Shown here: piece after piece, positions 1 through 64,000 of the stretch | Position numbering within the stretch: position 1 is the first letter of the stretch | How the letters are laid out: each line of letters begins with the position of its first letter | Assembly: GCA_014871385.1 (NCBI GenBank) | Contig: CM026428.1 | Location: 2,304,776 to 2,368,775, forward strand | DNA length: 64,000 nucleotides | Direction: 5' to 3' | Source of the DNA: Ceratodon purpureus | Taxonomy: Eukaryota > Streptophyta > Bryopsida > Pseudoditrichales > Ditrichaceae | Program-made: the position numbers and the translations under genes | Notes under the pieces: generated by a model | What the model was told of the DNA's origin: nothing | What the model saw: only the letters and a program-made list of their open reading frames with translations | Databases searched by the model: none

Positions 1-225
1 CGGACCTGAGATTTTCAACACGTCGTTCAACATCTGGACGAGCTTGGGACCTGGAGGTAGGGCAGCCAACTTTTGCCATTTTCGGTCTGCGTTTGCAATT
101 GCAGTGTTCAGAGATCCGAATCCGCCATCGCCAAAGGCGGAGAGTCGGAGACAGAGGAAGCCCAATCCCACGCAGACGTCGCACATCGAGCTCCTGCACT
201 CGAGCGCGTGGGGAAGAACTGAGCG

Positions 226-2192
226 ATGGCGGCACCCAGGAGGGTCGTCATTTGGCTGCACGGCTTGGGCGACTCCGGCCCCGCCAACGAGAGCCTGGCG
301 TCCTTCTTCACGGCCCCTGAGTTGAAGAACTACAAATGGCGCTTTCCCAGCGCCCCCTTCCAATCCGTTTCTTGCAACGGTGCGCCCCCATTTCTCCTTT
401 TGCTTCCACTTAATTTTTTTCGTGTGGGTTTGGTTTTCTCCTCTGGATGGATTGTACTGTGGGTTGATTGGAATTACCCGCATTGTGAACCTCTCGGCCT
501 TGGACTTCAACTTTTACAGGTTTCTACGAAACAGAACTAATTAGTTTGATGCCAAAATCGTCATCCTTTTTCCATAAAAATTCGATAACAGATTCGTGTG
601 TAAGGCTAGGTGTCGGTATTGTCGGGGTCATTTTGTGTTGGTGGAGATTGGGAGAAAATTGAAGATATGAATTGCAACGCTAGGTGGTTTTTAGATATGG
701 CAATAGTGCTTTGTTTGATGAGTATGGATGAGATAGTTCACGATCAGGCAACCAGTCACTGCTTCCAGAAATCTGAGCAGGTTTAGCATGCCTTAGTGAT
801 GTGATGTTGGGAATTTGTGATAAGTGTGGATGCTTGATGACGTCTCCATGGCAGAAGCTACATTTCTGTTTGTGAATGTTTTCTTTTTTGGAGTATTTGT
901 GATTTAGCCGGTGGTGAATTGATTTGTGTTGGGAGAGTTTGAAGTGGAGAGTGGGTTTGGGCATGTTGGTGGGCAGGTGGCGTGGTGATGCCATCCTGGT
1001 TCGACTTGTTGGAGATTCCTATTGTTGCGGTGAGTCTTACTGGCAGATTAATGTTCTCTTATGTTTTTGATTGTCAGCTCTTGATGATTGAGGGTACCTC
1101 TTGGTTAGATTCTGGCTGGGGACATGCGACTTCTCATTTTGTTTATTTTGGAGCCTTGTCTGTGCTTTGGAAACCTCCAGAGTATGTGTTCTCTCGGTTC
1201 TTTGTAGCGTACTCATCCTTTTTGTACCATTTTCAAGTGTTGGAGTTGATCCGAACTCCATACTTGGTATACGTTGGACTTCCTCAAACTAAAATATGGC
1301 AATAATGTTTTTCGTTTGTAAGGAGCCTGATGTTCCTAGGTATTTTTGTGAGCAGGAGTCGCCAAACATGGATGCTGATGTCTTAAAAGCTGTTGGATCG
1401 GTTCATGCGATGATTGACAAAGAAGTGGCTGCTGGAGTCAGCGCGAATAACATTTTCTTGTGTGGCTTCAGTCAAGGAGGTACGTTTCTGATGCAGATCA
1501 TTAACTCGAACGTGTGGTTGTTGAAACTGATTTTGAAGAGTGGATAATTTTTGCCTTAAATGTTTCAGGGGCCTTGACTTTGGCCAGTTCCATGTTCTAT
1601 CCTAAGACACTAGCTGGAGCTGCTGTTTTCAGTGGGTGGGTTCCAATGGACAAAGAAGCCTTCGCTGCAAAGATCACTCCTGCAGCCAAGCAGGTGTGTT
1701 TGCGCAGCTTTGGTCATTTTTGGTAACTTATGTCTTGATGATAGTGAACATGTTGAAATATTCTTTTGTTTTTTGAGATTGGTTTGTGTTTTGAGTACGG
1801 GCTGTTTTGTGGAACAGACGCCGGTCATATGGCTACACGGAATAGACGATCAAGTTGTGAAGTTCAGTGCTGGACAGGCAGGTCCTCCATTTCTGGCTCG
1901 TGCCGATGTGAAGTGTGAATTTCAGGTATGACCTGTATGTTTTATGTGTGGTAACTTTCCAGAAAGCTTCGTCTCGTTTACCATTTAAGTGCGTGAGTTA
2001 TGCCGGCAGATTCTACTGAAAGTTCGTGTCCATGTGAATTAGAGCTCATCCTATATTTTCTGAAGTATAATTATATAAATTCCATTGTTAATTCTTGTGT
2101 TTCGTGACGTGCAGGCTATCCCAGGTCTTGGACATGGTATTGATGCTAAAGAATTGTCCGCGCTTCAGCGTTGGATGAAAGAAAAACTGTAA
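226..2192 (+). CDS. Acyl-protein thioesterase / LYPLA-type carboxylesterase, six exons
   Basis: Alpha/beta hydrolase that, in its family, removes palmitate from S-acylated proteins or hydrolyses lysophospholipids, mostly in the cytosol. Exons 226-379, 977-1029, 1356-1479, 1569-1693, 1818-1925 and 2115-2192 join in phase with GT-AG borders to give 213 residues, the usual family length. The N-terminus has the oxyanion-side motif VIWLHGLGD. The nucleophile is Ser108 in GFSQGG, the acid is Asp163 in HGIDDQVV, and the base is His195 in GLGHG, so the triad is complete. CNGG followed by MPSWFD is also typical. The ATG at 226 is the first in frame and follows a GC-rich leader. It converges on the phosphoglycerate mutase gene. 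Longer open frames at 226-540 and 982-1305 simply run on into introns. Substrate cannot be told from sequence. Confidence 0.93.
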
Positions 2193-2979
2193 AAACGTGC
2201 ACAATTTTTGCCTTAGAATTATAGATGGTATGACCAGCCTTGAAAGATTCTCATTCACATTGCCGTCAGCGAACTGAAATGATCATCACTTGGGCCAGGG
2301 TTGGGTTTTAAGTCTACTCCAAATCCCCATTTTTTTACCACTTACCAGATGGTTGTGCTTCGACCCTTGTGCCTATATTTGGTCATGGCATCAAGCGCAA
2401 TGAAGAGGGTCCCACTATCTGAAAATCTGCAATTCTACTTGGAAACATTTCTGCTGTGGATCGTTTAACAATTCAATTCGTTGACTTACTGATGTTGAGA
2501 TGGCGTTTTCAGCAAGTCAGGCGATGGACATGTCGAAGTGTTGGTAGGTGTTTAGTCTATTTCAATGAAGGAAAGTAACCAACTTTTTTGAATCATCTGT
2601 CTCATTTGTCACATTAGTGGAGTGTTCATTAGTGTTGCACGTATCTCATAGAGGAAGAGGAATTTGAGTGTTATACAAATCCTTCTCGTCTACCTGAAAT
2701 TGAAGCTTCTAGACTCCTGGATCTGCTTCATGACGAAAATCCAATGTGACCTTTAGATGACAAGTACAATTACCCACAACATTTGAATAATGATATCAGT
2801 TTTTTTGTTTCAATTTGAATCATAGCTAGATACATGGCTAAGAAGTGCTTAAAAGAAGAGTGTGATCTTTAAAGAAATACTTCGTATCCTAATTTTTTTT
2901 TGTTCATTCGTGTTTCTGCTGAAGAAATCACAGTCTGCAAAATCTGCATGTGAAATGAAACAAATTTTAAGGACTTGGA
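2193..2979. other. 3' flank of the thioesterase gene, no gene seen
   Basis: Presumed 3' UTR followed by AT-rich intergenic DNA. No open frame with recognisable motifs. Around 2,515-2,545 there is faint similarity to an upstream part of the BTB gene at 58,986-60,494, so the pseudogene that follows may start earlier than I can show. Confidence 0.5.
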
Positions 2980-3632
2980 GACAAACATTGCACCAAACAG
3001 GGAACAGGGATGGATCATTGAATTCACAGTCAAATGTTTGTGGTTTCAAACAGACCAGAGGACCAAGCAATGAACCATGCGAAACACCAAGTACTGGATT
3101 CAGAATTGGAATGAGCAAGGGACCGGCCAGTGTCCAATTGAGTGTGCAGTGTCCAATTGAGAGAAGTGGTCACGATTTTTAGCAGAGGCAATGACATGGT
3201 TGTAGGGATTGGAAAGGAGTGTGAAAGGTAGACACATCATTTGGTGCCTCGGTTTGCTGATAATATCTTGGCTGGAGACTTTATTGGCGACAAGAGTCGC
3301 TCAAGAGTTTGTTCGGTGCTTTGTGCATTTACATGTACTTTTCAAAAAATAATTGATCAACTTACAACCTTATTGGCTACAATCTCAATTGTGTTATGTA
3401 TATTATCTGATTGGTGAGTATGGTGTAAAGCCAGATGAAGCCAGGAAAGCGGCAATTGAAATTCGTGATACACAAAGAGGTGGCTGCTAGAAATTTGCTG
3501 TTGGAATCACCAGAACAAGTTGCACTACTCGACAACTGGTGCAGATTGAAACTACAGCAATTGAGCAAGCGGCATGTACATTACAAACCATTGTGTGCAG
3601 ATATACAATTTGATAAGTACAATGACTTGTAA
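2980..3632 (+). pseudogene. Truncated, decayed copy of the BTB/POZ gene located at 58,986-60,494
   Basis: Translating this stretch in shifting frames gives short blocks that follow the C-terminal half of the BTB protein in order. Seen blocks include NMVV-GI-KECE and a FADNIL stretch (parent FADKIL), then a block like VAQEFV-CFVHLH, then EVAARNLLLESPEQVALLDNW (parent EVAAGNLLLKTAERVALLENW). The end resembles the parent's NFDQ segment. Frames change at least twice and stop codons interrupt, so it cannot encode the protein. The N-terminal BTB part is absent. The parent coding region has no intron, so retrocopy and DNA duplication cannot be told apart; no poly(A) tail or target duplication was found. 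Confidence 0.75.
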
Positions 3633-3931
3633 CACAACTGTCTAAATTAATTTCAATAAACCTAGGTTTTAGAAGGTTTAGGGCAAGGAGAAGATTTCTG
3701 CATATGGAAAACTAGGGGAGCGTATCTATATTCACAATACCTGCTGGCACCCAAAGTAAAGTGTCAAAGACTCACAGGTTCAATGACGTGGGGAAAATTG
3801 AGGCAAAGCGCCCTATATTGGAGGCTTTAACTTACTGTGTGAAAGAATGAATGGGTAAATACTCTCTATGCTAGACTTAAATAGGATATTCTCCACCTCT
3901 AACGCTGTAAAAAATCCTTCTCGGGGCTGAT

Positions 3932-5797
3932 TTAATGAGAAGAACCTTTCCTTGATTGATCTCGGTAACGTGCTAGGTCCTGAAAGATAGAGGCAAGCCA
4001 TAAGTATGTTAGAACCATAGATGGACCATAATTGACTGAAATTCTTAAAACTCAAGCTGGTCTCTTACCTTTGTGAGAGCATAAACACCAGCAACTGTGG
4101 GTCCAACTGGGCTTCCTCGACGAAGAAACTTTGAATCCTTGAAAGTGTAGAGCATGGGGATGCCGGTTGTTAGCTCAAGCTCAATGACCTACCACAACAA
4201 CAGAATTTAGTTAACCGTGCCAAACACTTAATTAACGGCGCCGAACACACAGAAATCTTAGAATTTAACAGAAAATTATTGAAAATTAGAGAATACCTCT
4301 TGTGGTGTGAGAGAATCCAGATACATGATGATGGCGCGTAATGAATTACCATGAGCTGCAATCATAATATTCTTGCCAGCTGAAAGCATCGGGACGACCT
4401 GTAGCCACAACAAAATTCAGGTTAAGCTCTTGCAAGAGGAATTTCATTTAAGGCAAAGTGGTTGATTTTTCACTTTCCACCTAATTGATCATTCCTTACA
4501 TTCTTCTTAAAATACTCCACGGAACGCTTCGCACACATCTCCAAGCTCTCGCCGTTTGGAGGGGGGATGTCGTAGCTTCGTCTCCACTCGTGAACTTTCT
4601 CGGCCCCAAACTTGTCAGCAGTTTCTTTCTTGTTCAGCCCTTGCAGCTCTCCGTACCTGGCTCCACAACGAACATTTCTGTCATTGCGAGATAGGAGTGG
4701 ATCCCAACATTCATAAATAGGCTGCAAGCAGATTTGCTGACCAACCTTCACTTTCAACATGAGAGAGACGATGGGAAAATCATATACTAGTTTCAACTTA
4801 CATGCGCTCATTCAGCTGCCAGGCTGTGACAACTGGGATCACTTCATCGTCAGTGCCTTCACTAAATATCCTACTCCATGCCTCCGCCCTCTCGCTTTCA
4901 TTGTGAAGAATCACAGGCACCTGCCAGAACAGTTCCAGTTTATCCCAAAAGCTCATAAGCACTTGCACCAAAACGCTCTGAAATTTCCTACATGACCCAG
5001 GTTTTATTTCCGAAAATTGCTTCAGAATCCCTAGTTTTTTTGGTGTAATATGGTACACCGATGGTAAAAGAATAAGAAGAAGAGGGTGAGGTGCACCTTC
5101 TGGCGGTGATGCTGGGTCATAGCAAGCATGGCAGTCATCTGAGCGCGGATAAGAGCGGACGTGAAGATCATGTCCACGGGCATGTCACTGATGCGCTTCC
5201 CAGCTTCGATGGCCTCGTTCACCCCCTTCTCCGACAGCGGCACGTCCACACACCCGGTGAACAGGTTCTTCGAGTTCCACAGGGACTCCCCATGGCGGAT
5301 CAAAATCAACGCCGACTCCGCTGCAACCAACCACCTCAAACACCATTACGGCCAGACCTTACACCACACCCAAAAAACCAAAAACAGGGACCAAAACACC
5401 AACCAAAAAACAAAACCAAATTCCAAAAAACAAAACCACCGTTGGGTCATGGACGTCATAATCTCGTATATCCATTTCCAAATCGGCTAAAAAATCCGGA
5501 ACAAAACATACTCTTAGAAGCCGGAGCTCCATTCGCCTGCGTCACAACCTCGTCACCACTCCGTCGAACTTTAGCCACCACCGCAACGCGCCACTCCAAC
5601 CTCCCCACTCCACCACTCAATCTCCCTCCCGACGACGTGCACCCATCACTCCTCCTCAAACTTCCCACCCCACTACCAAACGCTACACCACTCCTCAATC
5701 CGAACGATCCACCAACACCAGAGTGTCGACCCTCAACGCACGACACAACACGCTCATGAAAACCAGCTGATCGACACAGACTCACCACACTAGCCAT
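3932..5797 (-). CDS. 2,3-bisphosphoglycerate-dependent phosphoglycerate mutase, probably plastid-targeted
   Basis: Interconverts 3- and 2-phosphoglycerate in glycolysis; this is the cofactor-dependent histidine-phosphatase type. Exons on the minus strand are 5797-5512, 5320-5097, 4920-4802, 4656-4500, 4398-4297, 4188-4069 and 3979-3932. All join in phase to give 351 residues. The phosphohistidine is His105 in LIRHGESLW; further family blocks are [26 protein letters not shown], the second histidine His278 in AAHGNSLR, and RRGSPVGPT near the C-terminus. About 85 N-terminal residues rich in Ser, Arg and Gly with few acids precede the catalytic domain, as in a chloroplast transit peptide; targeting is inferred. 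The last exon encodes only [15 protein letters not shown]. No lesion seen. The first ATG of the leader was chosen as start. Confidence 0.92.
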
Positions 5798-6779
5798 AAC
5801 TCAAACTTCTCCAAATTCACAAAAAACTCCCAAACACTGAACTCCCGAATTATCGACGACCTGAACTCGAAACTGTCAACTTCCTTTCACAGACCTGGTG
5901 CAACTACCACTGTCAAGCCTTCGATTGAGTGCATGCTCGAACTAGACTAATCTGAAGACGACTGACTGAGGACTCTTTCACGGACACTGCAACTAGATTG
6001 AGTGCATGCTAGATATGGACTTCATGCACACGTATGACTGATCGATCAGATGTTGAAGGTGGAGAGTTCGACGTAGCTGATCGATATCGATCATCGACAA
6101 GAGTGATTTAGGTTCCAGGACTGAGGGGTTGTGTGATCGAAATGGTATCACCGGTGGAGTGAGGGGGTGAGGGCGCATGCATGGATCGAGAAGACAGGCG
6201 ATCGAGTGGAGTCGAGAAGCGGAGCTGCGACGCGGCTGCTGCGAGGTGAAGTTATTCTGGGCTCGGATGGCCTTTCACTGCGCCCGGACCCCACTTCTGA
6301 TGCTGCAACCTCCAGTTCAGTTTTCATAAAGTATATAAATATATGAATGAATGATGAATGATAGAATAACGTACGTTGATAGCAGGTTCGTTCATAAATA
6401 ATTCTAAAAAAAGAAAACAATAAAAAAATGAAAATTTTCAAGGAAAATATGAGAAATTATTTCATGTGATATTTGCATATTTTTAATACATCGAAGGCTA
6501 TTTTTAGTGATCTTTTTTGAAAAGACAAAAACTAGAAAATTAATGTGTTGGGAGATGAAACTTATTTTTCCAAAAAAATGAATATTTGTTGAAGGGTGAA
6601 TGAGCCTGCTGTGGACGTTTAGAATATAGGTTCCTATGTTGGAGTTAGGTTGACTTCTTATTTTGGTTCTTTTCTGGGGGTCACATGAGAGTGAATTTTA
6701 TCAGATTGTAAGTGAAGGACCAGAAATTGTGTGGGTTTGTTGAGAGTTGAGAGGTGTGAGGGATTTGAGGTGCACTTAT
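5798..6779. other. Intergenic region upstream of phosphoglycerate mutase
   Basis: Contains the mutase promoter, which reads leftward, then AT-rich DNA up to element A. No convincing coding region. A short similar segment occurs twice, near 5,925-5,945 and 5,995-6,010 (GATTGAGTGCATGCT-like), as a minor local duplication. Confidence 0.5.
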
Positions 6780-6794
6780 GCTGACGATGCTGCC
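6780..6794. repeat. 15-bp direct repeat just outside the left end of element A
   Basis: GCTGACGATGCTGCC here is repeated exactly and in the same orientation at 28,237-28,251, just outside the right terminal repeat. Six bases separate it from the left inverted repeat and three from the right one. It may be a long target-site duplication, or part of a target that carried the motif already. Confidence 0.7.
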
Positions 6795-6800
6795 GGGAAT

Positions 6801-6842
6801 GCTATCTTGTGAGCGGTGAGCGGTGAGCAGTGAGCGGTGAGC
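6801..6842 (+). repeat. Left terminal inverted repeat of element A, with five heptamers
   Basis: Begins GCTATCTT and continues with five tandem copies of GTGAGCG or GTGAGCA. Its reverse complement is at 28,192-28,233 with one mismatch, in the second heptamer. Tandem short motifs inside a terminal repeat are plausible transposase-binding sites. Confidence 0.88.
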
Positions 6843-7916
6843 ACTAAATTTTCAATTTTTTGACTATTTATTTGATATTTTGAAATGATTTTGCATGACA
6901 TGGCATATATGGGACCTATGACCGTGGAAGGTGTTTTAGGGTATATTCCAAAAAATTGGCTTCTAAATTGATAAATGTAGAAATTTACACCCGATTCATA
7001 CCCGAATAAATTGTGATTATTTTATCATATATCTTATCAATTCCACGCAATGAAGACCAAGAGGAAAATTTAAAATATAGAAAAAAATTAAAAAAGAGAA
7101 AAAAATAAATAAATGAAAGAAAGAAAAAAGATTAAAACAAATAATGAAAAGGAATATAGGGAAAAAAATTAAAAATGAAGGAAAATAAGAAGAAAAGAAA
7201 GAAAAACAAATAAAACAACGAAAGAAGAAAAACAAAGAATAAATAAATAAATGAAAAAAATAAAAAAAGATAAAACACAAAAAAGAATTAACAAAAAAAG
7301 ATTAAAAAAAAAATGAATAAGTACATATAGGAGAAAAAGAGGAAAGATAAAAAAAAATAAAACAAAATTAGGTAAAGAACAGATATACACAACGGCTATT
7401 GTGGCTTCTAGTTTTTTGGAATGGATACTTTCTAGGATGGATAGTTTTTGGGGATGGATTAATTAACTGAGAGTTAATTACTCCTAAAACGGACTTGGGA
7501 TTTGTGTTCGTAGGGGACCCCAAGTAATTACTAGGGGTGCCCAAGTACCCCAAGTAATTACTAGGGGTGCCCAAGTACCCCAAGTAATTACTAGGGGTGT
7601 CCAAGTACCCCAAGTAATTACTAGGGGTATTTGCATAATAGTAAAGGGAAAAATACATGAGAAAGGTTTTAAGAAAATCACATTTTATTGTGGTGCCTTC
7701 AAGCTGTAACCAAGGAATATTCAACTTCTAAAAACATTAGTACCATCTTTATAATTCAATCATGTATGAAGTCAATTTAAAACATATGGCCGGTATAGAA
7801 ATTCATATAGGAGTAGAATAAAGTGAGGTTAAGGCAAAATATAAAATCCAAAGCCAAAGCTATCATATAATATATAAGTGGGGAAAACATAACAATATAG
7901 AGTAAATATGCAATGA
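6843..7916. other. Left subterminal region of element A, purine-rich stretch and minisatellite
   Basis: No gene. From about 7,060 to 7,370 the plus strand is almost only A and G with some T, giving spurious Phe/Ile-rich open frames on the minus strand. The rest is AT-rich and includes the 3' flank of the methyltransferase-like gene. Confidence 0.6.
7515..7632. repeat. 30-bp minisatellite, about 3.8 copies
   Basis: The unit begins CCCCAAGTAATTACTAGGGG and repeats with a 30-base period at 7,521, 7,551, 7,581 and 7,611 (position of CAAGTAATTA). Each unit is itself partly palindromic. Copies differ by single bases. Confidence 0.85.
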
Positions 7917-10900
7917 TCAAGAAGACATCTCGTCATCGCTACAAGTACCAATCCAACCATGATAAGAATCGCTATCACTAGATAATACCACTCTGGCAAC
8001 TTCTGCAGCTATGTCAAGATAAATCTCAGCATCACGACAAATGCTATCTCTATCAGATGAAATAGATGGAGAAGGAGCAGCTAAATAAGCTTGAGCTTGC
8101 ATCTCTGCATAATGTGGAAGCTCTAAAGGTCTAACTGGACTCCTCATCTTGCTAAGATGGCGCGAGATAATAGAGCCACCAATGTCATTCTTCAACGTTT
8201 TCTTCCGACTGCACATGACAATTTCATAGTTTAATAAATACTGAACTAATTTTTTTTTTAAAAATAAACAAATGACAAATGAATGTAAAGACTTACTTAC
8301 AAGAACGCATGGGGGCAGTCTTCCTCTCAGGCTCATCGTCTGACTCAACCGAACGCTTCTTCTTCGGTGAAGGCACAGGAATTGGAGTAGACTCAACCTC
8401 CTCCGTGCTTGGAAGAAGAGGCAGCAACACCTGCTTGTACAAGGTGGTGTCAGACTCAAAGCCTATGACATGACGCCGGAGACTCTTGGAAGCTCGAATG
8501 GAAGCACCTGCACAGAAATTAGAGCTCCAAGACATAAGTAAAAAATTATAAAATGAAATACAAAATTCATTTAATCAAAAAATAAAAACAAATTAATACC
8601 TGTAGAAGCTGTGAGATCCATGACAATGTCATTCTCAACCGTGCACAAATCAATTAGAGCCTGCAAGAGGTTAGAAGTCTTCTCCCGTGCTCCTCTGAAT
8701 GGCTCCCCAGTCTCTGAATTAATTGCCAAAGAATCTGCAGTAATCAAATTAGTGCAATGTCCATCAGAGGAGAGCTTGATGCCTAAGGCACCAAGCTCAG
8801 CCTTATCATGAAACTGGAACATAGACCTTGGAACTTCCTCCTCGACATTCTCCATCTTGATGAAGCACTTGACCATAAAAGTCTTGTGCTGGCGTGGATA
8901 ACGGTCTGGAATAGTCAATGGCAGGCCATTGATTGCAAACCACTTGGCCTCTTCCTGGAAGTTAGCCCACTCTGCCCAGGAAATAAGCTCATTCGAAATG
9001 AACTTTGAATCAGGGTAAAAAACAATCAAAGCTCCATCATCCTGCAGAAACTGCATAGCAAACTCAAAATGGGCCTTAATCCATGAAGACTCCATTTTTT
9101 TCCCTGCTGAAATCTTGGGGTGCTTGTTCCAGGAGGGAATCTCACCATCTTGCCCTAAACCTGGAACTGGTAAATCCTCTGGAACATCAAAAATGATGAG
9201 GTCCACAGCAGCCTCAGCCTCCTCACCCCCAAAATTCCTAGCCTTGCTACCGAGATGGTCCTGGATCCAATCCTTGATCTTGCTCCAAATCTCAGGCACA
9301 TCCCCCTCCAATAAAGAAGTAAACAAATCCAAAATGCCCATAGGGCAATCATTGATGATTTCAACACTAGTGTCTACCTCATCCAACTGCGAGCATGGAA
9401 TCGTGTAGATAGTCTGAGAAGGCATGGGGGTAGAGAAATGAGGCACCTGAGGAGCTACAGGAACTATGGCAGCCTGCATGCTACTGCTTGAAGGAGAAAT
9501 GCCAACATGAGACATCAACTTCTCTGGCCCTTCCTTCAAAACTAACTTGGCCAATTCCTTGTTCCTTGCTGCCACTTCCTTCTTGAGCTTAGCTTCCTGC
9601 TCCTTCTCCTTCTTCTTGTCTTCCTTCTCCTTCATCTTTGCCTCAGTCTTTGCTTTCCTCTCAGCCACCTTCTTCCTCTGTCTCTCAGAAAGAGCAGCAT
9701 CATCACCAACCTGCGAGGTATCCTCCTCCACGCCCACCATGTTCTCATCCCCAAGCTGCTTCATCAAATTCTCACAACTTGCCTTAAAACCTCTCTCTTC
9801 CCCCGGGCATTGATCATTCTCCTTGAGCTCAAGGTACCAAGGACACTGAAGGAGATGAGGAGCTCCAAAATGCCTCCTCTGATAATCTGTAAAAATGCAC
9901 TCACTGCTAGAGACATCCACCCATTTCTTAAACCGCTGAGGAATATCCTTCCTATCAATGGCACCCTTTACAACCAATTCCCTCCAGAAATACCTCAAGA
10001 TAGCCCGCTTCATAGCATTCTCAGCTCCAGCCTGGTGGAGAAATGGCTCTTTCTTGGTAAAGGTTCCAGCCTTAGGGAAAAAAGGCTTAAAGGCTTTCCC
10101 CCACAAAGTGATGGAATGAGCCTCAATCCATGAGCCAATATCATCTACAGGATTAGGTAAATCCTCTGTCCTCAAAACTATGATATCCTCCTCTACTATC
10201 TTGGCATAACGAATGACTGCCTCCTCCTCTAGCTACAAATACAATCAATTAAAAACACGTAAGAATACATGACAATTAGAAACTTACCCCAGCCCAGAAG
10301 GCAGCCTGATCAACCCAAGGCCGGAGAACTAAATCGGAAGCTGGATGTGGAGGAAAATTGTACTCCTGCCGACTCTCCTTGCTCATGTTCCACCACTTCA
10401 ACCACCTCTCTTTGTACTTGGCAGAAACCTTCGCACTTGAAAATAGCTGCAACTTTTCAGGGGTCATCTCTGCATTCATATAAAATATGTCAAAGTGTCG
10501 GATGATCTGCAAACAAGTCAAGCATCATCTTAGTAAAAATTCATATCATTCTATATAATCTACTAGATATTCATGAACAACTAAGTGGAACTATGGATTA
10601 CAAATGAAAAAGAGAGTATACAACATTGTACTTTAAACGGGAGAAGCACATGAAACAAGCAATGAATACTCACTGATATTGTAGCATTTTAAGCAAACCG
10701 CAATGAGGCTAGTAACGCAATAGGCATCTTAAACAATTCATAACAAAACCAGTTACTACTCCCCTGCTCGAAACAGGTTGTAGCCACAAAAAGTATCCAC
10801 GACCAAGAACTATCAAGCAAAAACAATAATATCACAAGCCACTAGCACATTGATCGAGCAACTGGTTCTCAAAAAGCCTCCCAATATGGCTTGCGGTACG

Positions 10901-13900
10901 AGGCCAAAAAAAATTAAAAGCTCAGTGCCTGCTCAAAGCAGGCTGTACACACGCATCCAAGCAGTGCAAACGACCAAGGGACCACGAAGCATTGAACAAA
11001 ATTAAAAAAGAACTTGAGACTCCAGCACTCGGCTGGAGCTCATGGTTCGAAGAAAGTGATCCACAAAGCATGCAGAGGGGCACCCCTCGGATCCGAGGCA
11101 TGGGTCGGGGGTGCCACCTCAATCCACTTTTTTTCAAACATCAAAATAAAACCGCAAGCCTCCAAGTGAGGCTTGCACCAAAATATAAAAACAAACAGGA
11201 AAGTTCAAGCATGCACACAAGCCACAAAGGAACAAATCACAGGAATCTTCAGGTGGTTCTCACCTCGGATCCGAGGGGACCACTTCGGTGGCGCAGCAGT
11301 GGGCTTGCGGTACTAGGCCAAAAAAAAATTAAAAGCTCACTGCCTGCTCAAAGCAGGCTGTACACACGCATCCAAGCAGTGCAAACAACCAAGGGACCAC
11401 GAAGCATTGAACAAAATTAAAAAAGAACTTGAGACTCCAGCACTCGGCTGGAGCTCATGGTTCGAAGAAAGTGATCCACAAAGCATGCAGAGGGACACCC
11501 CTCGGATCCGAGGCATGGGTCGGGGGTGCCAGCTTAATCCACTTTTTTTGAAACATTGACAGACTCTGTGACATACCTCTTTTATAAATCCTTCACCGTT
11601 AGGTGGATTGGCGATTGCTACGAAGCGTTCCAATCGCATGTATAGCGATGTTTTTATCACTTTAACAGCCTTCTTACTAGCTGTGAGGAGCTCAGTGGGA
11701 CTTCCCTCCCGGTCTTCTCCCAGTCCTGTTATCAAAGAGTCTTTGTATGCTCGAATTGCCTCCTCTTGAGCGGCTAAAATCTCCCTCTGGATGCACAGTA
11801 TTATATAGTTAGTTCTAGAGTACTTACATTATTAGAGGTCGTAGCAAGGTTAGGAAAATAATATTGCTTACCTCGTATAAGAAGTTGATGAATGCATCAA
11901 TCGTAAGATGATACCATTTCTTGTTTTTGGTTCGTGTCCACTCTAGAATGCTTGCCTGCAAGTCCTCCTCCTTCACCAATCCTTTCAATTGGTCAAAGTC
12001 CAACAAACCGAGCTGTTGGACACGCCTCAACTCATGGGTCCAGTGCTGCGCCACGTGGTCTACCTGATTCTTCTGGAAACACATTACACAGAGATTCATA
12101 GATAATTATAAAACCGAAATTGACATTGGCAATGCGAGTAAATGGACAAGTTCATACAGAATCTACAAAGCCATTATTAAAAATAAAGAAATGTTTGGAA
12201 TACTTACTTGTTCCAATCAATCATGGCGTGCAACATCATATTGCAATTTTGAGGTGTGACATTGATAATCACAGAGCGAACAGAAACATGGAATTCTGCA
12301 TCTTGTTGATGAAGAGCATTGATGCTCTCAGTCCATGCAATGTATCGATGATTCCCGTCCCAAACATAGAAGAATCGGTTGGAGAATTTCTCCAACCCCG
12401 GAGTAGAAAGCAAGCGCCCCTCAAACTCAAGATCCTCTTGGCGCCATAACTCTGACCACGATGCCCTGTCCGTCTCAGTGACATATGATTCCTCCATCCT
12501 ATAACTCCTCAATGAGAGATAGAAGCATGCCGATGCCCGCCTGTATCCACCCGTGAATTCGGCCTTGAGCTTTTGAATGTCGTTCTGCAATGGCTCCCTC
12601 ACATCCTTCATGGGGATCATTCTGCAGAGTGGCACGTCAATCTCCATACCTGGCGAGTCCACCGCACTCTGAAGTGCAAGGTGTGAGGTGCCCATCACTT
12701 CCCTGCGTAACAAGTTTTCCATTGCTGCCATTCCTCCTAAGGTACTCTCTCTGTCAGCGGTCGCGCAAGGGACCTCCTCCATCCCATGCTCCCTGCTCAT
12801 CTGCAAATACGAAGACACAATTTCAGATTCTCAATCAATTACTACCCCTAGACCGTTTAACGTTCACTTCACGCTGGCTTGGAAGGGACGACATCAGCCT
12901 TTCATGCAACCATTAAGCACACCTAAACCGCATTTAAACAGTCCAGGCATAACTCTCAAATATTAATTCATTCCAAGATTACAGATTACCCATTATAGAG
13001 ACCTAACATCTAGCAATCTAACTTCTGAATTGAAAGTTAGTCGATACTCATTCACAAGCGCTGAATGAGACTTCAAAGCTCAACAGACGTACAACCTACT
13101 TCTTAATCCAGCCAGCATGTACAATTCACTCAGACAACAAAATCGAGAATCATGAATTCGAACTTACAGCTTCCATCTGACTGGAATCCGCTGCTTGGTC
13201 CAAGAGCTCCAGGAGCGCAACTGGTCGGGTATCTTGCACAATTTCAATATGAGAACGATCCGCCCTCGGGTTTTGAAGCTCTTTGATCGCCTGCAACGAG
13301 AAACTCTGAGTACAGTTACCACCCTGGCCACGGAAACCTAGGAAGCCAAGGAACGGTGGAAGACTAGCAGTCGAGGCAAGAGAAGGAGCAGTCGCGGAGA
13401 ACAGAGAGTCGCAGTTAGTAGCAGAAAAATAGGATAGCTGAACAGTATAAACAGGGATAGCTAGGAGACACAGACACTCTTCAGTTTTTGGGTAGTTGAG
13501 TCGAGTTTAGGTCTGGAAGCATGCGCTTCCCTTTTGTACGCTGACCCTTGGTGATCATGGACACCGTCTCTCTCTTGGAATACAAATGCTATGACACCCC
13601 CTGTTGCTATCTATACTTTCTGTTTGCCTTCTTTCTCTTGGTTGCTTAGTACCTGAATCACACTCGTCTTTTGCTCTTACTGAATGATCCTCCTTTGTCT
13701 ATACTTCCCACGATGTATCCTTCCAGCTCAAACTCAGCATAACAAGAAGAACCCCTGAGCTCGGTCAAGGTGATCCAGCAAGGAAAACCTAGTTAGTCCA
13801 CGGGAACAGTCCTCGGCCTCGGTGGTTGGACTCTGGTCGACTACTCCTCGTCACCTCGGTTCCTCTTCTAGGCTAAAGACCTGAGTCCAGGTACTAGGAC

Positions 13901-16900
13901 ACTTGAAGACTGAAGACCGTGGCTACCCAGCGCTAAACCACGACCCCGCCTCTCACTAGCCCCCTCTCTTTCAGTTCCCCCACTGTTCCTCCCTTGGTAT
14001 CTCCATGACTTGATCCCAGCTAACATTTTGGCGACCATGCTGGGGATGGAATACTAAGGCCCTTCTAAGTCTTCCCTGAATAAACTCTCACCATGCCACC
14101 ACGTAAACTCCCCCTGGATAGAATTAATGAAGCGGAAGAGGCCGCCAACCAAGAAGACCCTGAATCCACAAAAGAATTTTTAACATGGATGAGACAGCAA
14201 ATGACTGACTTGGTAGCCAAGAACGAGGCTACTAACGCCAAGTTGGAATTGCTTAGTGCTCAGTACCAAAATTTACAAGAAAGTCGAACCCAAGAAACCA
14301 TAAATGCAGCACCTCAAGCTTCAGGAGCTCACCCGGAGGCTATTAGGTCCACGACAATTCCCAGGGAAAACCATACAGCCGCCACGTTTCCCAGTCAAAA
14401 TGACATGACCAAACACATCAAATACCCTAAAATTTCCTACCCTGTGTTTGATGAGTCTGGAGATCCAGACTGGCACATTCGCCGGTTTAAAGTCATTGCT
14501 CGGACAAATGGCGTTACAAATACCGAAGATTTGCAAAATATTTTTGGTACCACCCTCCAAGGAAACCACATCAATTGGTACATTGATTTTGAAACCGAGC
14601 ATGCTCATGCAACTTGGGAAGACATGGAGCGAAGTTTCCTTCATAAATTCCGAAAACTTAAGACCAGTTCAGAAGTACTACGTGCTTTAGGTAGTATTAC
14701 CCAAGAAAAACATGAGCCCGTGGATAAATTCTACGACAGGTTTAAACAACTTGCTGACAAATTGAGTCAGCGACCTGAAGAAGATTATCTCTGCGAATGG
14801 TTTAAGAAAGGACTCCTTCCATGGATACAACAAGGCATTGTGATCCGTGGAGTAAAAACTTTGCACGATATCTTAACTGCTGCAATTGACATCAGTAGGG
14901 AACTAGAGGCATTAAACAAAGGTCAAACACCGCTATTGCCTTTACCTAATGTGCGACCAGAAACCCGCCCACCCCTGGCCCCGTGTACTAACTGTGGAAA
15001 AATTCATGGTGGCCGTTGTTGGTATGCAGGGAACACATCACGGCCGGAAGATTCGCGCCGCCCTCGCCCTACCTCGGCAGCCATGTATCTAGAAGAAGTA
15101 AATGTAGACGCCTTTCAGCCAAGTAGAAGCGATGCTTGTTGGGAATGCGGATCCTTAAGCCATCGACGAGGCAATTGCCCTATAGTCCACAAACGATGGG
15201 CTCAGTATCGTTCTCCCACGGATAATTCAGGAACCCAGGAAAATCAAAAGGGGCCTGGAAATCCCCGCAGAGGGGGAGTCACGCTCACAGAGGTCCATGG
15301 AACAGAGACCAATGTGTCCACGATCTGTACTGCAGTCGTAACAACCAGGTCAAAAGCCACCCCAGATGAACATGTGATCGAACCTCGGAAACCATTCTCG
15401 GAAAATCACTGGGATCGCTTGCATAAAATACGCCAGGATATCCAGAAAGGGTTAGAAAACTCAAACCAAGACTCACCAATCCAGCAAATCCTGGATGACA
15501 CTAACGTCACCATCACATTGTCCAAGTTAATCCAGTTAAGTCCAGAGTTACAAAAATATTTACAACAAGCCACGATACCAGGGGAAGTCCCAGATCCGGA
15601 AGTCATTGAGGTTAACGCAACCACCCTGGATCCCGACGCTGCTGTGATACACTTACAACTAGGAGATCATGAGCTAGGCAACGTACTGGTGGATGGGGGA
15701 TCAGGGGTTAATGTCATGAGTAATCATCTCATAAACATCTGGGCTTACCTGCACCTAAACTTGCCCAGTTCATACTTCGCATGGCAAACGATGCCCCGGT
15801 TACACCCCTGGGCATCTTATCTACTCTTGCCATTACTACCCATGGAGTCTCTACACCAGCAACCTTTGTAATAATTGATATGCTAGACAGCAGCAATTTC
15901 CCAGTCATCCTTGGTCGACCCTGGTTAAGGGACATGAACGCAGTACATGATTGGTCCCGAAATCAAATTCGCATCCAACGGCACGGAAAAACAGTAATTA
16001 TCCCAGTAGACAGCTGCATCACCCGAGCTAAAGCAAATCAGATTCGTAACAAGGCCGGCACAAGCTGGGTGGATGGCCTAACCCCTACACAAGAAGCCTT
16101 GGTATTCCAAGCTAATCCGGATTTAATTCCACTAGCCGAAATCCATTTAGCTAGTATGGTAGCTGATTCGGAAAGGATGGACATACCTGCACATTTTTCC
16201 AAGGAAATCGAAGAGTCCATCACGATACAAGCAGTACCAGCCAAACAGGCATTACAAAAGGAAGTGGTCACTGGATGGACCCATGGAGCCAAGGATAAAG
16301 TCGAACTGGTAAACCTGGGAACCCTGGAAAATCCCAGATACATCAAAATTAATGCAGACGCACCACCCCACGTTAAGCAAGCAGCAATTGAACTATTCCA
16401 CGAATACCAGGATATTTTTGCATGGGGACATGAGGACTTAAAAGGGATACCCAGTACGCTAGCAGAACACACCATTGACCTGGTACCAAATGCTACCCCG
16501 GTCCAACAACGCAAGTACCGCATGAACCCAAACTATGCAGAACGAGTGAAAGCTGAGCTGGATAAACTTCTTAAAGCTAAATTCATTTCACCCGTGGACG
16601 CGGCTCCCTGGTTGTCTCCAATGGTCATCATCCCCAAGAAGAATGGAACACTTAGGATCTGTGTAGACTTCCGAAAGCTCAATGCTGCAACCAAGAAGGA
16701 CCATTACCCCCTGCTGTACATGGAAGAAATCATTGATGAAGTTGCAGGTCACGAAATGTACTCCTTTTTGGATTGCTTTTCAGGATATTACCAAGTAGCC
16801 ATGGCTGAACAAGATAAAAACTAAACCGCTTTCTCCACTGAATGGGGACCTTACCAATTTGAAAGAATGCCTTTTGGGGCTAAAAATGCTCCCATGACTT

Positions 16901-19900
16901 TCCAACGAGTAATGGAACTCATTTTACGACCCTACCTAAAAAGATTTTTTTGAATCTACTTAGACGATGGCACAGTATATGGACAAATTAAGGATCATGT
17001 TACTCACCTCCGTCAGATATTCCATGCATGTCGCACTAACGGGGTTAGTCTAAACGCCGAAAAATGTATGTTTTTATTCTTTGCCGGGGTAATCTTGGGC
17101 TATATCGTCTGTAAATACGGGAAACTCCCAGACCCAGAAAAAATCAAGGACATCCTGGAAATCACGCCTCCCACAGATCAGAAAGGTGTCCAAAGACTAC
17201 TTGGATTATCACAATTCAATAGAATCTATATTGAGAAACTAGCTCACATCACGGCTCCCATTATTGCACTTAACCATTCCAAGTATAAATATCCACAGGA
17301 TTGGACCCCTGCAGCCCAGGAAGCCTTGGAAAAAATCAAGGTCGCATACTCTAACGCACCAATCTTGATTGCTCCTGACTGGACCAAGCCTTTCCATGTA
17401 CACACGGATGCCTCCAATATTGCCGTAGGAGTTCTGTTAGCTCAGAATGTGAACGGAAAATATGACCAGCCAGTGGCATATGCTAGTCGCCTGCTAAACC
17501 AAGTAGAAAGAAATTATTCCACGAAAGAACGGGAAGCCTTGGCCATGATTTATGCTGTCAAAAAATTTAGACACTACCTATTGGGCAATAAATTCAGATT
17601 TATGGTAGACAATCATAGTTTGTCTTACCTCGTGAATCAGCCCTTGGTTACCGGCCGCGTAGCTCGATGGATAATGATCCTCCTCAAATATGATTTCGAA
17701 GTGGTTTATGTCCCAGGCAAAAGACATATAATAGCTGACTATCTGTCCAGGGATTCCAAGGCTACCGAGGAAGGCATTGATGATTCGTTCAATGAACCCT
17801 ATATCCAAGCAGCCAGTATTGAAGTAACCATTCCTACCGACTGGAGAGGAGACATCATGAGATACCTTACCACCGGTGCCACACCAAATGGTATTTCAGG
17901 GACCCGAAAGGTAAGTTTCGTACGTACCACATTACCTTATACCGTGGTCCAGGGCCAACTCTATCGCCGAGGTATCGACCAGGAAACTAGACTTTGTGTC
18001 CCAACCGGGCAGGAACAGAATATCATCGCCATCCTCCTTGACGGCCCAGCAGGAGGCCACCAAGGACCAGAAACCACTAGCAAAAAGATCCTAGCCGCCC
18101 GCTACTAGTGGCCAACCCTGCACAAAGACGTCCATGAATATGTCAAAAATTGCCATGCATGCCAAGTCTCTACAACTAATTTTCAATACCAAGGCCGCGT
18201 ACCCCTGAAACCCATTCCACCCCTAGGTCCATTTCAACGATGGGGATTAGACTTCGTTGGACCTATTAAGCCAGCAACCAGGCAGGGTTACAAGTACATC
18301 CTCGTTGCCACGGATTACACCACTAAATGGGTTGAAGCTAAACCACTGCAAACCAATACTGCCATGGTAACAACATCATTCATTTATGAGAATATTATTA
18401 CGCGGTTCGGTTGCCCTTTAGAGATTGTGTCCGATCAGGGTTCGCATTTTGTCAATGCGGTCATAGAAGACCTCCTGGACAACCACATTATCAAACATAG
18501 GACAAGTACTGTCTATTACCCCCAAGGAAATGGCCAGGCCGAGTCAACCAATAAAACCTTGATAAACATGTTGAAGCGGTTCATCCACGCTAACCAGGTA
18601 GATTGGGGGGACTGCCTTCCCGCAGCCCTCTGGGCATATAGAGTTGCCACCAAAACGGCCACTCAAGTAAGCCCCTTCAAAATGGTATACGGGACTCAAC
18701 CACTCCTGCCGACGGAGTATATCGCCCCCACGTTTCAGACATTACAACCCAAGGATCACACGCCCCATCGGGTCTTGGCTGCCCGCATCTATGATATCCA
18801 TCATCTGGAAGAGGTTCGAGCATTTGCCATGAAGAATATTGGCCACAAACAAGAACAAACAGCGCGGTATTTTCAAGCAACCAGACCCCCCAGGATTTTC
18901 CAGAAAGGAGACCACGTATTATGGTGCCCCAGGGATCCCAAGATACGCAAAACCAAATTTGAATCCATTTGGCATGGGCCGTACAGAGTACAACTCGTAC
19001 TACCTAATAACACGGTTCTCTTAGTGAATAGTGAAAACTTCGACAAATATGCCATTATAGTCAACTCCACCAAATTAAAACATTACCATTCAGAAAATCT
19101 GGTATCAGCACCCACATTAAGTTTAGGAGAAATTTATAAAACCTTGGCTACGGAGGCCCAAGCCAGCATGGATCCAAGCGATACAGCCCAACAAACTCAT
19201 CCCCAGGAAGACATGGACAGCCAGGACATCCATGTAAATCTCATCCAAGTCATCATCCAGCCCAACCAGGCCGCCATGGACCATCCCATCGAGGAGACAG
19301 GACTGGAAATTCCTAGCCCCCGCATCATGAGGCCTCCGCCGCCACAATCTACGCTAGCCACTACTCATGACCTGGGAACCTCGACCATCAGCCTCAGCAC
19401 CCCATGGAGACCCCGCATTGTCCCATCCAGGCCGCCAAGGATCCGTCTCTCCCACAACACCTTGGCACACTGGCTCTCCTTCCTCCCCACTGTCCCACAT
19501 TGTGACTGTTCCAGCAACATCACAATTACGGACTGCCCCCGCCTCATTTCACTTGGAGCGCTCGTTTCTCCATCCTCACTCACTGCACACACAGTCCGAG
19601 AGTTAGAAACCATGGAGAACACGGAGCGTAGGGAGAGCAAGCGAGTCGAGCCACCATTTCACGTCCCACGGATGGTCTATGAGTGGAAGCGCCGCCGAGA
19701 CCTCATTTGGAATGCACAAACGGGCCTGGACAAGTACTGGGCACATTTGGAGGGCAAGGTCAACATCAAACACTGCCACGACTTTGTGACTTCCATGCGC
19801 AAACAAGATGAGACCGACCCTTACCCGGCAGGAGAAGTGGAGGGCATACTGGTGCAGTTCTCCGCGAGATACTTACACAAGTTCTTTGGATGGGATGGCC

Positions 19901-22900
19901 TTGGGATTACTGGATGGAGCGCAACATGCGGATTCCCGAAGCCCGACATTGCAGCTCGCGTGGGAGATCTCCAGCCCTACAAGGAAGGCAGGTACAGCGT
20001 GTTTGCATTAGGAAACCATATGCTGGATCCATGGTTCTCCCGAATGCGTGGAGTCTTGAGTCAGATTTATTTTCAGAACAATTGCAATGGCATCTTGCCA
20101 GAGCAATTGTCCCTCTTACTCTTGGCAGATCAGGGCGCCAAGATCAATTGGGGCCTGCTAGTCGAGGAGAATTTCCGTATCCAGCTTCGTGGATACAGAA
20201 TGCGCGACGACTACAGCAGCCCCATTGGCCCATTCCTGACCTCTTACATCGCTCACTTCTTGTCCTTCTATCGGAAAAATAACCAGCCTCCACGCATGGG
20301 GAGCTTCCTCAACGTCCAGCGCGAGATTGCCGCGACAGCAGGAGCTCGTGACCCTGCTCGACCGGGACCTAGTAAGCGACCAAGGAGCAAAGAACCAACC
20401 CAGGCAGCCGTGGCAACCTCAGCAGCAGTAGCAACTGCCACCGCATGGGGACCATGGGCAACCAGGTTCCACACCAAGAGCACGGCCCTCACCGACTGTG
20501 TGAAGGAGATGCTGGAGTGGATCCGAACCGCGGAGCAGGAGAAGGAGGAACACCGAGGCTTGGAGGAGCGGTACAAGAGCAAAATTGCCAAGGCAGTACA
20601 GGGCACCCGAGAGCAAGCTCAGCGTATCCTCGAAAAAACTCACACAGAATACCGTCAGCAGCTCGAGGAGAAGGAGCAGACATTAACCAATCTACGCCAC
20701 CAGGTTACTAATTTTGAACTGGAGCTTCGATCAACACAAGACCACATGGATGCTTTACTCAAGGAAAAAGCCACGGCTATGGAGCGCACGCACAAATTGG
20801 AGCAGCAAAGCCAGGAATATTTGACGAGGTGCAAGGCATTAGCAGCTCATAATGAATCATTGAAGCAGGGGCAGAATGCGCAGGGAATCGAAAACAGTAC
20901 CTCGATTCAGGACCAGAAGGCCGCAGCAGAACAGGCTCTCTAGGATTTCGAGGCGAATAAGGTAGGCTGGGTTCACAATGCTGCCAAGATTATTGCTTCC
21001 AACGCATACACTTGGCTGCAGGAACACTCATTCACCTCGGAAGACCCTCCCCAGGAATACATTGACCACTGCATTGACAACGCATTGGCGGTCTTGGAGT
21101 TAGAACAGTCGGAGAACGAATGGGAGACCATGGACTTCGGAAACATGGATTTCGATCCCATGCACATGGAAGCCATGTCTCCACCAACCAACACAGCTAC
21201 TGAGCTCGTGCCGGAAAGTCCTATCCACACCACCCAGGCAGCACCACGACCTCCAGGTTTAGTCATCCCCGACATCCATGACGAGGCCGAACGCGTGGAT
21301 ATCCCGGAGCAGTTTACCGACCTGGAGGATACACCACAACCTTCGCCAAACCTGCCAACACAGCCCCAAGGCTCACCACTACAGATTAATCCCATGGTAC
21401 CCTCGAGACCTAAACCTTTTAAAACTCATAAGATTGCTTTGAAGAAGATAGAGGAGGACTTTGATCTCGAGGAGCAGACCAGTGACGAAGAGGGAGCCGC
21501 GGACGAGTTAGCTACGGCAATTCAAGAAGTCCAGCATTACTTCATGGCTAACCCTGACCTAGTTGCGCTTTACAGCAATCCCGAGGCTAACAATGTCCAG
21601 TGTCCTGCTTGCAATAAAATTTTAGGCAAAACAATCTACGATGTTTATCAGCATGCAATGACATCTAGGACTAAACACAACCTAATCCATCACGGTGTTG
21701 GTGCAGCCATAGCTGCCATTTATGGCAACCAAGCCCCACCCCGACGCCATGCCCAGTTGCCCAGAGAGGAAACTCGCCCGGATCGGAGGCCCGCCCATCG
21801 CCGCACGCGTGGCTGAACTTGCAATCCGGGACGGATTGCACTCTCCGAGAGACAGCTAAATGTTACCACCCTCGCCACGGAAACCTAGGAAGCCAAGGAA
21901 CGGTGGAAGACTAGCAGTCGAGGCAAGAGAAGGAGCAGTCGCGGAGAACAGAGAGTCGCAGTTAGTAGCAGAAAAATAGGATAGCTGAACAGTATAAACA
22001 GGGATAGCTAGGAGACACAGACACTCTTCAGGTTTTGGGTAGTTGAGTCGAGTTTAGGTCTGGAAGCATGCGCTTCCCTTTTGTACGCTGACCTTTGGTG
22101 ATCATGGACACCGTCTCTCTCTTGGAATACAAATGCTATGACACCCCCTGTTGCTATCTATACTTTCTGTTTGCCTTCTTTCTCTTGGTTGCTTAGTACC
22201 TGAATCACACTCGTCTTTTGCTCTTACTGAATGATCCTCCTTTGTCTATACTTCCCACGATGTATCCTTCCAGCTCAAACTCAGCATAACAAGAAGAACC
22301 CCTGAGCTCGGTCAAGGTGATCCAGCAAGGAAAACCTAGTTAGTCCACGGGAACAGTCCTCGGCCTCGGTGGTTGGACTCTGGTCGACTACTCCTCGTCA
22401 CCTCGGTTCCTCTTCTAGGCTAACGACCTGAGTCCAGGTACTAGGACACTTGAAGACTGAAGACCGTGGCTACCCAGCGCTAAACCACGACCCCGCCTCT
22501 CACTAGCCCCCTCTCTTTCAGTTCCCCCACTGTTCCTCCCTTGGTATCTCCATGACTTGATCCCAGCTAACAAGTACCCAAGAAGAAATTTGTTCGAATT
22601 TGCAGCTGGACTGAACTAGGGTTTAGATTCTAGATTCGAAGTAGAGATCGCAATAGGTGCTCAAAACATACTGATACAGTTCTACTTTCTGCAGTCTCAA
22701 AACTATATTCTTGCATACCGAATCGGGTTTTAGAAACAGCTTAGAGATAGAGAACGTACCTGTTGGTCCGAGACCTCTGCTGAAGAGAGAGCAGCCGGCG
22801 AGTCGCCCTTGCAATTGAGCTCAGCGACTTCTTCTTCCCAGGCAGCACTTCGATGGGAGTAGCCCGTACCCTCGGTATCAGGGTCAACCGTGAGGACCTG

Positions 22901-23403
22901 CAGTCCAAGTATTGGATCCGTAGCTTGCGTCAGGCCTACCTTTACAGTGCTCTCCGGATTTACATGATTGAGACACTGAGGAACTCACCAAGTACATTTC
23001 ACTCAAGTCCTTAAACTCCCAAACGTGAAATACAATGGCTAAACTTATTCCTTGGAGAAATTGTCCATAGCGAGAGCTTGGGCGGGATAGACATAATCAA
23101 ATATTTGAACTACACATGATGAACATAAAATACACACAAAGAGAAAACAAAATGAGGAAGCAAATAAGTCACTTATACTTGACATATAGTAGCCAATTCC
23201 TTGATTTTCAGATGGCCAGATTCATCTGATAAAGAATCCACTTCTGCGATACGGGTGAGGGCATCCTTCTCTTTTCGTCTCTTGTGGTATGTGATCTGCT
23301 TGGAATTACTGAAACGAGGACCTTGCCTTCTTCCTCTACCTCTAATCGCAGAAGATCTAGGAGCCCTAGGCACTCTTGGACTCGGTTCTTCCCCGTCCCT
23401 CAT
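7917..23403 (-). CDS. Element A cargo: protein with ParB-like motif and permuted DNA-methyltransferase-like domain, ten exons
   Basis: Exons: 23403-23179, 22975-22760, 13290-13168, 12800-12208, 12072-11872, 11786-11577, 10506-10288, 10232-8600, 8507-8297, 8208-7917; about 1,306 residues. The intron 22759-13291 holds the gypsy element. Exon 4 has a ParB/Srx-type signature: an IP..DVR block, then [10 protein letters not shown] at 12335-12364. Exon 8 has a long Lys/Glu coiled coil (9560-9700), then DLIIFDVPE (about 9178-9207) where N6/N4 methyltransferases carry their D/N-PP-Y/F motif. The exon 8-9 junction encodes DLTASTGGASIRAS then [10 protein letters not shown], like the SAM-binding motif that follows in permuted enzymes. 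The altered PP motif suggests weak or no catalysis. All joins are in phase except exon 4 to 5, where the donor leaves two bases and exon 5 reads from zero. The ATG at 23403 is provisional; an exon further upstream is possible. Confidence 0.72.
10889..11141. repeat. Direct repeat copy 1, in an intron of the methyltransferase-like gene
   Basis: About 253 bp that recurs at 11303-11556 in the same orientation with only a handful of differences. Each copy contains the palindrome CCTCGGATCCGAGG (here 11085-11098) and the inverted pair GCCTGCTCAAAGCAGGC. Confidence 0.88.
11303..11556. repeat. Direct repeat copy 2, in the same intron
   Basis: Second copy of the 10889-11141 repeat, 414 bp downstream. 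Palindrome at 11500-11513. A lone copy of the palindrome lies between the two at 11263-11276, and a one-base variant occurs at 27894-27907 near the other end of element A. Confidence 0.88.
13314..14025 (+). repeat. 5' LTR of the gypsy element
   Basis: 712 bp, matching the 3' LTR except for about five substitutions (first base, one near position 13, and three further along). Ends in CTAACA just before the primer-binding site. Confidence 0.95.
14029..14046 (+). other. Probable primer-binding site
   Basis: TGGCGACCATGCTGGGGA lies four bases after the 5' LTR. It starts with TGG, complementary to the CCA end of a tRNA, and resembles the TGGCGCC-type site of many plant gypsy elements. The primer tRNA was not identified. 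Confidence 0.6.
14093..15740 (+). CDS. Gypsy gag and start of protease
   Basis: Gag capsid region with a retrotransposon-gag core ([20 protein letters not shown] and following) and a CCHC zinc knuckle [14 protein letters not shown] near 15137-15178. The protease active site is read as [13 protein letters not shown] (about 15685-15723); plant gypsy elements often have DGGS here in place of DSGA. The frame then runs out of register near 15,730-15,745 and would end at 15871 in the wrong frame, while homology continues in another frame. The start ATG at 14093 lies 67 bp after the LTR. Gag itself has no stop. Confidence 0.88.
15741..19611 (+). pseudogene. Gypsy pol: protease end, reverse transcriptase, RNase H, integrase, with three in-frame stops
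   Basis: One frame carries the rest of pol. Reverse transcriptase spans about 16500-17060 with [29 protein letters not shown] and the catalytic IYLDD. RNase H (about 17380-17760) has HTDASN, Glu in KEREALA and DNHSL. Integrase has an HHCC finger (ending CHAC), the DDE residues in [17 protein letters not shown] and NGQAEST, and the GPY-type WHGPYRV module. Stops are TAA at 16822, TGA at 16951 right before the catalytic IYLDD, and TAG at 18106 inside the zinc finger. The first two fit single changes from sense codons; 18106 replaces the usual Tyr of the YWPT block. The domain order is diagnostic of Ty3/gypsy. No chromodomain seen. Confidence 0.9.
19612..21816 (+). pseudogene. Extra gypsy ORF: globular region, coiled coil and XS-like zinc finger
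   Basis: This continues in the pol frame after integrase; a likely own start is the ATG at 19612 ([15 protein letters not shown]). The first 250 residues look globular and were not recognised. Around 20480-20930 follows a long Glu/Gln/Lys coiled coil. A TAG at 20941 interrupts, then the same frame continues through an acidic, Pro-rich linker. It ends with CPAC followed by YQHAM and HNLIHH (21601-21700). That C-x2-C, then H, then H spacing resembles the XS zinc finger of SGS3-type RNA-silencing proteins. SGS3 also pairs a zinc finger with coiled coils, so a role against host silencing is a speculation. Alternative: an env-like or Gag-accessory protein. The stop makes this copy non-functional at full length. 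Confidence 0.65.
21861..22572 (+). repeat. 3' LTR of the gypsy element
   Basis: 712 bp, begins TGTTACCACC and ends CTAACA, followed by the AGTAC duplication. No strong polypurine tract precedes it; GAGAGACAGCTAAA is the only candidate. Confidence 0.95.
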
Positions 23404-24051
23404 GTGTCTCACTAACACGCTCTCGCAATCATACAACTAACTGGGAGGATTGTCATGAAATTGATAAGTGAGACGTTCATTGTCATTTAGCAGACTATGT
23501 GTATCTTCTCCTCTAATCCCTATAACACTTGTATTGTGAGTGGTACCTGTTATGGATGGTGCCAGTATTTAAATAAACTATAATATTAGTAACCATTTAA
23601 ATTATTGCCACTACACCCTTAATGAAGTCCAATATCGATCTGTAAAGAGTATGACACAATATTATGTATGAATTATGGAGATCCACTAATTATCTTTTCA
23701 TGACCTGTACGCAAATTAGAACGACCAATTTAATAAACTGTATCTTAACAAACCCCTATTTAAATTAAAGGTCAATCCTAAAAGATTAACTTGACGGCTG
23801 CTTGTTATATTTGTAGTAGCAAAAGATAACCATATTGGCGCTCTCAGCCGCCTAATGACTTTAGTATGTCAGATACTAAGTAACTAAATTTTGTGCTCTA
23901 TAGGTCATGCAATATCCACCTGTACAAATTATTTATTTTCAGAACATGTAAGGTGGCGATTTATTTAGCCCCCGAAGAACTATATAGTCTCTACAATGTC
24001 TTGGAGTCACAACTCATTGTCTTGTAGTATTCCCGCTCCACCTCTCCTCCA
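23404..24051. promoter_or_regulatory. Shared divergent promoter region of the two element A genes
   Basis: Separates the methyltransferase-like gene (leftward) from the transposase gene (rightward). A TATATAG box at 23981 lies 71 bp before the ATG at 24052. On the other side, TATTTAAATA-like sequence near 23568-23577 could serve the leftward gene. Assignments rest on position only. Confidence 0.5.
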
Positions 24052-27000
24052 ATGCATGATTGTACTTCTTCCATCTTCTATAGTACTCTTAGAATGGCCT
24101 CTCTGCGAGCTCATGATGGAGGTATTCCATTAGTTATGTCTGTAGGTCCAGACAATAAGGTACTTGTCGAGGAGCGACTGCTTAGTTTAAGGTTTGGTTT
24201 TAGAGCCGGGACCATTTACGTGGAAGAAGAGATCTTCGATGATAATGGAGAGATTCGTGAGTGTATATTCCAAGTGAAGGATAGTACACCTGATGGTTAT
24301 GTCTGGACTCTTGGCACTGGAACTTTCAAGGTATACGGGTTATCAGATGCACAGATGTCTGAGTCTACTGTTCTTTTGACCCCTCCTCCTTCAACGTCTA
24401 CTGTTCGAGTTCCTGGTCGAGCATCTGTCAAAATAGAACCGAGTGACAATTCAGTGCACTTGTTGAGTGACTCGGATGATGACACTCACAGTGAAATCAA
24501 GCTAGGAGATACTAGGTCAAATCCATTCCAGTCTCGGGGGTCTCAGCAGTCAAGTCGTCCATCGCGACAAAGCAGTCGTTCTAGTATGTCCGCATCATTG
24601 TCTACAGGGCGTCCACCTATTCATCCTACTTCCCAAAAAAATAGAAGCGTCTTGTTTGCCATCAGGATGACGGCATCAAGAAGGGGCTCCCGATCAGAAC
24701 TGTCGCAGATTGATTTTGACACAATCGACCATGAACAAGTGAAGTACTTACCGCCAGTTTATGACGGAGACATGATTTTTGAGCTGCCCCTTTTATCTGA
24801 AGGAGTTCCAACTCAATTTGGAGGTGGCATGGACGGGATGAGCAAGCAGTATGATGGCCACACCTGGTGCAAGACCATGACCACAAACATCAAGAACGAG
24901 TATGGCCTCACATATCGTAAGTCATCCTGTACTGGACATTTAGAATGTCCCAACCGTAGTTGCGATTATATCTGCAGGAATAATGGAATGGTAAACAGCA
25001 CAGAATGGTCAGGTGTAGCCTTAGTACCGTTTTGTGTGGGAGGATCTCCCACAGAGAAATCTACATTAGCATGCAAAGTATGTAAGACACCTCCAATTTG
25101 TCTAGAACTGTGCGACGCTAGGATCTACCACGTGTCATCCGCAGATAAAGATGTTACTCGTGCGGCCATTCATTTAGGACGTCACAGACATCCTGTATCT
25201 CAAGGTAGATGTCAGGATTCAATGGACGTAATGTTTGAGTGCATTGCTAAGGAGGTTCAGAAGACACCTAACGCCAAGAATTCTGCTATCGTCTTAGCGG
25301 CCAGCAAGCAGTACCTTGCCGATGCTCTGATCCGTCCAACTGCAGGAGGTAGTCATCTTCGAGGAGCATCTATGGATGCTGTAATGGACCAATTTGAGAC
25401 TCTTACATCACCGAATATACGCAATTTTGTTTCTGGCTCGAAGAGGTTTTTCCGCCAAGGAAGAGGAGTGACAGACAGCATCCTGGAGCTGAAGGACTAC
25501 TCCAACTTTGATTTTATCCATCGTAATTAATTCCCTGGACAGAACAAAGGCAAGGTATTTCTGTTCAAGATGTCCACTGATCGTCCAGGAAGTGGTGTGG
25601 ATTTGGTGAAGCGCATGCAGCCTGGAGGCGATCTTCAAGACTGTTGGATCATGTTCGACCATGTCAAGCGCATAGCTGACTGGACCACTATGGCATGCCA
25701 TGTTTATGACAGTAAGTACTGTAAAGTTATGACGATTGCCCTTTGTGACATGCAATCTGAAGATGCTGCTGCTCAGGAGTTATTTTGGCTTGAGCTTAAT
25801 GAAGTTATGCGGAAGAACGGCCTTGAAAATACAAATTTCAAAGGATTCATGGCTGACAACGCTGGAGCCAACTGGCACGCTGTTCGTAAGGTGTATGGGA
25901 ACGGCGATCCCAATGATCCAATGGAAGAACGGGAACGCACTTGTCTTTTCCACTGGACAAAGTGCTTGCAGAGGGCAACTTCCCGGAACATCTTGCCAAG
26001 CTTTCAAGACGAACACAAAGCTTTGTGCAAAGTATGGAAGGACGCAAAGACCCAAGAGGAAGCAGACGCACAATACAACGTCATCCGCGGGTGGTGGCTT
26101 TCGTCAGGCGCCACAACAGAAGAAGGAAGGGGTCATCTAAATGATTGGATGGCTTTCTGGCACTATCAATACAGACAATGGAGAGGCTCAATGCAGCTTG
26201 TAAGTTGAATTCTCTTTTATCCTTTCATCTAGTATTAGTATACTTTAATTATTTTTTATAATCCTGAAAATGACATCATTTGTTTTATTTTTTTTCCCAG
26301 GATCTCACCCTTGACGAGAGAGCCGACATGCCTTCCTGCAACCTTGCCGAAACCGTCCACAACAGATGGCTTCAACAATCAGGAAATACAATGACCTGTT
26401 TGTACGAGGCAACAATGGATGATATGATCCGAGCATTCATGCAAATCACAAGTTACCGGTCTTGGCTGAAGGGAGGAAAGGGCGGTAAAGGTCTGGACAA
26501 AGCAGAACTTCGTTTACGGCACGCTCAACGCTCTGGTGACCCCAAGTTGATTGCTGAGGCAGTGAACTCCTACCCGGGAGCCGAGGATATATTGACGAAG
26601 AAAGGAGGCTTGGAAGGTGCAGAGATCTTTGGATCTACAAAACGGAAGTTAGATTTGCCGCCCGGTTCCAGTCATGACTCTCATCGTTATGATACAGTGA
26701 ATTACTCCATTCCTCGTGATGGCACGAGGTCCACCAGAGCACGCATTGAGGAGGCCCTTTCTCAACCTGACTCGGGTGTTCAACACACTACTTCAGTGCA
26801 GGAGACAGATTGCGACCCCTCTAAGTGGCACATTGCCAGACTGTCCGGCAAGTCTAACCGAAAATGCCAAGTAATGCAGGCTCATACGAATGAGAAGTGT
26901 GATACCCGAGTGCGCCGAGGTACACATGGTACGCCTGCTCCTACATATGTAGGGATGAAGAAGGAGTTCAGAACTGATCGTCATATTTCTACTGACTTTT

Positions 27001-27671
27001 GGTTTTACGCCCATGACATTAATAGATGTGTAAAAGGCACAAAGAAGTCGTTTGTGATCGATTGGCCATCTATCCCGCAGACTTGGCCTGTGAAAAGGGG
27101 CACGAATTTGACCATCAAAGAGATTTTGGCTCTTGAAGAGGCCGGGTTCCAACTCCAACAACGTGGAGTACTATCACCTCGACGTCAGTTCTAGGTTGCT
27201 GCTAATATGCCGCTTCCAAGGAGTCATTTCCCGGTTCCTGTCGATCCTGATACACACCCGACGACTCGAAACGGATATGCCATCAGGAGAAGTTCTGACG
27301 CTCCTACCTCCAAGCACCGCAACAAGTGGAGCAGCGCGGGTCTCATGAACAAGTATTGGATAACAAGTGTCACATCGATCCCATATCCAGGATTTGGCTG
27401 TGTCATCTCCTTGAAGAGTCCCAGTGAAACCATATATTGTATCACCATCACGGACTTTCCTGGATGTACTTGCCCCGACTTCATGAAAATGACTTTGGAA
27501 ACCCTTGGCAAAAGAGACCAGTGGAAGTACTGCAAACATGTTTATTATATCTTCCGCTATCTATGTGAGATGGATTACAAGGTTGATACTTTCATGCACG
27601 CCCCTAGCTTCAGCTTCAACGAAGTTATGCGTGTTCTAGAGATGGCCAAAGTTGCTGAACCGCTTGAGTAG
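24052..27671 (+). pseudogene. Element A transposase, MULE/Zisupton-like with SWIM finger, two in-frame stops
   Basis: Two exons, 24052-26200 and 26301-27671, stay in one frame throughout, with only TAA at 25528 and TAG at 27192 interrupting. The N-terminal 130 residues are globular; a Ser-rich linker follows. A Cys/His-rich module (about 24925-25200, ending HLGRHRHP) is a likely DNA-binding zinc region. The DDE-type core has an Asp in WIMFDHVKR (about 25645), Asp in FKGFMADNAGANWHAV (about 25840-25885) and CLFHW after it. The C-terminus holds a SWIM finger: CTCPDF (about 27465) then CKHVYYI (27531-27551). Those features are shared by MULE and Zisupton-type transposases. Both stops can come from C-to-T changes in Gln codons. 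Start could also be the ATG at 24094. As it stands, no full-length enzyme is made. Confidence 0.8.
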
Positions 27672-28191
27672 TTTTTCGTATGATTAGACTCTGATATTGA
27701 GTGACCAATACAGTTCAAAAATACATTATATGAATAGCGGAATTGATTTGTTTTGGCTTTGTGCTGGATTTGGAATCCGCAGAACATAAATAAAGGTCAC
27801 TATTTTATTTATTAATTGTTCACTTCTCAAATTTGGTCGTGTAAAAATTAAGAAGGAAAGTAATGTTTTGGCATATTTTGGGAATATTCTGTCTTCGGAT
27901 CCGAGGAGAGAATATTCCCTTACGACCTCAAACTATTCTTTTTCCAGTTCCGAGACCACGAAAATGATTAAAAAAAAATTTCAAAAAAATTGGTTATGTA
28001 ACTTAAATAGTTAGATATTACCTGAAACCACGCACATTTCATTCATTCCACGGTTATAGGCTCTACTTATTTGGCATTCATATATACAAGCAAAGTGTCC
28101 CAAATCGCTCATCATTGTGTGATAGCTCTCAAAAAAACTCAAAAAATATACTAAAAACTCAATTTTTTACAGAGAAACTGATTTTTTTTGG
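27672..28191. other. Right subterminal region of element A
   Basis: AT-rich, no gene. Contains a one-base variant of the CCTCGGATCCGAGG palindrome at 27894-27907 that also occurs three times in an intron of the cargo gene. Confidence 0.5.
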
Positions 28192-28233
28192 GCTCACCGC
28201 TCACTGCTCACTGCTCACCGCTCACAAGATAGC
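28192..28233 (-). repeat. Right terminal inverted repeat of element A
   Basis: Reverse complement of 6801-6842 with 41 of 42 positions identical, again with five GTGAGC(G/A) heptamers read on the minus strand. The second copy of the 15-bp direct repeat starts three bases outside. Confidence 0.88.
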
Positions 28234-28236
28234 GTC

Positions 28237-28659
28237 GCTGACGATGCTGCCAGTTCGGGCTTGAGAATCATTTGTTGTTTTTTTGTTATTGTTTTTTTTA
28301 ATAGATTCTGGAGTTTGGTGCTGCGACGTGAACTGGTGGCGCACCGACTATAGTAGTGAAGGAATCAAGTGCAGGTGTGGTTTTTTAATTTTCAATTTTT
28401 AATTTTCTTTTGGCAATAAAGAAGGGACGAGGTCTATGCACCGACTGTAGTAGTGAAGGAATCAAAAATCACACCACGGAAGGATAACTTAGGGGGACTT
28501 TCCATGTGTGGAAACCCATCTGTCCAATGTTCATGCTATATAATATAAATTACCTTTGGAAGGACATTTTTAATAGTTGTAGTTTATGCCTTTTCTACTA
28601 TACTATTTTTGATTTTTTGATTAAATGATTTTCAAAATTTAAAAAAAAAAAAAAAAACT
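28237..28659. other. Spacer between elements A and B
   Basis: Starts with the direct repeat GCTGACGATGCTGCC (28237-28251). A 26-bp sequence (GCACCGACT, one variable base, then TAGTAGTGAAGGAATCAA) occurs at about 28341 and again at about 28439. Ends in a run of 17 A before the TATAA that flanks element B. No gene seen. Confidence 0.6.
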
Positions 28660-28664
28660 TATAA

Positions 28665-28694
28665 TACTACATATAGGTGTAAGCACACTACGCC
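28665..28694 (+). repeat. Left terminal inverted repeat of element B
   Basis: Reads TACTACATATAGGTG then AAGCACACTACGCC after one T. The matching right end on the minus strand starts CTCTTCATATGGGTG. CACTAC occurs inside both, 21 bases from the end. Confidence 0.55.
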
Positions 28695-30186
28695 CCCATA
28701 AAAAGTATGTCAAAAAAGTACTTTTCTGGAAATACCCGGTAGAAAGTACTCTGTTTTCCCAAGTAAAAACTGTGCGAATGCATTTCCCATTACAGAATAT
28801 GTTTGGAACATTGCTTAGCATTGTTATTGTATTCCCAATATCACAAAAAAAGTCGCATGGAGTAATAAAAGTAGTACTTTTCCCAAATTTAAAAGTATGT
28901 CAGATTGTCGAAAATTCTACAAAGTACAAATTTGTGCTCAGTTAGATGTTCTTTTTTCCTGTAATCTTGTAACAGGGAATAGGACTCATAAATGGCTACG
29001 GACCCCACTTGAAGAAACTAAGAGAAGCTGAAGATCCCTGGAAAAATTCGCTGCCTTTTGTCTTTTTTTTTCGCAGCCTAGAATTCCTAAAATATAAGGA
29101 TCTTTTGTGATTTTCCTACGTAGAAGGCTTTCTGGACGTGTGCCCCATGTTGGCTAACGGCCATTTCATTCTTATCAGTTGTTTTATTAGACATTAAGAA
29201 TTGATGCGGCCGCCACCAAGAGTAGTTGAAAATGTACTTCCAAAATGAGAAGTACTTAGAGTACTTTACAGCAGAATTTTGAACCGTCAGATTACCATGG
29301 GCTCACATCTCAGCCGTACGCGTTGTTGATAAGGTCCGATTTAAGTGGATCTAGCCGGTTTCGAATGCAGGTGGATCTTCTGTTAGTTTAATGGATGGAT
29401 GGATTTCACTAGAATCTGTCCATCTACAATTGGTTTCTCTTGCATGCACCTACAGTGCATGCAAGGGTTCTGAACGTCGACTGAAGTTGTTTTTCGGAGT
29501 TGCAAGGTCTCTAAGCTGCGGCGCAGCCATCGCCAGGGTTTGTTACACAAATGTCTGGGGAAGGGCATCTTCCGAACTCCACACTAGTTCAATCCCTCAT
29601 AACATCCTACTACGTAGTGCGAGATCCCCCGCAGCTTGTGCAGCAGAGTATTACACATTACTACCTTGTCTGCGACGTTGTCAACGAAGAGTTTGAGAGT
29701 GTAGGTCAGCATTTCACCACCTATTCATGTGATAGTCCCTCTGATGATGTGTCTAGTAGTACCCACGTATCCAAAACTCCAACTTCAAAGGTTGGAGATA
29801 TTAGCTAGTACCTGCATCATTCAAACGAAGCGTTGCAGTCCCGTGAGCGCCTGGTCCAGTCGCCCAAAACCTTGTTTGGATCCTTCACTGTTGAGGGCGG
29901 TCTCCCTCGGCAGGAACTCAGGTTCTACCCCGACTGTCGGAGTCCTTCCCCTGTGCATTCGGTGAGTTTCTCTTCAAGTTCATGCACAACTTCTAAGTTT
30001 TGATTATGTACTTGTTTTGCTGTCAAATTTATGTTCTTTGATGGCAACATGTTGTACTTGTTCCCCACTGTATTTGCACGTAGGTCCAGGACAAGGCTCT
30101 TGCAACCTCTATTTTTCCAGATTGTGATCTGCCTTCTCTAACCGCGTAGTCTCTTCTGTGGGTTCACGGGTCTCATCATTTGTAGC
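28695..30186. other. Left subterminal region and 5' flank of the element B transposase gene
   Basis: Rich in AGTACTT-like words between about 28,700 and 29,290. An open frame at 29551-29808 (MSGEGHLPNSTLVQ and on, 85 residues) has no recognised motif; it could be a small gene or an upstream exon of the transposase gene, since several plausible donors and acceptors lie between it and 30187. Confidence 0.45.
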
Positions 30187-33100
30187 ATGGGCGACCAAGC
30201 CCGGAGACAGAGGTTGAGGCCGCAACGTGCTGGTCAAGCGGAGAGGGCCTCATCGATGGAAACTGCAGAGGCTGCACGGTTAGAGAAGGCAGAGCGGAAT
30301 CGGTTGTACCAGGAACGCCATCGCAAGAGAATTTCCATGGACTCGGAAGGAGGAGAGACGTGTACGACAAACACAGCTCCTGAGATTGCAGATGCCATTT
30401 CTACGAGAGATGCATCTAGGGTTGCTCAGAAAATTGTGCACAGCCTGTGTGATGAGCTAAACCTTCTTCCTGGTCCCCACTGTCATCAAACTGTGCTTGA
30501 GAAGGTTCTTCGCCACAGTCTTGTTAGGCCTTTGTTACCTTACTATTATCCTCGGGATTCAGAAGCAAAGAGTATTCATTATTTTATTCAAAGTTATAGA
30601 GCAGAGTTACAGTCCGTGTCCATACCGTTTTCAAACAACATGTTGTCTAGAAAAGGTGCTCTTTTGGATGCTGCTGTAAGTGGGAATATTGGGGGTGTTA
30701 GGGCGCTTGCACGTGTCTTAGGAACCAAGACAGATAATATACAAGCTGCCTTGGAAAGAAGAGAAGAGTATGAGGAGGGTGCTGCTCGGTTTGCACCCCT
30801 TCGCAGGCAAAAACGCACAGATGGATCTACAGAGTACTGCCTTGCTACAGTTCAGGCTTGGTGGCACAGTGAAACCAGAGTAAGTTCAAATAGAAAGGAC
30901 GTCGTCAACAAGGGTGGTGGGCTGAAGAGAGGAGGAGAGACACATCCAAAGCACTATTTGACAGTCACGCAGGTATGTCTTCGATACTTTGCATGAAAAC
31001 CATCTTGTACCGCATGTACACAACAATCATATTGTACAATGTTGCTGTTACTTAATGTACTTTGACACCGTTTGTATTTCACGTACTTGCAAAGAAGTAC
31101 TAACAGTGTCAAAAATTCTCCCCTATGTTACTCTTTTTATGTCAAAGTGCAAAAAGTATTTTCCTTAATGAAAACACTAGAGTACTCTTACTGTCACATG
31201 TACTACTTCTTATATTATGTGTACTTCGAATTTACTTTTTGTACTAATGGATGTATATAATTTGTATTATTATGATTTAAGGTACAATCCGCATGTAGTT
31301 TTCATAATCTACGTAGTACTTGATGGGGGTGGTGTTGTATATTGCAGTACTTTAATATTTTGTGTATGTACATTTACTTAGTACTTTTTAAAAGGCAGGG
31401 TACTCGTGGTATTCATGTTATTGCCGAAGATGTATTTGTTGATACTCTGTGAATGTACTTTTGGTTTTCAATGTACTTCTAGGTTCAGATTGTTCAGATC
31501 TGTAGTACTAATAATACTTTCTTATGTATGTGGGTTGCAGACGACGTTCTTTTTGCAGTTCAAAGAGGCTCATCTAGAGTGTAAGATTGGGCAACGTAGA
31601 TTCGAGAATCTGAAACCATGGTATGTGAAACCTCTGAGGGACCGTAATGTCTGCTGCTGTATCTACCATGTAGAAATGGATCTCATGAGGGTAGGACTGA
31701 ACACCTTACGGGAGGAGAAGAGGGGACTGCATGCACAAAAAGATTGCTCTTGTGAATGTGACGTTTGTTCTGCTTCTGTGGAGACTGCCACCGGTGAGGG
31801 TATAGGCTGTGATGCTCATCACAGAGTATACAAGAGGATCACTCATTTGTGGGAAGCTTGTCTCTGCAAGAAGCCAGAGTTCAATGAATGGCACAAGCTC
31901 GATTGTCTAATGGGTGATTGTGAAGAATGTGGTGTAGATACTCTTGGTTTTTGCCCACAGGAGATGTCTTCACTGGAGGAACCTAAACTAAGGTGGAAAC
32001 ACTTCTCGTATGTTACTATTGGCACTGACCGTGAGACAGGGAAGGCGAAGAAAAGGCTGCAAGAGGTATATGAAGAGACTAGTCCTTTGGAGTTTGTTAC
32101 TTACCTAAAACCCAAAGTTCAAGCCTTTATCAAGCATAATTTTATTGCCAATTGGCAGGATTGGCAGTGCAAGGAAATGATGGAAGGTTTGCCTGAGGGA
32201 ATTATAGTTTCCCACATCGATTTTGCAGAGAACTATGAATTCCAGATTCAAAACGAAGTTCAGAGCATGTATTATATGTCTGAGTATGTGTCCTTGTTGG
32301 TCCACATCACTTTGCAGAGAGTCCGTGATGTGAGTGGTGATTTGATCACCATAAAAAATACACACTACTATATTTCGGATGACAAGAAACATGACAGTTT
32401 GTTCGTTCAGCATTGTCTTATGCTACACTGGAGGTGGTTGATTGCTAACGGGGAAAAACCGAGGGAGCATTGGGTATTCTCTGATGGCTGTGCAGGTCAG
32501 TTTAAGGGGGCTACAGCAATGTATTTTGTTGCTAGGTATCCCAGTCTCACAGGAGGGTGCTCTATGATCTGGAACTTTTTCGCAACTGGACATGGGAAAG
32601 GTACTTGTTAATCTGTACTTCTTTGAGTGAAGCTCCTGTACTTTTGTACTTTTATTACTACAGCGTATGTACTTATGTACTTCTTGAGTGGAGATAGTGT
32701 ACTTATGTACTTGTATGAGTAAAGCAGAATCTTTATTACGGGATGGAGATGATGTGCTAAGCAGTGAACATTGTTTTACTGAACATTATTGGATGCAATT
32801 GTAGGTGAATGGGATGGTGCAGGAGCCGTGGTGAAGCGTGCTTTACGTATCGAACAGATTCGAAACCCTGAGAGGCAGCTGCAGAACGCACTCCAATGTG
32901 TAGAGTTCTTACAGCAGGGCTTTTCTAATAGAGCGCCTTCTTCGTATGCAGGGACCAGCAGCAGAGATATTCACCGTACCTTTTGGCACGTAGGTGAGAA
33001 CGAGATCAGTAGGGAGTCATCGATGGCGTGTCACACTATTGCAGGCTCAAGATCTCTCCATTCCATTATGGGGAATTCTACCATCAATAAGACATGTCTG

Positions 33101-33741
33101 CTGGTCAGACCTTTGTCATGTTTCTGTGCATCCTGTATAGATAAATATTGGGAGAATTGTGAACAAACAGCTCATGTCCCTGGGTGGAGGGCAGTACAAA
33201 TCCAGCCGAAAGCACCGTCAGAGGACCTGGAGACCCTGGATGACGACCCAGTCGAGCAGGTACTGTTCTGTAATAGCACTGCAGTTGTAATGTTTTGTTT
33301 TTACATCCCATTGAGATTTTTTGAATTCAGAACCTTGCTGCATACATGAAGAATAATTTGAGGTTCTGAATCTACTGATTTATTCAGGTCCACCATGGAG
33401 AGAGGCTAGACGACGTCGTTGACATTGGTGACAATTTTGTAGTTCCAGCTGAACAACCAAATGAAGAGGGTGTTGACTTCTACATCTTGCAATGCCAACG
33501 ACGAAAGTATAAACTAGAGGCTCATCTTGCGTGTCCTTGGGGTGCCGAATTTGAAGCAGGGGATTTTGTCATTGAAGGCACATATTACAAAAAGTCTGGC
33601 CGGGGTGAATACACATACACATATCTTGAAAAATCAGTAGTAGCTCATGTTTCATCGCACCTGGTTCTAGCCTGCAAGTTCCGAATGAAACTTGCCCCAT
33701 ATTGCCTGAAAGGTGGGGATCCAGTTTATAAGATCTCCTGA
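30187..33741 (+). CDS. Element B DDE-transposase-like protein, four exons, intact
   Basis: Exons 30187-30972, 31541-32600, 32805-33259 and 33388-33741 join in phase to 884 residues with no stop. The N-terminus is Arg-rich (bipartite nuclear-signal-like). A Cys/His cluster (about 31745-31965) includes CSCECDVC and CLMGDCEECG and is a likely zinc module. The core has HIDFAENYEFQIQNEVQ, then FSDGCAGQFKG, then WNFFATGHGKG joined across the intron to EWDGAGAVVKRA. I recall this trio of motifs from uncharacterised transposon-like proteins of animals and other eukaryotes; the Asp residues of DFAEN, SDG and WDG are candidate catalytic acids. That role is inferred and the superfamily is not recognised. 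Introns, unlike exons, are packed with GTAC. It faces the SET gene. Intact coding makes it the best candidate for activity in the window. Confidence 0.75.
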
Positions 33742-36700
33742 GAAGTAGTCGATGTAGTGAGACACGCTTTAGCACAGATGTGGGAAAATGACGATGAGTA
33801 ATATTTCTTGCAATTAAACCTGTTGTTTTATAACTTTGTCAATTCCATACTATTTCACTGGAACCTACAAACCTTCTATGATCCGACTGTACTGTGTATG
33901 TGATGTGTGTGAACGTACCTGGTTGTTAACTATCTCCCATGCATGACGTTGATTGATTGGTTCAATATACAAGGAGTTACATGCATACCGTTTCCTTCAA
34001 TGTCACTAAGCAAATTAGTTTCTTGCATCAGTCGCAGTGTTAGTTGAGCATAAACATGGCAATAGTAATCAGAGAAGTATGATGCATTAGAAAGTAATGA
34101 AGCAATATGGATGGATAACCTAGGTGGGACTGTAATGATGTTCACATTTAATAATAATCAAAAACCGTTGGTTAAGTTGTTCCTCGGAAGGAATATCCTC
34201 AGAAATAACTCCCCAAATCGCAAGACTGGCATCTAGCATTGTTATGATCCATCTAATTTTATCTCATAGACATTCCCTTCTGAAATATAAGACATACTGT
34301 CCACTCCCGCGGACGAGTCTCACTATAAACAGGGATCTGGGGCAATAATGGAAACGCTTTATCTTTTCTGAAGGGACCACTGCATTATGTGACAAATGTT
34401 TGTCAGCTATTACTACGCAGCTTACCTGGGGTCTCGGCATATACTGTAACTGGACAAACGCGACACTGAATTTGAAGCACAAACCAAAAATAAGAGAGGG
34501 TTGAACTAGTAGACACGTCATGATATTCTCTTAAGTGCCTTCAATGATTGGGTAAATGGACGTTTATAATTTATTTAATTGAAACACGGATGCAAAACCG
34601 CGATTTAATATGAAAAAAGGGCAATTGAAAAGGAAATAACAAAAATCCAATAAAATAAAAGAAAATAAAAATATTTAAAATAACAAATTTACTTAAAATG
34701 AAACATTGTGAATAAGACGCAAAATGTCGAAGCTATAATATTACCTCCATTTGATTAACAAATCCTATCATTAATTTTATACTTAACTATATATGGATGT
34801 GCATGTATGTAGCCTTAAATAATACGTTATTGGACGATTATTTTGTAGGAGTATAAACATTCAGAAATAACCATGAAAACATAATTGGAATGTACAGTAC
34901 TGTTTAATTTGGAATGTGTAGTGCAAGATTCGATTTAGTTAATTCATAGCTCAAACATCAGTTGCCAATTATATAAAAAAATCATGGAGAGCGAATATAG
35001 GCTTAAGTGTTATTCATATACATATCTAAGATATTCGAAAAATCTTAAATTTAAATAATCTACAAATACATATAAAAGATATGAGATAAGTATAAACGCC
35101 TAGTTAGTACTAAAGTATTAGTGAATACGCGGTAATATTTCAAATTAACTCTATGAGGTCAACTAATGTCCTACCAATGTCCATTCTTTTTATTGATGTT
35201 CCTCTTCCATTTATTTTATTTTTTTCTAGAAGCACCTCTTGTTTCCTACTCTTATTATTCTATTTTATTTCTTCTTTTATTTCATACTTCATTTACTTTT
35301 ACTTTTCTATTGCATCCCCTTTCTTCCATCCTTCTTACTCTTCATTTATTTTTTGAAGCTTCTTCTCTCTTCTTGTCCTTCACTTTCTTTTATTTTGATT
35401 TAATTTTTCTCCATCTTATTCATTGTTTTTGTTCCATTATTTTTTATTTTTTTCAACCTTCTTTTGTCTTGTTGTCTATTTCATACTTCATTTACTTTTA
35501 CTTTTCTATTGCATCCCCTTTCTTCCATCCTTCTTACTCTTCAATTATTTTTTGAAACTTCTTCTCTCTTCTTGTCCTTCACTTTCTTTTATTTTGATTT
35601 AATTTTTCTCCATCTTATTCATTGTTTTTGTTCCATTATTTTTTTATTTTTTTATTTTTTTCAACCTTCTTTTGTCTTGTTGTCTATTTCATACTTCATT
35701 TACTTTTACTTTTCTATTGCGTCCCCTTTCTTCCATCCTTCTTACTCTTCATTTATTTTTTGAAGCTTCTTCTCTCTTTGATAAATATTTTTTCATCCTC
35801 TCTCTATTTATTCTTGTCCTTTTCTCATTTCATTTAATTTAATCTTACTTTTTCTTTGCCTTCACATTTCTTCGTATCCTTATTCATCTTTTATTTGATT
35901 ACATGTTATCCAATTTTTTATTTTTTATTTTTTTTTTCCTATCTTATGTTTTATTCTTGTTCACGTCACTCTTTTATTTTTATATTTTTTTCCTCACCCA
36001 TTCTTCTTTCTCGATATGTCATAGTTTTTATGGACTGAATATATGGATAGATCTTCTTTAGGATTTCGGTGGTTGGTGGGACAAACGCTAATGTGGGTGT
36101 TAACGACTATATGTGGCGGGAGAAGATAGAGCGGGAAGGTTTATGAGTGGAGGGAAACGATTCTTTTCAAGGAGAATAGTCCGAGCGGGACGGAATCCAA
36201 AGCAATCAGATTGCCGCCTGAATGTGGCCGTTTGGAAACAAATATAGAAAACATAGCTATTGTACCAAGCTAAGTCCGAGGTACACCTTTCCCTTGCTCG
36301 GTGTTTCTAGTCTTGCTTTGTCTATGAACTGCCCCACCGTCAGAACCTCTTCTACGCACCCTCTTGTACTTCCTCAACTCTCCTTCGCCTCTGCTGCGTG
36401 TTTGCTTTCTCTTCTTATGAGTCCACTGCTTTCATGATTGTGTGTTTCTTGCATAGTGATTTTCTAACGTTAACTCTTCTTCACAGTTTGTCTGCGGTTG
36501 TTCATCTACATTGTACTAAATTTATTCCTTAGACTGAAGTGTATGTAGGTTGTGTTTCCATGAACCAGTTCTCAAAAGGAGAGTTCTTTGGAGGTGGCTC
36601 ACTGGACCACCCTTCGAGGCTTCTCAAAACAACTGTAGGGCGCATCAATGGAGGTAGTAGATTTTTCAGAACCGTGCACAATTGATTTACAATTTTTTGT

Positions 36701-36775
36701 TCATTTTATTTAAGTTCTAGAGTGCAACGATCTCTCCAATGTCCTGACCATGAACTTAGCAAAGGTTGCTCAAAT
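33742..36775. other. Spacer between the two convergent element B genes
   Basis: About 34,550-35,150 is AT-rich. From about 35,160 to 36,010 the plus strand is almost all pyrimidine and contains a tandem repeat (separate entry); the Phe/Ser-rich open frames there are composition artefacts. Around 36,559-36,650 an ATG-led stretch (MNQFSKGEFFGGG) ending at a possible donor looks weakly coding but nothing supports it further. Confidence 0.55.
35282..35790. repeat. Pyrimidine-rich tandem repeat, about 2.5 copies of a 200-bp unit
   Basis: The word TCATACTTCATTTACTTTTA recurs at 35282, 35481 and 35689, giving periods of 199 and 208 bp; the units between them are nearly identical apart from runs of T that differ in length. 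The third copy is partial. Confidence 0.85.
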
Positions 36776-39700
36776 TTATGCAACTGTTTGATAGCGTATC
36801 CTGACTTTCGACTTGGAGGTGTCACGATCCTTCTTTTTCATAGTGGTTCTTCGTATCGACCTGGTTGGCTTCTCTTCTTTCTCTTCCACTCGCTTCTCCC
36901 GTTTTGACTTCAGTTTTATTTTCCATTGCTTGTCCCGACACTTGCTACTCCCGCATCGGCATCTGAAGCTGGGTATATCCCGGTCATCTGACTTGAAGTC
37001 CTCGCCGTAGTCCTGCCACACATGTCACCCGTAAATTAGTAACAGATCCTAGAATTTAGTTTAGAATTTATATAAGAATAGAAGTCACGCTGGACTTTGA
37101 AGAGGTAGGGCCTAATGTTTGGTAGTGCTACTTACCCATGTCAGCTCCTCTCCTGGGTGGATGTCACGTTTCGCGAAGAATGCAACGTGGTAGATACAGT
37201 CTTCTGCTGAGTGGAGTCGAGCAAGGACGTCGATGACGTTGGCTCCCTCGCACCTGAAAACAACCAAAGTAACAAATATTAGGAGTAATTTGGACTACTA
37301 AACTCTAAGCACTGAATTCCAACCTATACCGAGCATAGTGAGCTAGGACAGTCCATGCCTGTGGTTTAGAAATCTGGCAACATTGCCATAGTGAGTTGCA
37401 TCGATACTTAGGGAGTTGTTGTCCGTGGCCATTATTTCTGATCGCCAACAAGCATCGAGCTGAAGAGTATAGGTTTGCCTAAACCCAAGAAGCTTGTGCA
37501 CCAGGTGGTTCCGTTCGATCAGTTCACCATTAGTCACAATCTCCCCCGCGAGCTCAAACAAAAACTTACCTGCCTGGATGTGCTCCACTGTCCGGAGACC
37601 CCAGCCTCGAGTAGAAGTATTGAAAACCTGCCAACGACAAAGCAATTTTTAGAAACAAATTCTTTAATATCGCAAATTTCATAATGAAATCAATAACTCT
37701 GTAACTTGTTTCATTCATCCTTACCTGGACTTTCGTCATCATGCCATGTTGTATGACCCGGTTCCCACACTTTGAATGGCAAGCGCACATGGAGTTGCAT
37801 TCCGTAATAAAAGTCTTTCCTTCGTGACCACGACAAACTGTCTCCTCCTCACTAGTAGTCTCCTTGTCCTCATTCGGAAGACTGGAACAATAACACCCGG
37901 AACCAAAGTCACAATATTCCAAACCTGGTTTGTCATCCAACTTTTTCATGACGTCGGCCCGAAGGAGGCCAGCCGTGTCATATGCAAAATCCCCCGAGTG
38001 TAGGGCGCACGTGCAACCAGACTTTCCAGAAGTCAGACAGTCCGAACCACATCCTAGACATCCTGCTCTGGGTTTGAATGTGTCTTGAATGGGTTTCCAC
38101 AAGTCGTCACCAGGCTCCTCAACTAACACCATGCTCTCTTTAGTGTAATAAAACTGAGGAAGGGGGATTGGATTTCCAACTGGACCGACCACTTGCACGG
38201 GATTTTGCTCCAAGCCATGTGATAGGTCCGCAACCAATACATTACCCTGTTTTGACAAGGCAGATTTTATTCCCTTAGAATTAGTGGATGGGGTGACTTA
38301 TTTTGGCACGCGATGGAATACATACAAAAAGTCAAATATAGAGTAGAAAACCAATTATCGGAATGAATAATAAACATATCAGAGTATAGAGGAAAAAACC
38401 ATAGACCCAAACGAGCCCAGGCATGTATAACTGAAGATACGAAGCATAGTGTACAAAAAAATTTCGCACCCATACTCAACTGCCTACACAAGACTACACA
38501 ATCCTGCACAAAACTACTACAACAGTTAGTTAGAGGACGCCAATACAATGTTCACCGGCTTCAGTTTTTTTCCACTTGGTTTGCCTTCGGGACTTGCAAC
38601 ATCGGGGCAGCTACGATTGGTAGGGCTCTCCTTCGACTTTCTTTTGCTTGATTTCTTCTGCCCACCTACTTCCACTGCACGGTCCTTCTTCTTATTTCTT
38701 CCCTTGGACTTCCGCTTGATTGCCTTCTCATCACCTTCACCTTCCTGGACCTCATCTCCAGCGTCGGTGGATCTTCTACTGGCACGAGTCCTCTGAGCTA
38801 GCCCCAGCTCTTCGCCACCTCCTCTTCCAATCAGACCTTGTCCCTCCAGCTCCTCCTGCAGCCGCCTCCCTTCTAAGGACTTTCTCGTCCCCTTCACATG
38901 TTTCTCCTTGGCCTGGTTCCCAACACCTCTGGCCACCTCGTCTTCCTCCGCCAATTCCTTCATGACTGCCGGATTCTCTCCTACAGGACAGGCCTTGTCT
39001 TGGTTAGTGGGCACTTCCATTGCCATGTTCAACTAGACCAAGGAGCTCCAAGGCCTGCCCCATATTCCCAGACTGTCTTGTTCCAGCACCTCCTCTTGCT
39101 CCTCGCCTAACCCCTCGTCTCCTACAACCTTCACTACCTGAACAGCACCCCCTACCTTACCCTTAGTCTCCCCTCCTCCTTCTATTTCACTATCCAGCTC
39201 CATGTCACTATCTCTCTTAACCTCCCCGGCCCCTTGTACTATGTCCTGTCTTGGCTCGCCTTCTTCACCTGTGTCAATCGTCGGTTCTACTCCACGTGGG
39301 CGTTCCAGGGTTTCTCTATCTTGGGCTGCCACCATTTGAACAGGTGGAGTCTGAATCAGACCCTCATCCCGGAACTTCTTCTCGATGTCCATCCTCGGTC
39401 CATTATTCTCTCTTGGTACATCTTCTTGAACCTGCAAAACCTGAAGACTGTGGCCACTTTCTCCTTCATCATCTTCATTGTCGCTCTCTTCACTATCACT
39501 GTTGCTTCCACTGACTGTTGTACCCGAGTTTGACGATAGGTCAGGGCATTTCTCTGAGGCAATCTCACGTGAACAGTTAGAACTTAATACCTTGTAGACA
39601 AATCACGCACTTTCCATTCATTCGGCATTTGAAATACAACTGAAATACAATGTGAGGTACATAATATAATACCTCATTAGTGGAGTTAGAATTGCATACC

Positions 39701-42700
39701 TTCGGGTTCAGAGTCTTCCTCTTCCGAATCTTCAACAAACTCGGGCTCATTTACCTTTGATTTCCCGCGTGAATCCCTCTCAAGGCACTCGTAAACCATC
39801 TCCGGAGGTAGTCTAGCTCGTGCTCCAGTTTTCCGTCCCTCAGATCTCCCGATCGACGTTCCAGACCTTGTGGTTGTCTGATTAATCTTGACGGGACTGT
39901 CCACCACCATCTTACCTCCATCCTCCTCTCTGACCACCTATAGACTGCTTGTAAACGTTTCTCCACCGGCTGAGTCTCTAAAACGAGTAGATACTGCTTG
40001 ACTTTGCTCTCCACCACTAGCAAGCCCGTGCGAAAGGCAAGACACCGGTTTCAATGAGGAATCTGTCATCAACCCAAACAATCTGAATTAACAAGTAGTT
40101 CAAAAGTACAACAATGTACTATTAGTACGTCTACTATTCGCAAAAACTACTATTAGTACTTCAATACCAAGTAAACCTTGGTACTTTGCTAGTACATCAT
40201 ACAAATAATATACTATTCTAGAGCAGCGTAGTACTATTATGCCACCTAAGTACTAGTAGAACTGAGAGAAGAACTAGTAAGTACGCTTTGTATTTCAGAT
40301 AAATTATCATTCTTACAAAGAGTACTACGCTGTACTAATCTAGAAATTGATAGTGAATACATAATGTACAACATATACAACTACTGCGTCTACATTTGAA
40401 TTTACCAAAAGTATTCGATGTACACAAACTCTACGAAGAAGGCAAAATGTACATGAAAGTACAAAACGAGTACAATAAGTAAAGAAAACAAAAAAACGGA
40501 AAATGCATCCAAGTACAAAAGCAATAAACTGTAGAGGGGAATGTAATCTTCCTTGAGCCTCTGCAAGACAAGTACTTGTGATTAGTAACTCTCTGTTGTA
40601 AGGGAAACCAAAAAAACGCTAAAGAGTACATCTTTAGTACTATCCCTAATACTAAAAGGAATATAAGTACTATAAGCACTACGTCCCGTAGAAACTCGAA
40701 GCATTTAGGCAGTACCTCAAAACAGGTTGGTAGGATGGCATTTGAAATAAAAACCACCGTAAGTACTGACCTGTGTTAGGACATCGCAGACGTGCTCGTT
40801 CAGCTCGTTCAGCAAGCAACCGCGCCACCTCCTCATCACACACGGTCATCTGCGCAGCAACATCTTCGACAACAAGAGTACCTGGACCTCCCCACCCGAA
40901 ACTACGGTGCCAATCTGGGTCTACCAGTTTATCACTACAGTTAGCTGCGGCACACTTGTACCCACTCTCGTAGGTCACCTTTGCGCAGAAAGGGTGATAC
41001 ATGTGCTTACAACTCGCTATGACTATATCACTCTTCGGGAAGTTGAAACCGCAAAGGGCACGTGCTTGGTGATTTTCAAGAACCTGCGCTCGGGAGACAA
41101 GTCTTCACCAAATGCGGAATCAGGGTAAACAAGTGGCACAGGGTTGAGGCTCGCACATTGCCTCCCATATTTGATGCGATCGATCTCCACCTTTACCCCT
41201 TCACACATCCGCGACTTCTGCTCCCGCAACCTACGACACTCTGCTGCGGCTATATCCCTCTGTAGCGCCTCCGCCTCCTTTTTTTCTAGAACTTGCTTCT
41301 GTTCCTCCAATAGCTCGGCTAATAAACTCTGCTTTGCTTCGTTTCCCGGATGTGCCACGTCCGCATTCTGAAGAGAGGCCAGATTAGCCTCATAGGACTC
41401 CACCATCAGGAGTGCAAGTCGCTGGTCTTGAGCAGCTCCTTCCTTAGCCTTCTTCGCCAACTCCTCGTCCAACTTCAACCCCTCTATCTCCATTAGTAAC
41501 ACAGCGTGCATTGTCTGGAAATACTCCAGCTTTGACATTGATGCTATTCCCCGGTCCTCTACCTTCACCGACGACTTAGCAAATTCCCCTTTCGTCCCCA
41601 TTTTTCTACTGCTCGGGAAATTGCTAGGTGCCGGGATAGCCCTCCTCTACAAGAACAGACATTCAGAAGAAACGAATAGATAGTTAGAAACAATGCTTTT
41701 AGAATATACATTACATCCAGACATAAACATAAACGAAAGAAATTAACCTTAATCACAACAGACATATATTACAATGCAATTCATTTCTATGGACCGGGCT
41801 AATGCAATGCGAAGTATAGACCAACTTAGACTCCTATAACACTGACCCATTAAATCCAATGTTTTCTATTCAATTAAAATCATAGCAATATCCGTGCACT
41901 ACAAGTAATTGCTAGCAATCATAGCAATATCCTAGCAAACTACAAATTGAAATCATTCCATTGTCATTGCAATGTCTTCCATAACATAAATTGTAATCAT
42001 ACACACTAATGTAGAGCAGAAAATAAACAACTAACACACATAACAGGAAAGAATTTCAAGCAGTTTAGTTTACGTACCTTGGTGGGCGTCGTAGCCTCCA
42101 TTCCGACATTCGGCTCCAATTTCACCGCAGCATCAACCTTCAAACTCCTCCAAGTCCGCTTTGTAACCTTCGCACCCGTATTGATAGCGAATTGGAGCTT
42201 GGAAAGATCCTGCTCGTACTTCCTCCGCTAGCTGTGATTGGTCTCTTGGCCATACAACGCCCAATTAACCAAGTTATTTTGATATTCCAAGACCACGCCA
42301 ACAGCAAACTGCTTGGTCACGCATCTAGGTATCTCTTCAGGACCGTGTTGATACACGATTGGATGCATATACTTGATACGGTTCACTATCTCCCGCACCT
42401 TGCATTCTGACCACGAATATCCACCACGCCCCTTAACCCCCTCCGGCTTCAACCCAAACTCCAGCATTGTCTTGTCGCTGATGTCCTTATCCTTCCGACA
42501 ACGATGGGGGTTGATTGAGTTCGGCCCGCACTCCAGATTGTACCTGTCGCGAAAGTCCTCCCAAGTTAGCACATCCGGAGGAGTTTTCAAGCCATCTATC
42601 AACTCCTGCAAGTCGTCGATGTTGAGAAAGCGCTCCTCCTCCTTCACAGGCATCCCTGGTGCTTCACTGCCCCCTGACTTAGTCTTAACGAGCTTCACTC

Positions 42701-42791
42701 CCATCCCAGATCCAGCACTCCCTCTAGACCTATTCTTTCCATCCCTCGAAGTTGATATCATCCCTTCTAAACCCCCGGACTTCCTCGACAT
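36776..42791 (-). pseudogene. Element B cargo: long protein with RING-like finger and SUVR-type SET histone methyltransferase domain, three in-frame stops
   Basis: Exons: 42791-42078, 41646-41131, 41083-40771, 40062-39700, 39553-38556, 38246-37725, 37627-37359, 37253-37136, 37012-36776. These sum to 4,050 bases in one phase. The N-terminal 230 residues are unrecognised, followed by a coiled coil, then a zinc module (ALCGFNF, CKHMYHPFCA, NCSDKL, WHRSFG). A long charged low-complexity region precedes a Cys-rich pre-SET (GCLGCGSDCL, CTCALH, CNSMCACHSKCGNRV). SET has TRGWGLRT, NVARFLNHRC and EELTWDYG; post-SET is CRCGSSKC. Plant enzymes of this layout methylate histone H3 Lys9. TAG codons at 42230, 39940 and 39035 interrupt otherwise open exons. 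One intron is GC-AG (37358-37255); one is only 47 nt (41130-41084) and might be a frameshift. With these stops no full protein is made unless they are read through. Confidence 0.78.
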
Positions 42792-43060
42792 TGCTAAACA
42801 CTTATACAACAAGATCCCCGCCCCAAACTTATGCGAACCCTAAACCCTAAACAAATATTCCAGCTCTTACCCTAGAGGAGCAGCTAAACCTTATCGCAAA
42901 CACTTAAGGGAAAACAATAAAACTGCGACAGAAGACTCTAACTCTATATCCTCAAACTCTGAATACCCATTTGAGCTATCGCACCCAATAACAAACCACA
43001 TCTCCAACAAACAAAGACATTAAACAATGATGCACAAACAAGTGAAATCCCAACTGAAAC

Positions 43061-43440
43061 CAAACTCTAAGACAAACACACGCAACCCCCAAAAACTGTA
43101 ACTCTCAATCCCTCAGTCCTCACAGAAACCTCTAATTCTCAAACCATCTAACCCTCGATCCCTCTATCTCTCACAAAACCTCTGACCCTCCATCTGAACT
43201 AACAACACAGTAGTAAACAACACAACAGATAACTCTCCTCTCCAAAACTCACAACATCTAAGCAGATTGCAAAACCAACCCTAAGCAGAACACACGCAAC
43301 TCACAAGAACTCTAACTCTCAATCCCTCTATCCCTCACAGAAACCTCTAACCCTCAAACCCTCTAACACCCTAAACCCTCTATCCCTCGCAAAACCCCCT
43401 AACCCTCCATCTGAACTAACAACATAACAACTAACATCAA
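43061..43440. repeat. 214-bp direct duplication rich in telomere-like CCCTAA/CCCTCTA words
   Basis: Segments 43061-43225 and 43275-43440 align with a 214-base offset (CGCAAC at 43081 and 43295). Both contain many CCCTC, CTAACCCTC and AACCCTCTA words, and CCCTAAACCCTAAAC occurs nearby at about 42838. It lies in the 5' flank of the SET gene, inside element B. Confidence 0.75.
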
Positions 43441-43765
43441 AACAAAAGACCCTCCTCTTGAAAAATCAAAACTTTTAACCAAATTGCGAACCACAAAACA
43501 CAACCGAGACTAACTTAGACCAACACCAACGAGACTGGAGAAATCTGGAGGTTCAAGACGATGACTACCGGCTACAACAGGTGAGACCCAATCCAGTTAC
43601 CTGAGACCACCGGTCAAGTCCAACGTGATTGGTCGATCTGAGCATGGGCGCAGGTGGATCGCGGTGGTGATATCGACGGCCACGGTTATCCAGAGAAGTA
43701 CTACAGATACTTACTAGTATAAATGTACTATAAAAGTACTTCTAAAATCTGCCCAAAGTGTACCC

Positions 43766-43795
43766 GGTGTAGTGTACTCTCACCCATATGAAGAG
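43766..43795 (-). repeat. Right terminal inverted repeat of element B
   Basis: On the minus strand it reads CTCTTCATATGGGTGAGAG then TACACTACACC, matching the left end at 22 of 30 positions. TATAA follows at 43796-43800. Confidence 0.55.
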
Positions 43796-43800
43796 TATAA

Positions 43801-44824
43801 CATTGATGCCACATATTGAACATCATGTTTTGTTAAGTTATAGGAAGAAGCCTTTTATGGAAATAATTGAATCAAATGAGATCATATTATATTAGAGGTG
43901 TAATAGAAGCACTTAGGCCTAGAGGTTGGAGTTTAGTTCAATAAAAACCTTGCAACTTTTACAATGGAATGGCCTCAAATTCCTAACAAATTTGTGCCAC
44001 ATAGGCCATCATGTAAAATGGAGGAAGTTTGAATTGGTTTCTAATTAAAGTCCTAGAGTCCAATTCATCTTATTTGAGTGATTGTATTGATTGAAATTTG
44101 ACTACTTGGAATTGGGCTTTTGTGTCTAAAATCCCCTTTAGTATACATGGCAAAATTTGGATTCTATTGGTTACATAGAATAGAGCACAAAAGGATTTCA
44201 CGAGTTGTAATCCATTCCACAGTAACGCAATGGCTATTTATATTCAAGGATTTAGAAAATAAAATATAAATGGTCTTTGCTTCTACAAATATGTCTACAA
44301 GGTTGTATGCTCTCCATTAGATTATAGGTTTCAATAGGTTGTTGGACTAATTGTTGGTAGTATTATATTACCAGAGGACAATCACATAATTAACTTTGTG
44401 CATTGTGAATTATAAGTAGTGTGTGATCAATCTATGCTGATTTATGTAATTATGTGTGTGTGTGTGTGTTAAATTTTACTAAGGATCACAAGGACTGTAC
44501 ATGGTAGTGTATCTCTTGATTGGAATTCAGTGTTCATTTTATTTCTGCAACACATAATTGGAATCTTCAATGGCTCTAGAGAATATGATGTGTTCACGTT
44601 ATTTCGACAATGTAGGATTGGTATAATTGGGGTGGGCTATAGAGTAACAAATGCGTTGCTGAAGGGGCCGGCTTCTCTCCGTAAAAATTACCTGATTTCC
44701 GGTACTCATGGCCGGCGTCAACATGCCCGATTCTGGTAGCAGAAGAGGACACAGTATGATTGTGCCTATAGCCAGCACAGATTCGAGTAGATTAGCACAA
44801 GTGAGCATATTTGTAAGACAATAT
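43801..44824. other. AT-rich intergenic DNA between element B and the Sfi1-like gene
   Basis: No coding region seen. Contains a short (TG)n microsatellite at about 44452-44470. The GTAC-rich composition of element B ends here. Confidence 0.55.
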
Positions 44825-47800
44825 TCAACGACTGTCCAACGTTCTTCCAGGACTAGGACCAGCGTCTGGCGGAGGCCTGGGTGTTGCTTTAGAGCCACTT
44901 CGATTCGAAGGATCCTGCTCAAATCCACAACCACAATACACCAGCACGAATCTCAAATCTCTGCAAAGTTATTCTACTGCAGAAATGAAAATTTACATCA
45001 ATTGCAACGTGGAAGGTCCGAAGGTATACACGTTGAGAGTACTTTATTGAATTAAGCAGATTCAAATGGAAAGTCGAGGCAGCATTAGGTAGAACTTGCA
45101 GGCATTGCGACTTAAATGCAAGAACTGAAACTGTGAAGAATTTTTTAATTCTTATTTTGGTTTAAGGAATCAAAGTATGATAATTATGATATGACTTTTG
45201 TTGAATATTGAGGTGGAGACCTTTGCAAGTTAACCTATAGAAGGCTGAAAAGGATAGTAGATTCTAAAATGAGAGACTTACTTCTGGTCCAGCAGAATCT
45301 CGCAATCGACTCATAATGCGAGCCTGCAAGCGCTGAATTTCAAGATGAAGGCTATCGACTGCATTGGGGTCGTCGTCCAATACCATGCGATGCGGGCCTT
45401 CCCCTGTTGTTTGAAGAGCTCCACCACCACCAGCCTCAAGCGGTTGTTGCTCAGGTCGCTGATCTGTCATAGCATATGATCCAGGCTCCCCTGTATATCC
45501 TAGTGGTGTCGGCCTCGTTGTGGAAACGAGTGCAAACGACGTCTCCCAATCGGGTTGCGACATGTCTTGCCCCTGATACAACAAGACAGAGCGGCTCTCC
45601 TGATCGAGTGTGTCCTCACTTGCCTGCCGATGCGTCTCGGTGCCCATATCCGTATGTGCAGGCTCGTCCAGCGGGCGAGATGTCCCACCCATGACTGAGT
45701 CTGGTGGCTTCTCCAGAGTGGGTGTGGAATCATGGTGGCCGGCATGTAGTGGTTCAAAGCCACTCACTATGCCATGAGGTAGTAATTCAGGAAGTGCGTC
45801 CGTGCGAGATGGTATTTCCTCCTGCTGGTCTCCGTAGTATGTAGTGGAGGGAGCTTCAGTTACGTAGGCATAACTTTGCTCTCTGCGTATTAACGTCGGT
45901 GCTCCTTCCAAACTTGTACTAGCGCTTCGTTGTTGAAGGGCGCTCTTGGCTTCCTCGTATGTCTGACGCATGGACTGCTTGGTAGAAAAGCCACATCTTC
46001 GAGGATCCTGATTGAGTGGTGTTGCTGACCAGGAATTTAAGCCTGAAACAAACGATTTCGTCTTCATGGCCGTTTGCTCTGTATTTCGTGGATGAAATAT
46101 GTCAGATATCAGATGATGGAGTAAAACGTATATCTTTCTAACAATCTGGTCCCGATTGTCAGAATTCACAAGACCGAGTACATGGATTATAATGGACGGG
46201 TAATAGATTTGCAAGTTGCAGATCAAGTAAAGATACCTTCTGTTAGGGCTAAAGTATATTGAAGATAGAAAAGAAGAAGGCAGAGAAGGGACATGATAAG
46301 GGCATGTTCTTTTCAATTTTATTTGAAATGCAACAATCGACTCTGAAGGCGAGACGAATAACTGAAAATCTTGGTGTAACTGTGCAGGGACCAAAGATGG
46401 AATACCGTACCGGACATAAGCTTTATCTCGTATTCCAACTTCCGTACACGACTTTCTTTAGAATCCATTGCCAACTCCATATTTTGTAATTGCTCTTGCA
46501 CCTCTTGCACCTGCAAGACCAATACCAAATTAAAGATACTGATTTGTTTTTGCTTTTGAACGATGAACTTCGCACCAGTAGGAACAACAGGTGTTAAATC
46601 CCAATTTAATTAAGAAGAGACGACTCTTTTTTTGTGAAAAGTGCGCATTCTATTATTGGTGCAGAGAATCATCAATACCTCTTGCTGTTTACAGCATAGC
46701 AGTGTCTCCAGCTCTTGGATGCGACTGTCTCTGCATTCAACTGTTTCACATAACGTGCAGTTGGCCACTGCTAATTTGCGTTGCACCTCTCCTAACTCCA
46801 ATTCTCGCCTCTGTTTTTGCGTCATAAGTACGTTAGCAGTGACAAACACCCGCGTCCTAAATAATAACTAGCATCTAGTAGCAGCCAATACCAGGCACTG
46901 AAGAAGCATTAGATACGAAAATTAGGGTAGAATAAGCCAACATTTTATACGTGGTTTCTAGGTGTAAATTCCGTACCCGACAGTTTCCTTCCAATGTAGC
47001 GAACTGGCACTCACGATCTTCTAGTAATTTCCTCAGCGATCCAGCAATCTCAAAAGCACTTGTGAGTTTCTCTTGGGACTCGTCTGATGCCCCTTCGAGT
47101 CTCTCTGCTGTTTCTTTCAATGCCTGAGCGCCGAATCAGAGCCCCAATGACGACAGGTCAGTTGATGCAAGATCAGCGAATATGGAGAGTGGATTATCAT
47201 GCGATAAAGTACATGGCTGTCAGGATTTGTTACCAATAAGATGAGCTCAACGAACTCAATCTAACAAACAATCTACAAGATGTGTACACTCTGGAACAAA
47301 CCTTTTCGTACGAATCAATTTGAGAGGTTTTATCAGACAATTGGATGCGGAGCTCTTTAAGAGACTGCTCCAAGTTTTGAATTTCCAAGGTATGATGAAT
47401 CTCCCCAGCAGTATCCTCTGCATTCTTCATTTGGAGCTTTTTCTGCATCATCGTGGTTGCAGCACCGATGTTAGTTTACACCAAAGAGTTGGTAAGGCAG
47501 TAATAAAATTAAGGGGCCAATTGTGCTTGCAATTTTTTATTTTTTTAGATTTTGTGTGTGATTTTACGTTTGTCGAAAGACACGATTATGGGCAGAATGT
47601 GTAACTACTACCTGAAGACCCTGAATCTCACACTCAAGCTCCTCACATCGACAGTGCTGCTGCTCTATTTCACCACGCATGGAGTTTTCTAGCATGGCGC
47701 CATCTTCTAGAGCACGATGCAGATTCTCCTCTTGTTTCTCCTTCTCATTGATGGTCGTCTTGAGGTATGCTACTTCTGATGACATTGTATGAAGACGGTC

Positions 47801-50800
47801 AATCAGTTGAAGATTCTCCACGTCGACAGTAGTGACCTGATGCTTCTGCTCCTCAAATTGTGCCTGAAATATGATCCAATCCAATTTTTCAGAAACGAAT
47901 CGAGAAGTTTATATGCCCTCTCATCCTAGATATCCTGGACATCTAGGACATTTCGAATATTAAAAATGAAGAGGACTTACAAAAAAATGATAATCTTCAG
48001 AAAACATTGTCAAGATTAATTGTTCTGATATTTTGGCTAATTCACAGCAATTCTCTTCATATATTTCTTTCACTTGCAAGCTTATTATTTCCTCCGACAT
48101 ATAAGTGCAATCATGCTAGTGCAAACACCCACTCCTTATAGAAAATTGTTCTGCTTCATTATGGTTCATTACAAAGGCGACTGTTTAGTATTAATAATAA
48201 AAACTCAAGAGCACTTTTATTACGCTATGCAGTTGAAATTGGACTGGTATCTTAGACAAACGGATTTCAGAAAGAAAAACTACAATCGCCATAGAGAAAA
48301 TTTTCTACTGCAGTTCGGCCATGTAATCAAGTAGTCGAAAGTATTCATTCCTTTCAATGGTAAAGTGAACCAAAACGGTAATGGGTTCTCTGAGCTTAGG
48401 AGTCTTGGCAACAACTTTCTATGAGGTCTATTCACATCGTAACCCAATCCACTGTTACATGAATGGCATAGGAATTGTGATCACCGGTGGCGACTTGAAA
48501 AGTTTCAAAGGTACCTGAGCTTCCAGAAGATCTTCGTGAAATTTAGCATTTGCGACTAGGAGGCCATCAAAAGTAGCATGCAGCCAGACATGCAGACTTT
48601 GGATCAGTAATGTCCGGCGACGGCGCACTGCAAACAAATTATCTAACTGCATGGCCTTACGCTTCCATGCTACTTGCTCCCACCACAATCTCAACATCCT
48701 TTTTGCCAGCTGTGCACAAAACCTAAGCGTTTGAACAGTACGCTCTGATGGAATTCTAATAGAAATTTTTTACTGCTTATGTTACAAGCTCACTTCTTGG
48801 AAAAGAACAATTAAAACAAGGAATTCAGACACGTGTTTGGGTCGATCTAGTTTGCAGAGCTTCACCTTGATATGCTTCCGTTTTCTGTATGTTGCAGCCC
48901 TGTGGTCCTTCTTCTTCCTGCATTGACATGAAAATTGAATTCTCCAAAAAAATGTGTTGGTAATCACAGGCATTCTGAACAGAATAATTGAATCACATGC
49001 AAACATTCAAGACCCTACAAGACAGAAAAGAGACTGGTAAGATATTATGCACTCTCCAGCTGAATCTTACTTTATTGATTCGTATATATGGTAATCTCGC
49101 CAAAAAACCATTGCTGCCCTTGTCAGCGCCTGGTTTACTTCTGCTGTAGCTCTCTGTTGTGCTTTCTTGTAATTGACATTTTCTCTCCAAATTTGCATAC
49201 TCTAAAAATTTGGATAAGACATTAAGGAAATGTAATATGAGTACAAGTGTTTAAGTTGTAGCACAGATACTACCAAATTAAAGAAAAAGAGAAAAAGAAA
49301 AAAAAAAAAGAAAAAAAAAAAGAAGGAAAAAAACCATTGCTTCAAACCAGATCCAGAGAAGAATGAACAAACTGAAGTAGATCTTAACGCACGGTGATAA
49401 TTTCATGATACTTTGGAAGTTTTAGCTGCCTGAGTTACCTGAATATGAAAATATCTGTCAAGCACTTCGTAGAATCGCCCAAAATAAGGAAATAGGGGAG
49501 ACAGGCAATACTGAACGGGTAGATACAAAACATGGCCAATATGGGTCGAGAAAAATTTAAGAAGTTTCTAACCTTGACAGAAAGTTTGTGAAGATAATGT
49601 CGGAAAGCCATTTTCTTGTAAATTCGCATGTGCATACTATATTGAAGAAAACTGCGCCAGCATTTTAGTACGTGATGTATTGTCTTGGTTGCTCTGAATG
49701 TGATAGCTCGCGAATAGCGTAGCTTGTCGAGCTTTATTGTACGTAGACCATGTTGCCACCTATATAATCAGTGACATTACATCAGATACTTTATTCACCA
49801 TTGACAGCACATTCGAATTCAACCAAAGGATCTCTCTTCTACTTGAGTGAAGCATGTTCCTCGTCAATAGTTTCTGACGCATGTTTTAGAAGAAACGGAC
49901 GGATCTAATTTGGCGGAATCCGTATGATTGTACTCTAGTTGACAGTAAAGTAAACAACTCTTACTTGAGCTCAATTTGTACCACTATTGTTGACACGATG
50001 TCAAAGATACATGTCCAACCAGCTTGGCCTCAGCAGACGACTCGATAAGAACTACCACTGGAGGACTATCAAGATATACATCATCGGAGAGGCAAACAAA
50101 GAAGCAAGTCTTCTTCTGATCCTACTCATTGGATAGCGAAATACTCATTCAGAGCAAGGGGTACGAATCACAACAGCCTTTGATGTCACTTCTGAGAAAG
50201 TTCATCGGGTTAAGCAGAACGAGATGTCCTTCAAACATCCCTTACCAGGTGTAACATCATCCAATAAGATACTACTAAAACCTCGTAAAACCTGGAAGAA
50301 TCGTAGTTGCAGATCTATGACATGCTTCAAAGGGGGAATTGAAAGAATGTATGGATGTGATGACCTGGAAAAAGTGCGTTTTATGCACCAGGTCTTGCTT
50401 ACTTCCACAGCTTCCTCGAATTTAATGCGGCGTACCCATTTTACATAAACTATGCATCGCCATGCAGCTGTAGCTTGCTTCATTGTCATCATGTTGATAT
50501 GCGCCTGCACTTCTGCAAATTTTCTCCTCTTCGGTACTGCGAATGTTTTCAGCCAGTCTTGCCACGACTCAAAACTAAAGCGCATCAACGATTTGCTAAA
50601 GTGCCTCATTGCTTTTCCCATAAGAAGCTTCTCTTCTTTCGCCGTCAACTTCCAAGCCCGGAGAGTCCATATCCACCTTTCAAAGTAGTTCTGTAGGCAC
50701 TTCCGATTCCAATGGGTTACCGCAACCAAATATCGTTCTGGATTTTCGCGTAACCGGACGATATAAGCCACCCATACGTGCATGCTGTGGAACAACCGTG

Positions 50801-53594
50801 CAGTGTCTTGTTTCTTCAGAGAATCAATGCCCATGCGTCTAGCAACCATACTCAACCTCCAAGCTCTCCAGCAATCATGAAAAACATTCTGTATTACCCA
50901 TGTGAGAGGTGAAGTTAGTTATTATTAACATTTGACACAATTGATGTTTCAGTAAACTGGTTCTGTTTTGGGTATACAACGTCAGTCATGTGTGATCGTC
51001 AGGGGAAATCAGAACAACCTCATTGCTGGACTCGTCACCAATACTGTAATGACACAGAAGATGCATTAAGTAACAGACAAAAAAGACGAAAGATTAGGCG
51101 TGGAATAAACAAAACAAACAGCAGCGGTGAGGTTGAGGTCTCAGAATGCATAAAGTTATGGTTGGAACTAAACTTCTTCATTAAAAGTGAGTAAATATCA
51201 AGAAATTACTGCAAGTCTCTCTAACCCCAACAACTTAACCGGTATAGATTTCTAGACAGAAAAGTTCTTTAATATTCGTAAACGCCAGATGCTTGCTTGA
51301 CAGGTATTCTTAAAAAAGTACCTTGCTGTGACGGTCATGTGCTCGGCGTATTACAGACGAGCGCTGAGTGGCCATCCGCAGATAGTACGATATCTTCTTG
51401 CAACAGTGGCGTCTGTACAGCTTTCTGGCCTGTACTGTGTTTGCTCTATCAATACATTGCTCCTTAACTCCCAATTGAAGATTTATAAAGGCCCGACGAA
51501 TCACTGCTTTTCTTCCCATCCTATCCAACTTTTGATCCAATTGCTCCTGTTAATGCAAACAGTCTAAGATAAGTTGACAATCTCTCAGAAAATCACCATC
51601 ACCCTACGATTTCATGAGGGCTTGTGAAACAGACAGCCTAATATACGAAATACCATCAAAACATGTGCTAAGCCTAGTCAAGGTCAACCGAATGAAGATA
51701 GCCGCGAGTGAGGTGAGTTTGCTCCATATAGAATCCAAACATGCAAAAGGATGAAGAGGTGTCAATCCAGTGATTCTGAGAGCGAAATCCTGATAGTTCA
51801 GAAACTACACCGCTTATACCTCCTTACCTTAAGGATGAGATCTCGAAGCTCATTGCTGTAATCATCAGCTTTCTTCTTTAGAAAAGCTGTTTCTTTCGCA
51901 AATTTCTCAAGTCGTTCCTCCAGCTTGGCCTTCACGTCCAAAGTAGATAACAGCTCCTCCTGCACGGGCTCAAAACCCAGATTTTGAGTGCTGCCCGATT
52001 TTGTAATGGCAGACCCAAGCACCGAGTTTATGAGAATAACAAGGATTCGAGGCACAACATCCCCATATTACAGCAAGAAGCACATATCAGAACGCTTACT
52101 ATCGTTTCAATCAAATATGGCGTCATCGTGGATACTGAGGCGCTTAATGACATTTTCTTACGCACTACCCCCGGCTAATGTCTCAAACCATGCTACTGAG
52201 ACTGAATATACAGCACTTGTCCATTGATAAAAAGCGTCGGTTCACCTGTAGCTCATTGACTTTCTCCTGGGCTTCGGCCTTTGCCCGCAAATCTTCACCC
52301 ATGCTCTGAATCCGAGTCTGAAGTGAGGTCCTCTCATTTTCGAACTCCAGTACCCTTCGTTGTAGAACACCCTCTATCTCCTTCTTCTCTTTTTCGAGAG
52401 CTGTTGCTCTGGTAAGACAGCATTAATTAATACATCTCTCCGATGTAGGCAGATAAAAATACCGAGACACATAACAGATATCACAAGCTCAGTCCAAGAC
52501 AAGAATTGACACCTCAGTACCATTAAAAGCGCAGTAAAATGTTGGTAGTGTAATTCCAGACATGGAAGACACAAGTATGTACTTAAGCGTCTCCGAACTA
52601 CGACTTAGAAGCCCCACCTCTGAGCTAACCGACGTTGCAGCTCAAGTGTCTGCTCCATATCTTCATGAAGAGTATTCAGCTCAGTCTCAGCTCTCTCCAC
52701 ATTTTCGTGATTCTGCTTCATGTATACCTCCAGCCTGCCATTTATATGTACCACACAAACCGTTAATTCTAGATATATACCAAGTCTCCAAAATACCAAG
52801 TCTCCAAAATAGCAGCTCAGGATTAAAGCACAAATTTGCAAGTTGAGCCATGGACAGAGAGCAAGAACACTTGAGGGAACCTTTCGCGAAGCTGTTGATT
52901 GATACTTTGCAGCCGCTGTTCGCCGTCAATGTGAGCTTCCAAATCAATCTGCAAAGCAGCCACTTGGCGACGAAGAGTAGCCGCATCAGAAGCCGGAGGC
53001 ACCATCAACCCTTCCGCTCGCAGCCGGGGTCCAGCTGCTCGATGCGCCGATTCTGGGCCCATTCTTGTGAGTGAGCCTCCACCGGGGCTCTCCCCAGGGT
53101 TAGTAGGCTTGCTAAACGCAACTGACTTATTCCCTAAGGGGCTTGTTCGACTTGACATGCCGGACATGCTGGAGGATGCGAAATTGTTTGCCGGAGCTTT
53201 ACCCCCTCCAGCAGCTTGTCCCTGTGATTTCACAAAGTGAAGTGATAAGAGATAAACCAAACACATTCCCAACTACCCCTCGAATGGAACCCTAATTATC
53301 ATGTGGCCTGTTCGTGAATCCCAGCCGATGGGATTTATTGATTCATAAATTCTGTTATAAGTTGCCGCACAATATCTCCTCACTAAATTAGTCTCAATGT
53401 CCTATAAGCCACATCCATAATCCATACAATCATTAACGAGCGATGCACTAACCTAAACAGACAACAAGAAACTGCTGAAGAAAAGAACACTATCGAGGTA
53501 TAATGTGGCAAACGAGTCAAAGGCTTACCGAGCGGGGAGAATGGAAAGGACTCCGAGAATTCGAGGGTCCACCGTGGAAGTGAGGATTGTCCAT
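44825..53594 (-). CDS. Large coiled-coil protein with Sfi1-like Trp repeats, 19 exons
   Basis: Exons: 53594-53529, 53221-52881, 52734-52618, 52408-52246, 51959-51828, 51546-51322, 50888-50365, 49759-49573, 49510-49439, 49201-49071, 48917-48866, 48709-48515, 47863-47612, 47442-47302, 47123-46977, 46810-46679, 46510-46411, 46042-45282, 44914-44825. All joins keep phase: 1,275 residues, no lesion. A Ser/Gly-rich head is followed by coiled coil (about residues 95-270). Residues about 270-736 hold basic helices with regularly placed Trp (CWRAWRLS, WNRKCLQNYFERWIWTLRAWK, FESWQDWLK, VLKCWRSFL, MVFWRDY, LWWEQVAWKRKAMQLDN), as in Sfi1 centrin-binding repeats. More coiled coil runs to about 993, then a disordered tail. 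Sfi1-type proteins act at centrosomes or basal bodies, so a role in sperm flagella or microtubule organising is inferred. The last exon is less certain: unspliced, the frame would stop at 45264. Confidence 0.82.
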
Positions 53595-55352
53595 CCCTTC
53601 ATATGTGTGCCTCTCGATTCAGAAATGGAACCTAAACTTGCTCTTGAAGCTCGCAATGTCCTCTACTCCTAACCAAATTGGCTAAACATTTCAGCAGCTG
53701 CCACAAGGCCCTGTAAACACCATTTCATTTATTGTGAACCCAAAGGCCTTGCAAACCTGTGCCGTAACAATCTCTTGACATGAACTCCAATGCAGTTCGC
53801 CGCAACCCTAAAGCAGTTCGTAGACTTTCTCAGCAATAAGGAATAAGAGTTCTCACTCGTTCGAATTAGAGACATGCAGTGCTGGAATCGGAGACTCAGC
53901 AAGCATTTTGGTCAATTACCCGCACTCTTATCCTCCAACCACCACCTTCTTCCACCAGTAATTTCCAACATGAAGGATGACTTGGTCGTACAAAAGCAAG
54001 CAGCTCATCTTCATGAGAAGAGCGCGCACACCAATCCCAAACGGAGAAATAGTCTCTCATTAAGCAACTACTTGTGTCATGTCGAAGCCAGCTGCACTCG
54101 GATACCTCGCATTGTGGAGCCAGGCTGAACCCCTAAAACCTTGGCGACGAACTAATTCTGCAACGAATTGGAGGAAGAGACACGGGACCTTCATGACTCA
54201 CGCGACCACAGTTATTTCTCACTTGCTCCACTTGAAAGCTCCTGCGCTGGAGTGAATAGGGTTAACGCAACTGTGACCACAAACGCGGGCAATGAACACT
54301 CCATGGCCACGGCCACGGTTGACAGACAATGCAAAAACTAACCACCATGCACCGCGCCACGGTTCCAATCCTCCTCCTCCTCCGCTACATCGCTTCAAAA
54401 CCTAAAACCTCAGGTGTACGCCACCATTCAGCTCCACACTCACTCAATCGCGTTCTCCACATTCCAAAGCATGCACTCCCACGTCATTGATCTCTTCAAC
54501 ATCCAACCCCTTACGCCAACGATTGTTGAAAAACCTAACTAGCTCCATGTGCCCAGCATGCCGGAGGCTCACACCACCACCTCCACCACCACCACTCTCT
54601 TCGCTCCAATAACCAATCAATCTAAAGTCCCCGCCACAACAACCACCATCTGCTTCAAAACTCTGACGATGATGCACTCTCACTACTCCCCCTCCCCAAG
54701 GATCGCCAAATCCCAATGCATTGCTATCCTTCTTCAAATTACAACTTGCATTAAAATCTCCACTGATCTCAAATCACTCCGACTCTCTGCGCAAGCTCCT
54801 TCCCAAATGAACTGAACGTCTTCAGCTATGTAACACTGATCGATGAGTGCTGCAAGCCAAACCACATTCAGCCTGCAGGAATTAGTTTAGAATCGACGGT
54901 GGTTCCCACATCTGAGCGTGGAGGGCGTTGAAGGGAGTTGGGGATCGGAGTGGCGAAGGAATTCAGAGCTGCTGCTGCCATGCAGATCCATGCACTCACG
55001 TAATGTAGTACGTCGGCAATATTGGGCAAGTTGATTACATGCATGTAATGTTTATGAATGAAATTTACGTGAATTGGCGATTCAGCAATTACAGCAGCAG
55101 CGGCGGTTAACGACGTCACCCAAGCACTGGCCCAGACTAAACGTCACAAGTGAAATTCGGTTCTGCAAGTGTCCTGTTTTCTTCCCTTTACAATGTTCCA
55201 ACGTTTACAATGTTGTCTTTCGCATGTGTGTTCTTTATTTGTTGAATCGTTGAAATTGATCTTTTTTATGATACTCCTATAAAACAAGAATGTAATATAC
55301 TCTAAATACAATATAAAAAATTAATTTCATTTGTTGAGAGTCTTGAAATTTT
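53595..55352. other. Intergenic region upstream of the Sfi1-like gene
   Basis: First part is the promoter and 5' leader of the Sfi1-like gene. Around 54,560-54,600 and 54,630-54,660 are simple CCA/CAC-rich stretches that create artefactual open frames. No gene recognised. Confidence 0.5.
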
Positions 55353-55490
55353 TCAATCATGTAAAGTTTTTTTTTTTTTTATGAGGCACACAAGGCGCTT
55401 TTTTGGCCGTGGCATTGCATTAGGTGGTGAGGCGCATGCAACATCAAGTATTTGTAGTGGGTAGAACCTAGGATCAATCATGTAAAGTTT
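55353..55490 (-). mobile_element. Short SINE-like retroposon with poly(A) tail and 17-bp target duplication
   Basis: TCAATCATGTAAAGTTT occurs at 55353-55369 and 55474-55490. Between the copies lies a run of T (the poly(A) of an element on the minus strand), then about 90 bp of unique GC-richer sequence. The minus-strand 5' end includes TAGGTTCTACCC, which weakly resembles a tRNA B box. A poly(A) tail plus a long duplication is the mark of LINE-driven target-primed insertion. The family is not identified; a truncated processed transcript is also possible. Confidence 0.75.
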
Positions 55491-55510
55491 TAATGGCATC
55501 AGGTAAACCT

Positions 55511-55676
55511 AGTATACAAATATAGTTGGCTCCCATTTGTCATTCCGGCTTCGGCCGTGGGCTCCCCGTCTGTGGAGGGGCGTGACGACCCTCTGGGCCT
55601 TTCCAGGCTTCTTGGCCGTTTGTAACTTCTCTCTTTCCACTTAAGCCAAAGCGGCATTTCTGAGTATACAAATATA
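55511..55676. repeat. 138-bp GC-rich insertion flanked by 14-bp direct repeats
   Basis: AGTATACAAATATA at 55511-55524 and 55663-55676 flanks a GC-rich 138-bp segment in AT-rich DNA. Read on the minus strand the insert is open through its whole length (PLWLKWKERSYKRP and on). No poly(A) and no terminal inverted repeat. It looks like a second small insertion, source unknown. Confidence 0.7.
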
Positions 55677-57359
55677 CTAGTAACTACTTCCAAAGTCTAC
55701 TGGATTTTTACTTTTTTAACATAAATAAGAATATTTCTTTATAAAATAATAAATCATTTTACATTCATATTTGAATATTTTACTTCAAATTTAAATGAAA
55801 CAAGAGCTATTTCTTGGCCACGAGGTTCTAGTACGACCAAAATTAAAAACATCACTACAAGGAGTAAGCCATGGTCGAGTCCTCATTGAGCAAAATATTG
55901 ATGGCAATGACGATAATGAAAAAAGTAGCAATTGTGAGCACTTCTTCAAGGCTAGTCATAAACAAGCAAGGTCAAGCATAGTAGGGCTCCTAGATGAACA
56001 ATGATCAAAAATGAATGTCAAATGATCAAAGTCTTTTGTTTGGAATCGAAGACTTCTCATTAGGCCTTTTTTAATAAGTTTCTTATTGAACCAGGAGCAA
56101 TCTGTAGAAAGTGCAAGTCATAGTGCATGTTGCTTTTTTATCAACATTACCATGTATATTCTTCTTCAAGCCAAACAAATTCTTATTCAAATAAGCCTCA
56201 AGCTTGCATCATCTTTGTTTTTAAGCGGAAATGTAAGCTTAGATGCAAACAGAAGGTATAGTCCAACTGGACACACTAAAATGGAATTGACAATCTAAAT
56301 ATGATATGAAGTTGAAATTTGTAGCTTGTAAAAAATGACATTACAATGATGATTCTTGTACTTTCATTAATTTGCAATCAGTCGAAGTAATAAATTTTGT
56401 ACTTACAATGTATATTTAGAAATTACACGCATCAAATGAATGATTTTTATAAAGTTGAAGAATTTTAAAACATTCAGGAAAGATGTACACTGAAGTCCAA
56501 AATAAGCACAAAAGAATTCAAAGATAAGATTATTTTATATTAGAATTTATAGAACAGTCGGTCACATAGTGCCTCAGATGGGTTTGTCATGAAATATTAC
56601 ATATGTTCTACCATAATTTGATGATTGATTTAACATTGCAATGTAGAAGTTTCAATTACCTTCTTCTATCCTATGTCTAATTTTCCATACATGATATATT
56701 AATGTCTAATTTTCCATACATGATATATTAATATCAAGTCAATATAATTTTATTTAACTTTCTCAACCTTGTTAATTAAATCAAGTTGTTAATAAACATA
56801 CTAACTATCAATGTTGTTTTTATCTTCACTTCAATAAAAGCTTTGATTCTTCAGTCAAAGACCACCACGCATGATGACTTCAACATTTGTGGGATTTTGT
56901 AGGATTGAGCTGAATGTCATGAATGAGTCATATTTTGTTGCAAAGATTACACGTTTTGTTGTGTAAACTTACACATTGTTCGATTCAATGCACGGCCAGT
57001 AGTAGTCACTTAATTATATAAGTTCAGCAATTCCCATAGAGCCTTACCACCAGAAGGTGGCATTAAATCCCAGAAGAGTTTGTATAGCCCACACAGCCTA
57101 CAAACAACATTCTTACAAATTAAAGGGCCTTCTATTCACGTTGGTATTATTTATAGAGAGAGAAACTTCGGTCTCCGGAGGAGACCAACGTGAATTGAGT
57201 GTCTGTTCGATCCACCCCCAAGCCAGAGTCCACAGGACAAAGGTATGAGAGTAAAGATCTACTCCCCCCTTTCGAGAGTAGACACTTTAGTCACAAGTAA
57301 CCGGAACAAAAAACAAAACCAATAACCAGAAAAAGAGTAGGACAAGAGGCACAGGGTGG
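55677..57359. other. AT-rich gene-free DNA with a small tandem repeat and a hairpin
   Basis: A 29-bp unit (ATGTCTAATTTTCCATACAT and nine more bases) is duplicated at 56673-56701 and 56702-56730. A 12-bp perfect inverted repeat, ATTCACGTTGGT at 57134-57145 and its complement at 57184-57195, encloses a nested GGTCTCC/GGAGACC pair. No gene recognised. Confidence 0.6.
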
Positions 57360-57790
57360 GTATGGAGAAGGGGCGTGAGGTTTATATGCAGGCGTGGGGA
57401 GGATTGAAGAGTGTAATCTAGGGAGGGTCAAGGTTTTCAGGTAAGGGTTGGTGGTTTTCAAGTCTGCGTTTGTGGAGGAGAATAGACATGGCATAGTGGA
57501 TGGCAATAGTGTTGATGTTTTGGAAGGTAGTTTTGATGGTAGGTAGGGGGATATCGAACTTATTTTCAAGAAGTTTCATGGAAGGAGTGTGTGTGGTGGC
57601 AGGAGCGCCAGCGGTGATGATGATGAGGGGGTCTACTTTCTAGCCTTGGGCAGTAATGCTGGCAATTAAGGGATTATATTTGTTGGATTTGGCAGCAAGT
57701 GTTTCTGGGGAGAATCAGTCATTGCAGTATGTGAATTCAATGAATTGGATAGTAAGAGTGGGTTGAGATTTGGTGGGGGGGTCGCTTTGG
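57360..57790 (-). pseudogene. Degenerate relic of a LINE-type retrotransposon ORF
   Basis: Read on the minus strand, one frame gives TIQFIEFTYCND, then a stop, AAKSNKYNPLIASITAQG, another stop, then PLIIITAGAPATTHTPSMKL, then IKTTFQNINTIAIHYAMSIL and HKRRLENHQPLP. I recall this order of motifs from the end of reverse-transcriptase ORFs of some plant and algal non-LTR elements. Two or more stops break it, so it is dead. Assignment is from memory of motifs and is tentative. Confidence 0.45.
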
Positions 57791-58985
57791 TAGGGAAGGC
57801 CTTTGACACAAAGAATGTGGTATTATTTATACTATATATATGGTTAATTCAAAGGATGTGTTTTTAACCCCTAAAGTCGAGAGGCCTCAAAATTACCCAA
57901 AATCTTCAAAACTAGAGTTTTTCAATACAATGTGTAAATTCTCAAGTTTTGATGTATTATGGAGGGAAACAACCATAGTAGGATCTAGTACCTTACTTGT
58001 ACATCTATATATACTTCAAATCTTAGATTCAAAATCCTTAACGATTGAGAGATGTAATATTCAAAGTTAGAAAAAAAAGCTTTTTTCTTTGTTGCAAAAG
58101 CGTTTTGGAACCAAAAAAATTTAACTTGAGGCTCTTCAAATTCTTAATTCTAGGTGGGTCAGGAGTATGTCCATATACTTCTTATCCTCATACGACCAAT
58201 AAAACCCAAAGAAATGCTTGATTTTTCATATAGAGGTATGATGAAATTCAAACATAAATGCTGGTCTTTGATAGTAAAAAAAGCATATGGGGGGACTTTT
58301 CTTTTTCTTCACACTTTACCCAAATAAGTATTCTTAGAAAAATAAGAGAAAAAAAATTTCCGAGAAAAAAAATAAAATCTCAATTTTTGGTGAATTTTTT
58401 AAGTTTCTACTATCGAATTAATTTTGGGCAAATTTTGAGCATATACTACAGTTTTGGGCAGATTTCAGTATGCCCTAATAGTGTTTTCAAACTTTGACTG
58501 CGAATATCTCCTAAAGTATGAGGAATTTTGAAGCATGAAAGGTCTTGTTGGAAAGGTATAGAAAAAATCCACAGCCCGCAAAAAGTTTCAACTTTATAAG
58601 ATCTATATTTAATAACCGAGAGCTTGACCAAAGTCAAATCAATCCTATTAGGCCTCTTTTTGATTTTAGGGGTTAAAGCACATATAGATTTGACAAGGCT
58701 TTTCAACATTGTTTACATATGTGTAGTCTAATACTTTATTCAAACTGGAAGATTCAAAAACTGGAAGATTCAAAAACTATTCATTCTTGCCTTATTGATT
58801 TGAAAACATATTCATTGTCTTTGAAAACCTTGACCAACCAGCAAAATCTGCCCTTCCACTGCTCTTAAAATTCTCTATCAAAGAAGAACAATCTTCAAAA
58901 TAATTTGGTTGAAAAGGTTATCTGAGCGGCTCTTGCTGAAACAATCAGTGCTTTGCCTCCCACTGGTGGAAACAAACCATATTAT
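57791..58985. other. AT-rich intergenic DNA downstream of the BTB gene
   Basis: Low-complexity A- and T-rich sequence with short artefactual open frames. The right-hand part should include the BTB gene's 3' UTR. Nothing else seen. Confidence 0.5.
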
Positions 58986-60494
58986 TCACACATCCTTACA
59001 GCCAACATCATCTTGCTCAATAACAGGCCAGTGCTTCCTCACAAATTTGGCAAGAGAGCTTGAGCTGATATAACTCTCATAACCACTATCTTTTCGAGAT
59101 TTAACAAGCAACATCTGCTGCTTCAAAGGTAAGGTCATGAACAGGTGTTTTGTAGGTTGATCAAAATTAAATTTACCTCCTACTAACACCTTCACAAGCA
59201 TCATATGCCAGTTCTCAAGCAGTGCAACTCGTTCAGCTGTTTTCAACAGCAAATTCCCAGCCGCCACCTCTTGATATATCAAAAGTACGAGTTTTGCCAG
59301 TTCCAATGCCGCATTCCTGGCTTCACCTGGCTTTGCACCATACTCTCCGATAGGAAAATTTGCACCAAAACTGTGACTCTGGCTTGTGAGAAGGCTGTCA
59401 GTTGTTCCAAGAATTTGGGCAAGTGCATGTAAATGCACAAAGCGTTGGACAAATTCTTCGGCCACTCTTGCAGCTAGTAATGTCTCCAGTGTCCAACAGA
59501 TTGCGAGAATCTTATCTGCAAACTTGGGCACCTTATGATATGCCTTCCCTTCACACTCCTTTGCAATTCTTACGACCATGTTGCTTGCCTCTCTGGTAAC
59601 AATCGTGACGATATCTTTCATGCAATGAGGATGCAGAATTAGTCCACCGGCTGGTCCATTGCTTGCAATGTTGCACGGCCTTGCGTGGCCATTTGGGCTG
59701 CCTGGTGCACTGCCTAGTAGCAACTCTTTGAAGAAAGCGCGATTAGAGCGGTAATTTCCATCACAAGCCAACGCACTCTGAATGCATTGCTCTATCATGT
59801 CGCACAATTGCTCGTGCCATTCGTCTTTGCTCATGTCCATCCCTAACCGGGCAACTAAGTCCTCGGCATGGTTGCGAGGAAAATCATGTCTGGTGGCATA
59901 AATCCTGATGGCCATCTCGTCTGTATCCGACCATAGCTTGGAAGACAAGTAGAGCGCAATGGAGTCCATCAACTCGTGAAATTGGATATGCGTAGCTGCC
60001 TTGAGAAGGCCCAGACTGTAATTGACATCCTTGAAGTCCTTGGAAAACGGTGGTGAGTACATGCGATGAAAGCACTCCGTGTAATGCCGAACATCTCCGT
60101 GCGTCTCAAGGACAAATTCGGAGGAAGAATCTGTAGAACTCACCGGCTTTTTCCATCGCACAGCCAAGCAGGTCTCAAAGTACTTGCTGCATTTGCTCAA
60201 ACGACTAGAATGAACCCTCACCTTCGTTAATGTTGGTTTGTCTTTCAAGAGCTCGCAATTGGTTCTGTATGGTACTAAGCATATGGTAACGTCGTGAGTC
60301 TCGTGACTAAAATCCGATCCACCACACTCCACAATCCGCGTCTGCTGCTCTTTCTTCTGTGGAGAGGATTGTTTCCCAAGCTTACCAGTCTCCTTTTGTC
60401 GCTTCTCACTACCCTGGGTCGCCTCCTGTGTCACGCCCTTTGTACTCTTCTCCACAAGCTTGAGATAATTACTAGGTTTCGTTGGCTCCTCCAT
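58986..60494 (-). CDS. BTB/POZ domain protein, plant At3g05675-like, single coding exon
   Basis: Plant BTB proteins of this layout are thought to be substrate adaptors for CUL3 ubiquitin ligases. The predicted 502 residues start at MEEPTKPSNYLK. A Lys/Gln-rich stretch follows, then a BTB fold (about residues 65-190) with DVTICLVP, KVRVHSSRLSKCSKYFETCL and YTECFHRMY. A long helical C-terminal region of the same plant family completes it (FADKILAICWTLETLLA, EEFVQRFVHLHALAQIL, KHLFMTLPLKQQMLL). The frame stays open upstream to an acceptor (AG before GAGTTGGGTC, about 60521), so an upstream exon, coding or 5' UTR, is likely. A broken copy of its C-terminal half lies at 2980-3632. No lesion seen. 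Confidence 0.85.
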   Translation of the reverse strand: MEEPTKPSNYLKLVEKSTKGVTQEATQGSEKRQKETGKLGKQSSPQKKEQQTRIVECGGSDFSHETHDVTICLVPYRTNCELLKDKPTLTKVRVHSSRLSKCSKYFETCLAVRWKKPVSSTDSSSEFVLETHGDVRHYTECFHRMYSPPFSKDFKDVNYSLGLLKAATHIQFHELMDSIALYLSSKLWSDTDEMAIRIYATRHDFPRNHAEDLVARLGMDMSKDEWHEQLCDMIEQCIQSALACDGNYRSNRAFFKELLLGSAPGSPNGHARPCNIASNGPAGGLILHPHCMKDIVTIVTREASNMVVRIAKECEGKAYHKVPKFADKILAICWTLETLLAARVAEEFVQRFVHLHALAQILGTTDSLLTSQSHSFGANFPIGEYGAKPGEARNAALELAKLVLLIYQEVAAGNLLLKTAERVALLENWHMMLVKVLVGGKFNFDQPTKHLFMTLPLKQQMLLVKSRKDSGYESYISSSSLAKFVRKHWPVIEQDDVGCKDV

Positions 60495-61842
60495 CAGCCG
60501 AACCTTAAGACCCAACTCCTGCAATGAAGCAAGAAATTGGCAAGTTAGCAATCCAACGCTCGATATGCTGAAACAAAAGTCCGAACCCTAAGGAAAAAAA
60601 AGAGAATTGCTCGTACAGACAAGTGAAAGCGATAAGAACGAAGCGATAAGAACGAAGAACAGGCCGTGCTATCTCTCGTCTCTCCGCTGCTACCGACAGG
60701 AAACACAATTGGACGCAATCCTACCATGCAAGCGCACTTACGTGTTCAAATTACACAGCCGAAATTCACAAACAAGTCCGAAACATCGTTTCGGACAACT
60801 CGAGAAGACCCTGCTGCACCACCAAACGCGCTTCAACAGGTACACTTGAAAAACTGCTCTTTGAGTACCAGAAGTGCTTTGTATCTAGCAAATTCAGGAA
60901 CTGCACAAGCCCACACACAGACACACACAAGTTAGATGCTTCCTGAAGCCATACCGACTAGACTGTACTCTCCTCGCTGAACACGCAACAAAGGTGGATG
61001 TTTACAGCTCTAGAATCATTTCATATGGTAACAGGATAGAGACACCTCTAGTCTAATTTAGAAACTTAGTCGGAGCTTCCTGACTTCCGGGTCGCATCAA
61101 TCTTGCATCACGGCGCCAGCACCTCGACTCTCGAGCTTTACGACATGACCGAAGTCGCAAGCATCACGACCTTTCTAAAAACTATTTCTGTGACTCTAGA
61201 GCTGCCAACTCCCTGTCCTCTGAAGGAAAGGTTTCCATATCCGTGTGTGAACTGAGTCCCATGACTGCGGGCCAGTTTGCATCACCTGTCTAGAAGGCTT
61301 ATCATGGCTTATAATCTTCTCCCTGTCAGGTAAAAAAAGTGAATGAAATGACCCCAAACTCAACTTGGAATTATTTTTAGAAGTGGGTTTCGATATAATG
61401 CACCAAAAATATGCTTAACTGCATTTTATTTCAACATTTAGTTCTGAGATTCGTAATTCAACATACATCCAAATCATGCAGTTCTTAGCAGAGGCACTGG
61501 GGTAGGCCATCCATGCTCATGCATTCTTTGCAGGCTAAATGGATCTCACAGGTCTGTAGGCAAGCATGATCGGTCTATCAGCTTTAGTGCTCACTTGGTA
61601 GGTCATGCCTAATTCACTAGCTCTACATATACTCTATATATGCTACAAGAGGTCGTAATGAGTACTTTTTTTTTTTTTTTTAAAGTTTATCTGTTTTTGC
61701 CTGCACTCTGATGTTCAAAGAGTATCTGCATTAACAAAAATAAAACCATGGTACAAAGAATGGGAGAAGCACTGCTCAATACTACTAAAATTCACCTAGT
61801 TGGTTTGTTCCGGCAAAAATCTAGACGATCTACATGTTGCGA
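60495..61842. other. 5' region of the BTB gene and intergenic DNA to HCF136
   Basis: The first 450 bases hold the BTB 5' leader and promoter. A run of 18 T lies near 61664-61681. Open frames here overlap each other and show no motif. The HCF136 3' UTR lies at the right end. Confidence 0.55.
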
Positions 61843-63956
61843 TCAGCCAAGGTACCGCAGTAGTACACCATCGTTGCCCAGCACGAATCCCTTGTTGTCA
61901 ATGAACCTGTCCATACAGAGGTGGTACTCAGGCCAAGGATTGCAAATGAAAACAGATTACGCAAAAAAGAGGAACACTTAATCTAGTCCTGAATGTCACC
62001 AGAAATATACACAATCACTACGATCCAATAAAGCTAGACAATCACATCTGCTTAACATGATTTGATGCTAAGGAATGAGAAGTGGGGATGAGGAAGAGTC
62101 ATACTTTACAGAGTATAAGTTAGCAGCGATTTGGTCTGCAACTCTGTCACGAACCCACGACTTTCCGCCATCTGTTGTTCTCAACAAGATACCACTTCCA
62201 CCTGCAGCCCAGGCCTCATCCTGCAGGGTTACAGCAACTTGAGTTAATATGATCCAGATGAGAGTTTAAACGAAGAAACCTAGTTGTTTCGGAATTGTGT
62301 AGTATGCAGTAGAAGCAACAACAGTCACAGAAGATTGATATTCCACATCTGAAAGATGCGATGATTACCTTCGACCGATAACCGACATCCAAAATACCGA
62401 ATCCTCTGCTAGGAATTTTCTGCTCGTCAAAATCCTCCGTCACCTGTAAATAGCAGTTAGAGGAATGATTATCCTGGGGGCGGATTAACAACCTTATTCA
62501 AAACATCACTATGTCATTCAATCCACCTTCTTCATGCTGGGATATGTTAAGTACCATCTAACAAGCGGTTGCAGATTGTATGATAAGAATAAATTTTGTA
62601 GCACTATTGATAGCCGCAGATCCGTGCGGGGGACACAATGCAACATTCTCTGACTAGCAAGCACCAGAATCAAGAAGTGTAAATGTGCTTACCCCAGTGC
62701 CTCTGCTAAGGAATAGTCCACCTCCACGGACAACCAACCACAAGCCACCATCTGCTCTCCATCCCATGTTCTGAATTCGGCGTGCACTTGTGCGGTTGTG
62801 TGGTTGCCAGTATGGCTACATCAAACAAGAAAAAGATTTGAATCAATGTACAGTGTCACTTGCCTAATGCAAAGGGAAGCCCACAAATCATGTTGTAGCT
62901 TTTCATGTTTTCAAGAACGAACTGCACCCAATTGCAATTCTACGTCTGAACTTGCATCAAAGAAGAAAATAATTACCTGTCCAGGCTCCCAAGTTAGGAA
63001 AAAGTTACCACGGCTCACAACGGCAACATAATCACCACCTGGCGATCTGTTCACTGTATTAAGAGTACCAGTGTAGTAACTGGCTCCACTGATTCCACTT
63101 GACACGGTCCTGCAGTTGCATAAATATTGCTTGATCAGACTTCCAGAAGTATCTACAACTGGATCTTTACCAAAAGATAATCACAAAATCCCCCGTTTCC
63201 TTATGAGTCCAGGAAAGCTCGCGCTCTCCAGACGATTGACTAAGCATCGCGTGACTACATGCTAGAAGCCACCCGACTATCAGTTTCCCTGGTTATGTTC
63301 TGACATCAGGATGCTGGTGAAGAGCCGTACTGACCAAACTTAAGGACAATTGATTTAAAAAAGGGAGAGAAACGCTCTGAGGTGGAACTACAGCAAACCT
63401 GTTACGAAATTCAATGACATTTAGTAAGACCTAGATTAAGCTCAAGTTACAGCATGTCCATTGAAAACTCGCTCCAAAATAAAGCCTCATGAGAATCAGT
63501 AGAATGTAACTCATCCGGATTACATACCTGTTCAGTGTAGCAGAAACAGTCTCTTCCACAGCAGCCTTCCAGTTGTAACCGTTGTTGGATGTGATGTAAA
63601 TGGCACCCTCATCCGTCACCATCTCTGCACTCTTTGGCCCCGTGGCCCTGATCACAACCTGCATTGTACATATAAAATATAAGGAATTAAAGTACATTTC
63701 GAATTAATCATATGCAACTTCAATCCTCTGAAACTAAAGTAATATGAGAGGTGTCCAAGCTACCGTACAGTACAGAGAACTGACTGTAGTGTTTTAAAAA
63801 CACGCAACGTAGGTAAGAGGAATTACAGGGTTTCCAGGAAGACGAATACTCAGAGGAATACGCTCCCAATTCTCTCCTCCATCACTGGTATGAAGCAAAA
63901 TAGCTGGCTTGCCAATGATCCATCCCTCCTGACCATTGAAGCTGATGCTATTGAAT
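61843..63956 (-). CDS. HCF136: Photosystem II stability/assembly factor HCF136, 3' part, runs off the window
   Basis: Ycf48-type beta-propeller protein of the thylakoid lumen that binds newly made D1 during photosystem II assembly. Exons in the window: 63956-63827, 63658-63528, 63109-62977, 62815-62693, 62443-62369, 62220-62105 and 61906-61843, all in phase. The translation follows plant HCF136 closely: [105 protein letters not shown] and the end [13 protein letters not shown]. The 5' exons, with the bipartite lumen-targeting signal, lie beyond base 64000. No lesion in the visible part. Confidence 0.96.
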
Positions 63957-64000
63957 CTGCAATTGCCCTAAGAGAGCGTCAAAAACTGCTTTCATCTTTA

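Follow-up and report, generated by a model that had tools for sequence, protein, structure and literature searches.

Boundaries of the element

The window, by which we mean the whole 64,000-nucleotide stretch of Ceratodon purpureus DNA that we analysed, contains a cut-and-paste DNA transposon with two genes. We set the ends of this element by comparing the window with four other copies from the same genome, which are 98–99% or 87% identical to it as measured in the SET region.

28675..43785, no strand: the element, 15,111 bp; homology of the four other copies starts at 28676 and ends at about 43785
28671..28674, no strand: target-site duplication ATAT, left
43786..43789, no strand: target-site duplication ATAT, right
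28675..28694, plus strand: left terminal inverted repeat, AGGTGTAAGCACACTACGCC
43766..43785, minus strand: right terminal inverted repeat, reading inward GGGTGAGAGTACACTACACC

The first-pass annotation had described inverted ends and a unit of about 15.1 kb, both of which stood, and had placed the breakpoints at 28665 and 43795. The four copies match the window on the left from 28676 only and on the right up to about 43785; those ends therefore lay 10 bp too far out on both sides, and the breakpoints were corrected to 28675 and 43785. TATAA, which had been taken for the target duplication, is present in the sequence, but the copies give 4-bp repeats in all five cases: ATAT (window), TATG, GGCA, GGTA, and TAAG. 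A duplication of 4 bp, the length known from Sola transposons, fits five of the five copies, and one of 5 bp with a shared C fits four. The ends read GGGTG...CACCC in all five copies seen, the window copy having AGGTG on the left. An empty site had been proposed as a check on the breakpoints; by that test the positions first given are refuted, and the element itself stands. At the empty site of the C6:58.3M copy, all 40 scored rows (copies of a repeat, from 74 candidates) run uninterrupted across the join, 39 of them without length change.

When 28000-30186 was compared with 42840-45000, the earlier pair ranked best for a 30-bp inverted match combined with a 5-bp repeat (22/30; runner-up 17; 22 reached by none of 200 shuffles). 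Allowing a 3-bp repeat let 2 of 200 shuffles equal that 22, and a 4-bp repeat put a different pair first, with a score of 20; the ends thus cannot be fixed from the window sequence alone. Among 2000 random pairs of stretches from the window, 10 scored as high locally as the two ends do. A chance origin of the ends was ruled out by the copy comparison.

Two convergent genes

Inside the unit, one transposase-like gene on the plus strand and one RING-like/SET gene on the minus strand were confirmed, as first annotated. The RING-SET gene points toward the transposase gene, and both gene models are predictions from the sequence. The transposase gene comprises the following parts.

30187..30972, plus strand: exon 1; open frame, with GT-AG junctions and fitting phases
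30973..31540, plus strand: intron 1; GTAC array, 19 sites (reached by 0 of 500 shuffles)
31541..32600, plus strand: exon 2; D489 and D577 of a putative DDE/D-like triad
32601..32804, plus strand: intron 2; GTAC array, 8 sites (reached by 0 of 500 shuffles)
32805..33259, plus strand: exon 3; carries E617/D619
33388..33741, plus strand: exon 4; ends the stop-free frame of 884 amino acids

The four exons are open throughout in the window copy. We infer that the gene encodes a transposase, of no named family, from the DDE/D-like spacing of D489, D577, and E617/D619, which is our own reading and for which database matches were sub-threshold or absent. Searches for the family in Pfam, NCBIfam, PHROGs, and PDB gave sub-threshold matches or none (against Pfam, no match up to E=1), no relatives were confirmed in viral and prokaryote collections, and a literature text search for the protein motif found nothing. 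The predicted structure of exon 2 had a pLDDT of 30 and was unusable. The protein may be related to a widespread animal protein family. A search of the same genome with exon 2 gave at least 116 rows, from 115 scored among 1172 candidates, and its dN/dS was 0.08–0.10 between the window and six copies at 96–97% identity.

The second gene is laid out as follows.

42078..42791, minus strand: RING-SET exon 1 (predicted model); unknown domain, with a relative in family 2; in-frame TAG at 42230-42228 in the window copy
40771..41646, minus strand: RING-SET exon 2; coiled-coil-like and RING-like, the latter with relatives in families 2 and 3; frame change near 41050 in the window copy
40063..40770, minus strand: intron between the RING and acidic parts; GTAC array, 23 sites (reached by 0 of 500 shuffles)
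39700..40062, minus strand: RING-SET exon 3; in-frame TAG at 39940-39938 in the window copy
38547..39553, minus strand: RING-SET exon 4; acidic; in-frame TAG at 39035-39033 in the window copy
37725..38273, minus strand: SET part exon 1; pre-SET, PF05033
37359..37627, minus strand: SET part exon 2; PF00856
37136..37253, minus strand: SET part exon 3; end of the SET domain
36776..37012, minus strand: SET part exon 4; post-SET and tail

All 105 profile positions of the SET domain are covered, and the pre-SET, SET, and post-SET regions are complete, in an open frame, and show the usual conserved motifs of Su(var)3-9-type methyltransferases. The annotated complete SET domain thus stood, whereas the half upstream of it is interrupted in the window copy by stops and a frame change. 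The RING-like match scores below the Pfam cut-offs. We take the upstream parts with stops and the SET part as one gene, which from its motifs appears to encode a Su(var)3-9-type histone lysine methyltransferase; its predicted target is probably H3K9. RING-SET exon 4 is stop-free across the alignment in 14 of 30 copies, 2 of them short alignments. TAG as a sense codon was not supported: the 884 transposase codons contain no in-frame TAG, and at 39035-39033 it is the minority state, found in only 4 of 31 aligned rows, 2 of which are the window itself.

Copies, pairing, and selection

A search with the SET DNA gave 44 rows at 74–100% identity, the window counted (40 scored of 100 candidates). A listed transposase lies beside 33 of these, and a transposase was found at all seven SET copies whose transposase place was examined. 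Among the matches listed (for SET, 150 of 699 candidates scored), 61 of the 116 transposase rows have a SET partner within 12 kb, and all 61 pairs are convergent, with no other orientation; the chance expectation on C6 is about 0.03 partners per row. That a host methyltransferase gene merely sits beside a transposon by chance is practically out of the question, and this reading was refuted by the copies with shared ends, which enclose SET in five of five, together with the transposase–SET pairing at seven of seven SET places.

Transposase copies with nearby ends and no SET gene had been named in advance as evidence against the element. Listed SET partners are absent from 55 of the 116 transposase rows, and five of these were settled: four carry SET after all, and one, C8:8360373, has an open transposase frame but no longer a SET domain, although its RING part and the beginning of its SET part remain. 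SET is therefore not required in every copy. At C4:20717064, C10:11084225, and C6:104846578, the 1.8-kb stretch examined ends short of the SET place.

Of 30 copies, 15, among them the window, have an open SET frame with all splice sites, and the other 15 have a stop or frame fault within the SET part. The SET frame is under constraint between subfamilies. The window compared with 12 open copies from the 86–87% subfamilies gave dN/dS values of 0.28–0.36 (five of these pairs were tested, with Fisher p from 8e-8 to 1e-12). The SET domain alone gave 0.19 in two pairs and the tail after it 0.47–0.49. Faulty copies gave 0.33–0.56, with the exception of one very close copy (1.0). Constraint is weaker on SET than on the transposase.

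Two further distant families keep the same two-gene layout. Transposase identity to the window, by segment, is 37–58% in family 2 and 40–58% in family 3; the corresponding figures are 47.5% and 39% for SET and 39% and 46% for RING. At the DNA level, both families match the window within transposase exons (E up to 1e-5). Full ends were seen in one of the two, family 2, where they form a 22/25 inverted match with GGGTG, compared with a runner-up of 17/25 alone; the one element scanned has the 4-bp repeat ACCG, a length fixed beforehand.

These data bear on a passenger reading, in which SET was captured from a host by chance and is useless to the element. The broken window copy, the faults in half of the 30 copies, and the loss at C8:8360373 would suit such a gene. 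Against it stand a dN/dS well below 1 between subfamilies, the open frame in the other half, and the same place and orientation in three families, and we regard the passenger reading as largely refuted and very improbable. A mobile element that carries SET is all but certain. The proposal of a transposon that carries an H3K9-type methyltransferase gene is well supported by its copies, shared ends, duplications, empty site, convergent pairs, and purifying selection. Transposons usually receive histone H3K9 methylation and do not write it; with the SET–transposase pairing recurring in numerous copies and in three or more distant families, this seems to be mobile DNA with its own chromatin-changing tool.

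GTAC arrays and known systems

The GTAC-rich composition noted at first pass held up: the originally annotated unit contains 92 GTAC sites against 45 expected by shuffling (largest shuffle, 57). The excess sits in the two transposase introns, one RING-SET intron, and both ends.

28675..29300, no strand: left subterminal AGTAC sites, 12 vs 1.4 expected (counted over 28665-29300)
43690..43785, no strand: right subterminal AGTAC sites, 6 vs 0.2 expected (counted over 43690-43795)

Taken separately, the transposase introns, the RING-SET intron, the left end, and the right end each have AGTAC as their top-ranking pentamer. The SET introns of the window contain no GTAC. Arrays occupy the same intron places in families 1, 2, and 3, where the introns themselves no longer align, and the homologous-intron counts in all three were reached by 0–2 of 500 shuffles. 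Family 2 also has an excess in three coding parts (reached by 8 to 32 of 500 shuffles). The flanks differ by family, with A/T beside the core in family 1 and G at −2 in family 2. The sites show weak helical phasing (0.02–0.04; 0.14 with the period scanned), and CpG and CHG composition was uninformative as a methylation signature.

The first-pass annotation had suggested that the transposon could silence or insulate itself or its host region; the arrays make self-targeted chromatin control, in either direction, more plausible. We propose that the RING-like upstream half, alone or with partners, may bind the GTAC arrays; the RING-SET protein would therefore be drawn to introns and ends of the element itself, where it would determine chromatin across its own family and leave most host genes untouched. 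Such GTAC-addressed self-targeting, suggested by the placement of the sites, is a serious possibility that we rate slightly on the doubtful side. The arrays might instead be binding sites of the transposase, with the SET protein acting elsewhere, for example in integration steering or on host silencing factors. Subterminal repeats are bound by the transposase in other DNA transposons, and AGTAC sites do lie in both subterminal regions; the densest arrays, however, lie in introns of both genes, at least 2 kb from the ends, in three families, and we consider this explanation unlikely, though of some weight. A host factor is a somewhat weaker contender still. Plant SBP/SPL-type transcription factors recognise a GTAC core, and the palindrome, the loose flanks, and the sites within predicted introns would fit intronic enhancers or switches bound by such a factor, with SET an ordinary second gene; yet flank preference differs between families and sites occur at the element ends too.

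The whole account, a transposon with a SET gene whose putative methyltransferase is self-targeted through GTAC arrays, we judge a little likelier to be right than wrong. More tentatively, and with doubt prevailing, the families may form a plant transposon superfamily with a complete self-addressing histone-writing system: the enzyme would be drawn to GTAC arrays that each family keeps in its introns and ends and write a chromatin state on all copies, and transposase, enzyme, and sites would have stayed together over deep divergence, multiplying most strongly on the giant 110-Mb contig. This contig is probably the moss sex chromosome, and the abundance of the transposon there ties to how sex chromosomes grow and stay expressed. 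A plant transposon that keeps a selected Su(var)3-9-type enzyme and candidate address sites makes self-managed heterochromatin testable, and a short-motif tool for chromatin editing could come from the RING-SET/GTAC system.

Our best reading is of a DNA transposon with its own candidate address sites and a putative histone methyltransferase, comparable to VANDAL/VANC of Arabidopsis. As outlined in PMC5735166 and PMC10398659, VANDAL elements pack family-specific short motifs into non-coding parts, introns included, and VANC, for which DUF1985 and DUF287 are named, removes silent marks in anti-silencing. The moss element likewise has a short motif in non-coding parts, including introns, and an extra putative chromatin-control gene. 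The logic would be the same, but the moss enzyme would write a mark. The moss second gene further differs in its complete SET module, and the moss transposase is not recognised as a MULE; the element pieces searched gave no Pfam match to MULE transposase, DUF1985, or DUF287.

DNA transposons with a SET histone methyltransferase gene have been described as HarbingerS and the SET-bearing MuDR of oomycetes (Kojima and Jurka 2014, cited in PMC12730594), and the moss element resembles them in holding a SET gene within its ends. As presented there, those elements are Harbinger or MuDR by their transposase, whereas the moss transposase has no Pfam family match; the plant host, 4-bp duplication, GTAC arrays, and RING-like half also set the moss element apart from them. 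PIF/Harbinger target duplications are given as 0–3 bp (PMC12730594), against 4 bp here, and no Harbinger-type Pfam match was found up to E=1. The fungal TET/JBP-bearing DNA transposons summarised in the same source also carry an epigenetic enzyme, one acting on methylated DNA, whereas the moss SET protein is predicted to act on histones. SETMAR/Metnase likewise joins a SET domain to transposon material; as generally described, it is one fused host protein, whereas the moss element has two separate genes, repeated. EHMT2, Clr4, and SUVH6 (PDB) share with the moss SET part the pre-SET, SET, and post-SET regions and their usual motifs. Unlike these Su(var)3-9-type enzymes, the moss protein has RING-like and acidic parts upstream and is borne by a transposon.

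Element ends and genomic setting

The window (C8:2304776-2368775, on a contig of a 362.5-Mb, 151-contig assembly) contains the following features:

6801-28233: first large element, 21.4 kb, with 48-bp inverted ends 94% alike and a 15-bp direct repeat immediately outside both ends; transposon-like ORFs at 24052-27671, other ORFs at 8571-10232 and 12204-12830
13315-22161: Ty3-type LTR retrotransposon nested within the first large element; matches to gag, RT, RNase H and, weakly, integrase; 300-bp repeats 99% alike
28675-43785: the 15,111-bp element studied here; transposase gene on the + strand, RING-SET gene on the - strand
35269-35778: tandem array, rich in T, with a unit length of ~199 bp; lies between the convergent gene pair
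45264-53272: further - strand ORFs
58986-60587: long ORF, weakly matching BTB/POZ, probably a host gene

We scanned 28000-30186 against 42840-45000 for a direct repeat of 5, 4, or 3 bp combined with a 30-bp inverted match, using 200 shuffles as control. The ends proposed in the first-pass annotation (28665 and 43795, with a TATAA duplication) ranked first in the 5-bp scan, with 22 of 30 matches against 17 for the second-best pair and none of the 200 shuffles as good, but a different pair ranked top with a 4-bp repeat, and two of 200 shuffles reached 22 with a 3-bp repeat. Comparison across copies placed the ends slightly inward. Three copies at 98-99% identity (C11:15719059, C6:90083968, and C6:58311410, on contigs of the same assembly) and one at 87% (C2:16932820) are colinear with the window, with homology running from 28676 to ~43785. 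The compared copies have termini GGGTG...CACCC (AGGTG in the window copy), and a 4-bp direct repeat flanks all five copies, window included (ATAT, TATG, GGCA, GGTA, TAAG).

An empty-site check of the kind proposed in the first-pass annotation, run here on the C6:58.3M copy, bore out insertion. When its flanks were joined with the 4-bp repeat present once, all 40 scored matches (of 74 candidates) crossed the join uninterrupted at 95-99% identity, 39 with the same length and one 3 bases shorter; this copy therefore lies in a dispersed repeat, which is empty at that position in its other copies. The flanks of another copy (L049/L050, C2:16926400-16943500) resemble leucine-rich-repeat coding DNA by eye, so this copy may interrupt a resistance-like gene.

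Contig C6 (110.5 Mb) holds 30.5% of the assembly. It is probably the sex chromosome, since the sex chromosomes of Ceratodon purpureus (358 Mb in R40) are reported to make up ~30% of the genome (PMC13120521). Among the matches listed, C6 carries 67 of 116 to the transposase, 98 of 150 to the SET profile PF00856, and 32 of 44 to the window SET region at the DNA level, about twice its share of bases, in rows that are top-scoring and mutually nonindependent.

Two convergent genes, their pairing and their constraint

The predicted transposase gene has four exons with in-phase joins and GT-AG introns, giving an 884-aa frame without stops. It had no Pfam match up to E=1 and only subthreshold matches or none in NCBIfam, PHROGs, and PDB; by our own reading of the sequence, D489, D577, and E617 or D619 would fit DDE/D-like spacing. 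On the opposite strand, the RING-SET gene can be modeled as a single eight-exon gene, with chosen splice sites that give fitting phases if one frame change is allowed. Its predicted product comprises an N part without known domain, a coiled-coil-like and RING-like region (the RING match lies under Pfam cutoffs), an acidic stretch, and pre-SET, SET, and post-SET regions. Among solved structures, the best matches are H3K9 methyltransferases: EHMT2 (1.9e-31), Clr4 (3e-30), and SUVH6 (5.2e-26). The complete SET domain described in the first-pass annotation holds for the window copy, but this copy carries three in-frame TAG codons and one frame change, all upstream of the SET part. The SET part (391 codons including the stop) has an uninterrupted frame and every splice site in 15 of 30 copies, window included; the columns translated for this count leave out one subfamily's 27-base insertion (a multiple of three). 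The acidic frame is without stop across the aligned stretch in 14 of 30 copies, two of these being short alignments.

Further copies with both genes, sought on the strength of the first-pass annotation, are frequent. For at least 61 of 116 transposase rows, a SET match is listed no more than 12 kb away, and each of these 61 pairs is convergent; this is a lower bound, because both lists hold the best-scoring rows. Conversely, a listed transposase lies within 12 kb of at least 33 of 44 SET-DNA rows and at least 39 of the 150 PF00856 rows that were scored among 699 candidates. The pairing is not universal: among five of the 55 transposase rows without a listed SET that were fetched far enough, four have a SET gene, and the fifth (C8:8360373; L070, C8:8362000-8368500) retains RING, acidic, and first SET-region parts and an open exon 2 but has its SET domain deleted. 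It is a natural SET-less derivative. Three SET rows (L001-L003) have no transposase within the 3.3 kb examined and may be host genes.

Both genes bear marks of constraint. Exon 2 of the transposase, with at least 116 genome rows (115 of 1172 candidates scored), has dN/dS of 0.08-0.10 when compared with six copies at 96-97% identity; the five closest copies, which differ by few changes, give 0.19-0.52. For the SET part, comparing the window with 12 copies from the 86-87% subfamilies in which the frame is open gave 0.28-0.36. In two such pairs the value was 0.19 for the SET domain, 0.33-0.34 for pre-SET, and 0.47-0.49 for the tail, and Fisher tests on the SET part of five pairs gave 8e-8 to 1e-12. 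Two other subfamilies compared with each other gave 0.20. Against faulty copies the ratio was 0.33-0.56, with 1.0 for one very close copy, and the three closest copies gave 1.15, 1.00, and 0.47. Such values are the signature of selection keeping the gene in the active lineage and releasing it after insertion.

Distant families and GTAC arrays

Five places found through the SET profile alone (L004-L008) all have a transposase adjoining the SET gene (44-54% identical in the C part). A family 2 element on contig C1 has the same order, with identities of 37-58% by segment for the transposase, 47.5% for SET, 39% for RING, and 36% for the N part. A scan of this one element, with repeat length fixed in advance at 4 bp, gave ends GGGTGAAAGCATGCTAGGGTGG (22 of 25; second-best 17) with repeat ACCG, spanning ~10.8 kb. 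Family 3, on C12, is likewise convergent (transposase 40-58%, SET 39%, RING 46%). Among the PF00856 rows, frames of 383 and 206 aa mark further equal-length groups, many stop-free, which may represent additional families of this type; the one such member examined, L056 on C12, is family 3.

An open k-mer test, run separately on each region of the window element, returned AGTAC as the top pentamer in transposase introns 1-2 (28 vs. 1.7 expected), the RING-acidic intron (28 vs. 1.5), the left end (12 vs. 1.4), and the right end (6 vs. 0.2); exons and SET introns have few GTAC or none. The same introns of family 2 hold 12 GTAC in 657 bp, 12 in 279 bp, and 14 in 1031 bp (matched by 1, 0, and 2 of 500 shuffles, respectively), and those of family 3, which appears to lack transposase intron 2, hold 20 in 813 bp and 21 in 1383 bp (0 of 500 each). 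Every DNA match of families 2 and 3 to the window with E up to 1e-5 falls in a transposase exon. With arrays present in three families, the arrays thus outlast the surrounding sequence. GTAC flank preferences are unlike between families, helical phasing of the spacing is weak, and family 2 also has GTAC excess in three coding parts (reached by 8 to 32 of 500 shuffles).

Comparison with known systems

In Arabidopsis VANDAL elements, VANC proteins are reported to bind short motifs that are dense in noncoding parts, including introns, and differ by family, and to remove silent marks (PMC5735166, PMC10398659). The moss element has the same site layout, but VANC's place is taken by a gene that encodes an entire histone methyltransferase module. 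This combination suggests a self-addressing element: beside the observed sites, enzyme module, constraint, and co-occurrence, the RING-SET protein would be directed to its own family by binding GTAC sites and would write a mark there on histones, its putative substrate. Such a mark could act in either direction, as self-silencing (restraint) or as shelter from host silencing.

A limited search of titles and abstract openings in the open literature found no SET-bearing plant transposon, and "histone" and "SET domain" are absent from the main text of a 2026 review on how plant transposons capture genes (PMC13317346). Carriage of a SET gene, a feature that the moss element shares, has been recorded in DNA transposons of the HarbingerS and MuDR types from Phytophthora (cited in PMC12730594).
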